Below are positions 1-64,000 of a DNA stretch of 64,000 nucleotides, piece by piece. Position numbers and translations under genes: made by a program. Location: the NCBI RefSeq assembly GCF_000519265.1, contig NZ_KI912608.1, forward strand, positions 3,647,921-3,711,920, in the 5' to 3' direction. This DNA comes from Desulfonatronum lacustre DSM 10312. Lineage in GTDB: Bacteria > Desulfobacterota > Desulfovibrionia > Desulfovibrionales > Desulfonatronaceae. The stretch's first letter is position 1. Each line of letters opens with the position of its first letter. The notes under the pieces were generated by a model. It saw only the letters and a program-made list of their open reading frames with translations, ran no database searches and was not told where the DNA came from.

Positions 1-1463
1 GCCGTGGGCCTGTTTTGCGCCAAGTGGCCCAGGTAGGCCGGAATATCCTGGCTGGCGGCGCAGGCCGCCCTGCAGGGAGCGGTGAAGCAGTCCAGGCGGG
101 GCAGGGGGCGGGGGATTTTGACGTCCGCGTGGGTCTTGGCCGTTTTGGCGTAGCGTCGGGCTGTGGCCGTGGCTTGAGCGTAGGCGGCCAAACCCGGGCC
201 TTGGGCCTGCCACTTCTCCAGGCTTTCGGCTCCGGCGGCGGCCATCCGCTCTTTGAGGACGTCCATGTATTGGCGGAGACGACCATACCCCCCGGGTTTG
301 AGCAGGTCGCTGCACGAGGTCACCGGCCCCAGCCCGGCGGCCAACAGATCCGGAATGTTGAAGGCGTCGGCCCCGGCGCAGAAGGACATGGGCGGACAGC
401 CTTCGGACTGCTCTGGCCCGGAGTCCTGTTGCTCTCCCAAGTGTTCACGCAGCAGCAGGGCCACGTGTACGGCCAGGGGGTGCAGGGGGCGGCCGCTGCA
501 ATAGACCTGCTGTTCCGCCTCGGGCAGGGCTGAGCGGTTCACGCAGGGCAGGGTGTTGGTCAGCTTCAGGTTGAACTCCACGCCCCGCTTGCGGGCCGCG
601 GCGGACAGGGTGCGGATGATGGGCAGGGCCTGATCCAGGGACAGGTCATTGGCGAAAACTGCATCCGGCACCTCCATATCCCAGCCCAGGCCCTGGAGCA
701 GGGCGCGGACCCGCTCCGGCCCGAGCAGGGTGGGGTTGAGCTTCAAGGTGGTGTGCAGCCCTCGGTCCTCGATAAAATGCAGGGCAATGCGTTGGATTTC
801 GTCCGGGGGGCAGCCGTGCATGGTGGAGATGGTCAGGCTGGTGCTGACCCCGTCGGGCAGGTCCACCCAGGCCAGTTCGGGGCAGACGCGGGACAAGCGC
901 GTCGCGGCCTCGGCCATGTCCTCCGGACAGTGGGTCATGCGGTCCAAAAAGCGGGTCATGGCCGGACTGGTGATCCCGGCCAGGTCGTACCCGGCGCTCA
1001 TGTTCAGGATGAATCCCGGGTCGCGTCCGTCCCCGCCGGCGGGAAAATTCATTTTACGGCGCAGGGCCAGGATCAGCAGCAGGCCGTTCAGGTACTCATC
1101 AAAGGACTGCTCCAGCTTGAGTTCCTGCGACCACTCGCAGTTGTAGCCCTCGTCGCGCATGTCGATGCACGGTCTGGCCAGGGTCAGTTCGTCCAGGATC
1201 TGGACGGTCTTCAGTTCCAGATATCGCCCCCCGCACAGCCAGGCTGCCACCAGGTTGCGGGCCAACTGGGTATGCGGTCCGGCTGCCGCGCCGATGGGCG
1301 TTTCCAGGCGCTGGCCGTAGCGGGTCGTGGTGAAGGGGTCATCCGGGCCTGGCTGGAAAAAACAGGCCTTGGGTATGCCCAGGATCTGCCCATGCTTGAG
1401 TTCGTCGAGCAGGGAAGCCAGAAGTTTGTCGTGAGGGATGGGATGGAAGCGGTCCATGGTCAT
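1..1463 (-). CDS. ygfK: YgfK-like oxidoreductase, partial (C-terminus outside window)
   Basis: Open from an ATG at 1463 to the left edge without a stop, giving about 487 N-terminal residues; a second ATG lies at 1457. My translation starts MTMDRFHPIPHDKLL and contains AAGPHTQLARNLVAAW and STMHGCPPDEIQRIA, features of the YgfK family (putative selenate reductase/dihydropyrimidine-dehydrogenase-like). Near the window edge a Cys-containing stretch (PCRAACAASQDIPAYL) resembles the Fe-S domain in front of the GltD-type FAD domain, so the flavin half should lie outside. In E. coli ygfK sits with ssnA and xdhD in a purine/selenium-linked cluster, matching the neighbours here. Family assignment is good; the reaction is unsettled in the family. 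A broken gene cannot be excluded because the end is missing. Confidence 0.82.
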   Translation of the reverse strand, partial: MTMDRFHPIPHDKLLASLLDELKHGQILGIPKACFFQPGPDDPFTTTRYGQRLETPIGAAAGPHTQLARNLVAAWLCGGRYLELKTVQILDELTLARPCIDMRDEGYNCEWSQELKLEQSFDEYLNGLLLILALRRKMNFPAGGDGRDPGFILNMSAGYDLAGITSPAMTRFLDRMTHCPEDMAEAATRLSRVCPELAWVDLPDGVSTSLTISTMHGCPPDEIQRIALHFIEDRGLHTTLKLNPTLLGPERVRALLQGLGWDMEVPDAVFANDLSLDQALPIIRTLSAAARKRGVEFNLKLTNTLPCVNRSALPEAEQQVYCSGRPLHPLAVHVALLLREHLGEQQDSGPEQSEGCPPMSFCAGADAFNIPDLLAAGLGPVTSCSDLLKPGGYGRLRQYMDVLKERMAAAGAESLEKWQAQGPGLAAYAQATATARRYAKTAKTHADVKIPRPLPRLDCFTAPCRAACAASQDIPAYLGHLAQNRPT

Positions 1464-1503
1464 TTCTTGATTCACCTACTCGGCTGGTAAAAGCTCTTTT
1501 GGG

Positions 1504-1707
1504 TCATTGCAACAGATCGTCAAAGGAAAGCTCGGCGTCTCTCAGGATTTTCCTCAACAGGCCTTTTCCGACATCCTGACAGGAATGAGAAGGGACTGTT
1601 ACCGTGCGTCCATCCTGGTGACGCAGTCGGACATGGCTGCCACGCTGGCGGACAGTCAAAAAACCTTGCCTTTTCAGCGCCTTGAGAACCTCTTTAGATG
1701 TAAGCAT
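1504..1707 (-). CDS. hicA: HicA family mRNA interferase toxin
   Basis: A 67-residue protein beginning MLTSKEVLKALKRQG, with VRQRGSHVRL holding the active-site His of the HicA double-stranded-RNA-binding-like fold. HicA toxins cleave mRNA and are held inactive by HicB. The ATG at 1707 lies inside the end of hicB (14-nt overlap), so the two are translationally coupled. A TTG at 1725 preceded by AAGGTGAG would add six residues and is a real alternative. The antitoxin-first order is the less usual arrangement for hicAB. The pair is wedged between the SsnA-like gene and the YgfK-like gene on the same strand. Confidence 0.85.
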   Translation of the reverse strand: MLTSKEVLKALKRQGFLTVRQRGSHVRLRHQDGRTVTVPSHSCQDVGKGLLRKILRDAELSFDDLLQ

Positions 1708-1921
1708 GGGAAGGTTCGTAATCAATGCTCACCTTTTGGACTCCAATGAACTCGTTTTGCGAGTAGGGTTCTTCAATGCACATCTCTATGACTTCCCGGA
1801 TGTTACGCAGCATCTCTTCCATGGTTCTTCCCTGCGCGTAACAGGCTTGCAAGCTGGGGACTTCACCGACAAAAAAGCCGTCCTCATCCTTCTCGACCAC
1901 GACGAAAAAGTCCTTGGCCAT
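1694..1921 (-). CDS. hicB: HicB family antitoxin
   Basis: A 75-residue protein, MAKDFFVVVEKDEDGFFVGEVP..., with the HicB partial RNase-H-like fold signature (DEDGFFVGEVPSLQACYAQG). I chose ATG 1921 because GGAGG sits six bases upstream; a GTG at 1933 would add four residues that merely translate this Shine-Dalgarno sequence. No clear C-terminal DNA-binding domain is present, so autoregulation, if any, would need another surface. It is the first gene of the hicBA pair and lies about 115 bp downstream of the ssnA-like stop. Confidence 0.85.
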   Translation of the reverse strand: MAKDFFVVVEKDEDGFFVGEVPSLQACYAQGRTMEEMLRNIREVIEMCIEEPYSQNEFIGVQKVSIDYEPSHAYI

Positions 1922-2037
1922 GTGTTCCTCCACCTTCAGATCTTATTGTTCAGAGATATTCCACGCCTGTGACGTTTACTCTCGAGGCGTCCATGTTCAG
2001 GCCCATGTTGAAACTATCGATCACTTCGCTGTATTTC

Positions 2038-3315
2038 TCAACTCTCCGTCAACCGTTTCCACAACCTTTGGGCCTGTTCCCGTGCATAGCCCAGAATTTC
2101 CGCTTCGTCATGGCTGACCAGGCGGCGGTTTTCGACCACGATTCGGCCCTGGGCGATGACCGTGTGGACGTGGACGGCTTCCAGGCCGAAGAGGAAATGG
2201 CCGAGCATGTTGTCCGGGGTCATGGGGGTGGGCGTGTCGTAGTCCAGGATGACCAGGTTGTTGGGGCCGTCGCCCGGCGCGTTGACGCGGCGGATCAGTT
2301 CGTGGGTGCGGCGCAGGCGGTCGTAGGCTTCGCGGAAGCCCAGGCTTTCGGTGCTTTGCCCGGCGATGAACGCGGCCTTCAGGGCCCGGAGCATGTCCAC
2401 GTGCATCCCGTCCGTGCCCAGGATCACCCGGGAGCCGAGGTCGTCGTAGCGTCCCAGGCCGACGTTGTTGTTCAGGTTGGACTCGCTGGCCTGGGCCACG
2501 AGGACCGGGGAGCGGCGCAGCAGTTCCCGTTCGGCGTCGTCAAGATGCACGCAGTGGGCCAGCAGGGTTCGCGGGGAGGCCAGGGCGCCGGCATCGGCCA
2601 AGCGTTGGACCACCCGTTTTCCATATCGCTCAAGGCAGTGGTTCTGGTCCGCCGGATCCTCGGCCACGTGCAGGTGCAGCCCGGTCTGATACTTCCCGGC
2701 CAGGGCCACGGCCCGGGCGAGCAGATCGTCGTCCACGGTGAAGGAGGCGTGCAGCCCGACCTGTCCGATTCGCCCGGAAGCAAGGTAGGCCTCGGTTTCG
2801 GCCAACCCGGCCTCCTTGACCGCCTCGCCGTCGCGGCACGATATTTCATAGCACAGCAGATGCCCCAGCCCCACGGCGTCAAAAGCCTTGGCAATGGTCT
2901 CCAGGCTGCCCTCCACGGCAAAGGGGGAAGCGTGGTGATCCACGACAAAGGTCACCCCGCGCTTGGCGCAGAGCAGGGCCGTGGCCAGGGCGCTGGCCTC
3001 GATCATCGGCAGATCCAGGCGCTTGTCCAGCCGCCACCAGACCAGGTCGAGAATCTCCGGAAAATTGGTGGGCGTGCGGGGCGGGGCGGGCATGCCCCGG
3101 GCAAAGGTGGAGTACAGATGGTGATGGCCCAGGGCAAAGGAGCGGGTTACCAGCTTCCCGGCGCAGTCCAACTCTTGCTGGTTGTCAGAGAATTGCGGGC
3201 GATGGTCCAGGATTTCCAGGCTGCCGTCCGGTCCCGGCGTAACCCGCAGGCAGGCGTCCCGCAGGGTCAGATCGTCCGGGTCCAGCCAGCGGGCATTGGT
3301 CAGTAGCAGCTCCAT
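2038..3315 (-). CDS. ssnA: SsnA-like metal-dependent amidohydrolase
   Basis: A 425-residue amidohydrolase-superfamily protein. Metal ligands are visible as the HxH of GHHHLYSTFARGM (residues 64-66), LHLHVAEDPADQNH, LLAHCVHLDDAE and GTDGMHVDM. The GHHHLYS...MPAPPRTPTNFPEIL stretch is typical of SsnA, a putative aminohydrolase tied to purine-type catabolism. Its ATG overlaps the xanthine dehydrogenase stop by 16 nt and is preceded by GGAGACACCGC, so the two are translationally coupled. Substrate is inferred to be a deaminable heterocycle handed on from the dehydrogenase; this is not shown by the sequence. Confidence 0.85.
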   Translation of the reverse strand: MELLLTNARWLDPDDLTLRDACLRVTPGPDGSLEILDHRPQFSDNQQELDCAGKLVTRSFALGHHHLYSTFARGMPAPPRTPTNFPEILDLVWWRLDKRLDLPMIEASALATALLCAKRGVTFVVDHHASPFAVEGSLETIAKAFDAVGLGHLLCYEISCRDGEAVKEAGLAETEAYLASGRIGQVGLHASFTVDDDLLARAVALAGKYQTGLHLHVAEDPADQNHCLERYGKRVVQRLADAGALASPRTLLAHCVHLDDAERELLRRSPVLVAQASESNLNNNVGLGRYDDLGSRVILGTDGMHVDMLRALKAAFIAGQSTESLGFREAYDRLRRTHELIRRVNAPGDGPNNLVILDYDTPTPMTPDNMLGHFLFGLEAVHVHTVIAQGRIVVENRRLVSHDEAEILGYAREQAQRLWKRLTES

Positions 3316-5927
3316 GCGGTGTCTCCTTCGCTATTTTGCGTCAGTGCTCCGACAGGTTCTCCCAGAGGCTCCAGGGGCAGGGTTCGGCGAGGAATACCGT
3401 CGTAGCGGTAATAGGCCGCGGCGATGGCCGGGGCCGTGGGAATGGAGCCGATCTCGCCCACGCCCTTGGCCCCGCGAGGTCCTTCCGGGTCGGCGTTGTC
3501 CACGGCGATGACCGTGATCCTGGGCATGGCGTCGGCCCTGAGCAGGCCCACGTCCCGGAATTTGTCCGAGGCCAGATGGCCTTTGTCCAGACGGAGTCGT
3601 TCGGACAGGGCCGCGCCCATGCCCATGAGCACCCCGCCTTCGATCTGGCCCTCCAGCATTTGGCGGTTGACCACGGTTCCGGCGTCGTGGGCCGCCACCA
3701 CTTCCTGGACCTTGCCGTCGGAGGACAGGAGCACCAGGTGGGCCGCGAAGCTGTAGGCCACGTGGCTGCGGAACGTGCCCGGCTCGCCGCCCGGGGCGGT
3801 GTCCGTGCACAGATAGCGGCCTTCATAGGTCCGTCCGGCCAGGGCTTCCAGCCCGCCCGCAGCGTTCATATCGGCCTTGATGTGTTCCGCGGCGTCCAAC
3901 ACGGCCCGACCAAGCTGGAAAGTGCCCCGGCTGGCCGTGGTCGCCCCGGCCACGGCTCCGTAGCGGGTGTCTGAGTCCACCATGATTTTTGACAGATCAT
4001 CGATGCCCAGAACCTCGGCCAGGAACTGGGCGGCCACGGTGTGGATGCCCTGGCCCATCTCGGACCAGCCGTGGTGCAGGACCAGTCGGCCGCCCGGCAG
4101 GATTTCCACCCTGGCCAGACATTCTTCCCGCAGCCCGTTGCCGATGCCGCAGTTCTTGATTCCGCAGGACAGCCCGGCCCGGCCGGACTTCCTGACCCGC
4201 TTCCAGGGTTCGCGCAGGGCTTCCAGGCAGGCCTTCAGTCCGATGCCCGGTCCCAGAACCTGGCCCGTGGCCACCATCCTGCCCTGGTCCAGGGCGTTGT
4301 CGTAGCGGAACTGCCAGGGATCGAATCCGCCGGCCCTGCACAGCCGCTCGACCATGGCCTCCATGGCGAACACGGCCTGGTTCACGCCAAAGCCGCGCAT
4401 GGCCCCGTTGGGAATGTTGTTGGTAAACACGGCCCGGGATTCGATGTCCACCACCGGGATGTGATAAGCACCGGTTGCATGGGTGGCGGCCCGGGCCATG
4501 ACCGCCGCGCCAACCGAGGCGTAGGCCCCGGTATCCCCCAGGATGCGCGCCTTAAGGGCCGTGAGTCGGCCTTGGGCGTTGCAACCCGCGGCATAGCTGA
4601 GGCGCATGGGATGACGCTTGGGGTGCATGCGCAAGGACTCGGGCCGGGAGAGCTTGACCTTGACCGGGGCCTGGAGCACCCAGGCTGCCAGGGCCGCGTG
4701 GTGCTGCACGGTCAGATCCTCTTTGCCGCCAAAGGCTCCGCCGCAATCCACCATGGTCGCCCGGACTTTCTCCTTGGGCAGGTTCAGGACCCGGGCCACG
4801 TCGTCCCGGTCGTGATACATGCCCTGGCCCTGGGTGTAAAAGTGAATCCCTCCAGTGTCCGGGTCCGGCAAGGCCACGGCGCATTCCGGCTCCAGGAAGC
4901 CGTGTTCGATGGGTGACGTGTGGAAGGTCTCCGTGACCACGAAGGCGGAGCAGCGCAGGGCCTCGTCCACGTCGCCGCCTCGACGGACGGTCTTCACGGC
5001 CAGCAGGTTGCCTGACTCGTGGACCCGGATCGGGCTCTGCTCGGCCTGCTCCATGTCGGTCAGCGGCTCCAGGATTTCATACTCCACTCGGATCAGCGCG
5101 GCCGCGGCCCGGGCCTGCTCCCTGGTCTCGGCCACCACGCAGGCCAGCACGTCGGCCACGGTGCGGGTGGTTTCGCCAGGGGCCACGTACATGGGCCAGT
5201 CCGGGACGATCATGCCCACGGTGCGCTCCCCGGGAACGTCCGCTGCGGTGAGCACGCGGACCACGCCCGGCGCGGCCAGGGCCTCGCCGGAATCCATGGC
5301 CACGACCCGTGCCCGGGGGTGGGCGCTGAAGTGCAGCGCGCCGTGGAGCATGTCCGGAAAGCGCAGGTCGTCGGTAAACAGGTGGGTGCCCACAGCCCGC
5401 TCAAAGGCCCCATAGCGGACGGGACTGGTGCCGAGCACGGGTGGGGCGGCATCCAAACGCGGGGAGACATCGCCGCGTAGAATGCGGGCCGCCTCCAAAA
5501 TGGCGTCCACGATCTTCACGTACCCGGTGCAGCGGCAGAGGTGCGGGCGTACGGCCTTGATCACGTCTTCGACGGTGGGTTCGGTATTCTGTTCCAACAA
5601 GAGCTTGGTCCGGGCCAGAAAGCCCGGCGTGCAGAACCCGCACTGCACCGCGCCCTTTTCCGCAAAGGCCCGGCCCAGGACGCGGCGCAGGTCTTCCGGA
5701 AAACCCTCCAGTGTCAGGACATGCTTACCCGCCACCTTGCGCATCGGCGTGGCGCAGGCAAAGGCGGCCCGCCCGTCCACTTCAACCAGGCAGGCCCCGC
5801 AGGCCGCCTGGCCGGAACAGCCGTCCTTGGCCGCGGTCAGCCCTTGGTCCTCCCGCAGCCAGGTGAGCAGGGAGCGTTCCGGGTCGCCGTCGTAGGTCGT
5901 TGGGGAGTTGTTCAGGGTGAAATCCAT
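3300..5927 (-). CDS. xdh: Selenium-dependent-type xanthine dehydrogenase (fused 2Fe-2S and molybdopterin subunits)
   Basis: An 875-residue molybdenum hydroxylase starting MDFTLNNSPTTYDGD. The first ~135 residues carry both 2Fe-2S sites (CSGQAACGAC with a later Cys; QCGFCTPGF and LCRCTGY). The rest is the molybdopterin domain with GGAFGGKEDL, GAMRGFGVNQAVF and the GVGEIG loop whose Glu is the catalytic base. No FAD subunit is encoded here, as in the Se-dependent XDH family, so electrons must leave through the iron-sulfur centres or a separate partner, possibly the YgfK-like protein (inference). An in-frame start at 6005 would add 26 unrelated residues and overlap the upstream gene, so ATG 5927 is preferred despite a weak Shine-Dalgarno. 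Selenium is placed post-translationally, so no UGA is expected. Nearby YedE/YedF-type genes fit a selenium diet. Confidence 0.85.
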   Translation of the reverse strand: MDFTLNNSPTTYDGDPERSLLTWLREDQGLTAAKDGCSGQAACGACLVEVDGRAAFACATPMRKVAGKHVLTLEGFPEDLRRVLGRAFAEKGAVQCGFCTPGFLARTKLLLEQNTEPTVEDVIKAVRPHLCRCTGYVKIVDAILEAARILRGDVSPRLDAAPPVLGTSPVRYGAFERAVGTHLFTDDLRFPDMLHGALHFSAHPRARVVAMDSGEALAAPGVVRVLTAADVPGERTVGMIVPDWPMYVAPGETTRTVADVLACVVAETREQARAAAALIRVEYEILEPLTDMEQAEQSPIRVHESGNLLAVKTVRRGGDVDEALRCSAFVVTETFHTSPIEHGFLEPECAVALPDPDTGGIHFYTQGQGMYHDRDDVARVLNLPKEKVRATMVDCGGAFGGKEDLTVQHHAALAAWVLQAPVKVKLSRPESLRMHPKRHPMRLSYAAGCNAQGRLTALKARILGDTGAYASVGAAVMARAATHATGAYHIPVVDIESRAVFTNNIPNGAMRGFGVNQAVFAMEAMVERLCRAGGFDPWQFRYDNALDQGRMVATGQVLGPGIGLKACLEALREPWKRVRKSGRAGLSCGIKNCGIGNGLREECLARVEILPGGRLVLHHGWSEMGQGIHTVAAQFLAEVLGIDDLSKIMVDSDTRYGAVAGATTASRGTFQLGRAVLDAAEHIKADMNAAGGLEALAGRTYEGRYLCTDTAPGGEPGTFRSHVAYSFAAHLVLLSSDGKVQEVVAAHDAGTVVNRQMLEGQIEGGVLMGMGAALSERLRLDKGHLASDKFRDVGLLRADAMPRITVIAVDNADPEGPRGAKGVGEIGSIPTAPAIAAAYYRYDGIPRRTLPLEPLGEPVGALTQNSEGDTAWSCY

Positions 5928-5973
5928 GGTGACGTCCAAGGTTGTTTTGGGGGCTGTTTTTTTGAGTTGATGT

Positions 5974-6156
5974 TCAAGGGGAGGACCGGAGATCCTGGGA
6001 CTCAACCTCCAGACACAGCTCGATAGCTTCCATGATTCGCCTCATCAGTGTGTTCGGCGATTTCGCTTGGGTATGGCATCCGCGGATGCTCGGCACCGAG
6101 GCGACATAATAACCGTCTTCATCCAGCTCAATCAGCACACTGAACACCCTCAGCAT
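5974..6156 (-). CDS. HicB-like small antitoxin-type protein without a HicA partner
   Basis: A 60-residue protein starting MLRVFSVLIELDEDG, with DEDGYYVASVPSIRGCHTQAKS matching the HicB N-terminal fold. Its ATG overlaps the stop of the DUF2442 gene as ATGCTGA, and GAGGA lies seven bases upstream, so it is coupled to that gene. No HicA follows; the next gene, 46 bp downstream, is xanthine dehydrogenase. It is either an orphan antitoxin or the third member of a DUF4160-DUF2442-HicB-like unit. Confidence 0.7.
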   Translation of the reverse strand: MLRVFSVLIELDEDGYYVASVPSIRGCHTQAKSPNTLMRRIMEAIELCLEVESQDLRSSP

Positions 6157-6494
6157 TGCAAATCCTCGCTGCATACGGTTGTTTGATCTTTAAGGGGACG
6201 ATCTTCGGAGCCTTGTTTTCCATAGACTCCAGAGGGGTCGTAAACCAACGGGTATGCTCCGGGACGTTTGATCGAATCCAGGGACAAATCAATATCGAGT
6301 TCAGGCCATCTCAAATGCCCCGACCCCTCTTCGATGACGCGAAACACCTTTTGAATGGGAGCTGTCAAGAACCAGGGATATTCATCGTAACCCAGAAAGT
6401 ATTCCTTCCCGGCATACATGATCCAGAGGCCGAATGGGGAGATGTCGGTCACCTCAGGCTTTGAAATGCTCGTCCCAATGTTTGCGGATTTCAC
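6150..6494 (-). CDS. DUF2442 domain protein
   Basis: A 114-residue protein. The central part (TDISPFGLWIMYAGKEYFLGYDEYPWF) is the DUF2442 core. I chose GTG 6494 because GGAGG lies eight bases before it; the longer frame from 6512 would start inside that Shine-Dalgarno. It overlaps the end of the DUF4160 gene by 41 nt. DUF4160/DUF2442 gene pairs are common and widely suspected to be toxin-antitoxin-like, but I know of no settled biochemical function. The C-terminal ~25 residues look disordered. Confidence 0.7.
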   Translation of the reverse strand: MKSANIGTSISKPEVTDISPFGLWIMYAGKEYFLGYDEYPWFLTAPIQKVFRVIEEGSGHLRWPELDIDLSLDSIKRPGAYPLVYDPSGVYGKQGSEDRPLKDQTTVCSEDLQC

Positions 6495-6693
6495 TTTTTT
6501 TATCCTCCACAACCATTTCCAGTTCTCTCAACTCTTTCTGGGAGAGGCCATGGTTGATCGCCAATTCGATTTCGGGCTCAAGCCAGAATTTCGCCTCTCC
6601 GTCCGGGCTTCGGACATGCACGTGTCGCCGAGATTCTTCGCGTGAGAAAAAGAAGAATCGGTACTGTCTGAAGTGAAAAACGGTTGGGCTCAT
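6454..6693 (-). CDS. DUF4160 domain protein
   Basis: A 79-residue protein, MSPTVFHFRQYRFFFFSREE..., with RRHVHVRSPDGEAKFWL and a helical tail, the usual DUF4160 layout (length also typical). Start ATG 6693 has only a weak AAGGG upstream. It is the first gene of a three-gene overlapping set with DUF2442 and a HicB-like gene, starting about 35 bp after the PLP-enzyme stop. DUF4160 proteins are nearly always paired with DUF2442 and are suspected toxin-antitoxin components; that role is inference. Confidence 0.75.
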   Translation of the reverse strand: MSPTVFHFRQYRFFFFSREESRRHVHVRSPDGEAKFWLEPEIELAINHGLSQKELRELEMVVEDKKSEIRKHWDEHFKA

Positions 6694-6728
6694 ATGCTGG
6701 ACCCTTCGCTCGTTCCTCGTCGTCCGCC

Positions 6729-8210
6729 CTATCCAAGCCCCGCCAACAACCCCACCCGCTCGTTGAACGCCTCGATCAACCGGTCGATCTCCTCCAGTTG
6801 GCGGGGGATCCCGGTCCAGTAGTCCTCGTCGTGCCATTGGGCCTGGATTTCCTCGTAGGTTTTGCCCTGCTGCTCGACCCAGGTGAAGTATTTCAGGTTG
6901 TGGACCCGTTTGCGATCCCAGTGGTTCAGTTCCAGGAGGTTGTCCAGACCTTGGCCCAGCAGGTGGCGTTCGAAGGCCACGGCGGCGTCCACGGCGGTGA
7001 AGGGGCCGCGCTCCGCGGTCAGTTCTTCCAGGCGGCTGCCGTACATTTCCATGGAGTCCGTGGCCACGGTGGCCACCACGTCGTCCGGTCCCAGTTCGAA
7101 CCATTTGGCGAATTTGGCCGCGGAAATGATGTTCGACCAGCCGGAGATGCCGATCAGGTCCAGTTGCTCCACCAGGGCCGGAGCCACGCCCCGGGAGGCT
7201 AGGTATTCGCGTCCGGCCTCTTCGTTGGCCAGACGGATGAGCTGCATGGGGGCCTCGTCGTCAATGGCCAGGATCATGTCCGTGTTCCTGACGTTGTGCA
7301 CCCAGGGCACGTGCTTGTCGCCGATGCCCTCAATGCGGTGGTCGCCGAAGCCGTTGAACAGCAGGGTGGGGCACTGGCCGGCCTCGCAGGCGGCGATTTT
7401 CAGGGCCGGAAAGCGGGCCTTGAGGTAGTCCCCGGCGGCCAGGGTTCCGCCCGAGCCGGTGGCCAGGATCAGGCCGCGAATCCGGGAAGGCTTGTCCGTC
7501 AGCCCGGTCATGACCTCTTCCAGGGCCGGGCCGGTGATCTCGTGGTGCCAGAGGTAGTTTCCGAACTCGTCGAACTGGTTGAAGATGACCACGTCGTCGC
7601 CGGAAGCCCGCAGCTCATGGCATTTGTCGAAAATTGCCTTGACGTTGGATTCCGATCCCGGCGTCTTGATGATCTCTCCGGCCACCTTGGTCAACCACTC
7701 GAAGCGCTCCCGGCTCATGCCCTCGGGCAAGATGGCGATGGAGGAGCAGCCCAGCAAGGCCGAATCATAGGCCCCGCCCCGGCAGTAGTTGCCCGTGGAG
7801 GGCCAGACCGCCTTCTGGGTGGTGGGGTCGAACTGGCCGGTGACCAGCCGGGGCACCAGGCAGCCGAAGGCCGCGCCGACCTTGTGCGCGCCCGTGGGGA
7901 ACCACTTGCCGGTGAGGACCACGATTCGGCAGGGCGCGCCGGTCAGCTCCGGCGGCAGAACCAGATGGTTGACCCCGCCGAACCCGCCGCCCGAGGCCGT
8001 GGGTTCGTTGCGCCAGGTGATCCGGAACAGGTTGGCCGGGTCCAGGTCCCAGAGGCCGAGGCCGGACAGCTTCTCACGCATGGCTGCGGGGATGGTTTGC
8101 GGGTCGCGCATCTGGGCAAAGGTGGGAATGATGATGCCGCGCTCCCGGGCCCGCTCAACGGCCCGGTCCAGCCCGGCTTGATTGATGGTCAAATCGATGG
8201 CCGCGGACAT
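6729..8210 (-). CDS. PLP-dependent fold-type II enzyme (cysteine synthase/threonine synthase superfamily)
   Basis: A 493-residue enzyme. The PLP Schiff-base lysine is most likely K110 in TGAHKVGAAFG; a phosphate-binding loop is seen at ATGSGGTLAAGD. The family is usually annotated only as a PLP-dependent beta-subunit-like protein, longer than cysteine synthase and with an unusual 60-residue N-terminus. The start is ATG 8210 with AAAGGA upstream. The E. coli ygfK/ssnA/xdhD region carries another fold-II PLP enzyme, diaminopropionate ammonia-lyase YgeX, so a lyase role in amino-heterocycle breakdown is a reasonable inference. It appears to head the minus-strand catabolic block. Confidence 0.75.
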   Translation of the reverse strand: MSAAIDLTINQAGLDRAVERARERGIIIPTFAQMRDPQTIPAAMREKLSGLGLWDLDPANLFRITWRNEPTASGGGFGGVNHLVLPPELTGAPCRIVVLTGKWFPTGAHKVGAAFGCLVPRLVTGQFDPTTQKAVWPSTGNYCRGGAYDSALLGCSSIAILPEGMSRERFEWLTKVAGEIIKTPGSESNVKAIFDKCHELRASGDDVVIFNQFDEFGNYLWHHEITGPALEEVMTGLTDKPSRIRGLILATGSGGTLAAGDYLKARFPALKIAACEAGQCPTLLFNGFGDHRIEGIGDKHVPWVHNVRNTDMILAIDDEAPMQLIRLANEEAGREYLASRGVAPALVEQLDLIGISGWSNIISAAKFAKWFELGPDDVVATVATDSMEMYGSRLEELTAERGPFTAVDAAVAFERHLLGQGLDNLLELNHWDRKRVHNLKYFTWVEQQGKTYEEIQAQWHDEDYWTGIPRQLEEIDRLIEAFNERVGLLAGLG

Positions 8211-8603
8211 GATGAAATCCTTTTTTCGGTAAAGATGTTGGTGAGATTGGTGTCGATGGGTCCGCCCCTTGCGAGGCGGAGCCGGCCCGAGAGACGGTGA
8301 GGATGGATTTTCAGGCAGGCTGTCTCGGGTAGTTACCAGCAGAAGGAGCGTGCTTCAAGCCTCAATGGCTTGGGGAGGGTGGGCCGGAGTTCCTCAGCGT
8401 CGTTGAAGGCGAGGCGAACGTCTGTTGAGAAATTCATGCAGGGCGGGTAGGAGTCTCAAGCATGGACAGCACGGCAGCCGTCATTATTTCGGCCAGGAAC
8501 CGCGCATTGGGGAGATTCGCATCGGTTCCAGGCCTGCTTCCATTTCCCCAATTCCCGGCATGAGTCAACGGAGCCGGCTATTTCAAACAGTCAGGATGGC
8601 AAC
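8211..8603. other. Intergenic region between divergent genes
   Basis: These 393 bp separate the leftward PLP-enzyme gene from the rightward Fic gene, so promoters for both must lie here. I see a short CAAGCC/GGCTTG inverted repeat near 8360, but no convincing -35/-10 pair, no RNA gene and no believable coding sequence. Confidence 0.5.
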
Positions 8604-9605
8604 ATGAAATACCAGCCGCCCTTCACAATCACCCCGGAAATCCTGAACCGGGTCGCCGCAATCAGCGAGGCCGTCGGGCGGCTGACCGTACTCACGGACC
8701 AAGCCAGGGCGCTCCGATTGAGGCGCATCAATCGCGTCCGCACCATTCATGGTTCGCTGGCCATCGAGGGCAACACCCTGAGCGAGGCGCAGATCAGCGC
8801 TATCTTGGAGGGCAAGCGGGTCATCGCCCCACCACGTGAGGTGCAAGAGGTGAAGAATGCGTTGGCCGCTTATGAACATTTCGATACCTGGAAGCCTCGG
8901 GTGGAAAAGGACCTGCTGGAGGCGCATCGAATTTTGATGTCCGGCCTTATTGACGAAGCGGGAAGCTACCGACGCGGTGGCGTGGGAGTGATGTCAGGCC
9001 AAGAGGTGATACACATGGCGCCACCCGCCGCCCGGGTACCACGGCTGATGGCCGACCTGTTCGCCTGGTTGAGTACTACCGAAGCCCATCCGCTCATTTC
9101 CAGCTCCGTCTTTCACTACGAATTCGAATTCATTCATCCCTTTGCCGACGGCAACGGCCGGATGGGGCGGCTGTGGCAGAGTCTGATTCTGACCCGCTGG
9201 AATCCCCTATTCGCCGATATCCCGGTGGAAAGCCTGATCTTCGAGCACCAGGAAGAGTATTATCATGTCTTGCGCGAGAGCACCCGCCAGACCGATTCCG
9301 CGCCGTTCATCGCCTTCATGTTGCGGATGATTCTGGAGGCTTTGACCACCTTCGCCCCCCAAGTCACCCCCCAAGTCACCCCCCAAGTTGGTGATTTGCT
9401 GGCGGTGATTCAGGGCGAGATGGGCCGAGAAGCGTTGCAACTGGCCCTGGGCCTATCGGACCGAAAATCGTTCCGCGAGCGCTACCTCAAACCGGCCCTG
9501 GCCGATGGCCTGATTGAGATGACAATCCCCGGCAAACCCAACAGCCGCCTTCAGAAATACCGCCTGACCGACAAGGGGCGTCAGGCCGTGATGAACCGAT
9601 CATGA
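8604..9605 (+). CDS. Fic family protein (class II, self-inhibited AMPylator type)
   Basis: A 333-residue protein. The catalytic motif HPFADGNGRMGR starts at His178, giving the canonical HxFx(D/E)GNGRxxR. An N-terminal inhibitory helix motif SLAIEGN (residues 51-57) fits (S/T)xxxE(G/N), the hallmark of class II Fic proteins in which Glu blocks ATP until released. Fic enzymes usually transfer AMP to Ser/Thr/Tyr of a target. A proline-rich repeat linker (PQVTPQVTPQV, near residues 252-262) joins the Fic fold to a C-terminal winged-helix-like domain, so DNA binding or autoregulation is possible. Start ATG 8604; stands alone in the plus orientation and converges with the next gene. Confidence 0.92.
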   Translation: MKYQPPFTITPEILNRVAAISEAVGRLTVLTDQARALRLRRINRVRTIHGSLAIEGNTLSEAQISAILEGKRVIAPPREVQEVKNALAAYEHFDTWKPRVEKDLLEAHRILMSGLIDEAGSYRRGGVGVMSGQEVIHMAPPAARVPRLMADLFAWLSTTEAHPLISSSVFHYEFEFIHPFADGNGRMGRLWQSLILTRWNPLFADIPVESLIFEHQEEYYHVLRESTRQTDSAPFIAFMLRMILEALTTFAPQVTPQVTPQVGDLLAVIQGEMGREALQLALGLSDRKSFRERYLKPALADGLIEMTIPGKPNSRLQKYRLTDKGRQAVMNRS

Positions 9606-9633
9606 TAATCCGTTGGCGCTCTTCGCCGGGATT

Positions 9634-9927
9634 TCAGCGTATAGATTCCAGCATTTGCTTCCGCTCCAGCGTATATTCCCACCAGCACCGGGGCGCTTCG
9701 CCGTTCATGAACCGGGTCACGGAGAGAAACACGTCGAGCACGCAGGGATCTTGTCGTTTGCCGGTGACGGCCTGAAGACGTTCATACATTTCCAGCGGGT
9801 CCAGGCCTTTGAGCTGTTCGGGCCGGTGAACGCCCAAAAGCCGAAGATCCTCAGCCATGGCCCGCCCGATGTTGGGCAGGTCCGTCAGATCGTGGAGACG
9901 GTCGCGGCAGACTTTGGCGGGGTGCAA
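9634..9927 (-). CDS. Cdd1-like helix-hairpin-helix protein ('pathogenicity locus' family)
   Basis: A 97-residue protein with DLPNIGRAMAEDLRLLGV, a helix-hairpin-helix-like motif, followed by LKGLDPLEMYERLQAVTG and a conserved Cys (DPCVLDVF). This is the Cdd1/pathogenicity-locus family; the fold implies nucleic-acid binding but no function is established. The start appears to be TTG 9927 with AGGAT six bases upstream. It lies 17 bp downstream of the KilA-N gene and probably shares its transcript. Confidence 0.75.
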   Translation of the reverse strand: MHPAKVCRDRLHDLTDLPNIGRAMAEDLRLLGVHRPEQLKGLDPLEMYERLQAVTGKRQDPCVLDVFLSVTRFMNGEAPRCWWEYTLERKQMLESIR

Positions 9928-9944
9928 AGACTGATCCTTTTGAA

Positions 9945-10802
9945 TTAATTTGCTGAATCCAAAGAAACACTAACGGCTCCACCTTCCAGCCGTTTGATGC
10001 TCCGGTCGACGGTCAGGATTTCCATTTGTTCGATGGCGATGCGGTTCAGCTTTCGCAGTCGTTCGGGTTGTTCGATTCCTTCCTTGATGAACAGCGCGTT
10101 CAAGTTTTCCAGATTGGCCAGACAGACCAACTGGGCAGCGTTGGCCTGATCGCGGATGTTGCCTTTTTCCTTGGGGTTCGCGTCCCGCCATTGTTTGGCC
10201 GTCATGCCGAAAAGCGCCATGTTCAGCACGTCCGCCTCACTGGCATAGACCAGATTGACCTGTTGGCCGGACAATTCCGGCGGGATGAGGTTCGCCTTGA
10301 TGGCATCGGTGTGGATGCGGTAATTGATATTGGCCAGATTGCGTTTGATGTCCCATCCCAGCTGGGCCTGCTCGGCCTCCTTGAGCCGCTGGAACTCCTT
10401 GATCAGGTAGAGCTTGAACTCCACGGAAACCCAGGAGGCGAACTCGAAGGCGATGTCGCGATGGGCGAAGGTACCGCCGTAGCGGCCGGCTTTGGAGACA
10501 ATCCCTCTGGCCTGAGTACGTTGAATCCACTGCTTCGGCGTCAGGGTGAAGCTGTTGAGACCTGCCTGCATTCTAAACCCGTCGAATTCGACGGAATTAA
10601 AATCGGGGTTGTGAATCTGCTCCCATATCCCGAGAAATTCCAAGGTGTTTCGATTGCGAATCCAGTTCCGAACCAGATCGTCGGACCGCTCAGTATCTCG
10701 GTGGCGGGCGATGTCGGTGAGCGAGATATAATCTTCCTCGGCCATCCGGGCGATGGTGATTCGCGTATTCATCACCTCAATTTCACGGTTTTTCGTTGTC
10801 AT
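9945..10802 (-). CDS. KilA-N domain protein
   Basis: A 285-residue protein. The N-terminal half (residues ~10-135: YISLTDIARHRDTERSDDLVRNWIRNRNTLEFLGIW up to FAHRDIAFEFASWVSVEF) is a KilA-N domain, a DNA-binding fold of phage and mobile-element proteins. The C-terminal half is helical, with conserved KANLIPPELSGQ and NPKEKGNIRDQA blocks seen in chromosomal KilA-N proteins. Such genes often travel with restriction-modification or defence loci. Its ATG overlaps an upstream 39-codon frame by ATGA. Confidence 0.88.
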   Translation of the reverse strand: MTTKNREIEVMNTRITIARMAEEDYISLTDIARHRDTERSDDLVRNWIRNRNTLEFLGIWEQIHNPDFNSVEFDGFRMQAGLNSFTLTPKQWIQRTQARGIVSKAGRYGGTFAHRDIAFEFASWVSVEFKLYLIKEFQRLKEAEQAQLGWDIKRNLANINYRIHTDAIKANLIPPELSGQQVNLVYASEADVLNMALFGMTAKQWRDANPKEKGNIRDQANAAQLVCLANLENLNALFIKEGIEQPERLRKLNRIAIEQMEILTVDRSIKRLEGGAVSVSLDSAN

Positions 10803-10918
10803 GTGCTCACCTCGACAATGGTCATGGTGTCGTTGCCGAAGCTATCCAACACCTTCACCGCGACCTTGCATCGCCGCGACACTTCTTGGGCTGGGCTGTG
10901 GAAGGTGGTCTCAGTCAT
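10799..10918 (-). pseudogene. 39-codon frame resembling the tail of a DNA methyltransferase or restriction-type protein
   Basis: Reading on the minus strand gives MTETTFHSPAQEVSRRC followed by KVAVKVLDSFGNDTMTIVEV and a stop that overlaps the KilA-N start as ATGA. The 'xVKVxDxFGNDTMxxxEV' ending is one I associate with the extreme C-terminus of adenine-specific methyltransferase or restriction-associated proteins; this is from memory and low confidence. Its ATG overlaps the stop of the secreted-protein gene as ATGACTGA. The simplest reading is a remnant of a larger gene removed by deletion, leaving KilA-N and Cdd1 behind. Confidence 0.4.
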
Positions 10919-11357
10919 CAGTAGCGATTGCCATGCGCGCGGCGCGTTGCAGGTCACCATCGGCACTGTCGTCAAATGAAAAACTGTAAATGATCCAATC
11001 GTCTTTCGGACGGTAAAAAGTGAACTCCATCCTCAAGGGTTGCCGCTCGAAGAGGGCCAGGTAGGTGACTTGAATCAGGCGTTCTCCATAGCTGTGATGC
11101 CCGATCCGGTCCTGGCCCAGGTATGTCCCGAGCATTGGCTGAAGAGCGGTTAACTGCCCTTTCAGGTTGAGAACCTGATCGGATGTGACGTTGATCCATC
11201 TGTTCGTGGAGTAGATGCTGTCCACAGCCTGAACGATCTCTCCTTGCTCGTAAAAATTAAAGAAATTCTCGATTTCCTGCTCGTAACTCTTGGCCCAGGC
11301 CGAGGTGGAGATTGTCGCAACGAGGATCATTCCAAAGACAGATTGCAGAAATTTCAT
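10911..11357 (-). CDS. Small secreted protein of unknown function
   Basis: A 148-residue protein with a clear signal peptide (MKFLQSVFGMILVATISTSAWA, cleavage expected after AWA). The mature part starts KSYEQEIENFFNFYEQGE and is mixed alpha/beta, ending near DWIIYSFSFDDSADGDLQRA. A domain that binds or senses a periplasmic partner is plausible; I do not recognise the family. The start has TTTTCCTCCC on the plus strand, i.e. GGGAGGAAAA upstream, a strong Shine-Dalgarno. The gene is followed directly by the overlapping 39-codon fragment. Confidence 0.65.
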   Translation of the reverse strand: MKFLQSVFGMILVATISTSAWAKSYEQEIENFFNFYEQGEIVQAVDSIYSTNRWINVTSDQVLNLKGQLTALQPMLGTYLGQDRIGHHSYGERLIQVTYLALFERQPLRMEFTFYRPKDDWIIYSFSFDDSADGDLQRAARMAIATDD

Positions 11358-11496
11358 CTTTTCCTCCCGTGTTTTTTGAGTGAAGCCGTGGAGAGCAGCG
11401 ATGGACGGCTTGAATGGCGAAACTGGCTATTGCGGAACAGAGCGGAGAGCGAATCATCCGCGACACCTCATGTCTACTTTGACTTGTCGTGATCCT

Positions 11497-12792
11497 CTAT
11501 TCCACCTTTTCGAGGGTCTGTTTCAGACCTTTCCGGCCAACAGAAACCGCCGTCGGCGTAAGGTTCTGGTCGGTGCAGGCCTGGATGGCCGAGGCGACGT
11601 CTTTGAGGCCGGAGCCGGTGATCAGCAGGCAGATGGTTTCCTCGGGGGAAAGATTTCCGGTCTGGGCCGCGGCAAGGGCTCCGGCCAGGGCCGCGGCGCC
11701 TGCCGGTTCGGCGAAGACGCCGGTGTTGCGGGCCAGGGTGGGGATGGCTTGGAGGATGGTTGGGTCGTCGACTTTGATGAACGCGCCGTGGGTTTCCCGG
11801 ACCGCGGCCAGGGCCTTGAGGCGGTCGCGGGGCAGGCCGGCGGAGATGGAGTCGGCCACGGTGTGGGCCGGGATGGCGGGTTTGGTCAGAGGGGCTTCGT
11901 TGTTGTGCCAAGCTTGGTGGAGATAGTCGCTTCCCGCGGCCTGGACGCCCATCAGCCGAGGCAGGCGGGTGGTCAGGCCCAGGGCCTTGAGGTCGGCGAA
12001 GCCTTTGTGCAGGCCACCGATGATGCAGCCGTCGCCCACGCCCACGAAGACCCGGTCCGGCACTTCCCAGCCGGATTGTTCGGCGATTTCGAAGGCCGCC
12101 GTCTTTTTGCCTTCGGTCATGAAGGGGTTGTAGGCGGTGTTGCGGTTGTACCAGGGGCGGACCCGGCAGGCGGCCATACACAGATCGAAGGCGTCGTCGT
12201 AGCTGCCCTGCACGGTGAAGACCCGGGCTCCGAAGGCCAGCAACTGGGCCACTTTGGCCTGGGGGGCCGAGGCGGGTACGAAGATCACGCAGTTCAGGTT
12301 CATGGACGCGGCCATGCCGGCCAGGGCCGCGGCGGCGTTGCCCGTGCTGGCGCAGGCCACGGTGGTCAGGCCCATGGATTTGGCCTGGGCGACGGCCAGG
12401 GCGCTGGCCCGGTCCTTGAGCGAGGCCGTGGGCTGGCGGGTTTCGTCCTTGATCAGAACACGGGCCACGCCAAGCAGCCTGGCCAGGCGCGGGGACTCGT
12501 ACAGGGGCGTCCAGCCCGTGACCAGGGGCGGGGTTTCGGCGTCCAGGGGCAGGGGCAGGAGGGAGCGGTAGCGCCACAGGGTTTGGGGGCCCCGGGCCAG
12601 GGCTTCCGGGGTGAACGCGGAGCGGGCGGCCTGGTAGTCGTAGCGCAGGTCCAGGATGCCCTCGTTTTCGAGTTTTCCGGCATGGTCGGGGCAGACGTAG
12701 CCCATATTCAGGGGGGCGACGGTCTTGCCGCAGATTTGGCAGACGGCCCCGGTGACGAAGGGGCCTTGGGGAAACGGCGGAATGGCGGTCAT
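11497..12792 (-). CDS. thrC: Threonine synthase-like PLP enzyme
   Basis: A 431-residue fold-type II PLP enzyme. SLKDRAS holds the Schiff-base lysine (about K126) and STGNAAAALAGMAA is the phosphate/substrate-binding segment. An N-terminal CxxC...C zinc-ribbon-like segment (CQICGK, YVCPDH) occurs in many bacterial threonine synthases of this branch. Expected reaction: O-phosphohomoserine to threonine. I chose ATG 12792, which has AAAGGA eight bases upstream, over a TTG at 12819 that would overlap the permease stop. Placement next to an ABC importer rather than hom/thrB leaves room for a related ammonia-lyase role. Confidence 0.8.
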   Translation of the reverse strand: MTAIPPFPQGPFVTGAVCQICGKTVAPLNMGYVCPDHAGKLENEGILDLRYDYQAARSAFTPEALARGPQTLWRYRSLLPLPLDAETPPLVTGWTPLYESPRLARLLGVARVLIKDETRQPTASLKDRASALAVAQAKSMGLTTVACASTGNAAAALAGMAASMNLNCVIFVPASAPQAKVAQLLAFGARVFTVQGSYDDAFDLCMAACRVRPWYNRNTAYNPFMTEGKKTAAFEIAEQSGWEVPDRVFVGVGDGCIIGGLHKGFADLKALGLTTRLPRLMGVQAAGSDYLHQAWHNNEAPLTKPAIPAHTVADSISAGLPRDRLKALAAVRETHGAFIKVDDPTILQAIPTLARNTGVFAEPAGAAALAGALAAAQTGNLSPEETICLLITGSGLKDVASAIQACTDQNLTPTAVSVGRKGLKQTLEKVE

Positions 12793-12815
12793 GAAAGCGT
12801 CCTTTGCGAGCGCGG

Positions 12816-13577
12816 TCAACTCCGGAAGGCCCAGCCCGTGGTCCGCTTTTCCAGGGCCGCGAAGATGGCGTACATCCCGATGCCCATGGCCGCGATGACG
12901 ATCAGCCCGGCAAAGACCAGGGGCACGTTGAACCGGGCGCTGGCGGACATCATCAGGTAGCCGATGCCCTCGTTGGAGGCCACGGTTTCGGAGATCACCG
13001 AACCGACGAAGGCCAGGGTCACGGCGATCTTCAGCGAGGCGAAGAAGTAGGGCATGGAGTTGGGGATGCCCACCTTGAGCAGGATGGTCAGCTTGGACGC
13101 CCCCAGGACCCGGAGCACGTCTTCCAGCTCCGGCTCAATGGTGGCCAGGCCGGTGGCCACGTTGACCACCACGGGAAAGAAGGAGATCAGAAACGCGGTG
13201 ATGATCGCCGGGACCGTGCCGATGCCGAACCAGATCACCAGCAGGGGCACCAGGGCCACCTTGGGCACGGAGTTGAAGCCGATCAGGATCGGGTAAAAGG
13301 CCCGGTAGAGCAGTTTGGATGACCCGATGATCACGCCCACGAGCATGCCGAAAACCACGGCCAGGCCGAATCCGGCCAGGGTGGTGTAGAGGGTCTGCAA
13401 GGCGTGCTTGCTGATGGGGCCGGCGAACTCGTATCCGGCCATCACGGCCTCGCTGGGCGGAGGCAGGATGTAGCTGGGGATTTTGGCCAGCCGGGAGACG
13501 GCTTCCCAGGCCACGAACATGGCCACGGTGACGATCACCGGGGAAAAACGTTCCAGGTTTTTACGCAGTGGGGACAT
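12816..13577 (-). CDS. ABC transporter permease (NMT1/SsuC type)
   Basis: A 253-residue inner-membrane permease with about six membrane segments and the EAA-type loop (PELEDVLRVLGASKLTILLKV). It belongs to the BPD_transp_1 family serving SsuC/TauC/ThiX-like importers of sulfonates, pyrimidines and related small molecules. Its start overlaps the end of the ATPase gene by 17 nt, so both are co-translated. The order is binding protein, ATPase, permease, then the threonine-synthase-like gene 23 bp downstream. Confidence 0.9.
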   Translation of the reverse strand: MSPLRKNLERFSPVIVTVAMFVAWEAVSRLAKIPSYILPPPSEAVMAGYEFAGPISKHALQTLYTTLAGFGLAVVFGMLVGVIIGSSKLLYRAFYPILIGFNSVPKVALVPLLVIWFGIGTVPAIITAFLISFFPVVVNVATGLATIEPELEDVLRVLGASKLTILLKVGIPNSMPYFFASLKIAVTLAFVGSVISETVASNEGIGYLMMSASARFNVPLVFAGLIVIAAMGIGMYAIFAALEKRTTGWAFRS

Positions 13578-14427
13578 CGGCGATTCCTTGGGGGCCGTCG
13601 CAGCGCACGCGCTCGATGTGGCCGCGCAGCTCGTGGACGATGTCCACGAAGGCCGGTTCGTAGCAGGTTTCCAGGGTGCGTGGTCCGGGCAGGTCCACGC
13701 GGCGGCTGTGGACGATGCGTCCGGGACGGCTGCTCATCACGTGGACCGTGTCCGCCAGAAACACGGCTTCGCGCAGGTCGTGGGTCACCAGGACCACGGT
13801 GAGCTGCTTGGCGCGGCGCAGATCGGCCAGCACGCACCACAATTCCTCACGGGTGAAGGCGTCCAGGGCCCCGAAGGGCTCGTCCAGCATCAGCAGCCGG
13901 GGATCGTGGATCAGGGCGCGGCAGAGATTGGCCCGCTGGCGCATGCCGCCGGAGAGTTCCCAGGGTTGCTTGGATTCGTAGGGCGCCAGGCCCACGGTCC
14001 GCAGCAGGTTGCGGGCCCGTTCCAGATAGGCGGGCTTCTCCTTGCGCAGTCGGCTCCGGTGGGGCTCAACGATCTCCAGGGGGAGCATGATGTTGCGCAG
14101 GGTGTCGCGCCAGGGCAGGAGGGTGGGGTTCTGGAAGGCCATGCCCACGAAGGACAGCGTGCCGCCGACCCGGTCGCCGTCCACGAAGACCGCGCCCCGT
14201 GTCGGGGGCATCAGGCCGGTGACCAGCTTGAGCAGGGTGGATTTGCCGCACCCGGACGGGCCGACCACGGCCACGAAGTCCCCTTCGCGGATATCCAGGT
14301 TCAGCCCCTGGACGGCCAGGCTCTCGGCGTCCTCGCCATAGGCCAGGTCAACGTCTTTTATTTCAACGAACAGGCCCGCACGGCCGGTTTGGCCGTGCGG
14401 GTCCGCGTGATCTGCTTGCGATGTCAT
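13561..14427 (-). CDS. ABC transporter ATP-binding protein (SsuB/TauB/ThiZ type)
   Basis: A 288-residue nucleotide-binding subunit. Walker A GPSGCGKST, Q-loop AFQNPTLLPW, signature LSGGMRQR, Walker B LLMLDEPFGALD and the H-loop TH of VLVTHD are all present, so it should be active. The extended C-terminus (~60 residues after the H-loop) is usual for NitT/TauT-family ATPases. ATG 14427 lies 17 bp after the binding-protein stop. Confidence 0.93.
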   Translation of the reverse strand: MTSQADHADPHGQTGRAGLFVEIKDVDLAYGEDAESLAVQGLNLDIREGDFVAVVGPSGCGKSTLLKLVTGLMPPTRGAVFVDGDRVGGTLSFVGMAFQNPTLLPWRDTLRNIMLPLEIVEPHRSRLRKEKPAYLERARNLLRTVGLAPYESKQPWELSGGMRQRANLCRALIHDPRLLMLDEPFGALDAFTREELWCVLADLRRAKQLTVVLVTHDLREAVFLADTVHVMSSRPGRIVHSRRVDLPGPRTLETCYEPAFVDIVHELRGHIERVRCDGPQGIADVPTA

Positions 14428-14444
14428 GGATTGAAGAATCGCCC

Positions 14445-15479
<1,035 letters not shown>

Positions 15480-16058
15480 GGGTTCCTCCAGACGGAAGCT
15501 TTTTGGGGTGAGGGCCTGGGCGACGAACGCGGTCGCCGGGTCTGACTGCCGGGTTGCCGTGCGCGGAATCCGGCGATGAAAAGTACCACAAGCAACGGCT
15601 GTGCCATGGTTGGAATCCAGCGGTTTTCATAGATGTTCTTGGTTTCGCCGGGTTCCGCGTCGAACTCTTGCGCGTTGGGAATCTTTCAAAAAACGTGCAT
15701 TTTTGCAAGGTCGGATTACAAAAACGGCAGGACGAATCCGTCTAAATTAATGAATGCTTCAGGTTTTTTTGTTCTCTGTAAAAAAATTATAATTCCAGAA
15801 TAGTAGGTTGTAGTGTGTCCACGGGGATTCCCAGTGTGGGCCTGCGATCATCGAAATCGAAATCGCTATCGAAATCGGAAAGTTGCCAGGAATCGATTTC
15901 GATCACGGCTTCGATTTCGATACCGATCAAGAGCACCTGTGGCTCAAGAACAAATCTGCCCCTGATAGATGCTTCATGGGCGGTTGACTCCGGTCCGGCT
16001 CTCGGATAGTGGCATACGTTTTCGTTTTGTTTCTTGAAGCCTCAAGTCCGGATACCCC
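15480..16058. other. Intergenic region between divergent operons
   Basis: This 579-bp gap lies between the leftward importer operon and rightward ffh. It holds an AT-rich stretch at about 15745-15805, a plausible promoter zone, and the hexamer-arm hairpin element at 15847-15930. No convincing gene or RNA is visible; several short frames here are GC-skew artefacts. Confidence 0.5.
15847..15930. repeat. Hexamer-arm hairpin element, copy A (GGCAACTTT-core class)
   Basis: The left arm is made of ATCGAAATCGAAATCG-type hexamers and the right arm of their reverse complement (TCGATTTCGATACC). The 13-bp spacer contains AAAGTTGCCAG. Just outside lies GGCTCAAGAACAAATCTGCC. Both the spacer and this flank recur, reverse-complemented, in copy D (27804-27900), which shows this is a defined element and not just simple-sequence drift. 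Confidence 0.8.
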
Positions 16059-17528
16059 ATGTTCGACAGTTTAGCGGATCGTCTGCAATCCGTCTTCAAA
16101 AAAATCCGCGGTCACGGCCGATTGGATGAGAAGAGCGTCCAGGAAGGCTTGCGCGAGGTGCGTCTGGCCTTGCTGGAAGCGGACGTCAATTTCAAGGTCG
16201 TCAAGGACTTCGTGGAACGGGTCCGGGAACGGGCCATGGGCCAGGACGTCCTGGGCAGCCTGACGCCCGGTCAGCAGGTAGTCAAGATCGTCCACGATGA
16301 AATGGTCGACTTGCTGGGCGGCGAGCATCTGGGATTGCAACTCCAGGGCAAGCCGCCGGTGGTCATCATGCTGGTCGGTTTGCAGGGCTCGGGAAAGACG
16401 ACCACCGCGGCCAAGCTGGCCCTGCACCTGCGCCGTCTGAAGCGTTCTCCCTTCCTGGTCCCCGCGGACGTCTACCGCCCCGCCGCCATTGATCAGCTCC
16501 ACAAGCTGGCCTCCCAACTGGACGTTCCGGCTTTTGCCTCCACCGCCCAGATGCGGCCCGTGGACATCTGCCTCCAGGCTCGGGACGAGGCGGCCCTCAA
16601 GGGCTTGGACGTTCTCCTGGTGGACACGGCCGGGCGGTTGCACATCGATGCGCCGCTGATGGATGAGCTGGTGGCCGTGAAGCAGGCCTTGAGTCCTCAG
16701 GAAATTCTCTTCGTGGCCGATGCCATGACCGGTCAGGACGCAGTCAACGTGGCGGTCAAATTCGATGAGCTTCTGGATTTGTCCGGCATCGTGCTGACCA
16801 AGATGGAAGGCGACGCCCGTGGCGGCGCGGCCCTGTCCATCAAGTCCGTGACCGGCAAGCCGATCAAGTTCGTGGGCATGGGCGAAAAGGTCAGCGACCT
16901 GGAGGCCTTTCATCCGGACCGCGTGGCTTCGCGCATCCTGGGCATGGGCGACATCCTCTCGCTGATTGAAAAGGCCCAGGGCTCCATAGATCAGGATGAA
17001 GCCGAAGCCCTGCAGAAAAAGATGCAGAAGGCCGAGTTCAACCTGGAGGATTTTCGCGTCCAGATGCGCCGGTTGCGCAAGCTCGGTTCCCTGGAGGGGA
17101 TGCTCAAGCTGATTCCGGGCATGGGCGACCTGCGCAAGCAGCTTGGCGAGATGAAGATGCCGGAAAAAGAGATGGGCCGCATGGAGGCGATCATCAACTC
17201 CATGACCCCGGGGGAGCGCAAGAACCCCAAGGTGATGAACGCGAACCGCAAGCTCCGGGTGGCCAAGGGCAGCGGCGTAAAAGTCCAGGATGTGAACGCG
17301 CTGTTGAAAAATTTCGAACAGATGCAGAAGATGATGAAGAAAATGACCAGCGGGGGAGGTCTTGGAGGCATGAAGATGCCCTCCGGCCCCGGAGGGCTGA
17401 GCTTGCCCGGCGGTCTGGGCGGGCCGGGCGGACCGAGTGGCCTAGGGCTTCCCGCGGGCATGCCGAAAACCGGGACCAAGTCCGCGACCAAGAAGAAAAA
17501 GGAACGGCGCAAGAAAAAACGCCGCTGA
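16059..17528 (+). CDS. ffh: Signal recognition particle GTPase Ffh
   Basis: A 489-residue SRP54 protein. Order: N domain (1-85), GTPase G domain with GLQGSGKTT (G1), DTAGRL (G3) and [10 protein letters not shown] (G4 region), then the methionine-rich M domain that binds 4.5S RNA and signal peptides ([22 protein letters not shown]). A glycine/proline/methionine-rich tail and a basic [12 protein letters not shown] end follow. It guides nascent membrane proteins to the FtsY-SecYEG route. First gene of the core block; rpsP follows after 71 bp. No 4.5S RNA gene is visible nearby. Confidence 0.97.
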
Positions 17529-17599
17529 GATCACCGGCGCAATCCACGCCCCCATTTCACGACACCATTTCAGATCAACTTGAAGAGAGGAACGCAGCA

Positions 17600-17854
17600 A
17601 TGGCAATGAGAATCAGACTGACCCGGATGGGCTCCAAGAAGAAGCCGTTTTACCGCATCGTGGCCCTGAACAGCGAAACCCGCCGCGACGGCCGCGCTTT
17701 GGATTTTCTCGGCTACTACAACCCGATGAAAGAGCCCAACGAATTGAAGATCGACACCGACAAGGTCCGCGAATGGATGGCCAAGGGCGCCAAGCCCACG
17801 GACACGGTTCGTTCGCTGTTGGCCAGGGTGGGCTTCAATCAAGCCCAGGCCTAA
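17600..17854 (+). CDS. rpsP: 30S ribosomal protein S16
   Basis: An 84-residue protein starting [22 protein letters not shown], the conserved S16 N-terminus. It binds 16S rRNA and supports 30S assembly. GAGAGG precedes the ATG. The ffh-rpsP-khpA-rimM-trmD-rplS order is a classic conserved ribosome-maturation operon. Confidence 0.97.
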
Positions 17855-17959
17855 CAGTTCGTTGATAAACGCCCGCCGGCCGCGTGTTTCAAGCGTCGCG
17901 GGCCTTTGCGTTTTTTTGAGCTGCTCCACGGCGATGAGCTTTTACGGAGTGAAGACGGC

Positions 17960-18190
17960 ATGAAGGAACTCATCGAGTACATTGCCACGTCCTTGGTGGA
18001 TCAGCCCGAGGCCGTGCAGGTTTCCCTGGTGGAGGGCGAGCAGTCTTCCGTGGTGGAGCTGCGCGTGGCCAAGGAAGATCTGGGCAAGGTGATCGGCAAG
18101 CAGGGTCGGACGGCCAAGGCCCTGCGTACGATTCTCGCCGCCGCCTCGGCCAAGGCCGACAAGCGGGTGGTGCTGGAAATCATCGAGTAG
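17960..18190 (+). CDS. khpA: KH-domain RNA-binding protein KhpA
   Basis: A 76-residue protein starting [18 protein letters not shown] single KH domain with the RNA-contacting loop [11 protein letters not shown] (GxxG) fills most of it, as usual for KhpA, which binds many transcripts and in some bacteria pairs with KhpB. An upstream frame opening at 17906 would add 18 residues without conservation. The position between rpsP and rimM is standard. Confidence 0.93.
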
Positions 18191-18201
18191 GCGGGTTCAC
18201 G

Positions 18202-18756
18202 ATGTCCGGGCAAGCGTTGGTCCTGGTCGGAAAAGTGATCAAGCCGCACGGTTTGGCAGGGGAGTTCAGTGTCAAAGTGCACGTGGACTCCCCTGATTTT
18301 TTTGCCCATGTCCCACGCCTGTACCTGCGCGGTGCCCCCGGAGAACGTCCGCGTCCCGTGGCCGTGACCTCCTGGAGAATGCACAACGCACGGCTTCTGC
18401 TGCGCCTGGACCAGATCCAGGGGCGTGATGAAGTGGAGCAGGTGCGCGGGGCGGAGTTGCTGGCGCGCCGCGAGGATCTGCCCGATCGTTCGGATGAGGA
18501 CATTTTCATTCAGGAACTGATCGGCATGCGGGTGCTGCTGCCTTCCGGCGAGGTGTTGGGCCGGATCGAGAACGTCAACTTCGGTGCCGGTACCGGAGTC
18601 GGCCAGGAGATCTGGAGCATCCGGACCGGGTCGCGCCGGGAAGTACTCTTTCCGGCGCACCAGGATTTCGTCCTGGACGTGGACCTGGCCGCGGCCACGG
18701 TGCGCATCGATCCGCCGCCTGGGCTGTTGGAATTGTATCTGGGGGAAGAAGGGTAA
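18202..18756 (+). CDS. rimM: Ribosome maturation factor RimM
   Basis: A 184-residue protein. The N-terminal beta-barrel is marked by VLVGKVIKPHGLAGEFSV; the C-terminal PRC-barrel contains LIGMRVLLPSGEVLGRIENV and ends with VDPPxGLLEL-like residues. It assists 16S 3' domain folding around S19. It starts 11 bp after khpA. A 226-bp inverted-repeat element begins right after its stop and separates it from trmD. Confidence 0.95.
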   Translation: MSGQALVLVGKVIKPHGLAGEFSVKVHVDSPDFFAHVPRLYLRGAPGERPRPVAVTSWRMHNARLLLRLDQIQGRDEVEQVRGAELLARREDLPDRSDEDIFIQELIGMRVLLPSGEVLGRIENVNFGAGTGVGQEIWSIRTGSRREVLFPAHQDFVLDVDLAAATVRIDPPPGLLELYLGEEG

Positions 18757-18982
18757 TACCAATTCTCCTTCAGAACTGAACCATCCCCGAAAGAAAAGCT
18801 TTGAATTGGAGAACTGCTCAGCACATCCTGAGTTGAGCCCATTTCCGGCGCTGGATTCCCGCCTTCGCGGGAATGACGTGTTTTTCCATGCCGCCTCCCA
18901 ATCAGTCATACCCGCGAAGGCGGGTATCCAGGCCGCTTTCGCACGGATGAGCTGAGTAGTTACGAATTGGAAATGGTATAAG
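18757..18982. repeat. MITE-like palindromic insertion between rimM and trmD
   Basis: The element has two nested levels. Inside, GGATTCCCGCCTTCGCGGG (18853 onward) and its inverted partner CCCGCGAAGGCGGGTATCC (18911 onward) can pair; each half is also a small hairpin. Outside, AACTGCTCAGCACATCC (~18812) pairs with the complement of GGATGAGCTGAGTAGTT (~18946), and AATACCAATT/GAATTGG...GGTAT mark the ends. It carries no gene. This CCCGCCTTCGCGGG type of intergenic palindrome is known in many proteobacteria; here it sits inside the ribosome-maturation operon and could act on mRNA stability or termination. Confidence 0.75.
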
Positions 18983-19000
18983 GACCAGGATTCAGGCGGC

Positions 19001-20332
19001 ATGCGGTTCAACATTGTCACGCTTTTTCCGGAGTTTTTCGCTTCGGCCCTGCACTGTGGCCTGCTGGGCAAGGCCCTGGAGCAGGAGACGGTCACGGTTC
19101 GGTTGATCAATCCCCGGGATTTCGCCGTGGACCGGCATCGCAGTGTTGACGACCGGCCCTATGGTGGCGGGCCGGGCATGGTCATGACCTTGCCGCCGTT
19201 GGTTGCTGCCCTGCGGTCCCTGGAAGTACCTGGGGAAGCGCCTGGGGAAGCACTTGGGGAAGCGCCCGGGGAAACGCCCGGCAGGGTGGTCCTGCTGTGC
19301 CCCAAGGGCCGCCCACTGGATCACGACCTGGCCGCTTCCCTGGCCGAAGAACCGGTTGTGACCCTGATCTGTGGACGGTACGAGGGCATCGACCACCGTT
19401 TGGAGTCCCTGTTTCCCCTGGAAAAGGTCAGCGTGGGCGGCGTGGTCCTCAATGGCGGGGAGACGCCCGCCCTGCACGTCCTGGAAGCGGTCTCCCGGCT
19501 CTTGCCCGGATTCATGGGGCATGAGGAGTCTCCCGCGGACGAAAGCTTCGTGCGCGGCCTGCTGGAGTATCCGCACTACTCCAGGCCGGAGGTTTTTGAG
19601 GATTTGCGGGTGCCGGAGATTCTGCTTTCCGGCGACCATGCCAAGGTCGCGGCCTGGCGGCGGGATGAGGCCCTGCGGACCACCCTGGAGTCGCGCCCGG
19701 ACCTGCTGCCCAGGGCCGCGCTGGAGCCCGGAGACGTCCGGACCTTGCGGGAGTTGGTCAAGCAACGGCGACGGACGGCCAGAAACTGTTTCCTGGCCCT
19801 GGTCCATGCTCCGGTCCTGAACAAGTTCGGGCAGAGCGGGGCGGTTTCTTTGACAAATCTGGACATCCACGATATTGCCCGCTGTTCTCGTACGTACGGC
19901 TTGGGAGGGTATTTCATCTGTACCCCCTTGCGGGACCAACAGCAGTTGGCCGATCGTCTGCTGGACCATTGGCTGAGTGGGCCGGGGGCCTCGGCAAACC
20001 CGGATCGGGGAGAGGCGCTGCGCTTGGTGCGCGTCGTGGACGGCCTGGAACAGGCCGCGGACGCGGTGGCCGAACGCTGCGGCAAGCGGCCGGTGCTGGT
20101 GGCTACTTCCGCCCAAGGCGCGGGGAGCATGACCTATCCTCAGGCCCGCGATCTGCTGGAGGACCAGCCGGTCTTGCTGGTTCTGGGCACGGGGTACGGG
20201 CTGGCCCCGGAGGTGTTGGAACAATGCGTCGGAACACTGCGCCCGGTGCGCTGTTTCAGTGACTACAACCATCTTTCGGTACGCGCCGCCGCGGCCATTA
20301 TGCTGGACCGGATACTTGGCGACGACGGCTGA
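19001..20332 (+). CDS. trmD: TrmD tRNA (guanine-N1)-methyltransferase fused to a second SPOUT RNA methyltransferase domain
   Basis: A 443-residue two-domain protein. Residues 1-~255 are TrmD: MRFNIVTLFPEFF, DDRPYGGGPGMVM, the trefoil-knot segment ICGRYEGIDHR and GGVVLNGGETPAL; it makes m1G37 in tRNA. Residues ~270-443 (FLALVHAPVLNKFGQSGAVSL ... LLVLGTGYGLAPEV) match the RMT_2-type SPOUT domain, a separate protein in many Desulfovibrionales. A four-unit 12-bp repeat (GEAPGEALGEAPGETPG, residues ~77-93) is inserted in the TrmD part. The distance from rimM is caused by the palindromic element. Confidence 0.93.
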   Translation: MRFNIVTLFPEFFASALHCGLLGKALEQETVTVRLINPRDFAVDRHRSVDDRPYGGGPGMVMTLPPLVAALRSLEVPGEAPGEALGEAPGETPGRVVLLCPKGRPLDHDLAASLAEEPVVTLICGRYEGIDHRLESLFPLEKVSVGGVVLNGGETPALHVLEAVSRLLPGFMGHEESPADESFVRGLLEYPHYSRPEVFEDLRVPEILLSGDHAKVAAWRRDEALRTTLESRPDLLPRAALEPGDVRTLRELVKQRRRTARNCFLALVHAPVLNKFGQSGAVSLTNLDIHDIARCSRTYGLGGYFICTPLRDQQQLADRLLDHWLSGPGASANPDRGEALRLVRVVDGLEQAADAVAERCGKRPVLVATSAQGAGSMTYPQARDLLEDQPVLLVLGTGYGLAPEVLEQCVGTLRPVRCFSDYNHLSVRAAAAIMLDRILGDDG

Positions 20333-20401
20333 CGTCCGGCCCGGTTTATTTTTCTTTGCTTTCGAAGATGGAGTATTGGTTCAACTTGGTATTGTCGTCA
20401 G

Positions 20402-20505
20402 GATCGAAATCGAAATCGCAATCGGTATCGAAAGAGTTTCATGGTTTCATTGTTTTTTCGATTGCGATTGCGATTGCGATTGCGATTGCGATTTCGACCC
20501 CGATC
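20402..20505. repeat. Hexamer-arm hairpin element, copy B
   Basis: GATCGAAATCGAAATCGCAA arm, a spacer holding GAGTTTCATGGTTTCATTG, then a right arm of five or more GATTGC/GATTTC hexamers ending CCCCGATC. It lies between trmD and rplS. The spacer does not match the other copies. The long arm pairing could form a hairpin in the transcript and affect expression of downstream rplS. Confidence 0.75.
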
Positions 20506-20593
20506 ATGCACTGGCTCTTTGTGATACATTGAGCGCAAGTGAGAGTTTGTTCGGACGCAAATACATTTACTTGATTCATAAGGAGACGTGGTC

Positions 20594-20947
20594 ATGGATT
20601 TGATGAAAAAGATCGAATATTCCCAGATGCGCATGGACATCCCGCAGTTCAAGGCCGGAGACACGGTCAAGGTGCATGTCCGGATCATCGAGGGAGACAA
20701 GGAACGGATTCAGATGTTCGAGGGCGTGGTGCTCTGTCGGCATCGCGGCACCACCAACGCCACCTTCACCGTGCGCAAAATGTCCGATGGGATCGGCGTG
20801 GAGCGTATTTTCCCCCTGCATTCCCCCTTCATCGAGCGCGTGGAAGTTCTCAGCGAGGGCCGGGTCCGTCGCAGCCGGATTTTCTACCTGCGCAAGCTCC
20901 GGGGCAAGGCCAGTCGGATCAAGTCCAAGAACGCCTGGGACAACTAG
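20594..20947 (+). CDS. rplS: 50S ribosomal protein L19
   Basis: A 117-residue protein, MDLMKKIEYSQMRMDIPQF, with the conserved block DTVKVHVRIIEGDKERIQ and FPLHSPFIERVEV. L19 lies at the 30S-50S interface. ATG 20594 has AAGGAGA eight bases upstream; a GTG two codons earlier is less likely. Last ribosomal gene of the operon; rnhB follows after 9 bp. Confidence 0.97.
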   Translation: MDLMKKIEYSQMRMDIPQFKAGDTVKVHVRIIEGDKERIQMFEGVVLCRHRGTTNATFTVRKMSDGIGVERIFPLHSPFIERVEVLSEGRVRRSRIFYLRKLRGKASRIKSKNAWDN

Positions 20948-20956
20948 GTTTGTTTC

Positions 20957-21646
20957 ATGCCCGGGCCAACGAATCGGCCCGCGGACGGGCGACTGTCCGG
21001 GAGCTTTTCCGGCCTCCTGGCCGGTGAAGAAACGGTGCGCTGCCTCGGTTTGACCGCCGGGTTGGACGAGGCCGGGCGGGGATGCCTGGCTGGCCCGGTG
21101 GTGGCCGCGGCGGTGATTCTTCCTGAGTCGTACGATCTGCCCGGCCTGACCGATTCAAAAAAACTCCGGGCCGAGGCGCGGGAGCGTCTGGCCCGTGCCG
21201 TTCGAGATCAGGCCGCGGCCTGGTCCCTAGGACTGGCTTGGCCGCGGGAAATCGAGCGGGTGAACATCCTGCGGGCTTCCCTGCTGGCCATGACCCGGGC
21301 GGTGCGCACCCTGAAGGTGCGCCCGAATGCGTTGATCGTGGACGGGCCGCATCGGGTTCCCCTGGACATGCCCCAACAGGCGGTGGTCAGGGCGGACGCC
21401 ACGGTTCCGGCTGTTTCCGCCGCCTCCATCCTGGCCAAGACTTTTCGCGACAAACTCCTGACCTTTCTGGACCGCCGCCATCCGGGCTACGACCTGGCGA
21501 TCCACAAAGGCTACCCCACGGCCCGACACCTGGAGGCCCTGCGGCGTCTCGGACCGGCTCCGGTGCACCGGCTGACCTTCAAGGGCGTTTTGGCCGCCAC
21601 CGGCCGGGATGCTCGGCGGGAACAGCTATGGTTGCCGGGCATCTGA
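20957..21646 (+). CDS. rnhB: Ribonuclease HII
   Basis: A 229-residue enzyme. GLDEAGRGCLAGP carries the first two acidic metal ligands (DE), LIVDGPHRVP and SAASILAKTFRD the others. It removes single ribonucleotides and RNA from DNA-RNA hybrids. The first ~33 residues are a poorly conserved extension; no better internal start is visible. Its stop lies inside the following yraN gene. Confidence 0.95.
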   Translation: MPGPTNRPADGRLSGSFSGLLAGEETVRCLGLTAGLDEAGRGCLAGPVVAAAVILPESYDLPGLTDSKKLRAEARERLARAVRDQAAAWSLGLAWPREIERVNILRASLLAMTRAVRTLKVRPNALIVDGPHRVPLDMPQQAVVRADATVPAVSAASILAKTFRDKLLTFLDRRHPGYDLAIHKGYPTARHLEALRRLGPAPVHRLTFKGVLAATGRDARREQLWLPGI

Positions 21647-22032
21647 GACAGGGACAGGCCGGCGAGGATGCAGCTGTTCAGTTGCTGAAAGAGCTGGGTT
21701 TTCAGATTCTGGAACGCAACTGGCGCTGTCAATCCGGCGAAGTGGACGTTATCTGTCAGGACCGGGACACCGTGGTGTTCGTCGAAGTCCGAACCCGAGG
21801 GGCTTGCGCCCGCACCTCTCCGGCCCAGAGCGTGAACCGCTCCAAAATCACCAAGCTGACCCGGGCCGCCAGCTACTATCTCAGCCGGCGCGACTGGTGG
21901 GAGCGGCCATGCCGATTCGACGTGGTCGCGGTGATCCACACCGCCCAGGGACACCGACTGGAGCACATTCCTGATGCCTTTTCCTTCCCCCAGACTCTGG
22001 GTCGTGGCCGGAACCCTTGGCAACCCTGGTGA
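21628..22032 (+). CDS. yraN: YraN (UPF0102) endonuclease-like protein
   Basis: A 134-residue protein from ATG 21628, which overlaps the rnhB end by 19 nt. GQAGEDAAVQLLKELGFQIL, NWRCQSGEVDVICQD and VVFVEVRTR form the PD-(D/E)xK-like nuclease core typical of UPF0102. A role in DNA repair or recombination is suspected for the family. The conserved rnhB-yraN order supports the call. Confidence 0.92.
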   Translation: MVAGHLRQGQAGEDAAVQLLKELGFQILERNWRCQSGEVDVICQDRDTVVFVEVRTRGACARTSPAQSVNRSKITKLTRAASYYLSRRDWWERPCRFDVVAVIHTAQGHRLEHIPDAFSFPQTLGRGRNPWQPW

Positions 22033-22834
22033 CTTTTCACCCCGGGCCAAAGAGGTCCTGGAAGGCGCGGACCTGATTCTGGCCGAGGACACCCGCCGGG
22101 CCGGGTTGTTCTTTCAGCGCCACGGCGTGACCCCCAAGGGAACCCTGCGCAGTTTTTTCGAGCACAATGAACAGGACCGGATTCCCTCGGTCCTGAGCGT
22201 TTTGGAGCAGGGGCGCGACGTGGCCCTTATTTCCGACGCCGGAACACCGCTGATCGGCGACCCGGGATACCGTCTGGTCCGAGCCTGTCGCGACGCCGGG
22301 ATCCCGGTCTCTCCGGTCCCCGGTCCCTGCGCCCCGGTGGCCGCTTTGTGCGCTTCCGGCCTTCCTCCCTCTCCGTTCACCTTCCTGGGTTTTTTGCCTC
22401 GCCAGGCCGGGGATCAAAAACGGTTGTTTCTCTCGTGGGCCGAAGCGGCCACCACCCTGATTTTTTTCGAGCGCAACTCCCGGCTGCGCGACACCCTGGA
22501 AACGGTCCTGGAATGCCTGGGACCACGGGAGCTTTGCCTGGCCCGCGAATTGACCAAGGAGCATGAGCAGATTATTCTGGGACGTTTGGAAAGCCATCAG
22601 GACATGGAGTGGGACCCTCGCGGCGAGGTGACCGTGCTCGTCGGCCCGCCGGAAGCCCCGGAGAAGACCTTGGACGTGGATGTGGACCAGATGCTGTCGG
22701 AAGAGATGCTGACCGGCCCGCCAAAGCAGATAGCCGCTCGGGTCGCTGCCAGGGCTCATGGATGGTCTTCCAAGGAGGTCTACGCCAGGTTGATCGCCTT
22801 GGCCCGGGCCGCCCCCACTTCGAGGACCCCATGA
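21974..22834 (+). CDS. rsmI: 16S rRNA (cytidine(1402)-2'-O)-methyltransferase RsmI
   Basis: A 286-residue SAM-dependent tetrapyrrole-methylase-fold protein. VVAGTLGNPGDFSPRA, ILAEDTRR, ISDAGTPLIGDPGYRLV and VPGPCAPVAAL are the RsmI hallmarks. It modifies C1402 at the ribosomal P site. It overlaps yraN by 59 nt, an unusually long coding overlap, and its stop overlaps the EIID start as ATGA. Confidence 0.95.
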   Translation: MPFPSPRLWVVAGTLGNPGDFSPRAKEVLEGADLILAEDTRRAGLFFQRHGVTPKGTLRSFFEHNEQDRIPSVLSVLEQGRDVALISDAGTPLIGDPGYRLVRACRDAGIPVSPVPGPCAPVAALCASGLPPSPFTFLGFLPRQAGDQKRLFLSWAEAATTLIFFERNSRLRDTLETVLECLGPRELCLARELTKEHEQIILGRLESHQDMEWDPRGEVTVLVGPPEAPEKTLDVDVDQMLSEEMLTGPPKQIAARVAARAHGWSSKEVYARLIALARAAPTSRTP

Positions 22835-23670
22835 CATCCCCCATGGTCACCTCCAAGAGCACCCCCAGGTCCACACACGGGACCACGCCTGGGACCACAC
22901 CCGGCACGCTTCCCTCCTCCCTCAGCTTCCGGGTCATGCTGCGCACGTTCCTGCGCACTTACCTCGTGGGCGCCAACTACAACACCCGTGGGATGCAAAA
23001 CGTCGGCCTGGCGCTGGCCTTGGAGCCCGGTCTGACCGTCATTCACCGCAATTCCCAGGAGTTGCGCAAAGCCCGGCGTCGGTCTCTGCAACACTACAAT
23101 ACGCATCCCTTCTGGACGCCGCTTTTGGCTGGCATTTTTTTGTCCCTGGAACGGGACATCGCCCGGGGAGTGCTGCCGCCGCCCATGTTGCAACGGGTCA
23201 AGAACACCACGACCTACACCCTGTCAGCCCTGGGCGACTCTTTTTTCAGCGGCGCGGCCCTGGTATTTTGCGTCCTGGTTCTGACGCTGCTGCTTGCACA
23301 TGGATGGACGGGATTGGCGTGGACATGGCTGATCTGCTGTTTTCTGGGTGTGCAGGTGTTCAAACTGGCGACCTTTGTCGGTGGATTTCGGGAGGGCATC
23401 GCGTTTTTGAGTCGGCTGAAACGCTGGAACCTGATCAACTGGGGACAGCGCATCAAGCTGGTCAACGCCGGACTGTTGCTTCTGCTTTGGTGGCGGCTCT
23501 GGCCCGAGATGCGCGTCGAGGGCGGCCCGGAATGGGCGTGGATTTTCTGGACCGCGGCGGTGCTGTGCTGTGCTTTCGGTTATTTCCGGTTGCGCGTGTC
23601 CAGGGTCTGGTTCGTGTTGGCCTTTCTCGCAGTCTGGATCGGGCTTTGGACCGTCTGGAGCGGGCTGTGA
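22831..23670 (+). CDS. PTS mannose/fructose/sorbose family EIID component
   Basis: A 279-residue membrane protein. After a Thr/Pro-rich N-terminus comes the EIID core (LRTFLRTYLVGANYNTRGMQN, LERDIARG, VKNTTTYTLSALGDSFFSG), then four or five hydrophobic segments. EIID with EIIC forms the sugar channel of mannose-family PTS. EIIA, EIIB and EIIC are not in the window. Start ATG 22831 overlaps rsmI by ATGA; ATGs at 22843 and 22936 are possible. The genes for HPr and EI follow, so a PTS module is clear even if the sugar is not. Confidence 0.88.
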   Translation: MTSPMVTSKSTPRSTHGTTPGTTPGTLPSSLSFRVMLRTFLRTYLVGANYNTRGMQNVGLALALEPGLTVIHRNSQELRKARRRSLQHYNTHPFWTPLLAGIFLSLERDIARGVLPPPMLQRVKNTTTYTLSALGDSFFSGAALVFCVLVLTLLLAHGWTGLAWTWLICCFLGVQVFKLATFVGGFREGIAFLSRLKRWNLINWGQRIKLVNAGLLLLLWWRLWPEMRVEGGPEWAWIFWTAAVLCCAFGYFRLRVSRVWFVLAFLAVWIGLWTVWSGL

Positions 23671-23680
23671 GGCAGAGTTT

Positions 23681-23760
23681 AGGATTCAGGATTCAGGATT
23701 CAGGATTCAGGATTCAGGATTCAGAATTCAGGAGTTAGGAGTTAGGAGTTAGGAGTTGGG
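23681..23760. repeat. Heptamer tandem repeat (GGATTCA, then GGAGTTA)
   Basis: About seven copies of AGGATTC are followed by about four copies of AGGAGTT, all 7-bp units. The tract fills most of the gap between EIID and HPr and includes SD-like AGGAG sequences. Such tracts change in length by slippage. Confidence 0.9.
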
Positions 23761-23831
23761 AGACGGGGGCGTTGACTGAAAGTCTGGAGAAGCTTCCCGT
23801 AAAAAAACCTCCAAATCAGGTTGACGTTGGT

Positions 23832-24116
23832 ATGGAAACACTTGATGTGGTGAGTCGGAAGGTCTTCGTGGCCAATGAGCTGGGACTGCATGCCCGTCCG
23901 GCGGCTCGTCTGGCCCGGGAGGCCCAAAAATATTCTTCGCGGATCACCCTGCTTTCTCAGGAGCAGGAGGTGGACGCCAAGAGCATTCTCGACCTGCTGA
24001 CCCTGGCCTTGGGGCCGGGGTGCGCCGTGGAATTGAAGGCCCAGGGAGAGGACGCCCAATCCGCCCTGGAGCAGCTTGAGCAGTTGTTTTTGAATCGTTT
24101 TGAAGAGGAGCGTTAG
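23832..24116 (+). CDS. ptsH: PTS phosphocarrier protein HPr
   Basis: A 94-residue protein, METLDVVSRKVFVANELGLHARPAARLA. GLHARPAA carries the His phosphorylated by EI. A Ser-46-like regulatory site is not obvious, though KSILDLLTLAL is the usual region. A TTG at 23772 would add 20 residues; ATG 23832 fits HPr length better but has a weak Shine-Dalgarno. Its stop overlaps the EI start by one base. Confidence 0.93.
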   Translation: METLDVVSRKVFVANELGLHARPAARLAREAQKYSSRITLLSQEQEVDAKSILDLLTLALGPGCAVELKAQGEDAQSALEQLEQLFLNRFEEER

Positions 24117-25894
24117 TGGCTCTCCAAATACTTCAAGGAATTCCCGTCTCCACCGGCATCGCCTTGGGGCGGGCGTTTTTCCTGAATCGCGGCAGGGCCC
24201 GCAACGTTCCGCGCCAGAATATTCCGGACGGCGAGGTGCAGGCCGAGCTGTCCCGCGTGGAGCAGGCCTTTTCGCAGGCTTTGGCCGAACTCGAGAACAT
24301 TCAGGGCCGCGTGCCCGCGGAACTGCTGGAACACGCGCGGATCATCGATTCGCACATCATGATGCTCCAGGACCCCAAGCTGCTGGAATCGGCCAAGGCC
24401 TACATCCGGAGCATGCAGCTGAACGCGGAGTGGGCCTTGGAAAAGGCCGTGGCGGACATTGAAACGGTTTTTCGCAGCATCGAGGACGCCTACATCCGGG
24501 AACGGATTCAGGACGTGCGTCTGGTGGCGGGCCGGGTCCAGCAGCATCTGTTGGGCGAGTCCGGGAACAGCCTGCGGTCCATCAACACCCGGATCATTCT
24601 TCTGGCCCACGACCTCAGTCCGGCGGACACGGTGGAGCTGGAAGTGGGCAAGATCATGGCCTTTGCCACGGTCACCGGCGGCAAAACCTCGCACACCGGA
24701 ATCCTGGCCCGGGCCATGCAGATTCCGGCCATCGTCGGCGCGGCCGATCTGGAGGAGTCCATCCAGGACGGGCAGCTGATCATCATCGACGGCCTGCAAG
24801 GGCGGATCATCATCGAGCCGGACGAGGAGGAATTGGCCGGCTTCACGGATCTGAAATACCAGTTCGAGGAGTACCAGGCCGGGATCAACCGCTCCAGCCA
24901 TCTGCCCGCGGAAACCATTGATGGGTACCGGGTCAAGGTTTTCGCGAACATCGAACTGCTGGAAGAGGTGTCCTCGGTGCTGGGCAACGGCGGCGAGGGG
25001 GTCGGGCTGTACCGCACCGAGTACTCCTATCTGAACCGACTCCAGCTGCCGGACGAGGAACAGTTGCTGGAAGAATACCAGGACCTGGCCTCGATCATGT
25101 TTCCCGGCAAGGTGGTGTTGCGTACCCTGGACGTGGGTGCGGACAAGTTCATGAACCACTTCGGCGGCCTGGACGAGGCTAATCCGGCCCTGGGTCTGCG
25201 GGCGGTGCGATTCTGCCTGCACCATATGGATCTGTTTCGGGTTCAGTTGCGGGCGATATTGCGGGCCAGCGTCCACGAGAACATTTCATTGATGTTTCCC
25301 ATGGTGTCCGGGTTGGGCGAACTGCGCCAGGTCAAGTCCGTGCTGAACAGCGTGCGGATGGAGTTGAAGAAGGAAGGATTGAAGTACAATCCGGAAATGC
25401 CCGTGGGGATCATGATCGAGCTGCCTTCAGCCATGATCACGGCGGACATCCTGGCCACGGAGGTGGACTTCTTCAGCATCGGGACCAACGACCTGATCCA
25501 GTACAGTCTGGGCATCGACCGGACCAACTCCTTTGTCTCCTATCTGTACCAACCGCTGCATCCGGCTCTGGTCCGGATGATCAAGTACGTGGTGGACGCC
25601 GGGCATCGGGCCGGCATAGAGGTGAGCATCTGCGGGGAAATGGCCGCGGACCCCTACTGCATCCCGGTGCTCATGGGCATGCATGTGGACTGCCTGAGCA
25701 TGAACCCTCAGGCCGTGCCGGTGATCAAGCACATCATTCGTCAGGCGACCATGGAGGAGTGCAAGGCCCTGCTCAAGGACGTCCTGGCCAGCAAAACCGT
25801 GGGACGGAACAACAAGCTGGTCAAGGACAGCATTTTCCGCCGCCATCCCAGTGAACTGATGTTCTATTCTTCCCTGCTGGACGAGGGGTACTGA
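24116..25894 (+). CDS. ptsI: PTS enzyme I (PEP-protein phosphotransferase)
   Basis: A 592-residue enzyme starting at GTG 24116, sharing one base with the HPr stop. The phosphorylated His is in GGKTSHTGILARAM; PEP-domain motifs include LYRTEYSYL, LRTLDVGADK and SICGEMAADP with the catalytic Cys. It transfers phosphate from PEP to HPr. The EIID-HPr-EI string is one transcription unit with smpB, which overlaps its stop by one base. Confidence 0.95.
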   Translation: MALQILQGIPVSTGIALGRAFFLNRGRARNVPRQNIPDGEVQAELSRVEQAFSQALAELENIQGRVPAELLEHARIIDSHIMMLQDPKLLESAKAYIRSMQLNAEWALEKAVADIETVFRSIEDAYIRERIQDVRLVAGRVQQHLLGESGNSLRSINTRIILLAHDLSPADTVELEVGKIMAFATVTGGKTSHTGILARAMQIPAIVGAADLEESIQDGQLIIIDGLQGRIIIEPDEEELAGFTDLKYQFEEYQAGINRSSHLPAETIDGYRVKVFANIELLEEVSSVLGNGGEGVGLYRTEYSYLNRLQLPDEEQLLEEYQDLASIMFPGKVVLRTLDVGADKFMNHFGGLDEANPALGLRAVRFCLHHMDLFRVQLRAILRASVHENISLMFPMVSGLGELRQVKSVLNSVRMELKKEGLKYNPEMPVGIMIELPSAMITADILATEVDFFSIGTNDLIQYSLGIDRTNSFVSYLYQPLHPALVRMIKYVVDAGHRAGIEVSICGEMAADPYCIPVLMGMHVDCLSMNPQAVPVIKHIIRQATMEECKALLKDVLASKTVGRNNKLVKDSIFRRHPSELMFYSSLLDEGY

Positions 25895-26349
25895 TGAAAC
25901 CGAAAAGCGACGGGACCCGGCTGATCGCCCAGAACAAGAAAGCCCGCCACGAATACGAAATCCTGGAAACCCTGGAGGCCGGCCTGGCCCTGATGGGCTC
26001 GGAGGTGAAATCCCTGCGCGACGGCAAGGTCAGCTTCAAGGACGGTTACGTTCGGTTCACGGGCGGAGACCCGGTGCTGGTGGGCGTGCATATCGCCCCG
26101 TACGCCCACGCCGTGCATACCGGACACGAACCGGAGCGCCCGCGCAAACTGCTCCTGCACCGCCACCAGATCGACGCCTGGAGCGCCAAGACCGCCCAAA
26201 AGGGCCTGACCGTGGTGCCGCTGAAAATGTACTGGAAAGCCGGTCGAGCCAAGGTGGAAATCGGCCTGGCCCGAGGCAAGAAATACCACGACCAGCGCGA
26301 GGACCTCAAACGCCGGGCCATGGATCGGGATCTGGCCCGGGAGATGTGA
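25894..26349 (+). CDS. smpB: tmRNA-binding protein SmpB
   Basis: A 151-residue protein with the conserved beta-barrel (IAQNKKARHEYEILETLEAGLALMGSEVKSLR) and basic C-terminal tail needed for trans-translation. It brings tmRNA into stalled ribosomes. The tmRNA gene itself is not visible in the window. It overlaps the EI stop as TGATG. Confidence 0.97.
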   Translation: MKPKSDGTRLIAQNKKARHEYEILETLEAGLALMGSEVKSLRDGKVSFKDGYVRFTGGDPVLVGVHIAPYAHAVHTGHEPERPRKLLLHRHQIDAWSAKTAQKGLTVVPLKMYWKAGRAKVEIGLARGKKYHDQREDLKRRAMDRDLAREM

Positions 26350-26362
26350 TTCCATTCCCCCC

Positions 26363-27736
26363 ATGCCTCTGACAACCAGCCAACGCGCCTTTCTTCGCGA
26401 TCAATTTGTCGGCGACGATTATTTGGAACAGCCGGAGGCGACCTGCGTGTATGGGACGGACGCCAGTCGGCGGTTTGCTTTGCCGTGGGCCGTGGTACGT
26501 CCCCGGACGGTGGAGCAGGTAAAGGAGCTTTTGACCTGGGCGCACCGGGAAGAGATCCCGCTGTTTCCCCGGGCCAGGGGGACCAACGTGGTGGCCGGGT
26601 GCGTGCCCCAGGGCGGCGGGGTGGTGGTGTCCTGTCTGGCCATGGACCGGGTGGACATTCAGGAAGACGATTTCACGGCCGAGGTCCAGCCGGGGGTGGT
26701 CACCGGGGCTTTCCAGACCCAGGTTCAGGCGCGGGGGTTGTATTATCCTCCGGACCCGGCCAGCGTGCGCTTCTCCACCCTGGGCGGCAACGCGGCCACC
26801 TGTGCCGGAGGGATGCGGGCCGTGAAGTACGGCGTGACCCGGGACTACGTCCTGGGCATTGAGGCCGTGCTGCCAGGCGGAGAGTTGATCCACACCGGGG
26901 CCCGGACGCACAAGAACGTGGTCGGCCTGGATCTGACCCGCTTGCTGGTGGGCTCCGCCGGAACTCTGGCCTTTTTTACCAAACTGACTCTGAAGCTGCT
27001 GCCCCTGCCCCCGGCTCAAGCTTCTCTGATGGTCGGCTACCGATCCCTGGACGACGCGCTGGCCGCGTCCCAGGCCGTGTTCCGGGCCGGGATTCTGCCC
27101 GTGGCCATGGAATTGATGCCTGAGGAGGTCCTGGACTGCGTGGCCCGGATTGCCGCGCCGCCCTGGAACGCGGCCACCAAGGCGGTCCTGCTGCTCAAAT
27201 GCGACGGTCGCCCGGAAGGATTACGGGAAGAGTTGGCCCTGATCCGGAGCGCCCTGGAGGGGCTTGCTCCGGTCTTCGTGGAGGAGGGCCGGGACCCCGT
27301 GGCCGAGGAGCGACTTTGGGAAGCGCGGCGCTTGATCAATCCGGCCTCCTTCCGTCTGGCCCCGGACAAGATCAGCGAAGACGTCTCTCTCCCCCGGGGC
27401 AAGGTGGCGGAAGGGATTCTTGGCATTCGGGGCATCGGTCGCGCCCACGATTTGCCGATCCTGACCTTCGGCCACCTGGGCGACGGCAACATCCACGTCA
27501 ACATCATGCACGACGCTTCGGACGAGAACCAGCGGGACCATGCGTTCCAGGCCCGGGAAGCCGTGCTGGAACTGGTGCTCCGCTTGGGCGGCGTTCTTTC
27601 CGGAGAGCACGGCCTGGGCCTGACCAAGCGCGGCTGGCTGCATCGGCAGGTCGGCCCGGTGGAGCGCGGCCTGTTCTCCCTGATCAAACGCGCCTTCGAT
27701 CCCAAGGGCATCATGAACCCGGGCAAGGCGTATTGA
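26363..27736 (+). CDS. glcD: GlcD-type FAD-linked oxidase (glycolate or D-lactate dehydrogenase family)
   Basis: A 457-residue flavoprotein. The N-terminal FAD domain has PRARGTNVVAGCVP, PDPASVRFSTLGGNAATCAGG and GVTRDYVLGIEAVLPGGE. The C-terminal FAD-oxidase domain has FGHLGDGNIHVNI and GGVLSGEHGLGLTK, whose His residues shape the 2-hydroxyacid site. It should oxidise a D-2-hydroxyacid and pass electrons to the GlcF-like protein next door. Glycolate and D-lactate cannot be told apart from sequence. Confidence 0.9.
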   Translation: MPLTTSQRAFLRDQFVGDDYLEQPEATCVYGTDASRRFALPWAVVRPRTVEQVKELLTWAHREEIPLFPRARGTNVVAGCVPQGGGVVVSCLAMDRVDIQEDDFTAEVQPGVVTGAFQTQVQARGLYYPPDPASVRFSTLGGNAATCAGGMRAVKYGVTRDYVLGIEAVLPGGELIHTGARTHKNVVGLDLTRLLVGSAGTLAFFTKLTLKLLPLPPAQASLMVGYRSLDDALAASQAVFRAGILPVAMELMPEEVLDCVARIAAPPWNAATKAVLLLKCDGRPEGLREELALIRSALEGLAPVFVEEGRDPVAEERLWEARRLINPASFRLAPDKISEDVSLPRGKVAEGILGIRGIGRAHDLPILTFGHLGDGNIHVNIMHDASDENQRDHAFQAREAVLELVLRLGGVLSGEHGLGLTKRGWLHRQVGPVERGLFSLIKRAFDPKGIMNPGKAY

Positions 27737-27803
27737 GTCTCCCGTTGTCCACACTCCTTCATAATTGCGCCAAGGCAGATTTCTCCCGAGCCGCCGGCGC
27801 TCT

Positions 27804-27899
<96 letters not shown>

Positions 27900-27900
<1 letters not shown>

Positions 27901-29093
27901 TGAGAGAAAAAAAACGTCACGCCAATCCCGCGACACCATGCCCCACGGACTCGGGCGTTCCGACGCGGCCCTGCATTCTTTGCGGCAAGTGTCTGGACGT
28001 CTGTCCGTTGTTCGCGGCCACGGGGCGGGAGGAGTTGAGCCCTCGGGGCAAGTCCTTTTTGATCCGCCAGGCATTGGAGGAGGGCAATCTCCATGATCCG
28101 GCCGCGGCCGGCAAGCTGCTGGGGCTGTGCCTGGGGTGCGGACGGTGCGCGGATGGTTGTCCTCAAGGCCGAAATCTTCCGGAACTGCTGCGGGAGGTGA
28201 AGGCCGGTCATCCGGGGTGGCAGGCCTGGATCTGGCGGATCTGGATCACCCGGGCCAAGCGTCTGTGGCCGCTGGCGGGCCGTTGCGCGGGGTTGTTCCC
28301 GGAACAACTCGGCACCAAAATAATGGATGCGCCGCGGGCCATGGTGCGTCGGCCTTCTCGGGAGCGGACATCCGGTGGCTTTGAGCGGGTTGCCGACGAA
28401 GCTGTTTTGCCCGGGAACGCCGTGCTGTTCCCCGGATGCACGGCGCGATTCGCCAGACCCTGGTGGATGGCGAACGCGGCACGGATGCTGGGGATGGCGG
28501 GTGATGGATTGAACACCTTTCCGGATTGGCAATGTTGCGGTTTTACCGTGGCTCAGGCAGGATTACCCGGTTTGAACGCCGAAATGCAGGTCCGGAACGT
28601 GGCCTTGTGGCGGGAACTGGGACGGCCCAGGCTGCTCACCATCTGCGCCACCTGCACCACGGCCCTACGCGGGTACGCGAAGGCGGCGGACCTGTTTCAC
28701 GACGATCGGGAACGGCTGGCTTGGGAAGCGGCCGTCCAGCCGTTGAGCGGTCTGCTCACTTCGGAGGACTTTCGGGCCGTGGGGAGCGGAGAGGTTTTCT
28801 ATCACCGCCCTTGTCACGCCCCGACCCCGGACCCGGATGAGGCTTTTTTGCGCGGCGTATTCACGACACGATTGATTGCCGAGGCCGAAAACGCCTGCTG
28901 CGGGATGGGCGGCGTGATGCGACTCAGCGCGCCGAGCCTGTCCTCCCAGGTCGCGGCCCGGTGCTGGAGCAAGGTGCCAGAGCAAAGTGAACTCACCGTG
29001 GCCACTGGGTGCAGCGGGTGCGTGGTTCAACTCGCGGCCACGGCACCCCAAGGCTTCGAGGTCGCGCACTGGTTGGAGCTGCTTGAAGGGTGA
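27900..29093 (+). CDS. glcF: GlcF-type iron-sulfur subunit (two 4Fe-4S clusters, CCG domains)
   Basis: A 397-residue protein. Two ferredoxin motifs (CILCGKCLDVCP; CLGCGRCADGCP) precede two CCG domains (LFPGCTARFARPWW ... DWQCCGF; FYHRPCHAP ... NACCGMGG). This is the GlcF/LutA/HdrD-like electron-transfer architecture. It should carry electrons from the GlcD-like flavoprotein to quinone or another acceptor. The ATG lies at the edge of hairpin element D and lacks a clear Shine-Dalgarno, so translation may depend on the repeat's structure (inference). Confidence 0.9.
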
Positions 29094-29198
29094 TAGCGGT
29101 TACGGCCAGGAATCATCGATACCGAACCAGAGTGCCCGTGCTTCGAGAACACAAATGCCCTGCGTCCAGGGCTTTCGAGGAATACTAAGGAGAAATGC

Positions 29199-31709
<2,511 letters not shown>

Positions 31710-31755
31710 CTGCAGCGCTCCGTCTTAACGATGAAAATGAGAAGAGAGGACATGA

Positions 31756-32247
31756 ATGCCGTCGTTCGATATTGTGAGCAAAGTTGATCTCCAGGAAGTG
31801 GACAACGCCGTGAACAACGTTCGCAAGGAGCTGGACACACGGTTTGACTTCCGGAACGTGAAAACGGACCTGGATTTGAATCGCAAGGAAAAAGTTCTGC
31901 ATGTGGTCACCGGGGATGAGATGAAAATGCGGGCCATCCAGGACCTGCTCAAGGTGCATTTCACTCGGCGCAAGCTGGACCCCAGGAGCATGGAGTTTAA
32001 AGAATTGGAAGCCACCAGTCAGGGCCGGGTAAAGATGGACATCCTGATCAAGGAAGGCATTTCCAAGGATACGGCCCAGAAGATCGTCAAACTGATCAAG
32101 GCGCAAAAGCTGAAGGTTCAGGCTGCGATCCAGGACGAGCAGGTTCGGGTCACCGGCAAGAAGATTGATGATTTGCAGGCTGTGATCAAGCTTCTGGACG
32201 ATCAGGAACTCGACGTGCCCTTGCAGCACGTGAACATGAAAAGCTGA
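31756..32247 (+). CDS. yajQ: YajQ family nucleotide-binding protein
   Basis: A 163-residue protein starting [21 protein letters not shown], the exact YajQ opening, with [21 protein letters not shown] in the middle. Family members bind nucleotides including cyclic di-GMP in some bacteria. It follows secA by 46 bp. Confidence 0.93.
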
Positions 32248-32265
32248 AAAGGCCGGAGCCGATCC

Positions 32266-32841
32266 ATGCGCCCATCCAGCAACTGGACCATACCCAATGT
32301 CATCACCATATTCCGGATCGTTCTCGTTCCGGTGTTCGTGATGATGTTCATTGATCAGCGGTTCGGCGCGGCGTTGCTGATTTTTCTGATCGCCGGAGTG
32401 AGCGACGGAGTGGACGGATTTTTGGCCCGGGTGCTCAAACAGCGGTCGCAACTCGGTGCCCTGCTGGACCCCATCGCGGACAAGCTGCTGCTGATCACGG
32501 CGTACTTCTGCCTCGGATTCGTGGGACTGCTGCCGAGCTGGTTGGCCGTGCTGGTCATCAGTCGGGACATGATGATCATCGGCGGCATGGCCCTGCTGCA
32601 CTTCTGGGGCGTGGACGTCCGGTCGCGGATTCACCCGACGTGGTTGAGCAAGTTCAACACCTGCGGACAAATCGTGCTGATTGTCGCCGTTTTAACCAAG
32701 TACTCCTTTGCTCTGCCCTGGACGGGGTTGATTCAGCTTCTCGTGCTCACGGTCACCATGAGCACGGTGCTTTCCGGCGCGCACTATATTTATATAGGGT
32801 TAGGGCATTTTCCCGGGGAGGCGGAGAAGCGTGAAGAGTAG
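32266..32841 (+). CDS. CDP-alcohol phosphatidyltransferase (PgsA-like)
   Basis: A 191-residue membrane enzyme. The catalytic motif DGxxARx8Gx3Dx3D is visible as DGVDGFLARVLKQRSQLG with ALLDPIADK, and NVITIFRIVLVPVF opens the protein as in PgsA. Five or six hydrophobic helices follow. The expected reaction is phosphatidylglycerophosphate synthesis, but the head group cannot be fixed from sequence. Confidence 0.85.
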   Translation: MRPSSNWTIPNVITIFRIVLVPVFVMMFIDQRFGAALLIFLIAGVSDGVDGFLARVLKQRSQLGALLDPIADKLLLITAYFCLGFVGLLPSWLAVLVISRDMMIIGGMALLHFWGVDVRSRIHPTWLSKFNTCGQIVLIVAVLTKYSFALPWTGLIQLLVLTVTMSTVLSGAHYIYIGLGHFPGEAEKREE

Positions 32842-32967
32842 AGGCGCGGCGCACCGTGCCCCTACGGAGATGCGCTTCCTCTCTCGAGTTTTTTCTGAGT
32901 AGAGCGAGTTCAATTTTTTTGCGGGTAAAAAAATTTTTATTTTCCGTCAAAAAAATGATTTTTTTAC

Positions 32968-32995
32968 TTGACAACTTTGTCCGGGCGGGCATAGA
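32968..32995 (+). promoter_or_regulatory. Putative sigma70-type promoter for the porin gene
   Basis: TTGACA (32968-32973) and CATAGA (32990-32995) are 16 bp apart, downstream of a very AT-rich tract (32903-32967) that could serve as an UP element. The porin ATG lies 85 bp further on. The -35 is perfect; the -10 matches only partly, so this is a prediction. Confidence 0.5.
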
Positions 32996-33080
32996 AGGTT
33001 TCCGACCTGACGAAGGTGGTCTTCGTTGCGGTATGGGTGGATACGATTTTTTTTCTTTGGGATCGCAAAAGGAGGAAGGT

Positions 33081-34469
33081 ATGAAAAGATTAGTTTGTTT
33101 GGCCGTTTTGGTCGCGTTCATTCTCGGTACGGCGGGCATGGCTTCCGCCATCGAATTGAAGGCTAAAGGCTGGTGGCGGGTTCACTTCAATTACCTCGAC
33201 AACTGGGATTTCGGCGCAATGCAGCAGGCTTCCCCTAACAAGGACCGTTCCGAGTATGATCGGTTTGATGCCCTGCAGCGGATGCGCACCCAGTTTGAAT
33301 TCGTCGCCAATGAAAACCTCAAGGGCGTTTTGCAGATGGAAATCGGCAATGCCCGTTGGGGTGCCGATAATTTTGACCTTGGCGCAGGTGGACGAAGCAA
33401 CAACATCAAGACCCGCTTCGCCTATCTTGACTTTAATTTCCCCGGTACCCCCGTCAATGTGAAGGCTGGTCGTCAGCCTGTCGCTTTGCCGAGCACCATG
33501 GGATCTCACATTCTTGAGTCCGAAGGCACCGGCGTCCTGGTCGGCGTTCCGTTTTCAGACATGGCCGGCCTGACGTTGGGCTGGGTCCGTGCTTTTAATC
33601 ACGACAGGGCCAACCCCGACGACATCACCAAGAAGTGGGATGATGAAGTTGATGCCTTCGTGGCCGTTGTGCCCGTGACCCTGGACGGCCTGAAGTTGAA
33701 TCCCTTTGCCGCCTATACTCGCTGGGGCAAGGACTTCACCGGTACCGACAAGAATGCCAACATGATGCATTTTGGCTTGAATTTCGACGTGTCCATGCTC
33801 AATCCCATCGGCATCAAGGGTGATTTGAACTACGGGACCATGAAGTGGAACGACAAACCGAGCGTGAAGCAGTCTGGTTGGGTAGCCGTTCTGGCCGTGG
33901 ATTATGCCATGGACATGATGACCCCCACTGTGTTCGGTTGGTACGAATCCGGTGAAGATAAAGACTTCGCCACCGGCGGCGACTCCAAGCGCATGCCCAC
34001 GATTGAAACCTACGGCGGCGCTTTCGGCCCCGGCGTTGGCTTTGGTCAGCAGACAACCATGGCCGGTGACAGCTACTTCCGTTACATGCTGGCCGGGATG
34101 GAGTTCGCTGGAACAGGCAACTTGTGGGATGTTTGGCAGAACGCTGAGGGCGCGGTTGGTTCCGTGGCCTTGGGTGCCGGGCTGAAGAAAATTCAGTTCA
34201 TTGACGGCGTCTCCCATGACCTGACTGCTTTCTACATGAAGGGCACCAACCACAAAGACAACATCCATCTGTTCACCAAGGAAGACAACTACTGGGAAGT
34301 GACTTTCAACAACAGATGGCAGATGTATGAAAACTTGGCCCTGTTGGCTGAATTCGCCTACGCCAAAGTCAACCTGGACGACCTGAGCACCCGTGGTGCC
34401 GACAGACGTAGCGATTGGTTCGACAAGGCTATGAAGCTCGGCAAGGTCGGCTTTATCTTCAACTTCTAG
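33081..34469 (+). CDS. Outer membrane porin of the Desulfovibrionales homotrimeric type
   Basis: A 462-residue protein with a signal peptide (MKRLVCLAVLVAFILGTAG...ASA, cleavage after MASA). The mature start IELKAKGWWRVHFNYLDNWDF is typical of the abundant Desulfovibrio porin family. Alternating beta-strand pattern and terminal GKVGFIFNF (aromatic last residue) fit an outer-membrane barrel. A near-ideal AAGGAGGAAGGT precedes the ATG and codon choice is more restricted than in neighbours, suggesting strong expression. Followed by a strong terminator. Confidence 0.92.
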   Translation: MKRLVCLAVLVAFILGTAGMASAIELKAKGWWRVHFNYLDNWDFGAMQQASPNKDRSEYDRFDALQRMRTQFEFVANENLKGVLQMEIGNARWGADNFDLGAGGRSNNIKTRFAYLDFNFPGTPVNVKAGRQPVALPSTMGSHILESEGTGVLVGVPFSDMAGLTLGWVRAFNHDRANPDDITKKWDDEVDAFVAVVPVTLDGLKLNPFAAYTRWGKDFTGTDKNANMMHFGLNFDVSMLNPIGIKGDLNYGTMKWNDKPSVKQSGWVAVLAVDYAMDMMTPTVFGWYESGEDKDFATGGDSKRMPTIETYGGAFGPGVGFGQQTTMAGDSYFRYMLAGMEFAGTGNLWDVWQNAEGAVGSVALGAGLKKIQFIDGVSHDLTAFYMKGTNHKDNIHLFTKEDNYWEVTFNNRWQMYENLALLAEFAYAKVNLDDLSTRGADRRSDWFDKAMKLGKVGFIFNF

Positions 34470-34500
34470 ATCAGTATAGATCGTATTCACTCACCACCGC

Positions 34501-34537
34501 AAAAAAAGCCGGGGCGTTCGCCCCGGCTTTTTTTTTG
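34501..34537. terminator. Bidirectional rho-independent terminator
   Basis: GCCGGGGC/GCCCCGGC stem with a GTTC loop (34508-34527), flanked by a seven-A run on the left and a nine-T run on the right. It can end the porin transcript from the left and the maf transcript from the right. Confidence 0.93.
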
Positions 34538-34590
34538 GTGCGCCCGGCAGGGCGCAGCCATCACGCGACAATCCACATGGTGGAGACTTT

Positions 34591-35190
34591 TCAGGGTTTT
34601 CTTGGAATGATAACCCCGTAACGACTTAGAACTTCAACAACTTCCGCCAGCGGCAGCCCGACCACGTTGGTGTAGGAGCCCTGAATGCGCTCCACCAGGC
34701 AGGCGGCCCGCTCCTGAATGCCGTAGGCCCCGGCCTTGTCCATGGGCTCTCCCGTGGCCACGTAGGCGGCCAGAACCTCCGGCCCGAAGTTTTGCATCCA
34801 CACGGTGGTCCGCACGGCGAAGCTCTGTTCCTCGTCGTTTTTTGGGTACCGCAGACAACAGCCCGTAATCACCACATGCTCCCGCCCGGCCAGCCGTTCC
34901 AGCATGGCCAGGGCTTCCAGAGAATCCACCGGCTTGCCCAGCACGTCCCCCTCCAACACCACGATGGTGTCCGCGGCCAGTACCACGGCCTCCGGCTGAA
35001 GCGTCGCCACTTCCCGCGCCTTGGCCTTGGCCGCGATCACGGCATAGACTTCGGGATCGGTGCCAGGGGCGAAGACCGGCTCCGGAGTCACGGCCGGGTG
35101 GACGGAAAAGGTCAGTCCCAGGGCGGCGAGCAGCTCGCGCCGCCGGGGCGAACCCGAGGCCAGAACCAGGGGAGTCAGGGTGCGGAACAT
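34591..35190 (-). CDS. maf: Maf family nucleoside-triphosphate pyrophosphatase
   Basis: A 199-residue protein starting MFRTLTPLVLASGSPRRRELL. LASGSPRR, VLAADTIVV with the catalytic Asp and DKAGAYGIQE are the Maf motifs. It hydrolyses non-canonical or excess NTPs to NMPs (dTTPase/UTPase type) and may link to septation. ATG 35190 is preferred to an upstream in-frame start that would overlap the preceding gene. Confidence 0.93.
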   Translation of the reverse strand: MFRTLTPLVLASGSPRRRELLAALGLTFSVHPAVTPEPVFAPGTDPEVYAVIAAKAKAREVATLQPEAVVLAADTIVVLEGDVLGKPVDSLEALAMLERLAGREHVVITGCCLRYPKNDEEQSFAVRTTVWMQNFGPEVLAAYVATGEPMDKAGAYGIQERAACLVERIQGSYTNVVGLPLAEVVEVLSRYGVIIPRKP

Positions 35191-35221
35191 GGCCTTGAGA
35201 TCCAAATTGTGGAGGACGGAG

Positions 35222-36583
35222 TCATTGAGGGTTCGCCAGCAGGGCGTGGCGCAGCGTTTCATCCAGGGTGGGGTGGGCGAAGATCAGGTTTTCGGCCTGG
35301 GATCGACTCCAGCCTTGGCTGACCATGATCGTGGCTGCGGTGACCATGTGCAGCACGCCGTGACCCACGGCGCTGACGCTGATCACGGTGTCGTCGCGCC
35401 AAAGGACTTTGACCAGCCCGTGGGGCGCTGCCGCGGCCTGGGCCACGGGGTTGGCGGCGAGCTGGGCCTTGGATTCGGTGCAGGTCAAGCCCTTGGCACG
35501 GGCATCCTCCAGGGTGGGGCCGACCCGGAAAGCCTCTGGGTCGCCGTAGATGCAGAACGGGATGGGTCCCGGCGCGTAGGGACCGGATATTTTCCCGGCG
35601 GCGAACCGGGCCGCGAACCGGCCCTGGTCCTCGGCGGCATGGGCCAGCAGGGTTCTGCCGTTGCAGTCGCCCACGGCAAAGATATGCTCGCTGAGCATCA
35701 GATTCTCGTCCACTTCCAAAGAGTTTTTTTTCATGGCCGGGAGCATCGCTTCCAGCCCCGGAAAGTGGGTGTTGGGCTTTCTGCCCACTGCCACCAGGAC
35801 CTTGGATGCCGCTACGTCCTCTTCCGGGCCGAGACGGACGCGGACTCCTTCCGCCGTCCGTTCCAGGGCGAAGACGGTCGTGCCTGCCCGGACGGTCACG
35901 CCCTGGCGTTTGAGCATGGAGGCCAGTTGGGCGCTGATTTCCGGGTCTTCGGTGGGGGCGATGCGGTCGGCGGCTTCGATCAGCGTCACGGACGAGCCCA
36001 TGCGTTGGAAAAATTGGGCCATTTCCAGCCCGATGGCCCCGGCCCCGATCACGGCCAGGGACTCCGGGACGGTCGAGAGGTCCAGGGCGTGGTCCGAGGT
36101 GAGCACGGCCTCGCCGTCCGGAGTCAGAAGTTCCGGCCAGGCTGGAGCCGAGCCCAGGGCCAGGATCAGGTGCTGAAAATCGATTCGGGTTTGGGCGGCG
36201 TCCTCGGACCGCACCAAGACCTGGGTCGGCCCGCAAAGTTCCGCTTCCCCGGAGATCAACCGTACTCCCGCCGTTTCCAGTGATTTTGCCATGGCCTGGC
36301 GCGTGGCCGCCAGCAGGGACGCCTTGCGTTTTTGCAGGGCCGCCATGTCCACGGTGAAGCTCCCCTGGCCCAGCCGCAGCCGTGACTGGGCCGCCATGGC
36401 GGGAATGGGGGCCGTGGCTCCGAGAAAGAGCTTGGTGGGAATGCAGCCCCGGTTCAGGCAGGTTCCGCCAAGCAGGTTCCGTTCCATCAGCGCGGTGGAC
36501 TTGCCCTGGGCCGCGCTCTCCAGGGCCGCGGCATAGCCCGCCGGACCCCCGCCGATCACCAGGATGTCATATGCTTCCGACAT
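35222..36583 (-). CDS. lpdA: Dihydrolipoamide dehydrogenase-like flavoprotein disulfide reductase
   Basis: A 453-residue FAD/NAD enzyme. DILVIGGGPAGYAAA (FAD), the redox pair in GGTCLNRGCIPTK, AVIGAGAIGLEMAQFF (NAD) and the dimer domain ending in FAHPTLDETLRHAL with the catalytic His-Glu (HPTLDE) are present. It oxidises dihydrolipoyl groups of 2-oxoacid dehydrogenase or glycine cleavage complexes; the partner complex is not in the window. Downstream is maf. Confidence 0.9.
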   Translation of the reverse strand: MSEAYDILVIGGGPAGYAAALESAAQGKSTALMERNLLGGTCLNRGCIPTKLFLGATAPIPAMAAQSRLRLGQGSFTVDMAALQKRKASLLAATRQAMAKSLETAGVRLISGEAELCGPTQVLVRSEDAAQTRIDFQHLILALGSAPAWPELLTPDGEAVLTSDHALDLSTVPESLAVIGAGAIGLEMAQFFQRMGSSVTLIEAADRIAPTEDPEISAQLASMLKRQGVTVRAGTTVFALERTAEGVRVRLGPEEDVAASKVLVAVGRKPNTHFPGLEAMLPAMKKNSLEVDENLMLSEHIFAVGDCNGRTLLAHAAEDQGRFAARFAAGKISGPYAPGPIPFCIYGDPEAFRVGPTLEDARAKGLTCTESKAQLAANPVAQAAAAPHGLVKVLWRDDTVISVSAVGHGVLHMVTAATIMVSQGWSRSQAENLIFAHPTLDETLRHALLANPQ

Positions 36584-36611
36584 GGATCACTCCTCGTACT
36601 CCTGACCTCAG

Positions 36612-36775
36612 GACAATCTGTTCTCACAATCCAAATCGCGATCGAAATCGAAATCGAAATCGGAATTGAAAAAAGCGGCGCATCACCGCATGATTACGTC
36701 ATCCTCTTGGACATGGCGTTCGATTTCGATCACGATTTCAGATGGCCGCTGAGGATCGAGGCGAAATCTGCCTTG
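36612..36775. repeat. Hexamer-arm hairpin element, copy E1 (CTTGGACATG-core class)
   Basis: Left flank CAATCTGTTCTCACAATCC, an arm of GATCGAAATCG units, a ~60-bp core holding GCATCACC, TGATTACGTC and CTTGGACATGGCGTTCG, a right arm CGATTTCGATCACGATTTC, and right flank GAGGATCGAGGCGAAATCTG. The core recurs in E2 and, inverted, in F. It lies just downstream of the epimerase gene. Confidence 0.85.
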
Positions 36776-36789
36776 TATCTCGGGCCGGA

Positions 36790-37842
36790 TCAAACCTGAA
36801 AAAAATCCCGATACCAATCCACGAAGCGCTGAATGCCTACCCGCACCGGAGTGTTCGGGCGGTAGCCCAGGTCGCGCTCCAGGTCCGTGGTGTCGGCCCA
36901 GGTGGCCGGAACGTCGCCGGGCTGAAGCGGCAGGAGATTCATTTCGGCCTTTTTGCCCAGGGCCTCTTCCAGGGCCTCGATGAACCGGATCAACTCCACC
37001 TGTTGGGAATTGCCGATGTTGTAGACCTTCCACGGGGCCGGAGACGAGGACGGGTCCGGTGCGGTTCCGTCCCAATCCGGGTTGCCCTGGGGCGCGCGAT
37101 GGATCACCCGCAGAACGCCCTCGACGATGTCGTCCACATAGGTGAAGTCGCGCTGCATTTTCCCATAGTTGAAGACGTCGATGGGCCGATTTTCGAGGAT
37201 GGCCTTGGTGAACAGGAACAGGGCCATGTCCGGACGGCCCCAGGGCCCGTACACGGTGAAGAAGCGCAGCCCCGTGGTGGGCAGTCCGTAGAGATAGCTG
37301 TAGGTGTGGGCCATCAGCTCGTTGGACTTCTTGCTGGCCGCGTAGAGGCTGATGGGGTGGTCCACGTTGTGGCGGGTGGAAAAGGGCATGGTCTGGTTCA
37401 GCCCGTAGACCGACGAACTAGAGGCAAAGGCGAAGTGCTCCACGGGATGATGGCGGCAGGCTTCCAGCAGGTTCAGGAAGGCCAGGAAGTTGCTTTGCAT
37501 GTAGGCGTGGGGATTGGTCAGGCTGTAGCGCACGCCGGCCTGGGCCGCGTAGTGCATCACCCGGTCGAACTTCTCCTGGGCGAACAGGTTCATCAATCCG
37601 GCACCGTCCTCCAGGTTCATGCGCACGAAGCGGTAGCCAGGGTGGATCGTGCTCTGGATCGTCCGGTTCAGGGCAATATCGGCCTCCGCGATGCCCGAGT
37701 GGGCCAGGCGGCCGTATTTGACCCGGACGTCGTAATAGTCGTTGATGTTGTCCAGACCCACCACCTCGTGGCCCTGCTCCAGCAGGCGCAGGACGGTATG
37801 GAAGCCGATGAACCCGGCTGCGCCGGTGATCAGTATTTTCAT
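36790..37842 (-). CDS. NAD-dependent UDP-glucuronate 4-epimerase-like protein
   Basis: A 350-residue extended SDR protein. MKILITGAAGFIGFHT is the NAD-binding start, and SLYAASKKSNELMAHTYS holds the catalytic YxxxK. LRFFTVYGPWGRPDMA is characteristic of UDP-glucuronate 4-epimerases (capsule/LPS galacturonate supply). A longer upstream frame is only translation of the hexamer repeat, so ATG 37842 is used; TGGAG precedes it. The gene is bracketed by direct copies E1 and E2. Confidence 0.9.
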   Translation of the reverse strand: MKILITGAAGFIGFHTVLRLLEQGHEVVGLDNINDYYDVRVKYGRLAHSGIAEADIALNRTIQSTIHPGYRFVRMNLEDGAGLMNLFAQEKFDRVMHYAAQAGVRYSLTNPHAYMQSNFLAFLNLLEACRHHPVEHFAFASSSSVYGLNQTMPFSTRHNVDHPISLYAASKKSNELMAHTYSYLYGLPTTGLRFFTVYGPWGRPDMALFLFTKAILENRPIDVFNYGKMQRDFTYVDDIVEGVLRVIHRAPQGNPDWDGTAPDPSSSPAPWKVYNIGNSQQVELIRFIEALEEALGKKAEMNLLPLQPGDVPATWADTTDLERDLGYRPNTPVRVGIQRFVDWYRDFFQV

Positions 37843-37952
37843 GAATATACTCCAGGGATTCGTTGGGATGGGGCAAGACAGCCGTGTGAGCCTATCCGCT
37901 CTCGGGTTCGCTGTCATCCCCCGACCAAAGAGGATGGTGATAAATCCATTCT

Positions 37953-38098
37953 CATCGAAATCGCAATCGCAATCGAAGAATTCCACGCATCATCCCGTGA
38001 TAACCTCGTCTTCTTGGACATGACGTTCGATTTCGATCACGATTTCGATTTCGATACCGATTCAGAGAGCGGGTGAGGATCGAGAATAAATCTGTCTG
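37953..38098. repeat. Hexamer-arm hairpin element, copy E2 (CTTGGACATG-core class)
   Basis: Left arm ATCGAAATCGCAATCGCAAT, core with ACGCATCATCCCGTGATAAC and CTTCTTGGACATGACGTTCG, right arm CGATTTCGATCACGATTTCG plus TACCGATTCAGAG, then GAGGATCGAGAATAAATCTG. It has the same orientation as E1, so the two are direct repeats about 1.3 kb apart around the epimerase. With the rest of 37843-38160 it separates the divergent epimerase and topA genes; no other gene is visible there. Confidence 0.85.
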
Positions 38099-38160
38099 GG
38101 ATAAGAGAGGGGCGGGGGGCTTGCCATGGGGCCGAGGGATGGGTATTTGCCCTGCGCATT

Positions 38161-40617
38161 ATGAGTAAAGATTTGATCATCGTTGAGTCACCGGCCAAGG
38201 TCAAAACCATCAAGAAGTTTCTTGGACCGGATTATGAGGTCAGCGCCTCGGTGGGACACGTTCGCGACCTGCCGAAGAAGGTGCTGGGGGTGGATGAAGC
38301 GGGCGATTTTGCCCCGGAATACGAGGTGATCCCCGGCAAGCAGAAGGTCGTCAGTCAGCTTAAGAAGCTGGCGGCCCAGGCGGATCAGATTTATCTCGCG
38401 CCGGACCCGGACCGGGAAGGCGAGGCCATCGCCTGGCACGTGGCCGAGCTGATCAAGGACGCCAATCCGCGGATCAAGCGGATCCAGTTCAATGAGATCA
38501 CGGCCAGGGCCGTGCGCGAAGCCCTGGAGCACCCCAGGACCCTGAACCTGGATCTGTTCAACGCCCAGCAGGCTAGGCGGGTTCTGGACCGTTTGGTGGG
38601 ATACAAGCTTTCGCCGCTGCTCTGGCAAAAGGTCAAGCGCGGCATCTCTGCGGGTCGGGTTCAGTCCGTGGCCTTGCGCCTGATCGTGGACCGGGAGCGG
38701 GAGCGTCAGGTTTTCGAGCCCAAGGAATACTGGGTCTTCAAGGTCAAACTGGCGGACCAGAGCGCCGCGGTGATTGAGGCTGATCTGTGGAAGGTGGGCG
38801 GCAAGAAGCCGGACATCGGCTCCGCGGACCAGGCCGGGGAGCTGGAGGCCGCGGTGTCCCAGGCTCCCTTCGTGGTGGAGTCCGTGGATGAAAAGGAACG
38901 GCAGCGCCAGTCCGGCCCGCCCTTCATCACCTCCACTCTGCAACAGGAAGCCAGCCGCCGCTTTTCCTATCCGGCCAAACGGACCATGTCCCTGGCCCAG
39001 CGCCTGTACGAGGGCGTGGAGTTGGGGGACCGGGGCATCCAGGCCCTGATCACCTACATGCGGACCGACTCGGTGCGCACCTCACCGGATGCGATCAAGG
39101 ACGTTCGCAAGCTGATCCTGGAATCCTACGGGCCGGACTATTGCCCGGAAAAGGAACGCTATTTCAAGTCCCGCAAATCCGCCCAGGAAGCCCACGAAGC
39201 CATCCGGCCCGTGGACGTGACCCTGACCCCGGAAATGCTCCAGGCCTATCTGCCCCGGGACATGTACCAGCTCTACAAGCTGATCTGGACCCGCTTCGTG
39301 GCCTCGCAGATGAGCCCGGCCCGATTCTGGGACACCACCATCACCGTGGCCGCGGCCCACACCCAGTGGCGGGCCAAGGGCGAGCGGCTGATTTTCCCTG
39401 GCTATCTCAAGGTCTATGGCGGAGGGGAGGCGGAGAAGAACCAGGAACTGCCCACCCTGACCCCGAAGCAGGAACTGCGGCTCCAGGAACTGCTCAAGGA
39501 ACAAAAGTTCACCCAGCCGTCGCCGCGCTACAGCGAAGCCTCGCTGATCCGGGAGCTGGAAGAAAAGGGCATCGGGCGGCCCTCCACCTACGCCCAGATC
39601 ATCTCCACCCTGCTGGACCGGGAGTACGTCACCCAGGAAGAGCGCCACTTCGTGCCCCTGGAACTGGGCTACGTGGTCACGGACCAACTGACCGCGCATT
39701 TCACCCGGCTGATGGACGTGGATTTCACGGCCCAGATGGAAGAGTCCCTGGACCAGGTGGCCGAGGGCAGCCAGGACTGGGTGGAGCTGATGCGCGGCTT
39801 CACCGGGGAATTCTATCCCGTCCTGGACAAGGCCAAGAAGGACATGGCCGCCGTGAAAGGGGGGATCGACGCCGGGATGCCTTGCCCGGAATGCACCAAA
39901 TCCCTGGTGATCAAGTTCGGCAAGGCCGGGGCCTTTCTGGCCTGCTCCGGGTACCCGGATTGTTCGTTCACCGGCAACTTCACCCGTGACGAATCCGGAA
40001 AGATCAAGACCATCGAAAAGCTGCCCAGGGAAGAGGCGGTCAAGGTCGGCACCTGCCCGGACTGCGGCGGGGACGTGGTCCTGAAAAAGGCCCGCACCGG
40101 CAGCCGGTTCTATGCCTGCGCCTCTTACCCCAAGTGCAAGTACACCAAGTCCTACTCCACGGGAGTAGCCTGCCCCGCGGCAGGGTGCACCGGCGAACTG
40201 GTGGAGCGCAGTTCGCGCTTCGGCAAGATGTTCTTCTCGTGCAGCCGCTACCCGGATTGCACCACGGCCATGCCCGCCCCGCCAGTGCCCCAGCCCTGCC
40301 CAAAGTGCGACTTCCCGATCATGCTGCGCCGCCACACGGAAAAGCGCGGCAACTACCTGTCCTGCCCGGTCAAGGAGTGCCGTCACTTCATCCCGGTGGC
40401 CGAGGAATTCGAGGAAACCGAGGGCCCGCTCCCGGACTTTTCCGAACCCACCCCCAAGAAGGCCCCAACCAAGGCTGCCGACAAAGCCGCCTCAAAAGCT
40501 GCCTCAAAAACTCCCTCGGATTCAACCAAACCGGCTCCGAAACGGACGACAACCAAGAAAACCACGACAAAAAAGCCCGCGGCCAAGAAAACCACCCGGG
40601 CCAAGAAGACGACGTAG
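38161..40617 (+). CDS. topA: DNA topoisomerase I
   Basis: An 818-residue type IA topoisomerase. Toprim at the N-terminus (IIVESPAKVKTI ... APDPDREGEAIAWH), active Tyr in ITYMRTDSVRTS, and four C-terminal Cys4 zinc-ribbon modules (starting CPECTK, CPDCGG, CPAAGC, CPKCDF). A Lys/Thr/Ala-rich tail of about 60 residues follows, common in high-GC bacteria. It relaxes negative supercoils. The Shine-Dalgarno is weak. Confidence 0.96.
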   Translation: MSKDLIIVESPAKVKTIKKFLGPDYEVSASVGHVRDLPKKVLGVDEAGDFAPEYEVIPGKQKVVSQLKKLAAQADQIYLAPDPDREGEAIAWHVAELIKDANPRIKRIQFNEITARAVREALEHPRTLNLDLFNAQQARRVLDRLVGYKLSPLLWQKVKRGISAGRVQSVALRLIVDRERERQVFEPKEYWVFKVKLADQSAAVIEADLWKVGGKKPDIGSADQAGELEAAVSQAPFVVESVDEKERQRQSGPPFITSTLQQEASRRFSYPAKRTMSLAQRLYEGVELGDRGIQALITYMRTDSVRTSPDAIKDVRKLILESYGPDYCPEKERYFKSRKSAQEAHEAIRPVDVTLTPEMLQAYLPRDMYQLYKLIWTRFVASQMSPARFWDTTITVAAAHTQWRAKGERLIFPGYLKVYGGGEAEKNQELPTLTPKQELRLQELLKEQKFTQPSPRYSEASLIRELEEKGIGRPSTYAQIISTLLDREYVTQEERHFVPLELGYVVTDQLTAHFTRLMDVDFTAQMEESLDQVAEGSQDWVELMRGFTGEFYPVLDKAKKDMAAVKGGIDAGMPCPECTKSLVIKFGKAGAFLACSGYPDCSFTGNFTRDESGKIKTIEKLPREEAVKVGTCPDCGGDVVLKKARTGSRFYACASYPKCKYTKSYSTGVACPAAGCTGELVERSSRFGKMFFSCSRYPDCTTAMPAPPVPQPCPKCDFPIMLRRHTEKRGNYLSCPVKECRHFIPVAEEFEETEGPLPDFSEPTPKKAPTKAADKAASKAASKTPSDSTKPAPKRTTTKKTTTKKPAAKKTTRAKKTT

Positions 40618-40645
40618 CTGGCCTTTCTCGCTCAAGTCCAATTTC

Positions 40646-40693
40646 AAAACCGCCTCCAGGCTTCCCATTCGGGAGCCTGGAGGCGGTTTTTTT
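40646..40693 (+). terminator. Rho-independent terminator of topA
   Basis: CCGCCTCCAGGCT pairs with AGCCTGGAGGCGG around a TCCCATTCGGG loop, followed by TTTTTTT. The preceding AAAA run would also allow weak termination from the other side. It begins about 30 bp after the topA stop. Confidence 0.93.
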
Positions 40694-40928
40694 GGAGAAT
40701 CTCGCAGGAAACACGATAGTAGGACAGGCATCTTGCCTGTCTGCCCAGGATTAGGGCACGGAAAGGAGAAAGATTGACCGCGGTATCCGATCCTCAGACC
40801 TCGGACTTCCGACCTCCGTGCTTTTTCCGCGTATTCAGTGGGCAAATCCATGAAAATTGCCTTCCGCGTTGACGTCTCCCGGAACATCGGCGTAGACCAT
40901 GCTCTACCATCGGAGGCCGGACATACCC

Positions 40929-41033
40929 ATGAACGAAATCAATAACATCCACGACACGTTTTTCCGGGAGACCATGAGCCACAAGGAAGTTGCCGCCGAC
41001 TTTCTGGCCAACTACCTTCCGGGATACAACTAG
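40929..41033 (+). pseudogene. Truncated Rpn-family nuclease/transposase N-terminus
   Basis: A 34-codon frame, MNEINNIHDTFFRETMSHKEV followed by AADFLANYLPGYN, ends at a stop. HDTFFRE...A.DFL..YLP is the start of Rpn/YhgA-like (PD-(D/E)xK, transposase_31) proteins of about 300 residues, so over 85% is missing. An intact relative of another branch lies 114 bp downstream. The rest of 40694-41147 holds no gene. Confidence 0.7.
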
Positions 41034-41147
41034 TAATGAATGGTGTAGATGCATCTCCATTTCACATTGTATTCGATGGGAGCTAGTGATTCATTTTTTG
41101 TTGATTTTTTCATGAAATAGAACTTTTAAAGAAATTACAACCACACC

Positions 41148-42107
41148 ATGCCCCAAGAATCCCACGACCATAACTTCAAAAACGTCTTCCTGGACTTCCC
41201 GCGTGAGTCCTTGGAACTCTTCTACCCTCAAGCTCTGGAACAGTACGGCGAGCTACAGGAGATTACCTTTGTCCGCCAGGAACCGCGCAAACATCGCTTA
41301 GCTGACTCCGGCTTGGCCCTGGACATGCCGATCCTGTTCCGGTTTGCTCGTGGAGCCTTGCTGCTCTGGTTGGTGGAGTTCCAGGAGGACAAGGAGAAGT
41401 TCTCCATCTACAGGCTGCTACGCTACGCCACGGACCTGATGGAAGCCCACCCGGACGCCGTGATTATTCCCACGGTCCTCTTCACGGACCGCAAGGCCTG
41501 GCGCAAAGACGTACCCCGCCAGTTGGAAAGCAGTTTCGCCGGAACCACCTTTCTCCACTTCGAGTACGTCCACCTGAAACTGTTTGCCCTCCACGCCAAA
41601 GATTACTACAATGTGAATAACCCGGTGGCCAAAATCCTCATGCCCAAAATGCAATATCCGCCATCTGAACGGCTCGAAGTCTTGCGCCACGCCTATCTGG
41701 GCCTCTATCAACTGGCATCACGGATGCTGTTTGAAAAATATACAGAATTTATTGACGTTTACGCCCAGGTGCAGCCGGAAGAACAAGAGATCATCTGCGC
41801 CGACATCATGGAAAACGAGGAGACCGCCATGCTCGCACAATACATCAAGAATCTTGGCCGTGACGAAGGCCGCGTCGAAGGCCGCGTCGAAGGCCGCGTC
41901 GAAGGACGTGTCGAAGGCGAATTTGTAGGTGAGGTAAAAGGCCGCCAAGCCATTATCCAGCGCCTCTTCACCAAACGCTTCGGCAAAAGCATCACGGACA
42001 TGGACGTTCAGGAGCGCCTCCGAAAAGCCACGCCTGAACAGCTTGACCTTTGGGCCGAGCGAATCCTGGACGCCAAGAATGTTGACGAGGTGTTCAAGGA
42101 CAATTGA
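41148..42107 (+). CDS. Rpn/DUF4351-like putative PD-(D/E)xK nuclease
   Basis: A 319-residue protein. MPQESHDHNFKNVFLDFPRESLELF and LWLVEFQEDKEKFSIYRLLRYATDL (the E and K of a PD-(D/E)xK-type core) relate it to the Rpn/transposase_31 superfamily, whose E. coli members promote RecA-independent recombination. The C-terminal half has a 12-bp repeat encoding VEGR four times (41865-41918) and then the short helical domain AIIQRLFTKRFG common in this family. Such genes are usually multicopy and gained by transfer. Confidence 0.75.
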   Translation: MPQESHDHNFKNVFLDFPRESLELFYPQALEQYGELQEITFVRQEPRKHRLADSGLALDMPILFRFARGALLLWLVEFQEDKEKFSIYRLLRYATDLMEAHPDAVIIPTVLFTDRKAWRKDVPRQLESSFAGTTFLHFEYVHLKLFALHAKDYYNVNNPVAKILMPKMQYPPSERLEVLRHAYLGLYQLASRMLFEKYTEFIDVYAQVQPEEQEIICADIMENEETAMLAQYIKNLGRDEGRVEGRVEGRVEGRVEGEFVGEVKGRQAIIQRLFTKRFGKSITDMDVQERLRKATPEQLDLWAERILDAKNVDEVFKDN

Positions 42108-42481
42108 GGGTCGGGGCTGTCAACAGGCAAGGTTTTTGGGACCGAGAACCGCCCGCTTTGCTCAAGGTGCCGTGGGCTCCAAGGAAAACCGATTCCTCAA
42201 TCTTGACCTCGTTGTCTTAATATCTTGAAAAAGTGGAGTTAATGGCGGCTTGTTTGTTGGTGAAATGCCCAGCCAAGTCAGTAGGTGGCAAGATCTGCGA
42301 ATTCCGCATAATCCATTTGTTCCCGTGACGCTTCCGCGTCGCGGGAGCGGGCCGGGGCTGACTGCGTCCCAGCCGTTATGGTCAGCGCATATTTGGATAA
42401 GGTCAGATCAATATTTGGGCAAGCCATAGATGCGCTCTGTATATTTCTATTATATTTCATACAATTTGAAAGGTGTTGAGG
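42108..42481. other. Non-coding accessory gap
   Basis: These 374 bp hold no recognised gene. A 60-codon minus-strand frame (42278-42460) has no family features. AT content rises sharply from about 42385 toward the lipoprotein gene, marking a boundary in base composition. Confidence 0.4.
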
Positions 42482-42745
42482 ATGAAAAAAAATATTTTGG
42501 TTTTATTAATGACAATAGCAGTGTCTGGCTGTGCAAAATCAGGGATTGTGAAAATAAGTGAGAATGAATTGTATATTACTGAAGCTAGTAATTTAGGGAT
42601 TAGTCACGGCACGCTTAGAATAAAAGCCTTGGAAAAAGCCAAAGTGGCATGCGGCGAAAAGGATGTCGTAGTCATAAGCGATGAAACTGGCGGTGCAACC
42701 GGATGGACGGCAACAACAGTAAACATAAGGTTCCGATGCGAATAG
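42482..42745 (+). CDS. Small lipoprotein of unknown function, AT-rich
   Basis: An 87-residue protein, MKKNILVLLMTIAVSGCAKS, with a lipoprotein signal and lipobox VSGC, so it should be lipid-anchored. The mature part contains a Cys pair (KVACGEK and FRCE) that may form a disulfide. Base composition is far more AT-rich than the surrounding sequence, which points to recent transfer. GTTGAGG lies just before the ATG. It looks like phage or enterobacterial-type small lipoproteins, but I cannot name the family. Confidence 0.65.
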   Translation: MKKNILVLLMTIAVSGCAKSGIVKISENELYITEASNLGISHGTLRIKALEKAKVACGEKDVVVISDETGGATGWTATTVNIRFRCE

Positions 42746-42930
42746 AGTGTTTTTATTTGTTTGCTTATATGCAAGTCCTCAATAGGTTATTGACCATAAT
42801 CTCTGCATCTACAAGGAGTGGGCAATAAAACGCCGCCCGTCCTGTATGCAGGCCATTACATGCTCAATTCGGTGCTCAAGCCTAAAATTCCTACTTGACA
42901 GTGATTCAATAGTGGTATGCGATTTCTCAC

Positions 42931-43029
42931 ATGGCAACAGTTCAGGATATTCTCAGCCAGATGCGGAAGAATCCCAAAGGCATCAAATTCAATGACTTGA
43001 GCGAGGTTTGCGATGCCTATTTTGGGTTG
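42931..43029 (+). pseudogene. Truncated HicA-like toxin gene
   Basis: The first 33 codons (MATVQDILSQMRKNPKGIKF...NDLSEVCDAYFG) match the start of a HicA subtype (~90 residues) in which RQxGSSHxxY should follow. After YFG the frame runs into the 3' end of the kinase gene on the other strand. The toxin's active-site His region is lost and no HicB follows, so it is dead. Confidence 0.65.
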
Positions 43030-43042
43030 ACGATGCCCCTCT

Positions 43043-43900
43043 CTATTCCAGCGCCCGCTCCAGCGCCCGCCGCAAAAACGGCAACAAATCCGCCACGCCG
43101 AAGGCCGGGGTGGGGTTGGCGAAGTGGCCGAGGTGGCGGTTGGCCAGGGCCGCGACGCGGCAGGACTGGGTCATCTCCATGCCCGAGGCCAGCAGGGCTG
43201 TGACCAGGCCGGTCAGGCTGTCTCCGGTGCCGCCGATGGGTTCCATGGCCGGGACGTCCGGGGCGGTGATTTCGGCCACTGTCGTGCCTTTGGCGACCAC
43301 GTAGTCCGTCTTGCCTTTGACCAGCAGGTGCCGGGCCGCGTTTTCCTCGGCGTAGGCCCGCTCAATCAGCTCGGGGACGCGATCCTCTTCCTGGAGCAGA
43401 AAGCCCCGGGTGTAGAACGGGTGCGGGGCGACCTCGTCGGCCAGGAAGGCGATTTCCCCGGCGTCCGGGGTGAAGAGGTCGTAGTGGGCGGCGTAGCCGC
43501 TCATTTTGGCCGCGTACATGAACCCGGCGTCCGCGACCAGGAGCGGGGCCGGGTTTCGGGCTTCCAGGGTCCAGAGCACCTGATTGTGCCAGGCGATATC
43601 CGGCAGCAGGTAGTGAAAGGTCAGGCCGGCATGATCGATGTGGGCGATGTTTTCCACCAGATGGGCGTAGACCGCCCGGCTGCCCTCCCCGGTGCCGATG
43701 TCTCCGGCCACCAGGGCCTGGGGCGCGGGGACGGCCAGCACCTCGGCGGCCGCGGCGGCCACGGCCATCAGGGCCGGGGTGCCGCGGGCCACGCGGATGC
43801 GTTGTCCGTCCAGAAAAAGCGTGTCGTCCTGGAGCCGGTAGTCGCCTTGAGCCAGGGGGAAGTCCGCCCTGGGCACGCTGCCCACGATTAGCCAGGACAT
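43043..43900 (-). CDS. Ribokinase-fold NAD(P)H-hydrate dehydratase-like protein
   Basis: A 285-residue protein from ATG 43900. EPIGGTGDSLTGLVTALL is the YjeF C-terminal/carbohydrate-kinase anion hole with the catalytic Asp (GTGDSL), LLVADAGFMYAAKMSG and LFTPDAGEIAFLAD add the ATP-site pattern. Classic NnrD repairs NADHX; this shorter form appears in clusters with DUF3343 and YedF, where its substrate is unknown. It overlaps the DUF3343 stop by 13 nt; its 3' end abuts the hicA remnant. Confidence 0.75.
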   Translation of the reverse strand: MSWLIVGSVPRADFPLAQGDYRLQDDTLFLDGQRIRVARGTPALMAVAAAAAEVLAVPAPQALVAGDIGTGEGSRAVYAHLVENIAHIDHAGLTFHYLLPDIAWHNQVLWTLEARNPAPLLVADAGFMYAAKMSGYAAHYDLFTPDAGEIAFLADEVAPHPFYTRGFLLQEEDRVPELIERAYAEENAARHLLVKGKTDYVVAKGTTVAEITAPDVPAMEPIGGTGDSLTGLVTALLASGMEMTQSCRVAALANRHLGHFANPTPAFGVADLLPFLRRALERALE

Positions 43901-44436
43901 CGGCGGCGTAACTCCTCGAACGCCAGTTGCAGGGAATAGCCGCACAGGGTTCGGCCCAGGGAGCGCGGTTCCGGCGCGTCGTCCAGGACCTTGCCGACAA
44001 GCGTTTCGGCTAGAAAGGGCACGTCCGGACAGCCTCCGCCGGAGACGTTGACGATCCGGCGATCCCGTTTGTCCATGGTGATCTTCATGTTCGCGGCCCG
44101 GACCATCAGGTAGTCCCCGAAGTCCTTGACATGGTACAGCGACACGGGTTCCAGGAGGTGATCCTGGGCCGCGGCCACACGCATGGGGGCGAGGCCCGCC
44201 TGCTCCAGCAGGCCCCGAATGCGCATCTCCTCCAGCAGCGGAAACTCGATCACCATGTCGCAGCCCTGGCGCAGATCCGGTGGCGGCCCTTTCACCGCCA
44301 CCTCCACCCCGGCTTCCTTGAGCAGGGTCTCGGCCCGGATGACCTCGCCGGTGCTGTGGTAGAGCAGCAGGCCCTTTTCGGAGACGCCGCGCTTGGCGTC
44401 ATCCTTGCGGAACAGGTTGCGGAGGAAGTCGATCAT
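43888..44436 (-). CDS. DUF3343 domain protein
   Basis: A 182-residue protein. LLLYHSTGEVIRAETLLKEAGV to CDMVIEFPLLEE is the DUF3343 domain, a small ferredoxin-like fold linked by context to YedF/YedE and selenium or sulfur relay. The C-terminal half has VNVSGGGCPDVPFLA with a conserved Cys. It overlaps the YedF-like gene by 4 nt. Confidence 0.8.
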   Translation of the reverse strand: MIDFLRNLFRKDDAKRGVSEKGLLLYHSTGEVIRAETLLKEAGVEVAVKGPPPDLRQGCDMVIEFPLLEEMRIRGLLEQAGLAPMRVAAAQDHLLEPVSLYHVKDFGDYLMVRAANMKITMDKRDRRIVNVSGGGCPDVPFLAETLVGKVLDDAPEPRSLGRTLCGYSLQLAFEELRRRCPG

Positions 44437-44651
44437 TTCGTCAGCACCAGGCGGAAATCTTGGCCCGCTTCCTCAGTGGCCGCCACGGTCCATCCCTTGC
44501 TCTGGGCGGCCCGCCCGACATTTTCCCGGCTGGCTTCGTTGTCAATGAGGATTTCCAGTTCGCCGCCGCCCGCCGCGTCCATGGCCCGGGTGGCCAGGAG
44601 CACGGGTTGGGGGCAGGATAAGCCGCGCGCGTCGATGTGTTGTCGTGCCAT
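44433..44651 (-). CDS. yedF: TusA/YedF-type sulfur (selenium) carrier protein
   Basis: A 72-residue protein, MARQHIDARGLSCPQPVLLAT, with the CPxP motif whose Cys carries persulfide or perselenide. GGAGA precedes ATG 44651 by seven bases; a longer upstream frame is not supported. Length fits TusA; the neighbours fit YedF. It lies directly downstream of yedE. Confidence 0.9.
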   Translation of the reverse strand: MARQHIDARGLSCPQPVLLATRAMDAAGGGELEILIDNEASRENVGRAAQSKGWTVAATEEAGQDFRLVLTK

Positions 44652-44667
44652 GATCGTGTCTCCGTGT

Positions 44668-45762
44668 TCAGGATTTTTTGCAGTTGACCACGCCGATGAA
44701 CAGCAGCACCGCAAGGCCGATGATCACCGCGGCCATGCCGTTGGGGCCGATGCCCGCCGGCGAGCTGGCCAGGCCGAAGTTGTGCGCCAGGGCCGCTCCG
44801 GCCAGCAGGCCCAGGGCGAAGATGCCGGCGTCCGTGTTGCCTTCGCCGGACATGAAGAGTTGGCGGCCCGGGCACCCGCCGGCCAGGGCAAAGGCCAGGC
44901 CGGCCACCACCATGCCCATGAAATTCCAAAGTCCCATGGTATGGGCCACGGGTTGGCCTTCAAATCCGGGATTGAACTGGCCCAGAACCAGGTTGGTGAT
45001 GAACGCCGCGACCAGCAGGGCGATGAAGCCGTACATCAGGTACATCTGCCGGAACAGGATCACGTCCCGGATCGCGCCCATGGTGCAGAACCGGCTGCGT
45101 TGGGCCAGAAAGCCGATGCCCAGGCCCGCGGCCAGGGCAAAGCCCAACGGAGCGTAGGCCGCGCCCGGTCCGCTCACGGAGTACCAGAGCACGCCGCTTT
45201 GGGCTTCGCCGGGCAGGGGAGGAAAGAGCAACCGCAAGGCCAGCAGACCGAGCATGAGCAGGGGGATCATCAGCCCCGCGCTCCAGCTTTGGACCTGGCC
45301 GCGGCCGAGGTTGAAGCCGTTTTTGAAAAACAGCGTACCGATCCAAACTCCGGCCGCCAACCCGGCCAGCCCGAACAGGGCGTTGCCGTCCCCGCCGGCC
45401 AGGCGCAGGATCACCCGCCAGGGGCAACCCAGAAAGACCAGAGCCCCGATCATGGCGATCATTCCCAGCACGAACCGGGTCACCGGCGCGGAGCCGCCGA
45501 TGGGTTTGAACTCCTTGAAGGCCAGGGCCGCGGCAAAGGAGCCCAGGACAAAGCCCAGAATCTCCGGTCGGAGATACTGGACCACGGCGGCGCGGTGAAT
45601 GCCGATGGCCCCGGCGATGTCCCGGCCGAAACAGGCCACGCAGATGCCCATATTCGTCGGGTTGCCGGATTGTTGCAGGAAACCGGCCACCACGCCGATG
45701 ATCGAGCCCACGGCAATGATGCCCAGGGTGGTGGCAAAGATGTTTTTGACGGCCCGAGACAT
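44668..45762 (-). CDS. yedE: YedE family putative selenium transporter
   Basis: A 364-residue membrane protein with about ten helices. Two YeeE/YedE repeats are evident (CPWRVILRLAGGDGN; GGCPGRQLFMSGEGN) with conserved Cys that relay thio- or seleno-compounds, plus SRFCTMGAIRD. In E. coli yedE/yedF are tied to selenium metabolism. With YedF, DUF3343 and the kinase it forms a minus-strand operon and could supply selenium for the labile-Se xanthine dehydrogenase 40 kb to the left (inference). Confidence 0.88.
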   Translation of the reverse strand: MSRAVKNIFATTLGIIAVGSIIGVVAGFLQQSGNPTNMGICVACFGRDIAGAIGIHRAAVVQYLRPEILGFVLGSFAAALAFKEFKPIGGSAPVTRFVLGMIAMIGALVFLGCPWRVILRLAGGDGNALFGLAGLAAGVWIGTLFFKNGFNLGRGQVQSWSAGLMIPLLMLGLLALRLLFPPLPGEAQSGVLWYSVSGPGAAYAPLGFALAAGLGIGFLAQRSRFCTMGAIRDVILFRQMYLMYGFIALLVAAFITNLVLGQFNPGFEGQPVAHTMGLWNFMGMVVAGLAFALAGGCPGRQLFMSGEGNTDAGIFALGLLAGAALAHNFGLASSPAGIGPNGMAAVIIGLAVLLFIGVVNCKKS

Positions 45763-45855
45763 GGATGTTGTCCTCCTTGTTGGGGGTGGGGGAAGTCGGG
45801 AGTTATGCCAATTTCAATTCGATAATGTGGTATTTGTTTGAAAAAATGCAGTTGT

Positions 45856-45962
45856 CGGCGTCGGGGTCGCTATCGACATCGGTATCGATATTGATTGTTC
45901 GCCGTAAATTTTGATTCGATCCCGATCCCGATCCCGATCCCGATCCCGATACCGACACCGAA
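45856..45962. repeat. Hexamer-arm hairpin element, copy G (CCCGATC subclass)
   Basis: Left arm GTCGGGGTCGCTATCGACAT then CGGTATCGATATTGATTG; right arm of five GATCCC units, then ATACCGACACCG. GTCGGGGTCGCTATCG is shared with copy H (as its reverse complement). The arms are not perfect complements but pair for most of their length. It sits between yedE and the small zinc-ribbon gene. Confidence 0.75.
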
Positions 45963-45987
45963 AGAGATGCTTTGAATCGGAAATGGT

Positions 45988-46224
45988 TCAGGCGGTTAGA
46001 GTGTTGGGCGCTCGATTGGTTTTCGGGGCCTGAAGTGGGCATGCCAGTTCGTCCGGGGCATAGACGTGAAGTTCGCTGCAAAGCGGACAGAGAACGCGGA
46101 CCCCGCCGCGCAGGTGCTTGCGCCCGTCCGGGTCGGTGACGGCCTTCAGGTCCGGATCCACGGTCCATTGCGCGGATCGGAATTCCTTGCCTTGCTTTGG
46201 ACAGGTGAAGTGAAGCTCGAGCAT
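45988..46224 (-). CDS. Small zinc-ribbon-like protein of unknown function
   Basis: A 78-residue protein, MLELHFTCPKQGKEFRSAQW, with CPK and VLCPLCSELH pairs that may bind one zinc. GGAGG lies four bases before ATG 46224. I do not recognise the family; length and composition are normal for the genome. The 210 bp between it and rfbC hold nothing clear. Confidence 0.55.
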   Translation of the reverse strand: MLELHFTCPKQGKEFRSAQWTVDPDLKAVTDPDGRKHLRGGVRVLCPLCSELHVYAPDELACPLQAPKTNRAPNTLTA

Positions 46225-46434
46225 GACGCCTCCAGGGAAGAGGGGCTGTAGTAGGCCCTTTTCATGATCTGGCGCTGCATACACGGTTTTTGGAGTTTTC
46301 GTCCAATCGGATTCACGAATGACGTTTGGAATGTTTGATTTGTTTTTTCGATGGATCGACGAAAGGGGAGTGGAAAAGGAAACGGCCGGGATGCGAGTGC
46401 ATGCCGGCCGTGGAGAGCAGGGGGGGAGACGGGA

Positions 46435-46980
46435 TCAGAAGAGGTCAGCGGGAGGGACGTCTTTCAGGCGCGGGGCCTGGGCGTCCTTGGCCGAAAGGCT
46501 GGGGGCTTCCAGAGGCCAGGAGATGGCGATGTCCGGGTCGTTCCAGATGATGGAGCGTTCCAGGTCCGGGGCGTAGGTTTCGGTGCATTTATAGAGAAAG
46601 TCGGCCTGCTCCGAGAGGACGCAGAACCCGTGGGCGAAGCCCGGCGGAACGTAAAGTTGATGGTGGTTGTCGTCGTTGAGTTCGGCTCCGAACCACTGGC
46701 CGAAGGTCGGCGAGTTCCGGCGGATGTCCACGGCCACGTCGAACACCGCGCCCTTGGTGACCATGACCAGTTTTCCCTGGGGCCGCTCAATCTGGTAGTG
46801 CAGCCCGCGCAGTACGCCCCGGGCGGACCGGGAGTGGTTGTCCTGGACAAAGGGATCGGGGATTCCGGCTTCGGCGTAGCGTCGGGCCCGGAAGGTTTCC
46901 AGAAAAAAGCCTCGGGCGTCGCCGAAGACCTTGGGAGCGATCAGCAGGACGCCGTCGAGGGGCGTGACCTGGACATTCAT
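46435..46980 (-). CDS. rfbC: dTDP-4-dehydrorhamnose 3,5-epimerase
   Basis: A 181-residue cupin. [43 protein letters not shown] (catalytic His) and [13 protein letters not shown] are the RmlC motifs. It makes dTDP-4-keto-L-rhamnose. It overlaps rfbA by 4 nt. The rfbB and rfbD genes needed for rhamnose are not in the window. Confidence 0.95.
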
Positions 46981-47897
46981 GGCCGGCCTCCCTGGTCGGG
47001 GAAAAGCGGGTCGCGCCGGACCAGGGCTTCCAGATAGCGGCCGTATCCGCTTTTGCGCAGCGGTTTGGCCAGCTCCAGGACGTCCTCGGCCCTGATCCAG
47101 CCATTGGCGTAGGCGATCTCTTCCGGGCAGGCGATCTTCAGGCCCTGGCGCTCTTCCATGGTCTGCACGAAATTGCCGGCCTGGAGCAGGGAGGCGTGGG
47201 TGCCCGTGTCCAGCCAGGCAAAGCCGCGGCCCAGGCATTCTACGTGCAACTGCTTGCGCTGGAGGTAGACCATGTTCACGTCGGTGATTTCCAGTTCACC
47301 GCGTGGGGAGGGTTGCAGCTCGGAGGCGATCTTCGTGACCTGGTTGTCGTAGACGTACAGGCCGGTGACGGCCCAGTTGGATTTGGGAACCTCGGGCTTT
47401 TCCTCAATGCTTCGCGCCGTTCCCCGGTCGTCGAAGTCCACCACGCCGTAACGTTCCGGGTCGCTGACCCAGTAGCCGAACACCGTGGCCCCGCTGTGGG
47501 TGGTCATGGCCCGGCGCAGTTTTTCGGTCAATCCGTGACCGTAAAAAATATTGTCTCCGAGGATCAGGGCGCAGCCCCGGTCGGCCAGGAAGTCCCGGCC
47601 GATCAGAAAGGCCTGGGCAATGCCGCCGGGTTTGGGCTGGGCCGCGTATTCCAACTGGACACCCCACTGGCTTCCGTCACCGAGCAGGTTCCGGAAGGCC
47701 GGGCCGTCCTCGGGGGTGGTGATGACCAGGATTTCCCGGATACCGGCCAGCATCAACACGCTGAGCGGGTAGTAGATCATCGGCTTGTCGTACACGGCCA
47801 TCAGCTGCTTGCTCGTGGCCCTGGTCAGCGGATACAACCGGGTGCCCGAGCCTCCGGCCAGAATGATTCCCTTGCGTTTGTTCTCGACGGACGTCAC
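46977..47897 (-). CDS. rfbA: Glucose-1-phosphate thymidylyltransferase
   Basis: A 306-residue enzyme with [16 protein letters not shown] (nucleotide site), [19 protein letters not shown] and [10 protein letters not shown]. Start is GTG 47897 with GGGAGGAATC upstream. First step of dTDP-rhamnose synthesis. A 9-bp minisatellite begins 15 bp before the start codon, so its expression may vary with repeat number. Confidence 0.95.
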
Positions 47898-47911
47898 GAT
47901 TCCTCCCAGGG

Positions 47912-48003
47912 GAATGGGTTGAATGGGTTGAATGGGTTGAATGGGTTGAATGGGTTGAATGGGTTGAATGGGTTGAATGGGTTGAATGGGTTGAATGGGT
48001 GAT
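47912..48003. repeat. 9-bp minisatellite upstream of rfbA
   Basis: About ten perfect copies of GAATGGGTT in tandem. It fills most of the space between the preceding gene and rfbA and ends just before the rfbA Shine-Dalgarno. A frame reading NPF repeats across it is an artefact of the 9-bp period. Perfect identity suggests recent or ongoing length change. Confidence 0.95.
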
Positions 48004-48015
48004 GGTGGTTGTCCG

Positions 48016-48789
48016 CTAAGCGCCTGTGTTTTTCAGGTCCCGCAACAATTCGCGAACGTCCGACTCGCGACGGGCGCAGGTTGTCTTGGCGAATTGCCGG
48101 ATGGTTTTTTGCACGGTGTCCGGGGGCGGGTACTCCGGAAAAACGGGCAGGCACAGCGAGGCGAAATCAATGCACGTGAACAGCATGCCCCGGTCCCTGC
48201 CGATCTCACACGACGCCCCGGCGGCCTTTTCCATGGAGCAGGACCGGGCATCCAGCCTTTTCACGAACTGCAGTACCTCTCCAGCTGATTGTTCCGTGTT
48301 CAGCTTGGTGATGGTGTGGTTCAATTTTTCCGCCCACTCCACCATCTTCAGGTATCCGCTGAAGGCGATCTTGCGTTTGGGGTTCGTGGGGTCGTCCCGG
48401 TATCCGCCGTGCAGATAGACGTCCACTTCGGCATGGGTGCGGGAGTACGCGGAAAAGAGCAATTTAGAATATCTGCCGTGCAGCGTCCAGGCGGTGGGCT
48501 TGGAAAGACGGCGCGCGATTTCCTCCCGAGGAGCCGGGGAGGGGTGTTCCGGAGCGGGGTGGCCGAGGACGGCGTAAAAGGCCTGAATGGTTTCCGCGTC
48601 CAGCAAGACACCGTGGAGGACGTTTTGCTCGTCCATGACCCGTTTGCCCAGTTCCAGCACCTGCCGGGACCGGGCCGTGAACCGATCCATTTCTTCTTCA
48701 AGGGCCTTGCGCTGCCCGAAAAACGTCTGCGCGGCTTCGGAAATGACTTCGGTCGCCAGTTCGTCGGCCATTTGCTCGAGATGGCTCAT
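48016..48789 (-). CDS. Conserved-looking protein of unknown function
   Basis: A 257-residue protein from ATG 48789 (AGGAGC seven bases upstream). The N-terminal half is helical and charged ([20 protein letters not shown]), the C-terminal half has several Cys ([34 protein letters not shown]) and is mixed. No signal peptide or membrane segment. Codon use is like its neighbours. I cannot assign a family. Confidence 0.55.
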
Positions 48790-49303
48790 CAGTTTGCTCC
48801 TGACTGTTTTCGTGTCGATCGGAATGGATTTCAGGCGCCGCATGGGCGCAAAATGGATCTCGCTCTTCACCTGCGATCTGAATCGGTATCGAAATCGAAA
48901 TCGTGATCGAAATCGAACGTCATGTCCAAGAAGATCGTAATCACAGGGTGGTGCACAGTATTTTCAAATTTCGATTTCGATTTCGATTTCGATCTCGACT
49001 TGGATTATGATGCGAACAGATTTGCTCTGGACGCCGGATATGCGCGCATTGACATTTGAAAAAAACAGCATGTATGGCATACAGGCCGAACATGTGTGAT
49101 GCCGTCTTCGGCGAGCGGAACCATGCTTTTTTCCGCCACGAAATCGATGGTGAAATCCGGTTTTGGGTCGGCTGAAGGCCAAGCCCTTGGAAAGAAAGCA
49201 TCCTTTGCCCCGGTTGTCAAAATGCCCAAGCGATGCGTGCTTGCCATTTTGGTCCTGGGAGCCCACAATAATTCAAACAACCCAACACGGAAGCAGCAGC
49301 GTC
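48790..49303. other. Intergenic region between divergent genes
   Basis: The first part holds hairpin element F (48880-49026). Several short frames on both strands run through 49027-49303, but none has family features, signal or a good Shine-Dalgarno. Promoters for both flanking genes should lie here; none is clear. Confidence 0.45.
48880..49026. repeat. Hexamer-arm hairpin element, copy F (CTTGGACATG-core class, inverted)
   Basis: Read on the minus strand it has the same order as E1 and E2: CAAATCTGTTCGCATCATAA, an arm of GATCGAAATCG units, a core with TGTGATTACGATC and CTTCTTGGACATGACGTTCG, then CGATTTCGATCACGATTTCG and ATACCGATTCAGA. Its left flank matches E1 (AATCTGTTC...AATCCAA). It is the third copy of this class within 12 kb. 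Confidence 0.85.
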
Positions 49304-49867
49304 ATGAGCACAGTCAATTATGTGAAATGTTTTTTGCGGGACAAAAACGTCGCCTCCATCACCCCGACATCCCCCTTTGGGGTGAAGCGGGTGTGCAAGA
49401 AGATCGATTTTTCCCAGGCCAACGTGATCGTCGAATACGGCCCCGGGGCCGGGGTGTTCACGGAGTATCTGCTCAAAAAGATGCGACCCGGCGCCCATCT
49501 CGTCCTGATCGAGCGCAACAAGGACATGTTCAAATGTCTGACCAAGGCGTTTCGCAGCGAGCGGGTGCACATCTTCAACGACAGCGTGGAAAACGTCGGC
49601 GCCCTGGTCAACGGGCAGTTGCCGGGCAAGCCGGACTATATCATTTCCGGCATTCCCTTTTCCTATCTCGACCAGCAAACCCGGCAGGAAATCATCCATC
49701 AAACCCACCAGATACTGGCCGAGAACGGCAAGTTCCTGGCCTACCAGACGTTCTACCAGAAGGACGACCACCTGTTCGTGCATCTGGAGCATTTTTTCCG
49801 GAACGTCAAATCCGAGTTCGAGCTGCTGAACATTCCCCCGATGCGGATTTATGAAGCCGTGAAATAA
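49304..49867 (+). CDS. SAM-dependent methyltransferase, PmtA/KsgA-like
   Basis: A 187-residue protein from ATG 49304. VKCFLRDKNVASITPTSPFG is the opening of PmtA-like phospholipid N-methyltransferases; VIVEYGPGAGVFTEYLL is SAM motif I and ISGIPFSYL replaces the NPPF-type motif IV. Substrate could be phosphatidylethanolamine or another lipid head group; rRNA is less likely given the length. Upstream frame extensions to 49163 have no support. Confidence 0.8.
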   Translation: MSTVNYVKCFLRDKNVASITPTSPFGVKRVCKKIDFSQANVIVEYGPGAGVFTEYLLKKMRPGAHLVLIERNKDMFKCLTKAFRSERVHIFNDSVENVGALVNGQLPGKPDYIISGIPFSYLDQQTRQEIIHQTHQILAENGKFLAYQTFYQKDDHLFVHLEHFFRNVKSEFELLNIPPMRIYEAVK

Positions 49868-49891
49868 CCCTGTCGAGCAAGGAGGGGCGTC

Positions 49892-51046
49892 GTGCGCAAG
49901 GTCCTGATGGTTGCAATCGGCGCGGTGGTCCTGGCCGCGGCGCTCTTGATCCTCTTCTGGCGTCCCGGAGATGAGCAAGCGCTCGTGGATGTTCCCCCCG
50001 CGCGGACGGCTTCTCCCGAGCCGCAAGCTCCCGTGGGCTCGCGGTACGTCGCGCCTCTTGTCGCTCCCGACTCTCCACCTGGTCCCGCAATACATCCGTC
50101 CGACGAGGCAACGGATGCTCCCGGCTTGCCGAAAACCCAGCCGGACGCCCAGTCAGAAGCCCAGCCAGACTCCCTGGAAGACTCCCTGGACGCCGGCCCT
50201 GACGAGCCCGAGCCGTCCGGCGTGTCGAACATCAGCGGCACTTTTTTCGATGACTTGGCCGGGCAGATCGTGGCTGGATACCATCCGCCCCGGTCCGAGT
50301 TCAATTCCGGGTCCCGGGGGCGGTTGCAATTCCATTTTTCGTCCCTGAACCGGCGCTATGGCATGGACTTGGTCGGCCTGGAGCACCAAAGTCCGTCGCT
50401 GATCCAGGGCAGGGAGGAGATTTTCCGGAACCTGCTTCAGCCCGAGGCTTTGGAAACCATATGGGCGCTGTTCATGCCGGTCTTCGAGCAGGCCTTGGAT
50501 GAAGCGCTTCAGACGGGCCGGTGGTCCTTTCCGGCGGCGGGATCGTCGCCCGATGAGCGCGGCCTGACCATCCAGGAGCAGCAGGAGTTCTACCGCTTGT
50601 TGTCCGGTTCCGCCGCGGCCCTGGCCCAGGCTGTGCAAAGCTACGCGGACCATGAAGACGCTCCGGCCCTGACGGAGCGGTGGCTCCAAACCCAGACCAA
50701 GGCCGATGCCGCCCACTCCCGGTACCAGCAGGCCGATGCCGAACTCTTGGTCGCCCAGGAGGAAACCCCCGACGATGAGGTGCGGATTCTGGCCGAACGA
50801 CTGGAACGGGACGCCGCGGCCCAGGGAATCATGCAGGCCATCGCCGCCAGGGAACAGGCCCGGCAAGACCTGCTGACCATTTACGTCACCGGGGCCTCCC
50901 GCCCCGAACTGAGTGAATCCGAACTGGTCTACCTCGCCGAATGGCTCTTCCGCCGCGTTCAAGCCCACCCCGAGCGCATCCAGGCCATCCGCTTCATGGC
51001 CGATAAATTCCGCGAACTGTCCCTGCGTCTGAGTCCGGGTTCCTGA
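49892..51046 (+). CDS. Membrane-anchored protein of unknown function with helical C-terminus
   Basis: A 384-residue protein from GTG 49892 (AAGGAGG upstream). One N-terminal membrane segment (VLMVAIGAVVLAAALLILFW) anchors it. Residues 30-115 are Pro/Ala/Asp-rich and probably disordered. The folded part starts near GTFFDDLAGQIVAGYHPP and ends in long helices (RILAERLERDAAAQG), giving a shape like lipase chaperones, but their diagnostic motif is absent. I cannot assign a family. It meets the KS gene tail to tail, 14 bp apart. Confidence 0.6.
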   Translation: MRKVLMVAIGAVVLAAALLILFWRPGDEQALVDVPPARTASPEPQAPVGSRYVAPLVAPDSPPGPAIHPSDEATDAPGLPKTQPDAQSEAQPDSLEDSLDAGPDEPEPSGVSNISGTFFDDLAGQIVAGYHPPRSEFNSGSRGRLQFHFSSLNRRYGMDLVGLEHQSPSLIQGREEIFRNLLQPEALETIWALFMPVFEQALDEALQTGRWSFPAAGSSPDERGLTIQEQQEFYRLLSGSAAALAQAVQSYADHEDAPALTERWLQTQTKADAAHSRYQQADAELLVAQEETPDDEVRILAERLERDAAAQGIMQAIAAREQARQDLLTIYVTGASRPELSESELVYLAEWLFRRVQAHPERIQAIRFMADKFRELSLRLSPGS

Positions 51047-51060
51047 TTTCCGTCTTCCTC

Positions 51061-52284
51061 TCACCGGGAAAGGGCCAGGACGCTGTTGGTCCCGCCGAAG
51101 GCCAGGGATTGGGACAGGGCGTGGGGTTGGTCGCGGTTGGTCGTTATGGTGAGGGGAGACAGGGCGATGTCCTCGCCCGGTTCGGAGAATCCGGGACTCG
51201 CGGGAACCTTGCCCAGGCGCAGAAACGCCAGGCTGAGCACGGCTTCGATGGCCCCGGCGGCGCCGAGGGTATGCCCCGTGGCGCCTTTGGTGGACAGGAG
51301 CGGGACGGCGGGCAAGGCCTCGGCCAAGACTTTGCTTTCCACGGCGTCGTTGTCCTTGGTTCCCGTGCCGTGGGCATTGATGAAGGCGATGTCGTCCGCG
51401 CAAAGACCGGAGAGGCGCAGTGCCTCGGTCAGGGCGGTTTTCAGCCCCACCCCTTCGGGGTGCGGCGCGGTCAGGTGATGGGCGTCGCAGGCCGTCCCGT
51501 ATCCGAGAATTCTCCCAAGTATTTCCCTCAGCACTCCCTTCCCCGCCTCTTTCCCCGACGGCTGGGCCTCCAGAATCATGATCCCCGCGCCCTCGCCCAG
51601 ATTCAGCCCTCGGCGAGCCCGGTCAAAGGGGCGGCACGGCTCCGGGTCCATGATCTTCAGGGAAGCGAAGCCGTTGTAGGTTACCCGGCACAGCTCATCC
51701 GCGCCTCCGGCCACCACCACGTCACACAACCCCGCCCGGATCCACCCGGCCCCGATCCCGATGGCGTCCGTACCCGAGGAACAGGCGTTGGTCACGGTCT
51801 GACACGGCCCCCGGAATCCGAATTCCCGAGCGATGGCCGACGCGGGGTTGCCGCGCAGATAGCGCCGCACGGGCTCCATGTCCGGATGCAGGGACTGGAG
51901 ATATTCGCGGTAAAATTCCTCACTGTTCAGCGTCCCGCCCACGGTGGTGCCGATGCAGACCCCGATGCGCAAATCTTGGCGACGATCCGTCGAGAGAACA
52001 GCCTGCTCAAGGGCCTCGCGGGCCGCGTGCAGGGCGAAGCGCACGGTCAGGGTCCGGCGGGTGTTCTGATCCTTCGCGAAGAACGCCTCGGGGACCTCAA
52101 AGACGGGGTAGGCCGTGGGATGGCTGCTCTGAAACCGTCGGGCCGGGGCCGGAGCGCGGCGGCCCGAAAAGATGGTTTCCAGGCTCTGCTCCAGGTTCAA
52201 ACCGGCCGCGCAGATGCATCCCATTCCGGTTACGGCTACCGGCGCGGGGCTGTTCGCGGCATGGTTCGGACAAGATCCGCTCAC
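51061..52284 (-). CDS. Beta-ketoacyl-ACP synthase (FabF-like)
   Basis: A 407-residue thiolase-fold enzyme. The Cys-His-His triad is intact: VTNACSSGTDAIG, NAHGTGTKDND and KGATGHTLGAAG. It should extend an ACP-bound chain. I chose GTG 52284, which overlaps the ACP stop; a longer in-frame ATG at 52314 lies inside the ACP gene. It is the last gene of the long operon. It resembles ApeO/ApeC-type ketosynthases of aryl-polyene clusters more than a housekeeping FabF by context (inference). Confidence 0.9.
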   Translation of the reverse strand: MSGSCPNHAANSPAPVAVTGMGCICAAGLNLEQSLETIFSGRRAPAPARRFQSSHPTAYPVFEVPEAFFAKDQNTRRTLTVRFALHAAREALEQAVLSTDRRQDLRIGVCIGTTVGGTLNSEEFYREYLQSLHPDMEPVRRYLRGNPASAIAREFGFRGPCQTVTNACSSGTDAIGIGAGWIRAGLCDVVVAGGADELCRVTYNGFASLKIMDPEPCRPFDRARRGLNLGEGAGIMILEAQPSGKEAGKGVLREILGRILGYGTACDAHHLTAPHPEGVGLKTALTEALRLSGLCADDIAFINAHGTGTKDNDAVESKVLAEALPAVPLLSTKGATGHTLGAAGAIEAVLSLAFLRLGKVPASPGFSEPGEDIALSPLTITTNRDQPHALSQSLAFGGTNSVLALSR

Positions 52285-52535
52285 TGGGGATTGCGCTCCT
52301 GGATGAAGTCGCACAGCGCGTTGACGGATTGAAAGGCCGTGCGCCCTTGCTCCATGTCCGCGATGACCACGCCGAAATGCTTCTGGATGATCACCACCAA
52401 CTCCACCGCATCCAGGGAGTCCAGCCCCAGTCCCTCCCCGAAGAGCGGCGCGTCGTCGTCAATATCCTCGGGGGAGACATCCTCCAGATTCAGTTCCTCG
52501 ACCAGGGTTTGTTTGACTTTATCCTTGAAGGTCAT
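52281..52535 (-). CDS. Acyl carrier protein
   Basis: An 84-residue ACP. GLGLDSLDAVELVVII contains Ser40, the phosphopantetheine site. The acidic helix II is typical for type II fatty acid or polyketide systems. Overlaps the KS gene by 4 nt. A dedicated ACP next to a KS, dehydratase and thioesterase marks a specialised acyl pathway. Confidence 0.93.
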   Translation of the reverse strand: MTFKDKVKQTLVEELNLEDVSPEDIDDDAPLFGEGLGLDSLDAVELVVIIQKHFGVVIADMEQGRTAFQSVNALCDFIQERNPQ

Positions 52536-52574
52536 TGTGTCGTCCTTTGTTCGTCTTGAACGGCGTCTTATTCG

Positions 52575-53492
52575 TTATCGGGGTGTGTTCCACATGTCGT
52601 GAAAGTTGTAAAACTGGTAGGGATTGGCTTGAACATAGGTTTCCAGGGATTCCACGAATTCCAGGGCGAACGGTCGCAGGGCCTCCAGCCGACGATCCCG
52701 GATTCGGGGGACCCGGATCACCCGGGCCAGGTCCAGGGCATAGGCGTCGGGAGCGGTCTTGCGCGAGAAGAGCACGGCCACCGGGGCTCCGGTGGTGGCG
52801 GCGATTTTGTAGGCCCCTACCGGAAAGGCGGCTGGTTCGCCCAGAAACGGCAGCTCCAGATGGTTCTGGTCGTGGCCGAAGATCCGGTCGCCCATGACGC
52901 TGACGATTTCCCCGCGCCCCAAGGCCTGGACGATTTCCACGGCCCCGCCCAGAAATCCGTTGGGGTCGATGATCCGGTATGGTGATTCCAGACCCTTATG
53001 TTCATGATAGTGCCGGTCCACGTCGCCCTGGTCCCGCTGCATGAGCAGGTGCGTCGGAACCTGAAGTCTGTTCAGGCCGGACATGGCCGCCTGCCAGCAG
53101 CCCACGTGGGCGCCCATCAGGATCAGTCCCTTTCCGTGGTCCAGCAGCTCCCGGAGTATCTGGAACCCGTTGAAACGGACGGCCAGGCTTTCCGGGCCGA
53201 GGATGCCCGCCCGGGCCCTGTCCACCAGGGCCTGGGCAAAGCAGAGGCTGAGCCGGAAACTGTCCGTAAAGGCCCGGAAGCCGGTGCGGGTCGGGAATCG
53301 GCGGCGGAGATAATGCCGGGTTCTGGCCCGAAGCCGGGGCCGAAAGAGCAGGTAATACGCAACCACCGGGTAGGTCCAGGCATAGGCCAGACGACGCCCG
53401 CCCAGGCGAACGGCCAGATAGAAGAACTGGTGCTGCCATTTGGCGGCGATGCTCCGGCTGGACCAGGATGAGGAGGCGGAACTATTCAGCAT
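52575..53492 (-). CDS. Lysophospholipid/lipid A-type acyltransferase
   Basis: A 305-residue LPLAT-superfamily protein from ATG 53492; a longer frame upstream is only repeat sequence. ILMGAHVGCWQAAMSGL is the catalytic block, but the usual acidic residue of the HX4(D/E) motif is Gln. GDRIFG and FLGEPAAFPVGAYKIA are further LpxL-like features. Aryl-polyene clusters also carry such acyltransferases for lipid anchoring. Hairpin element H lies 17 bp upstream of its start. Confidence 0.85.
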   Translation of the reverse strand: MLNSSASSSWSSRSIAAKWQHQFFYLAVRLGGRRLAYAWTYPVVAYYLLFRPRLRARTRHYLRRRFPTRTGFRAFTDSFRLSLCFAQALVDRARAGILGPESLAVRFNGFQILRELLDHGKGLILMGAHVGCWQAAMSGLNRLQVPTHLLMQRDQGDVDRHYHEHKGLESPYRIIDPNGFLGGAVEIVQALGRGEIVSVMGDRIFGHDQNHLELPFLGEPAAFPVGAYKIAATTGAPVAVLFSRKTAPDAYALDLARVIRVPRIRDRRLEALRPFALEFVESLETYVQANPYQFYNFHDMWNTPR

Positions 53493-53508
53493 AGAGTAAT
53501 ACCGTTGC

Positions 53509-53609
53509 CGGGGTCGGAATCGGTATCGGGATCGAAAACGCTGGGAAGCGTTCATAATTTTTCCTGTTCCGATTCCGATTCCGATAGCGACCCCGACTCC
53601 GATTGCCGG
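53509..53609. repeat. Hexamer-arm hairpin element, copy H (GGAATCGG subclass)
   Basis: GTTGCCGGGGTCGGAATCGG on the left and CCGATTCCGATTCCGATAGC then CCCCGACTCCGATTGCCGG on the right, around a spacer that itself holds AACGCTGGGAAGCGTT. GTCGGGGTCGCTATCG (reverse strand) is shared with copy G. It lies inside the long minus-strand operon, between GT2-DUF2062 and the acyltransferase, where its RNA hairpin could change the level of downstream genes. Confidence 0.8.
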
Positions 53610-53663
53610 AGCAAGGGCGGACACAAAATGTGCTGAGAAGATACGAAGAGCCAGCGGGGCGGG

Positions 53664-54863
53664 TCATGACGGATCGCGTTCTTTGGCGTTTCGCCGGATG
53701 GAGAGGCGCAGGAAGTGGGCCGTCATGAACGTTGCTCCGGCCACCAGGGAAGCCAGGACCGGAGCCAGGACCAGGGAGCCGAGCACCCATTCCCAGAGCC
53801 GGGCCGGGGCCTGCTGGCCCAGGGTCTGGACGGTGAATTCCGTCAGCCATGAGCCGTGGCGCAGATAATGGCCGACCTCGATGCACAGCGCCGGTACCAG
53901 CGGCGGCATGCACAACTGGCTGGCGGTCAGGGCCACCACCCGGTTCTGGCCCAGATACCCGGCCGTGAGCAGGATGACCATGGTATGGATGCCCACCAGG
54001 GGCAAGGTGCCCAAGAACACGCCCAGGAAAGCGGCCCTGGCCAGGCCGCCCGGCGTGACCGTGTCGCGCAGCAGGATCTTCAGGGACTGGATTGGCCGGA
54101 TGACGCTTATGGCCGCACTGTCGACCGCACTCCCTTGTGTCCGCTGGATGATCCGGCGATGGGGCCAGGGCAGCATGGAGCGCAGGGTCAGCCGGGTGTT
54201 CAGCCAGGATATCCGGACATTGTCCATGATCGCCCGAAAGTGGGAAACCCGCTGCGCGGCCGGGGGATAGTGGACCCTTATAGGCACGTCCAGCAGGTCC
54301 AGCCCGGCCCAGGCCGAGCGGACCAGCACCTCCACCTCGAAGGCGTAGCGGGTTTCGGTGAACTTCAGATGTTCGAACAGGGCCACGGGGTAGGCCCGGA
54401 AACCGCTTTGCGTGTCCAGGAGTTTGCGGCCGGTCTGGACGCGCAGCCAGAAATTGGAGAACCAGCGCCCGAACCTGGACGCCCGGGGCACGTTGGCCGC
54501 GGCGAAATCCCGTGCTCCAACGATGACGGCCAGGGGATGGTTGCGCACGGCGTCGAAAAACCGGGGCAGATCGGCGGGATCGTGCTGCCCGTCCGCGTCG
54601 ATGGTCACGATGTGCGTCACGCCGAGGGCGGCGGCCTCCTGGGCCGCGGTGCGAATCGCCGCGCCCTTGCCCTGGTTCGTCCGGTGCGTCCGGATCTTGA
54701 CGGGCAGGTCGGCGATCCGCGCCAGACCTTGGTCCGTGCTCCCGTCGTCCACCACCAGCACGTCCGGGTGCACCGCCAAAACGCCTTCCACCACCTGCCT
54801 GAGGGTGGCGCCGTGGTTGTACACGGGCACGACCACGAGGATTTGGACTTTTGGGTTACGCAC
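53664..54863 (-). CDS. Family 2 glycosyltransferase fused to a DUF2062 membrane domain
   Basis: A 399-residue protein from GTG 54863, overlapping the radical SAM stop. Residues 1-~230: VVVPVYNHGATLRQVV, VLVVDDGSTDQG and IDADGQHDP (acidic metal site) mark a polyprenyl-phosphate-type GT2. Residues ~270-399: TPGGLARAAFLGVFLGTLPL and QLCMPPLVPALCIEVGHYL are DUF2062, with three or four helices. The same GT2-DUF2062 fusion occurs in aryl-polyene clusters. It probably glycosylates a lipid or the polyene head. Confidence 0.88.
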   Translation of the reverse strand: MRNPKVQILVVVPVYNHGATLRQVVEGVLAVHPDVLVVDDGSTDQGLARIADLPVKIRTHRTNQGKGAAIRTAAQEAAALGVTHIVTIDADGQHDPADLPRFFDAVRNHPLAVIVGARDFAAANVPRASRFGRWFSNFWLRVQTGRKLLDTQSGFRAYPVALFEHLKFTETRYAFEVEVLVRSAWAGLDLLDVPIRVHYPPAAQRVSHFRAIMDNVRISWLNTRLTLRSMLPWPHRRIIQRTQGSAVDSAAISVIRPIQSLKILLRDTVTPGGLARAAFLGVFLGTLPLVGIHTMVILLTAGYLGQNRVVALTASQLCMPPLVPALCIEVGHYLRHGSWLTEFTVQTLGQQAPARLWEWVLGSLVLAPVLASLVAGATFMTAHFLRLSIRRNAKERDPS

Positions 54864-56307
54864 CGTCGAACCTGTCCCTTCCGCGGGCAAAGCGGATGAA
54901 TGTTCCGAGATTGGAGAGGAACCGACGCCAACTGTCCGGGGAGCGCCAGAGCATGGCGGCGTAGTCCAGGAGAACCCGCGGGCGCTGGTAATGCTGGCGG
55001 TAGAAGGAAACATGCAGATCTTCCAGACGTTGGCGGGTAAAGCCGCGGGGCACGAACAGGAAGTGCATGCAGTCCATGCGGCTCCAATCCTCGTCGAACT
55101 CTCCGTGGTCGCGGATGGTCGCGTAGGCCGGAGCGCCGGGGAAGGGGGTGAACTTGGTCAGGTTGAAGTCGTCCACGGGCAGGGAGAAGAGGAATCGGCG
55201 GGTTTTTTCCACGCTTTCCTCGGTCTCTCCGGGCAGGCCGATCATCAACAGCCCCTTGACGCGAATGCCGGCTTTCTTGATCAGCCGGACCCGCCCGGCC
55301 AGTTGTTCCAGGTCCACCTTGCGGTTCATGGCGTGCAGCAGGTCCTGGTCCCCGGTTTCGATGCCCAGGCTGACCATCCAGCACCCGGCGGCCTTGAGGC
55401 GGCGAAGCAAAGGCTCGGTGACGTGTTCGGCGCGCACCGCGCAGTTGAAGGTCATGTCCAGGGGCGCATCCGCAAGCAGGTCCGTGAGTTGTTCGATGCG
55501 CTGGAGATGAAACGTGAACTGGTCGTCGTAGAAATTGACGTGCCGGATGCCGAAGCGCTCCTTGAGATAGCGCATGTGGTCATACAGATAGGCGGCGGAG
55601 TTGAAGCGGTAGCTGCGCTCGAACACGGACCGGTCGCAATAGGCGCAGGCGTACGGACATCCGCGACTGGACAAGGCGCTGGCGTTGGGCGTCGTGGGGT
55701 AGTTGAACACGGGCAGCGTGTAGCGGCCAGGGTAGCCCGGCAGGCGCTCATAGGCCGGGTAGGGCAGGTCGTCCAGATTCGGGATTCGGGGCCGGGGCCC
55801 GGCAAAGACGATTTCGTCGGCGCAAGCGCCTCGGGAGATCACTCCGAGGACATCCTGACTCCGGCCTGCGGTCTGGATCAGTTCCGCCAGGCTCTGCTCG
55901 CCCTCGCCGATGACGATATGGTCGATCACCGGGTGGTCGCGGAGCATTCGGTCCCGCAAGGCCGAGACATGCACCCCGCCGAAGACCACGCGCACCCCGG
56001 GCAGCACCGCCTTGGCCAACTTCGCCAGCCGGACTCCGTCCAGAAAGGCGGAAGTGGTGCAGGAAAAACCGATGAATCCGGGCCGCTTTTCCAGCAGCAG
56101 GTCGCGCATCCGTCGTTCCGAGTCCGGCCAGGCGTAAAAATCCACGATGTCCGACGCGATGCCCAGCTTTTTCAGGTACGCGGCCATTGTGGCCAATCCC
56201 AGGGGCGGCATGATGTTGGCCACGCGGGAAATGTCCCCACCGGCCCGGCCGACGGCGTACCCCAGGGGATGGACCAGAAGAACGCGATTGTGGTCAAGAG
56301 TGGGCAT
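54856..56307 (-). CDS. B12-binding radical SAM protein 1
   Basis: A 483-residue protein. A Rossmann B12-binding-like N-terminus (VLLVHPLGYAVG ... VVFGGVHVSALRDRML) is followed by a radical SAM core with SSRGCPYACAYCDRSVF (CxxxCxxC). HxxH-type base-on binding of cobalamin (DxHxxG) is not evident. The class includes methylases (HpnP), cyclases (BchE, OxsB) and others. Start ATG 56307; extension upstream would only translate GC-rich repeat sequence. Confidence 0.85.
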   Translation of the reverse strand: MPTLDHNRVLLVHPLGYAVGRAGGDISRVANIMPPLGLATMAAYLKKLGIASDIVDFYAWPDSERRMRDLLLEKRPGFIGFSCTTSAFLDGVRLAKLAKAVLPGVRVVFGGVHVSALRDRMLRDHPVIDHIVIGEGEQSLAELIQTAGRSQDVLGVISRGACADEIVFAGPRPRIPNLDDLPYPAYERLPGYPGRYTLPVFNYPTTPNASALSSRGCPYACAYCDRSVFERSYRFNSAAYLYDHMRYLKERFGIRHVNFYDDQFTFHLQRIEQLTDLLADAPLDMTFNCAVRAEHVTEPLLRRLKAAGCWMVSLGIETGDQDLLHAMNRKVDLEQLAGRVRLIKKAGIRVKGLLMIGLPGETEESVEKTRRFLFSLPVDDFNLTKFTPFPGAPAYATIRDHGEFDEDWSRMDCMHFLFVPRGFTRQRLEDLHVSFYRQHYQRPRVLLDYAAMLWRSPDSWRRFLSNLGTFIRFARGRDRFDGA

Positions 56308-56326
56308 GGTTGCGTGCAGTCGGGCG

Positions 56327-57883
56327 TCAGGCTTCGGAAGTTGAAATACTCGCGGGGTATTGCGTGGCGAGATCGGTCGCGGGCGGGAAGGGGATGGACC
56401 GGCCGCCTTCTGGGGAGCGATGTGCCGGTGCAGAGGGAAAAGCTTCTTTTGACGAGCCGCCGTTCGCCTTCCCGTTCGTCCTCCCGTTCGCCCTCCCGTT
56501 CGCCCGGCCGTTCGCCCGGCCGTTCCCATTTTTTCCCCGACGCTGCTTCTCCGCGCTGATCAACTGGTCCCAGACCAGGCCGCGGTACCCGAAGCGGCGC
56601 ATCACGTTCATGCGGTCCTGGGCGTTTCGTGGCGGGAAAAAACGGTCGCGACGACCGCGCAGGGCCTGGCTCACGGTTGCGTGCATGGTTTCGCGGTCCA
56701 GCAGCGGACTGTGGTAATAGGCGGGATGAAGCAGCGAGGTTTGCCGGTCGATCAGGCCTTCGGCCACGGCGCGGCGGTGCAGCCTGGTTCGCGGAAGGAT
56801 GCGCAAACCGGAATACAGGAAGGCCACGCAGTGTTCCATCTTCTCCAGGTTGGCCAGGGTTTCCTTGATGGTCGCCTCGGTTTCCTCCGGTCCGCCGATG
56901 ATCAGGTAATGGGCCAGGGGAATGTTTCGGGCCGCGCAGACGGCATTGAACCGCAATACGTCCGAGCAGCAAAAGCCTTTGCCGAGTCCGGCCAGGGTCG
57001 ATTCGGCCAGGGCGTCCGAACCGACCTCCATGCCCAGGAGGCCGGAGCGGAGCAACAGGTCCAGCTCCTCCTCCCGAATGCGTCCGGGACGAAAAAACGC
57101 GCTCCAGCGCACGGGCAGGTTACGCCTGAGCAATGCCTCGGCCACGGCCAGATAGTGGCCTTGATCGTCGTTGAACACGGAGTCGGTGAAAAAAACGTGG
57201 TCCACTCCGTGTTTCCGGGCCAGTTCGGCCATGTCGTCCGCCACGTGTTCCGGGTCCCGCGGACGGATGGTGCGGCCCTCGATGGCCGGATAGCTGCAAT
57301 ACACGCAGTCGTGCGGACATCCTCGCTTGGTGTGCACGCCGGGCAGGCCGCTTTCCCGCTGATAGTACTCCAGGATCACGGGGTCCATCCGGGGCGAATG
57401 CATCCTGGTCGCGTCCAGCGGGCTGCTTTTGACGATGAGCGGCCCGGTCTCTCCCCGCTCGATGCGGGAGAGCAGGTCCAGGACGGCCCGCTCACCTTCT
57501 CCGGCCACGCCGAAATCCGCGCCCAGGTACGCAAGGATGGCCTCGGGCATGATGGAAAACGCCGGACCGCCGACAATGATCGGGACGTCGTGGGTCGCGC
57601 GGAGCAGTTCCACGATTCGCCTGCTCCGGTCCAGAAACCACTGTTCCGGACCGCCGCAGGAGTCCACGTCGTCGATGTTGCGCAGCGAGAGGCCGACAAC
57701 CCGGGGCTGAAATTCCAGCAAGGCCGTCCGCAGCGCATCGTCGGACTCGCCCATGGCCAGATAGTCGATCTGCCGGACTTCATGACCCGCGGCGCACAGT
57801 GCCTGGGCGACCACGGCCATGCCCAGGGGATACACCGGGTAGGGCTCGCGGTCCGTGTTCGTGGCAAGCAGGAGTATTTTCAT
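56327..57883 (-). CDS. B12-binding radical SAM protein 2, with repetitive C-terminal tail
   Basis: A 518-residue protein from ATG 57883 (a GTG two codons earlier is possible; neither has a clear Shine-Dalgarno). MKILLLATNTDREPYPVYPLG opens the B12-like domain; KRGCPHDCVYCSYPAIEG is the 4Fe-4S motif and RFNAVCAARNIPLAHYLIIGGPEE the distal barrel. Residues ~455-475 are a GRAN/GRTN repeat (12-bp unit), followed by a disordered, Pro/Ser-rich end; these are absent in the other two. Confidence 0.85.
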   Translation of the reverse strand: MKILLLATNTDREPYPVYPLGMAVVAQALCAAGHEVRQIDYLAMGESDDALRTALLEFQPRVVGLSLRNIDDVDSCGGPEQWFLDRSRRIVELLRATHDVPIIVGGPAFSIMPEAILAYLGADFGVAGEGERAVLDLLSRIERGETGPLIVKSSPLDATRMHSPRMDPVILEYYQRESGLPGVHTKRGCPHDCVYCSYPAIEGRTIRPRDPEHVADDMAELARKHGVDHVFFTDSVFNDDQGHYLAVAEALLRRNLPVRWSAFFRPGRIREEELDLLLRSGLLGMEVGSDALAESTLAGLGKGFCCSDVLRFNAVCAARNIPLAHYLIIGGPEETEATIKETLANLEKMEHCVAFLYSGLRILPRTRLHRRAVAEGLIDRQTSLLHPAYYHSPLLDRETMHATVSQALRGRRDRFFPPRNAQDRMNVMRRFGYRGLVWDQLISAEKQRRGKNGNGRANGRANGRANGRTNGKANGGSSKEAFPSAPAHRSPEGGRSIPFPPATDLATQYPASISTSEA

Positions 57884-57904
57884 CGGCACGAGGAAGGTAC
57901 AAGA

Positions 57905-59188
57905 TCAATCATGGCGGGAATGCTCCGTGTCCGGGTTCTTTTTGGGAAAGGCCCGTTTGCGTTTCAGGTCGTAGCGACGATAGGTGCCGTCGTCCATCTC
58001 CTTGGAAATGACCTTTTTGAACAAGTTGCCCATTCGCAACTGCGGCCCTCCCTCGGCGTAAAACGTGTCCCAGGCATAGTGAAAGAGTTCCTGCAGGGTG
58101 TCCGGAGGCATTTGCTTGGGCTGAAAAACCACTTTGTCGCAGGTGTACTCCAGCCAGTTGTTGCTCAGGATACGGTCTTGCTGCTCGAACATCTCCCGGA
58201 TGGGGGTGTGCGGGAACGGGGTCAGGATCGTGAACTCGGCCATGTCCAATTCCACCTCCAGGAGGAAGTCTACCATCCGCTTGATGTAGGATTCGTCGTG
58301 ATCGTCCAGACCCAGGAGGATGGTGCCTTCAATGCCGATGTCGTGGTCCTTGAGCATCCTGATCCGTTCCCGAATGGTTTTCGAATCGTCGATCACCGCC
58401 TGGTACACGTACCAGCAGCCGGCCTGGGCCGCGAGGTCCAGGATTTCCGGGTCGTACATGATGGGATGGGAAATCCACTTGCGCTTCAAGGGAATCATGG
58501 CCGTGAACAGGTCTTTCAGCCACTCCCGGTCCTGGGCCAGGGAATTGTCCACGAAGAACAGCCGGTTGTTGGCGATGGATTCCATCTCCGCGATGACCTT
58601 GTGGATGGGACGCGGCCGGAAGGACTTGCCGCCCAGATAGGCCACGCAGCAGGGCATGCAGTTGAACTTGCAGCCTCGGGAGGCGTGGAGCAGATCCACC
58701 ATCTGGACGCCGCGATAGTTGTACAGGTCGCGCTTCAATATGCCGCGCCGCGCCGTTCCCGCCAGGGAGATGTCCGGAGGAGCGCCAAGATAGTCATAGA
58801 CGGGGCGCAGGCGGTTTTCCTTCAGATCCTGGATCACCGCGGCGAAGCGGCCTTCCACTTCGCCCAGAAAGAGCGAGTCCGCGTGTCGGGCCGCTTCCTC
58901 GGCGTGAAGCATGGTCCCGATGCCGCCCATGATCACCGGCACGCCCAGTTCCCGGTAACGGTCCGCGATGGCCAGGGCCCTGGGCAGCTGGCAGGTGAGC
59001 ATCACCGACAGGGCCGCCAGATTCGTGGAGGCGTCGAAGTCCAGGGGCTCCAGGTTCTCGTCCGTGAACGTGATCTCCACGTCCTCGGGGACTTCCGCCG
59101 CGAAGACCACCGGCCCGTGAGGCGGCAGGTGGAATTCGGTCTGGCGTTCGAGCTTGGGCCATTTGGGGTAGATCAGGTGCATGCGCAT
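57905..59188 (-). CDS. B12-binding radical SAM protein 3
   Basis: A 427-residue protein from ATG 59188, overlapping the thioesterase stop by 16 nt. The N-terminal ~130 residues look B12-binding (VPVIMGGIGTMLHAEEA). The cluster motif is SRGCKFNCMPCCVAY: CxxxCxxC is kept but the residue before the third Cys is Pro and a fourth Cys follows at once, an atypical pattern. The C-terminus (FQPKQMPPDTLQELFHYAW) is shared by this branch. It completes three in a row. Confidence 0.85.
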   Translation of the reverse strand: MRMHLIYPKWPKLERQTEFHLPPHGPVVFAAEVPEDVEITFTDENLEPLDFDASTNLAALSVMLTCQLPRALAIADRYRELGVPVIMGGIGTMLHAEEAARHADSLFLGEVEGRFAAVIQDLKENRLRPVYDYLGAPPDISLAGTARRGILKRDLYNYRGVQMVDLLHASRGCKFNCMPCCVAYLGGKSFRPRPIHKVIAEMESIANNRLFFVDNSLAQDREWLKDLFTAMIPLKRKWISHPIMYDPEILDLAAQAGCWYVYQAVIDDSKTIRERIRMLKDHDIGIEGTILLGLDDHDESYIKRMVDFLLEVELDMAEFTILTPFPHTPIREMFEQQDRILSNNWLEYTCDKVVFQPKQMPPDTLQELFHYAWDTFYAEGGPQLRMGNLFKKVISKEMDDGTYRRYDLKRKRAFPKKNPDTEHSRHD

Positions 59189-59649
59189 GGTTTGTCCCGT
59201 TTCCATCGGTCGCAGAAGGCTTCGAAAAAAGGAGGCAGGGCGATGAGCACGTTCATCTTCAGGTCCAGGAGCATTTGCACGGTATAGCCGGTGGTGGCGA
59301 TTGTCCCCGCGACGTTGCGGACCACGTATTCGGTGTTGATCCGCGCGGACTCGGAAAAATGCTGGATCCCCTCCACGGTGAACTCTTCGTCGAAGCGCAG
59401 GGGCTGGTGGTAGTCCACGTGCATCATTTTAATGGGCGTGACCACGCCGTGCTCGTAGAAGGCCATGTAGCCGATGCCGTATTTGTCGCCCAGGGCCATA
59501 CGCGCGTCCTCGAAAAAACTTGGGTATCGGCCATGCCAGACAATGCCCAGCGGGTCCACCTCCTCGAAGCGCACCCGTCGCGCACAGACGGCTCGCAAGG
59601 GCTCGGGGTGGCCATCCTGTTTTGGGAAATACGGTTTGCGCATGTTCAT
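59173..59649 (-). CDS. 4HBT hot-dog thioesterase
   Basis: A 158-residue hot-dog protein. FEEVDPLGIVWHGRYPSFFEDAR is the YbgC/4-hydroxybenzoyl-CoA thioesterase active site (catalytic Asp in VDPLGIVWH). It should release or transfer an acyl chain. Aryl-polyene clusters have such a thioesterase (ApeK). ATG 59649 overlaps the dehydratase stop as ATGA. Confidence 0.88.
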   Translation of the reverse strand: MNMRKPYFPKQDGHPEPLRAVCARRVRFEEVDPLGIVWHGRYPSFFEDARMALGDKYGIGYMAFYEHGVVTPIKMMHVDYHQPLRFDEEFTVEGIQHFSESARINTEYVVRNVAGTIATTGYTVQMLLDLKMNVLIALPPFFEAFCDRWKRDKPCACT

Positions 59650-60068
59650 CCGTCAGCGGGGGCGCCTGGTTCAGAGGTGGAGGCCAAGGTGAATGTAAGG
59701 GTGTACGCCGCGGCCTGTTGCTGGTCCACGGTCAGCACAACGTTGCAAGCCCCGCCGCCGGGGCCGCATCGGGCGCAACGGGAGCATCGGGCCGTAATGG
59801 TTTCTCCGGGCTTCAGTTTCCGCAAGAATTTGGCCCGGGTTACGGTTTTCAGCCGCTGGTGACCGGTTTTCTCCGCAAGGAGGGCCTGGGACAAAACAAC
59901 GCCGAGCCCGATCTGGACCACGGCCGGCAGAATCGCTTCTTCCGGAAAGTGTCCGGCGAATCCGACGAACTCGGGCGGGAAGGAGAAGTCCTGGCGGATG
60001 GTTTGACCGTCCTCCCGGATGGCCGGACCCAACCGGGCGGCCAGGATGCCGTCGCTGATCGTGTTCAT
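59646..60068 (-). CDS. FabZ/ApeI-like hot-dog dehydratase-type protein
   Basis: A 140-residue hot-dog protein. FVGFAGHFPEEAILPAVVQIG matches GHFP..P.(L/M)PGVxxxE of FabZ/FabA: His40 is present, but the acidic residue (Glu/Asp) expected about a dozen residues later is Gly in VVQIGLG. So it may be a weak or non-dehydrating relative, for example a chain-binding domain. It overlaps the DUF3261 stop by 4 nt. ApeI and ApeP do this job in aryl-polyene clusters. Confidence 0.8.
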   Translation of the reverse strand: MNTISDGILAARLGPAIREDGQTIRQDFSFPPEFVGFAGHFPEEAILPAVVQIGLGVVLSQALLAEKTGHQRLKTVTRAKFLRKLKPGETITARCSRCARCGPGGGACNVVLTVDQQQAAAYTLTFTLASTSEPGAPADG

Positions 60069-60739
60069 GGCTCAAAGACCTCATGCAGGACAATGGTCAA
60101 TGCGTATCCGGCCCGGTGGTCCTGGTAGACGATTCGTCCGGGACCCGTAAAGCCGTTCATGGGTTGGTAGGCGTCGAAGTCAACGCTCCAGCGCCGCTTT
60201 GGATCGTAGACACGGCGAACCTGCCCCTTGCGCGGGTCGCAGGTCTGAACCACCGGCGACCCTTGAGACCGGTCGATCAGCAGCAGATCTTCCGGCCCGA
60301 GATGGGCCTCGGCGTCGGCCATGTCCCGGTGGGACAAAAAAATCCGGCGCGTACTCAACGCGATCTGGTCGGCCAGCCGCTCTCCGTTGGCTCCCAGGGT
60401 GGGGGCCAGAGCAAGGATATCGTGACCTTCCGAGGTGACCTTCAGATCGAACAGCTTCATTCCCAGTTCGGAAAGGCCGACAATTCGCACCTCAGCCCGA
60501 TCCACGTCAAGAATCATGAACCCCTGGAGCACATGGGTTTGTCCTTGGGTCTCCAAAAATACGGTTTGACGCAGATGGTACGGAGTTTCGCCCGCGGGCC
60601 ACGGTGTCAGGCAGGAGTCGGTGGGAGGGATCACGTGTGGCAGGTAGCCGTCCGGTGGAAGGTACGGACGGGAACAACCCGTCAGGAGGATGGCGAGAAA
60701 GATGCCTTGCAAGATGCCGTGAATGATGCGTTGCGACAT
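60065..60739 (-). CDS. DUF3261 lipoprotein
   Basis: A 224-residue protein with a lipoprotein signal (IIHGILQGIFLAILLTGC; Cys in LTGC). The mature part (HLRQTVFLETQGQTHVLQGFMILDVDRAEVRIVGLSELGMKLFDL) is DUF3261, seen almost only in aryl-polyene-like clusters together with a LolA and an MMPL protein. Likely an outer-membrane receptor-type lipoprotein in lipid transfer (inference). Confidence 0.85.
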   Translation of the reverse strand: MSQRIIHGILQGIFLAILLTGCSRPYLPPDGYLPHVIPPTDSCLTPWPAGETPYHLRQTVFLETQGQTHVLQGFMILDVDRAEVRIVGLSELGMKLFDLKVTSEGHDILALAPTLGANGERLADQIALSTRRIFLSHRDMADAEAHLGPEDLLLIDRSQGSPVVQTCDPRKGQVRRVYDPKRRWSVDFDAYQPMNGFTGPGRIVYQDHRAGYALTIVLHEVFEP

Positions 60740-60743
60740 GGGC

Positions 60744-63248
60744 TTACCGGTGGGATTTTTTGCGCGGCTCCAGGCACGGCACCACGAACAGGGCCGCCGG
60801 GATCGCGGCGGCGATGCCGATGAGGACGGTCAGGCCGATGGAGTGCAGGGCTGGATGGTCGGCCAGGACCAGGGCTCCGAAGCCGAGCAGGGTTGTCAGG
60901 CCGGAGACCAGTACGGCCTTTTCAGTGTCCAGGTCAGTGCCCAGGCCAATGTCCAGGTTAGCGTCCAGATCCGTGCCCAATCCCGAGCCCAAGCTGTCCC
61001 GCCCCCGGTCGAGGCGCATGGTCATGAAGATGCCGTAGTCCACGCCCAGTCCCAGTATCAGAAACGTGGCCGCGATGGAGTAGAGATTAAAGGGAATGTT
61101 CAGAAGTGTCACGACAACGATCAAGGCGGACAGCCCGGCCAGGGCCGGGGTCAGGGACTGGAGCATGCGTCGCGGGTTGCGGAACAACACGGCGGTCATC
61201 AGGGTCACGAAGACTCCGGCGGCCAGGAGAAAGCGGGTCATGTCCCGGTGCAGGGCCGCGGCGATGTGCCGGCCCAGGAGAGACTGGGATACCAGCCGGG
61301 TTTCGGAAGGGAGGAGGGCGTGGAGTTCGGGCTTGTCGGGAAGCAGCGTGAGGATGGTCACGCCCGCGTTGTCCGGAACAACGAGCATGTCGATCAGCTC
61401 TTCCATACCGAGACGACGGAGGTGATCGATACGGACCTGTTCAGGCTCGGCCTGGAGGAAGTCAAAAAACGGGGCAAAGGCCTGGGGCGCGAAGCCCAGG
61501 CGCGCGCCTTCCCTGGCCATGATATCCCGAAGCCCGGCTCTTCGTTGCGTCCAGAAATCCGTCCATCGGCAGATGGATTCCTCTTGAACCGACGCGGGGG
61601 GCAACAGCGGGGCCAGGCTGGCGACGGGCGTGCCCGGGCCCGCTTTTTCCAGAAAGGCATGTTGGGCATGGGCCGTTTGCAACGCATTTTCCAGGGTATC
61701 GCCCTGGGCAACGAGCATGGCCAGGCTGCGCACCCCGCCCCAGGACTGCGCGACGACCCGCTCGGCCTGAGCCAGTTCTTCGGGGACCATGCTCAGGGCC
61801 TGAAGGCGTCCGTCGAAATGAATCGAGGGCCAGCAGAGCACGGCGGTCGCCAGCAGGGCGACGAACGCCGAGATCGCCGGCCTGCGGCGAGTCGGCCATG
61901 AGGCCAAATGCGCCAATGGTCGCTCTGGCGGATGAACTGGCGTGGACGGACGCCGCTTGTTTCGGCGCAGCAGCAAAACCGGCAGGACCGTCAGGGACAG
62001 AAGCATGGCCGCGCTCAGGCCGGAAACCGTGAACAGGGCCAATTGCCGCTGTCCCGGCAGGCTGGAGAACAGGAGCAGGCTGAACACCCCGGCGGAGGTC
62101 AGCCAGCAGAACAGGATCGGCTTGGCCAGCAGGGCCAGAGTCTGTGCCGGATCAGCGCCGCGTCGCAGCCCGTACCAGACATGCAGCCCGTAATCCACGG
62201 CCAGCCCCATGAGTACGGCCCCGAAGCCCAGCGTGATGCCGGAGAGAGGATTGCCGGTGGCGGCCACGGCCGCGACGCCAGCCAGCATGGCGACCAGGGG
62301 CGCGGCGTAGGCGAATGCAGCCCGCCAGGAACGCAGAAACAGAACGAACAGGGCCAGAATGCCCAGGGCCGAGACGGGAAGCACCAGGGCCAGATCCCGC
62401 TGGATGGCCTGGGCGTTGGCCGCGGTATAGGCGTGGCCGCTGATCACGAAGGCCCGTATCGGGCTCGAAAGATCATTCGAAAGGTCATCCGAAGACGCAT
62501 CCGCCAGCGCCGCGGCCAGAATGTCATCCAGGGCCGCCAGCATGTCCCGGGAGCCCCGGGCGTCGGTCATGGCCACGGGAGTGTCCAGGACGAGCAGGGC
62601 TCCGGGATGATCCGGGTTCAGGAAAATGCCTTCACCGGGATTCGACATGGCGAGGCCGTCACCGATAATGTCAAGGGAAGACAGCTTACCCCAGATCAGA
62701 TTCCGCAATCCCAGCGGGTCCGAGCTGATCAGTCCCTTCATCCCGATACCCTGCAATCCCAGGAGCGTCTCGCGGGCACCTTCCAGGGCGCGACGGACGG
62801 ATTCCGGATGGAGCAGCGTCTCGATGCGCTCCAGGTCGGATGGCGTGGAAAGCGCCGGAAGCAGGGAAAGAAACTGATCCGCCATATCCTGAGCTTCCGG
62901 CTGGTCGGGGGCTGTGCTTGGTTCGGCGAACCAGGGCGGGCCGGCCGCTTCTCGAATATCTTGAGCCGCTTGCCTCAGAACTTCCAGATCGACAAGCCCG
63001 GACTGCCCAGGCACCGGTTCCAGGATCACGAGCACCTTGGACAGGAACGGGGCATGGCCCAGCAGACGGACATCCCCGGCCAGGCCGGAGCCGTCGTCGG
63101 GGAGCATGGCCTCGATGTCCTCCGCCAGGGTTGCCTGGCGCAGAAAAAAAAGTCCCATGGCCAGGCAGCCCGCGAGGAGCAGGAGAACTGTGGCTTTATG
63201 GGACAATAAAACGGTGAAAAGGCGCACCGTGGCTGGAGTTCGCGCCAT
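60744..63248 (-). CDS. MMPL/RND family lipid exporter
   Basis: An 834-residue transporter with about twelve helices in two halves: one helix plus a large periplasmic loop, then five helices, and the same again. GFGAVLMGLAVDYGLHVWYGL and GLGVDYGIFMTMRLDRG are the paired MMPL helices with the proton-relay Asp. It corresponds to the ApeM-type exporter of aryl-polyene systems. ATG 63248 lies four bases after the LolA-like stop, so a longer reading is rejected. Confidence 0.9.
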   Translation of the reverse strand: MARTPATVRLFTVLLSHKATVLLLLAGCLAMGLFFLRQATLAEDIEAMLPDDGSGLAGDVRLLGHAPFLSKVLVILEPVPGQSGLVDLEVLRQAAQDIREAAGPPWFAEPSTAPDQPEAQDMADQFLSLLPALSTPSDLERIETLLHPESVRRALEGARETLLGLQGIGMKGLISSDPLGLRNLIWGKLSSLDIIGDGLAMSNPGEGIFLNPDHPGALLVLDTPVAMTDARGSRDMLAALDDILAAALADASSDDLSNDLSSPIRAFVISGHAYTAANAQAIQRDLALVLPVSALGILALFVLFLRSWRAAFAYAAPLVAMLAGVAAVAATGNPLSGITLGFGAVLMGLAVDYGLHVWYGLRRGADPAQTLALLAKPILFCWLTSAGVFSLLLFSSLPGQRQLALFTVSGLSAAMLLSLTVLPVLLLRRNKRRPSTPVHPPERPLAHLASWPTRRRPAISAFVALLATAVLCWPSIHFDGRLQALSMVPEELAQAERVVAQSWGGVRSLAMLVAQGDTLENALQTAHAQHAFLEKAGPGTPVASLAPLLPPASVQEESICRWTDFWTQRRAGLRDIMAREGARLGFAPQAFAPFFDFLQAEPEQVRIDHLRRLGMEELIDMLVVPDNAGVTILTLLPDKPELHALLPSETRLVSQSLLGRHIAAALHRDMTRFLLAAGVFVTLMTAVLFRNPRRMLQSLTPALAGLSALIVVVTLLNIPFNLYSIAATFLILGLGVDYGIFMTMRLDRGRDSLGSGLGTDLDANLDIGLGTDLDTEKAVLVSGLTTLLGFGALVLADHPALHSIGLTVLIGIAAAIPAALFVVPCLEPRKKSHR

Positions 63249-63252
63249 GATC

Positions 63253-63918
63253 CTAGAACAGCCCCGGTGAAACATCCTCATTGACGCGGACGTTGAAGAA
63301 GCGGATGCGGGTGGTGTCGCCGTCGGGTTCGAAGAGCACGATCTCCTGAAGGTGGGTTTCGTCCCGGTCAAAGGAGACCTGGACGCGCTGGAGGACCGCC
63401 GCGAGTTGACGGGTTCTGGGCAGGAGTTCCAGGGTAAGCGGGGCTGTTTCCGGGGTCGATTCTGGGGTCGTCTTTGGCACGGCAAGGGTGAAAGAGGCTT
63501 CCAGTTTTTCGGCGTCCATGGTGGACCAGGCCAGCATCTGGTCCACGATCACCGAGAGGATTGGATCCCGGGCCAGCGGGGAGGGGGCGGACATCCCGGA
63601 ATGTTCATTCCAGCGCCGGACCTGTTCCCCGTCCGAGGCGAATCCAAAAGCGGAGGGCTCCTGATAGGCCCAGTGAATTTTGCCGGGTTGCTTCACGGCG
63701 AAGACGCCCATGGAAACAAAGGTTCGGTCGAACATGCTCAGGCGCTTTTCCTGCTCAAAATCCCCTTGGACCGATCGGGTGCCTTGGTGAATGACCGCCA
63801 GGCGTTCCCGTAAGGCCGGCGTCAATTCCTTGAATTCGTCAGTCACGGCGGTTGGGGGAAGTCCGAGAGACAGGAAGAGGAGGAGAAAACAGGACAAGGC
63901 CAGGCGGTGAATCGTCAT
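63253..63918 (-). CDS. LolA-like periplasmic lipid carrier
   Basis: A 221-residue protein with a signal peptide (LALSCFLLLFLSLGLPPTAV). The mature region (IHQGTRSVQGDFEQEKRLSMFDRTFVSMGVFAVKQPGKIHWAYQEP) is a LolA-like half barrel. ApeL in aryl-polyene clusters belongs to this type and should shuttle the lipid from MMPL to the outer membrane. ATG 63918 overlaps the preceding stop as ATGA. Confidence 0.88.
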   Translation of the reverse strand: MTIHRLALSCFLLLFLSLGLPPTAVTDEFKELTPALRERLAVIHQGTRSVQGDFEQEKRLSMFDRTFVSMGVFAVKQPGKIHWAYQEPSAFGFASDGEQVRRWNEHSGMSAPSPLARDPILSVIVDQMLAWSTMDAEKLEASFTLAVPKTTPESTPETAPLTLELLPRTRQLAAVLQRVQVSFDRDETHLQEIVLFEPDGDTTRIRFFNVRVNEDVSPGLF

Positions 63919-64000
63919 GCCGGGCCTCCTTGCTCATCGCCGTCCGAAGCGATCCAGATTTTCAGTTCTCCCTGGGCCAAAAGATCGTCGTGACGGCGGA
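63915..64000 (-). CDS. C-terminal end of a partial upstream operon gene
   Basis: The last 27 codons of a gene entering from the right end RRHDDLLAQGELKIWIASDG then DEQGGPA, with a stop overlapping the LolA-like start. Too short for a family. By operon position it should be another acyl-pathway enzyme. Confidence 0.6.
   Translation of the reverse strand, partial: RRHDDLLAQGELKIWIASDGDEQGGPA

Follow-up and report, generated by a model that had tools for sequence, protein, structure and literature searches.

A candidate envelope-lipid gene cluster with three B12-binding radical SAM proteins in Desulfonatronum lacustre, and its relation to aryl polyene and anammox clusters

The locus and its closest described relatives

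Two described systems resemble the locus analysed here. Cluster kuste3335-3352 of K. stuttgartiensis (gene list in PMC4790861) and a Desulfotalea psychrophila cluster that includes DP1853, DP1855 and DP1860 are proposed (Rattray 2009, PMC2649909) to act in ladderane or polyunsaturated-hydrocarbon synthesis; the ladderane role has been suspected but never shown. Both are known here from published descriptions, and sequence comparisons were made through loci of Jettenia, Brocadia and the Desulfobacterota, the phylum of D. lacustre. The second system is the aryl polyene (APE) gene set apeA-R of E. coli, to whose functional classes, as given in the accessible text of PMC8253772, those of our cluster correspond.

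In the window, the 64,000-nt stretch of D. lacustre DNA whose positions serve as coordinates throughout, the cluster genes were called on the minus strand. They are separated by overlaps or short gaps, their families are backed by Pfam, and their spacing suggests transcription as one operon. The operon outlined in a preliminary description of this DNA is real: every gene it named lies where it was placed. The APE-like export and anchoring kit proposed there is likewise borne out by Pfam. It comprises an ApeL-like LolA carrier (63253..63918; PF03548, 65.4 bits), an ApeM-like MMPL/RND exporter (60744..63485; PF03176), an ApeN-like DUF3261 lipoprotein (60065..60739; PF11659, 42.7 bits), a GT2 domain fused to DUF2062 (53664..55013; PF00535, PF09835) and an LPLAT of the lipid A acyltransferase family (52575..53624; PF03279, 45.6 bits). 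Three of these reading frames are probably called too long: the exporter, judged by the length of its relatives, probably starts near 63281 or 63248, the LPLAT, whose relatives have ~300-320 aa, probably starts later than called, and so probably does GT2-DUF2062.

The synthesis genes within the window encode a beta-ketoacyl synthase with its active-site Cys/His/His present (KS1, 51061..52314; PF00109/PF02801), an acyl carrier protein (ACP1, 52281..52535; PF00550, 49 bits) and a 4HBT-like thioesterase (59173..59649; PF13279, 48.6 bits), which matches no NCBIfam model at cut-off and may have an ApeK-like role. The gene at 59646..60068, previously called hot-dog dehydratase-like, does match ApeI, but only below threshold (PF22818, 20.6 bits against a cut-off of 28.5). 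At the window edge lies the 3′ end (63915..64000) of an ApeP-like dehydratase gene that spans 63915-64385 (PF22817, 32.9 bits against 27).

As had been expected, the cluster goes on to the right, for ~10 kb beyond the window edge to about 74024. Besides the ApeP-like dehydratase, this part encodes a SPASM radical SAM protein (the fourth radical SAM protein of the cluster), an AMP-ligase, PlsC, a second ACP, two further KS, a degenerate KS, a CrtI-like flavoenzyme and a ketoreductase. The ketoreductase, degenerate KS and AMP-ligase that the preliminary description sought were thus found, but no ammonia-lyase was recognised among the main reading frames in a Pfam scan to ~82600. Since the best Pfam model of the ketoreductase, the general SDR model PF13561, is titled enoyl-ACP reductase, its assigned direction rests on FabG-type NCBIfam matches, one of which it passes (276 vs 273 bits); among NCBIfam models it scores best against the flexirubin reductase FlxB (290 bits, under the cut-off of 340). 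The ligase scores 250 bits against the 4-coumarate-CoA ligase model TIGR02372, under the cut-off of 335.

Compared with APE clusters, the locus has the whole export and anchoring set (LolA, MMPL and DUF3261; LPLAT and GT2), a thioesterase, and the synthesis set of ACPs, KS with a chain-length-factor-like KS, ketoreductase and ApeP, with ApeI sub-threshold; all these classes are shared with E. coli apeA-R as described in the accessible text of PMC8253772. It differs in carrying a CrtI-like flavoenzyme and four radical SAM proteins, neither of which that text names for E. coli, and in having no ApeB-type SAM methyltransferase among its minus-strand genes. An ApeH-type ligase would load an aromatic acid; the ligase here, at most a candidate for that role, is optional among related clusters. 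A methyltransferase gene lies just outside the cluster on the plus strand (49163-49867); its nearest model is an ornithine-lipid N-methyltransferase (80 bits, cut-off 350).

With the kuste3335-3352 type the window cluster shares a TIGR04072 B12 radical SAM protein, a SPASM radical SAM protein (48-49% identity to its Jettenia and Brocadia counterparts), CrtI, MMPL, GT2, KS plus degenerate KS, ketoreductase and ACP. In that type the SPASM gene stands next to a phenylacetyl-CoA-ligase (PCL)-type gene. Such a pair occurs in four phylum genomes (G033, G062, G289, G332) and in Jettenia; G000 and G005 have a different, non-PCL-type AMP-ligase beside SPASM, on the opposite strand. Neither the gene order of kuste3335-3352 nor its two SAM methyltransferases were found in the window cluster, whose minus-strand genes include no SAM methyltransferase, ATP-grasp or polysaccharide deacetylase. 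Peculiar to the window cluster in this comparison are the DUF3261 and 4HBT genes and the placing of two more B12-type radical SAM genes beside the TIGR04072 gene. The kuste3335-3352 order itself is carried, nearly or wholly, by phylum members G463, G313 and G354. The window cluster represents a sister type to the kuste3335-3352/Desulfotalea cluster, joined to APE-type anchoring and export genes. The view that its B12 radical SAM proteins are alien to described clusters finds no support: related radical SAM/CrtI/KS/ligase clusters appear in the 2009 paper (PMC2649909), and NCBI names a family rSAM_ladder_B12. No description of the window type turned up in an open-licence literature library, and a related, uncharacterised kind was already known.

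The radical SAM trio and its conservation

The three consecutive genes differ in how readily they are recognised. rSAM2 (56327..57889) belongs to NCBIfam TIGR04072, rSAM_ladder_B12 (651 bits, cut-off 360), and a 12-bp repeat array at 56460-56525 extends its C-terminal tail. rSAM3 (54856..56307) is assigned to the B12-binding radical SAM proteins; its long reading frame appears to open too early, the alignment suggesting a start near 56307. rSAM1 (57905..59206) is a divergent B12-type member, itself under the Pfam cut-offs for both B12-binding and Radical_SAM. Its assignment comes from orthologue alignment and profile comparison: each of the 22 orthologues in the alignment hits both families (E<=0.01) and retains the CxxxCxxC cysteines (C179, C183, C186), and rSAM1 aligns with rSAM2 across both domains (98.8%).

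None of the three reaches the equivalog cut-off of hopanoid HpnJ or BchE. rSAM3 scores best (BchE, 166 vs 481; HpnJ, 158 vs 578), and its nearest NCBIfam models, these two and a P-methyltransferase, all lie far under cut-off. Solved structures related to rSAM2 and rSAM3 include tryptophan 2-C-methyltransferase (TsrM), AprD4, TokK, OxsB and CysS. rSAM1 has only a weak solved-structure relative. Methylases cannot be told from ring-forming or other enzymes by radical SAM sequence.

The trio is consecutive, with the same set of genes around it, in 13 of 32 neighbourhoods representing 8 families of the phylum, and rSAM1 and rSAM2 adjoin in 4 more; the 26 phylum neighbourhoods were picked for long contigs and are a non-random sample. 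Across 395 phylum genomes, rSAM1 orthologues (at least 48% identity) occur in 53 and TIGR04072 matches above cut-off in 84. Both occur together in 42 (Fisher p 4e-23, a value that ignores shared ancestry), leaving 11 of the 53 rSAM1 genomes with no TIGR04072 match above cut-off. Every TIGR04072 match above 560 bits in these genomes (22/22) has an rSAM1 orthologue at most 263 bp away. Pairwise identities of rSAM1-3 follow those of other cluster genes (Spearman at least 0.5 in 33 of 45 values and below that in the other 12). Correlations with KS2 and KS3 are low, in part because other KS genes were taken from the incomplete neighbourhoods (G413, G059). Of 9 genes compared over all 15 clusters, rSAM1 and ACP1 are the most conserved. 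Given the consecutive order, the co-varying identities and the closeness of TIGR04072 to rSAM1, we reject a separately inserted cassette, which the preliminary description had named as a refutation of its reading, and its assignment of the trio to the cluster stands. Three weak rSAM1 relatives (29-35% identity) from the same order (G018, G034, G038) were excluded from the count of 32; their surroundings hold one to three distant matches each and no such cluster.

Distribution in anammox genomes

Genomes reached through anammox loci were assumed to be ladderane makers; several are drafts placed only as Planctomycetota. If the shared genes belonged to the ladderane pathway, TIGR04072 and SPASM counterparts would be expected in every anammox genome. 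Instead, TIGR04072 is above cut-off in 3 of 20 (one of the 20 is not anammox) and a SPASM counterpart (at least 48%) in 3 of 21. The kuste3335-3352-type locus itself occurs in 3 of 20, the same 3 of 21 genomes, and is absent from a complete Brocadia genome. A kuste3608-like radical SAM gene, by contrast, occurs in 21 of 21, and marker genes of two small anammox loci in 21 and 19 of 21. With this contrast between 3/21 and 21/21, the kuste3335-3352 type looks less like the ladderane pathway than like an anaerobic envelope-lipid pathway, and the same probably holds for the family of the window cluster.

Loci of the kuste3603-3608 and kuste2802-2805 kinds share KS, a degenerate KS and a B12 radical SAM protein (29-34% identity to rSAM1) with the window cluster, and the former kind also ACP, CrtI and a hot-dog protein (detected in 3 of 5 loci). 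Window proteins detected no export genes at either kind, a weak test at such distance. A tree was also used to look for a particular relationship between rSAM1 and the universal anammox radical SAM genes, and showed none. In this tree, which carries long-branch warnings, rSAM1 forms a separate, long-branched clade and the kuste3608-like and kuste2803-like genes group together, apart from it; a paralogue from G463 is the partner of the rSAM1-like gene found in the accessory anammox cluster.

A proposed pathway and its alternatives

Gene content, conservation, co-occurrence and homology lead us to favour, with fair confidence, a cell-envelope acyl-lipid pathway that is anaerobic and of type II (ACP-based); its reactions, their order and the product are deduced from these. 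The several KS, the chain-length-factor-like degenerate KS, the ketoreductase and the two hot-dog dehydratase-like proteins would assemble an unsaturated chain, held on two ACPs. Among the cluster genes none was recognised as a dedicated enoyl reductase, and the chain is therefore expected to keep its double bonds, unless the enoyl reductase of the genome's fatty-acid synthesis acts on it as well. The AMP-ligase and SPASM protein would probably supply a special starter unit, and the CrtI-like flavoenzyme may desaturate or isomerise the chain. Next, rSAM1-3 would act on carbons of the ACP-bound chain by methylating or linking them. The 4HBT thioesterase, PlsC, LPLAT and GT2-DUF2062 could transfer the chain to a lipid anchor, and its carriage to the outer membrane would fall to MMPL, LolA and DUF3261. 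As the preliminary description proposed, the product would be an uncharacterised outer-membrane lipid.

Nearly all APE functional classes are present, and the locus might be an ordinary APE or flexirubin-like cluster whose ligase loads an aromatic acid, whose fatty-acid-synthase-like enzymes make a conjugated aryl polyene and whose radical SAM proteins only decorate it by methylation. The ligase match to 4-coumarate-CoA ligase and the ketoreductase match to FlxB point that way, although both are below cut-off. We consider this unlikely, as neither the ligase nor SPASM was detected in seven clusters where the other genes are retained, the accessible text of PMC8253772 lists no CrtI-like or radical SAM enzymes for the E. 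coli set, and an ApeB-type methyltransferase is missing from the minus-strand cluster genes, the nearest model of the plus-strand neighbour being of another kind. Conversion of polyunsaturated chains to long-chain hydrocarbons, as proposed for D. psychrophila, is less plausible and has a small probability: Rattray et al. report C31:8 and C31:9 in that carrier of a related cluster (PMC2649909), but the link is correlative, anchoring and outer-membrane export genes would be needless for a free hydrocarbon, and the Pfam scan of the cluster-region genes recognised none for hydrocarbon formation.

Ladderane or ladderane-like (multi-cyclobutane) chains, with the radical SAM enzymes cyclising a polyene, are very improbable. 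The ladderane parallel drawn in the preliminary description is closer in gene content than was assumed there: rSAM2 belongs to the NCBI 'ladder' family, and ACP, KS, degenerate KS, CrtI, B12 and SPASM radical SAM proteins, MMPL and a glycosyltransferase are shared with the K. stuttgartiensis candidate clusters. The anammox distribution and the position of rSAM1 in the tree nevertheless speak against such a product. D. psychrophila carries the related cluster published from outside the anammox bacteria, and PMC2649909 reports that ladderane lipids were not detected in it. Beyond the envelope-lipid pathway favoured above, we put forward tentatively, at somewhat under even chances, that B12-dependent anaerobic counterparts of aryl polyenes are common to Desulfobacterota and a small number of anammox bacteria, with up to three B12 radical SAM enzymes methylating or cyclising ACP-bound polyenes to give a new class of outer-membrane lipid; kuste3335-3352, for long counted among the ladderane genes, would be a patchy member of this group and not the ladderane pathway, leaving the kuste3603-3608 and kuste2802-2805 kinds as candidates.

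The comparison narrows a published list of 34 ladderane candidate genes, one whole cluster type having been found in only 3 of 21 genomes and being absent from the complete Brocadia genome. If our reading is true, anaerobes of a widespread group produce an outer-membrane lipid not described before, by a kind of chemistry known from few B12 radical enzymes, and since some carriers, unlike anammox bacteria, may be culturable, the reactions would be testable.

Gene content of the cluster and its right flank

The operon genes named in the preliminary description at 51061-63918 on the minus strand (KS1, ACP1, LPLAT, GT2-DUF2062, three radical SAM genes, 4HBT, ApeI-like, DUF3261, MMPL and LolA) were borne out by reading frames and Pfam, and the cluster continues right of the window in a genome of one contig (3,761,451 bases). 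Right of LolA, an ApeP-like dehydratase gene (63915-64385; reading frames, Pfam) crosses the window edge. It is followed by a DUF6364-PIN toxin-antitoxin pair (about 64488-65143, +; 1409-2064 of locus L004; Pfam), a SPASM radical SAM gene (65138-66202), an AMP-ligase (about 66184-67464, +), PlsC (67510-68301), ACP2 (68298-68576), KS2 (end at 68530), a CrtI-like flavoenzyme (69783-71267), KS3 (71264-72580), a ketoreductase (72631-73362) and a lipoprotein-like gene with no Pfam match (73389-74024). Beyond lie a degenerate KS (74091, +), a PagL-like lipid A deacylase gene next to the cluster (75049-76038, +; L004:11970-12959) and a phosphate-type ABC transporter operon. Residue checks showed that Cys-His-His is kept in KS1, KS2 and KS3, and that the degenerate KS has lost the Cys and first His. 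Among NCBIfam models, the ketoreductase scored 276 bits with one FabG equivalog, above the cut-off of 273, and its top model was the flexirubin reductase FlxB (290 bits, below the cut-off of 340).

In D. lacustre and its relative G005 the toxin-antitoxin pair lies among the cluster genes, encoded on the opposite strand; it had no match in the clusters of G033 and G062. Several relatives likewise have PagL-like genes beside the cluster. Past KS1 lies a methyltransferase gene (49163-49867, +; nearest model the ornithine-lipid N-methyltransferase OlsG, 80 bits, cut-off 350); the cluster in G005 and the remnant in G003 are likewise bordered by counterparts of this gene and of the one beside it (49892-51046). 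The window also holds a perfect array with 9.9 copies of a 9-bp unit (47912-48000) and several (ATCGAA)n arrays, repeat arrays being listed at 15850, 20403, 27806, 36628 and 48888.

The SPASM gene adjoins a PCL-type ligase gene in G033, G062, G289, G332 and Jettenia, and is accompanied in D. lacustre and G005 by another kind of AMP-ligase on the opposite strand. No match to SPASM or either ligase type was found in seven clusters (G193, G302, G344, G375, G396, G412 and G465), of which that of G302 ends at a contig end. This probable starter module of ligase and SPASM radical SAM is optional among related clusters.

Three B12-type radical SAM enzymes and their linkage

The consecutive genes rSAM3 (54856-56307), rSAM2 (56327-57889) and rSAM1 (57905-59206) all lie on the minus strand. 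rSAM2 is NCBIfam TIGR04072, rSAM_ladder_B12 (651 bits, cut-off 360); the models nearest to rSAM3 (BchE, a P-methyltransferase family and HpnJ) all scored far below cut-off, and rSAM1 reached no NCBIfam family cut-off. Because 22/22 aligned rSAM1 orthologues matched both B12-binding and Radical_SAM domains at E<=1e-2 and their CxxxCxxC cysteines are invariant, rSAM1 belongs by profile with the B12 radical SAM enzymes. The nearest solved relatives were a tryptophan 2-C-methyltransferase (TsrM) for rSAM2, TokK, OxsB and AprD4 for rSAM3, and, as a weak match, AprD4 for rSAM1. The C-terminus of rSAM2 is lengthened by a 12-bp repeat array (56460-56525), and the protein has 520 residues here, 504 in G005 and about 450 in most others.

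rSAM1 was matched at E<=1e-20 in 9 of 101 genomes (own plus 100 relatives), six of them, own included, with at least 79% identity. Within the genus it occurs in 3/8 genomes, counting G003, where all that is left (L021:14731-16999) is DUF3261, ApeI-like, 4HBT and an rSAM1 that lacks part of its N-terminus; this remnant points to loss of the cluster. Across 395 Desulfobacterota genomes, 53 carried an orthologue (at least 48% identity), and 201 matched at E<=1e-20 when distant relatives were counted. We compared 32 neighbourhoods (26 of the 52 other phylum carriers, five relatives and our own). The trio was consecutive in 13. In four, rSAM1 and rSAM2 were adjacent; two of these had rSAM3 at another place in the cluster and two showed no rSAM3 match. 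In a further 14, rSAM1 belonged to a cluster of different arrangement, and the last was the G003 remnant.

In 15 clusters, some ending at contig ends, the mean pairwise identity of rSAM1 (0.68) equaled that of ACP1 and exceeded that of the other genes present in all 15. Its identities correlated with those of KS1, LPLAT, GT2, CrtI, KR and rSAM2 (0.82-0.88); correlation with KS2 and KS3 was low (0.29-0.30). TIGR04072 exceeded its cut-off in 84/395 genomes, 42 of which also had rSAM1, an association with an odds ratio of 27 and p 4e-23 when shared ancestry is ignored; half of the 84 had no rSAM1 orthologue, and 11/53 rSAM1 genomes had no TIGR04072 match over cut-off. For all 22 TIGR04072 matches above 560 bits, rSAM1 was at most 263 bp away.

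Relation to anammox clusters

Rattray et al. (PMC2649909, in excerpt) list K. stuttgartiensis FASII clusters with radical SAM and CrtI genes, and report synteny with these in D. psychrophila, where C31:8 and C31:9 hydrocarbons were found and ladderanes were not. Among anammox genomes gathered with a hydroxylamine-oxidoreductase-type query, Jettenia ecosi contig C38 (L210/L211) has its genes in the order published for kuste3335-3352; neither a ketoreductase nor a second small ACP was called on it, and a ketoreductase is present in the Brocadia carolinensis counterpart (C42, L212/L213), whose ligase gene is seemingly split. In both species this accessory cluster extends further, with genes for LolA, LPLAT, a VTT-domain protein and another rSAM-SPASM; the published list of candidates that we consulted does not include them. 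The kuste3335-3352 type was found by TIGR04072 over cut-off in 3/20 genomes, a set made up of Desulfonema magnum and 19 genomes gathered as anammox; the SPASM marker (48-49%) picked out the same three among 21, with 30-32% matches in five more; Brocadia pituitae, titled a complete genome, lacked it by both markers. kuste3608-like radical SAM genes occurred in 21/21 genomes (79-100% identity), adjoined by CrtI in 7/7 searched, and kuste2803-like genes, 53-59% identical to them, in 19/21. KS residues at the Kuenenia hertensis loci agree with those for Kuste3606 and Kuste2805 in Table 2 of Rattray et al.

Within Desulfobacterota, G354 and G313 carry the kuste3335-3352 type in an order near that of Jettenia, and G463 carries it partly rearranged, with a short ligase fragment; others among the 32 neighbourhoods show a third arrangement. 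There are thus at least two sister types of cluster, that of the window and that of kuste3335-3352.

Readings of the product

According to the available part of PMC13142503, B12 radical SAM enzymes said not to methylate are few (OxsB, HpnJ, PbsB and BchE) and are described as catalysing ring formation or rearrangement, and enzymes of this sort are proposed for ladderane formation. antiSMASH 'ladderane' clusters are reported from Desulfobacterota with no known role (PMC9902471, in excerpt), and sets of candidate genes expressed in E. coli yielded no ladderane, although the operons tested did not hold all 34 (PMC4790861, in excerpt). A ladderane product for the present locus is argued against by the distribution among anammox genomes and by a tree, carrying a long-branch warning, in which rSAM1 forms a clade apart from that of the universal anammox radical SAM genes. 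An aryl-polyene-like reading is favoured by the anchoring and export kit in common and by the FlxB-like reductase; against an ordinary aryl-polyene cluster stand the CrtI and four radical SAM genes, the optional ligase and the lack of an ApeB-type methyltransferase on the cluster strand.

The locus is best supported as an anaerobic envelope-lipid pathway, and from the gene content and linkage observed we infer its chemistry. FAS-like enzymes would assemble a polyene, the CrtI-like flavoenzyme and B12 radical SAM enzymes would modify the ACP-bound chain, and the modified chain would be transferred to a lipid anchor, the anchored lipid then being exported by MMPL, LolA and DUF3261.
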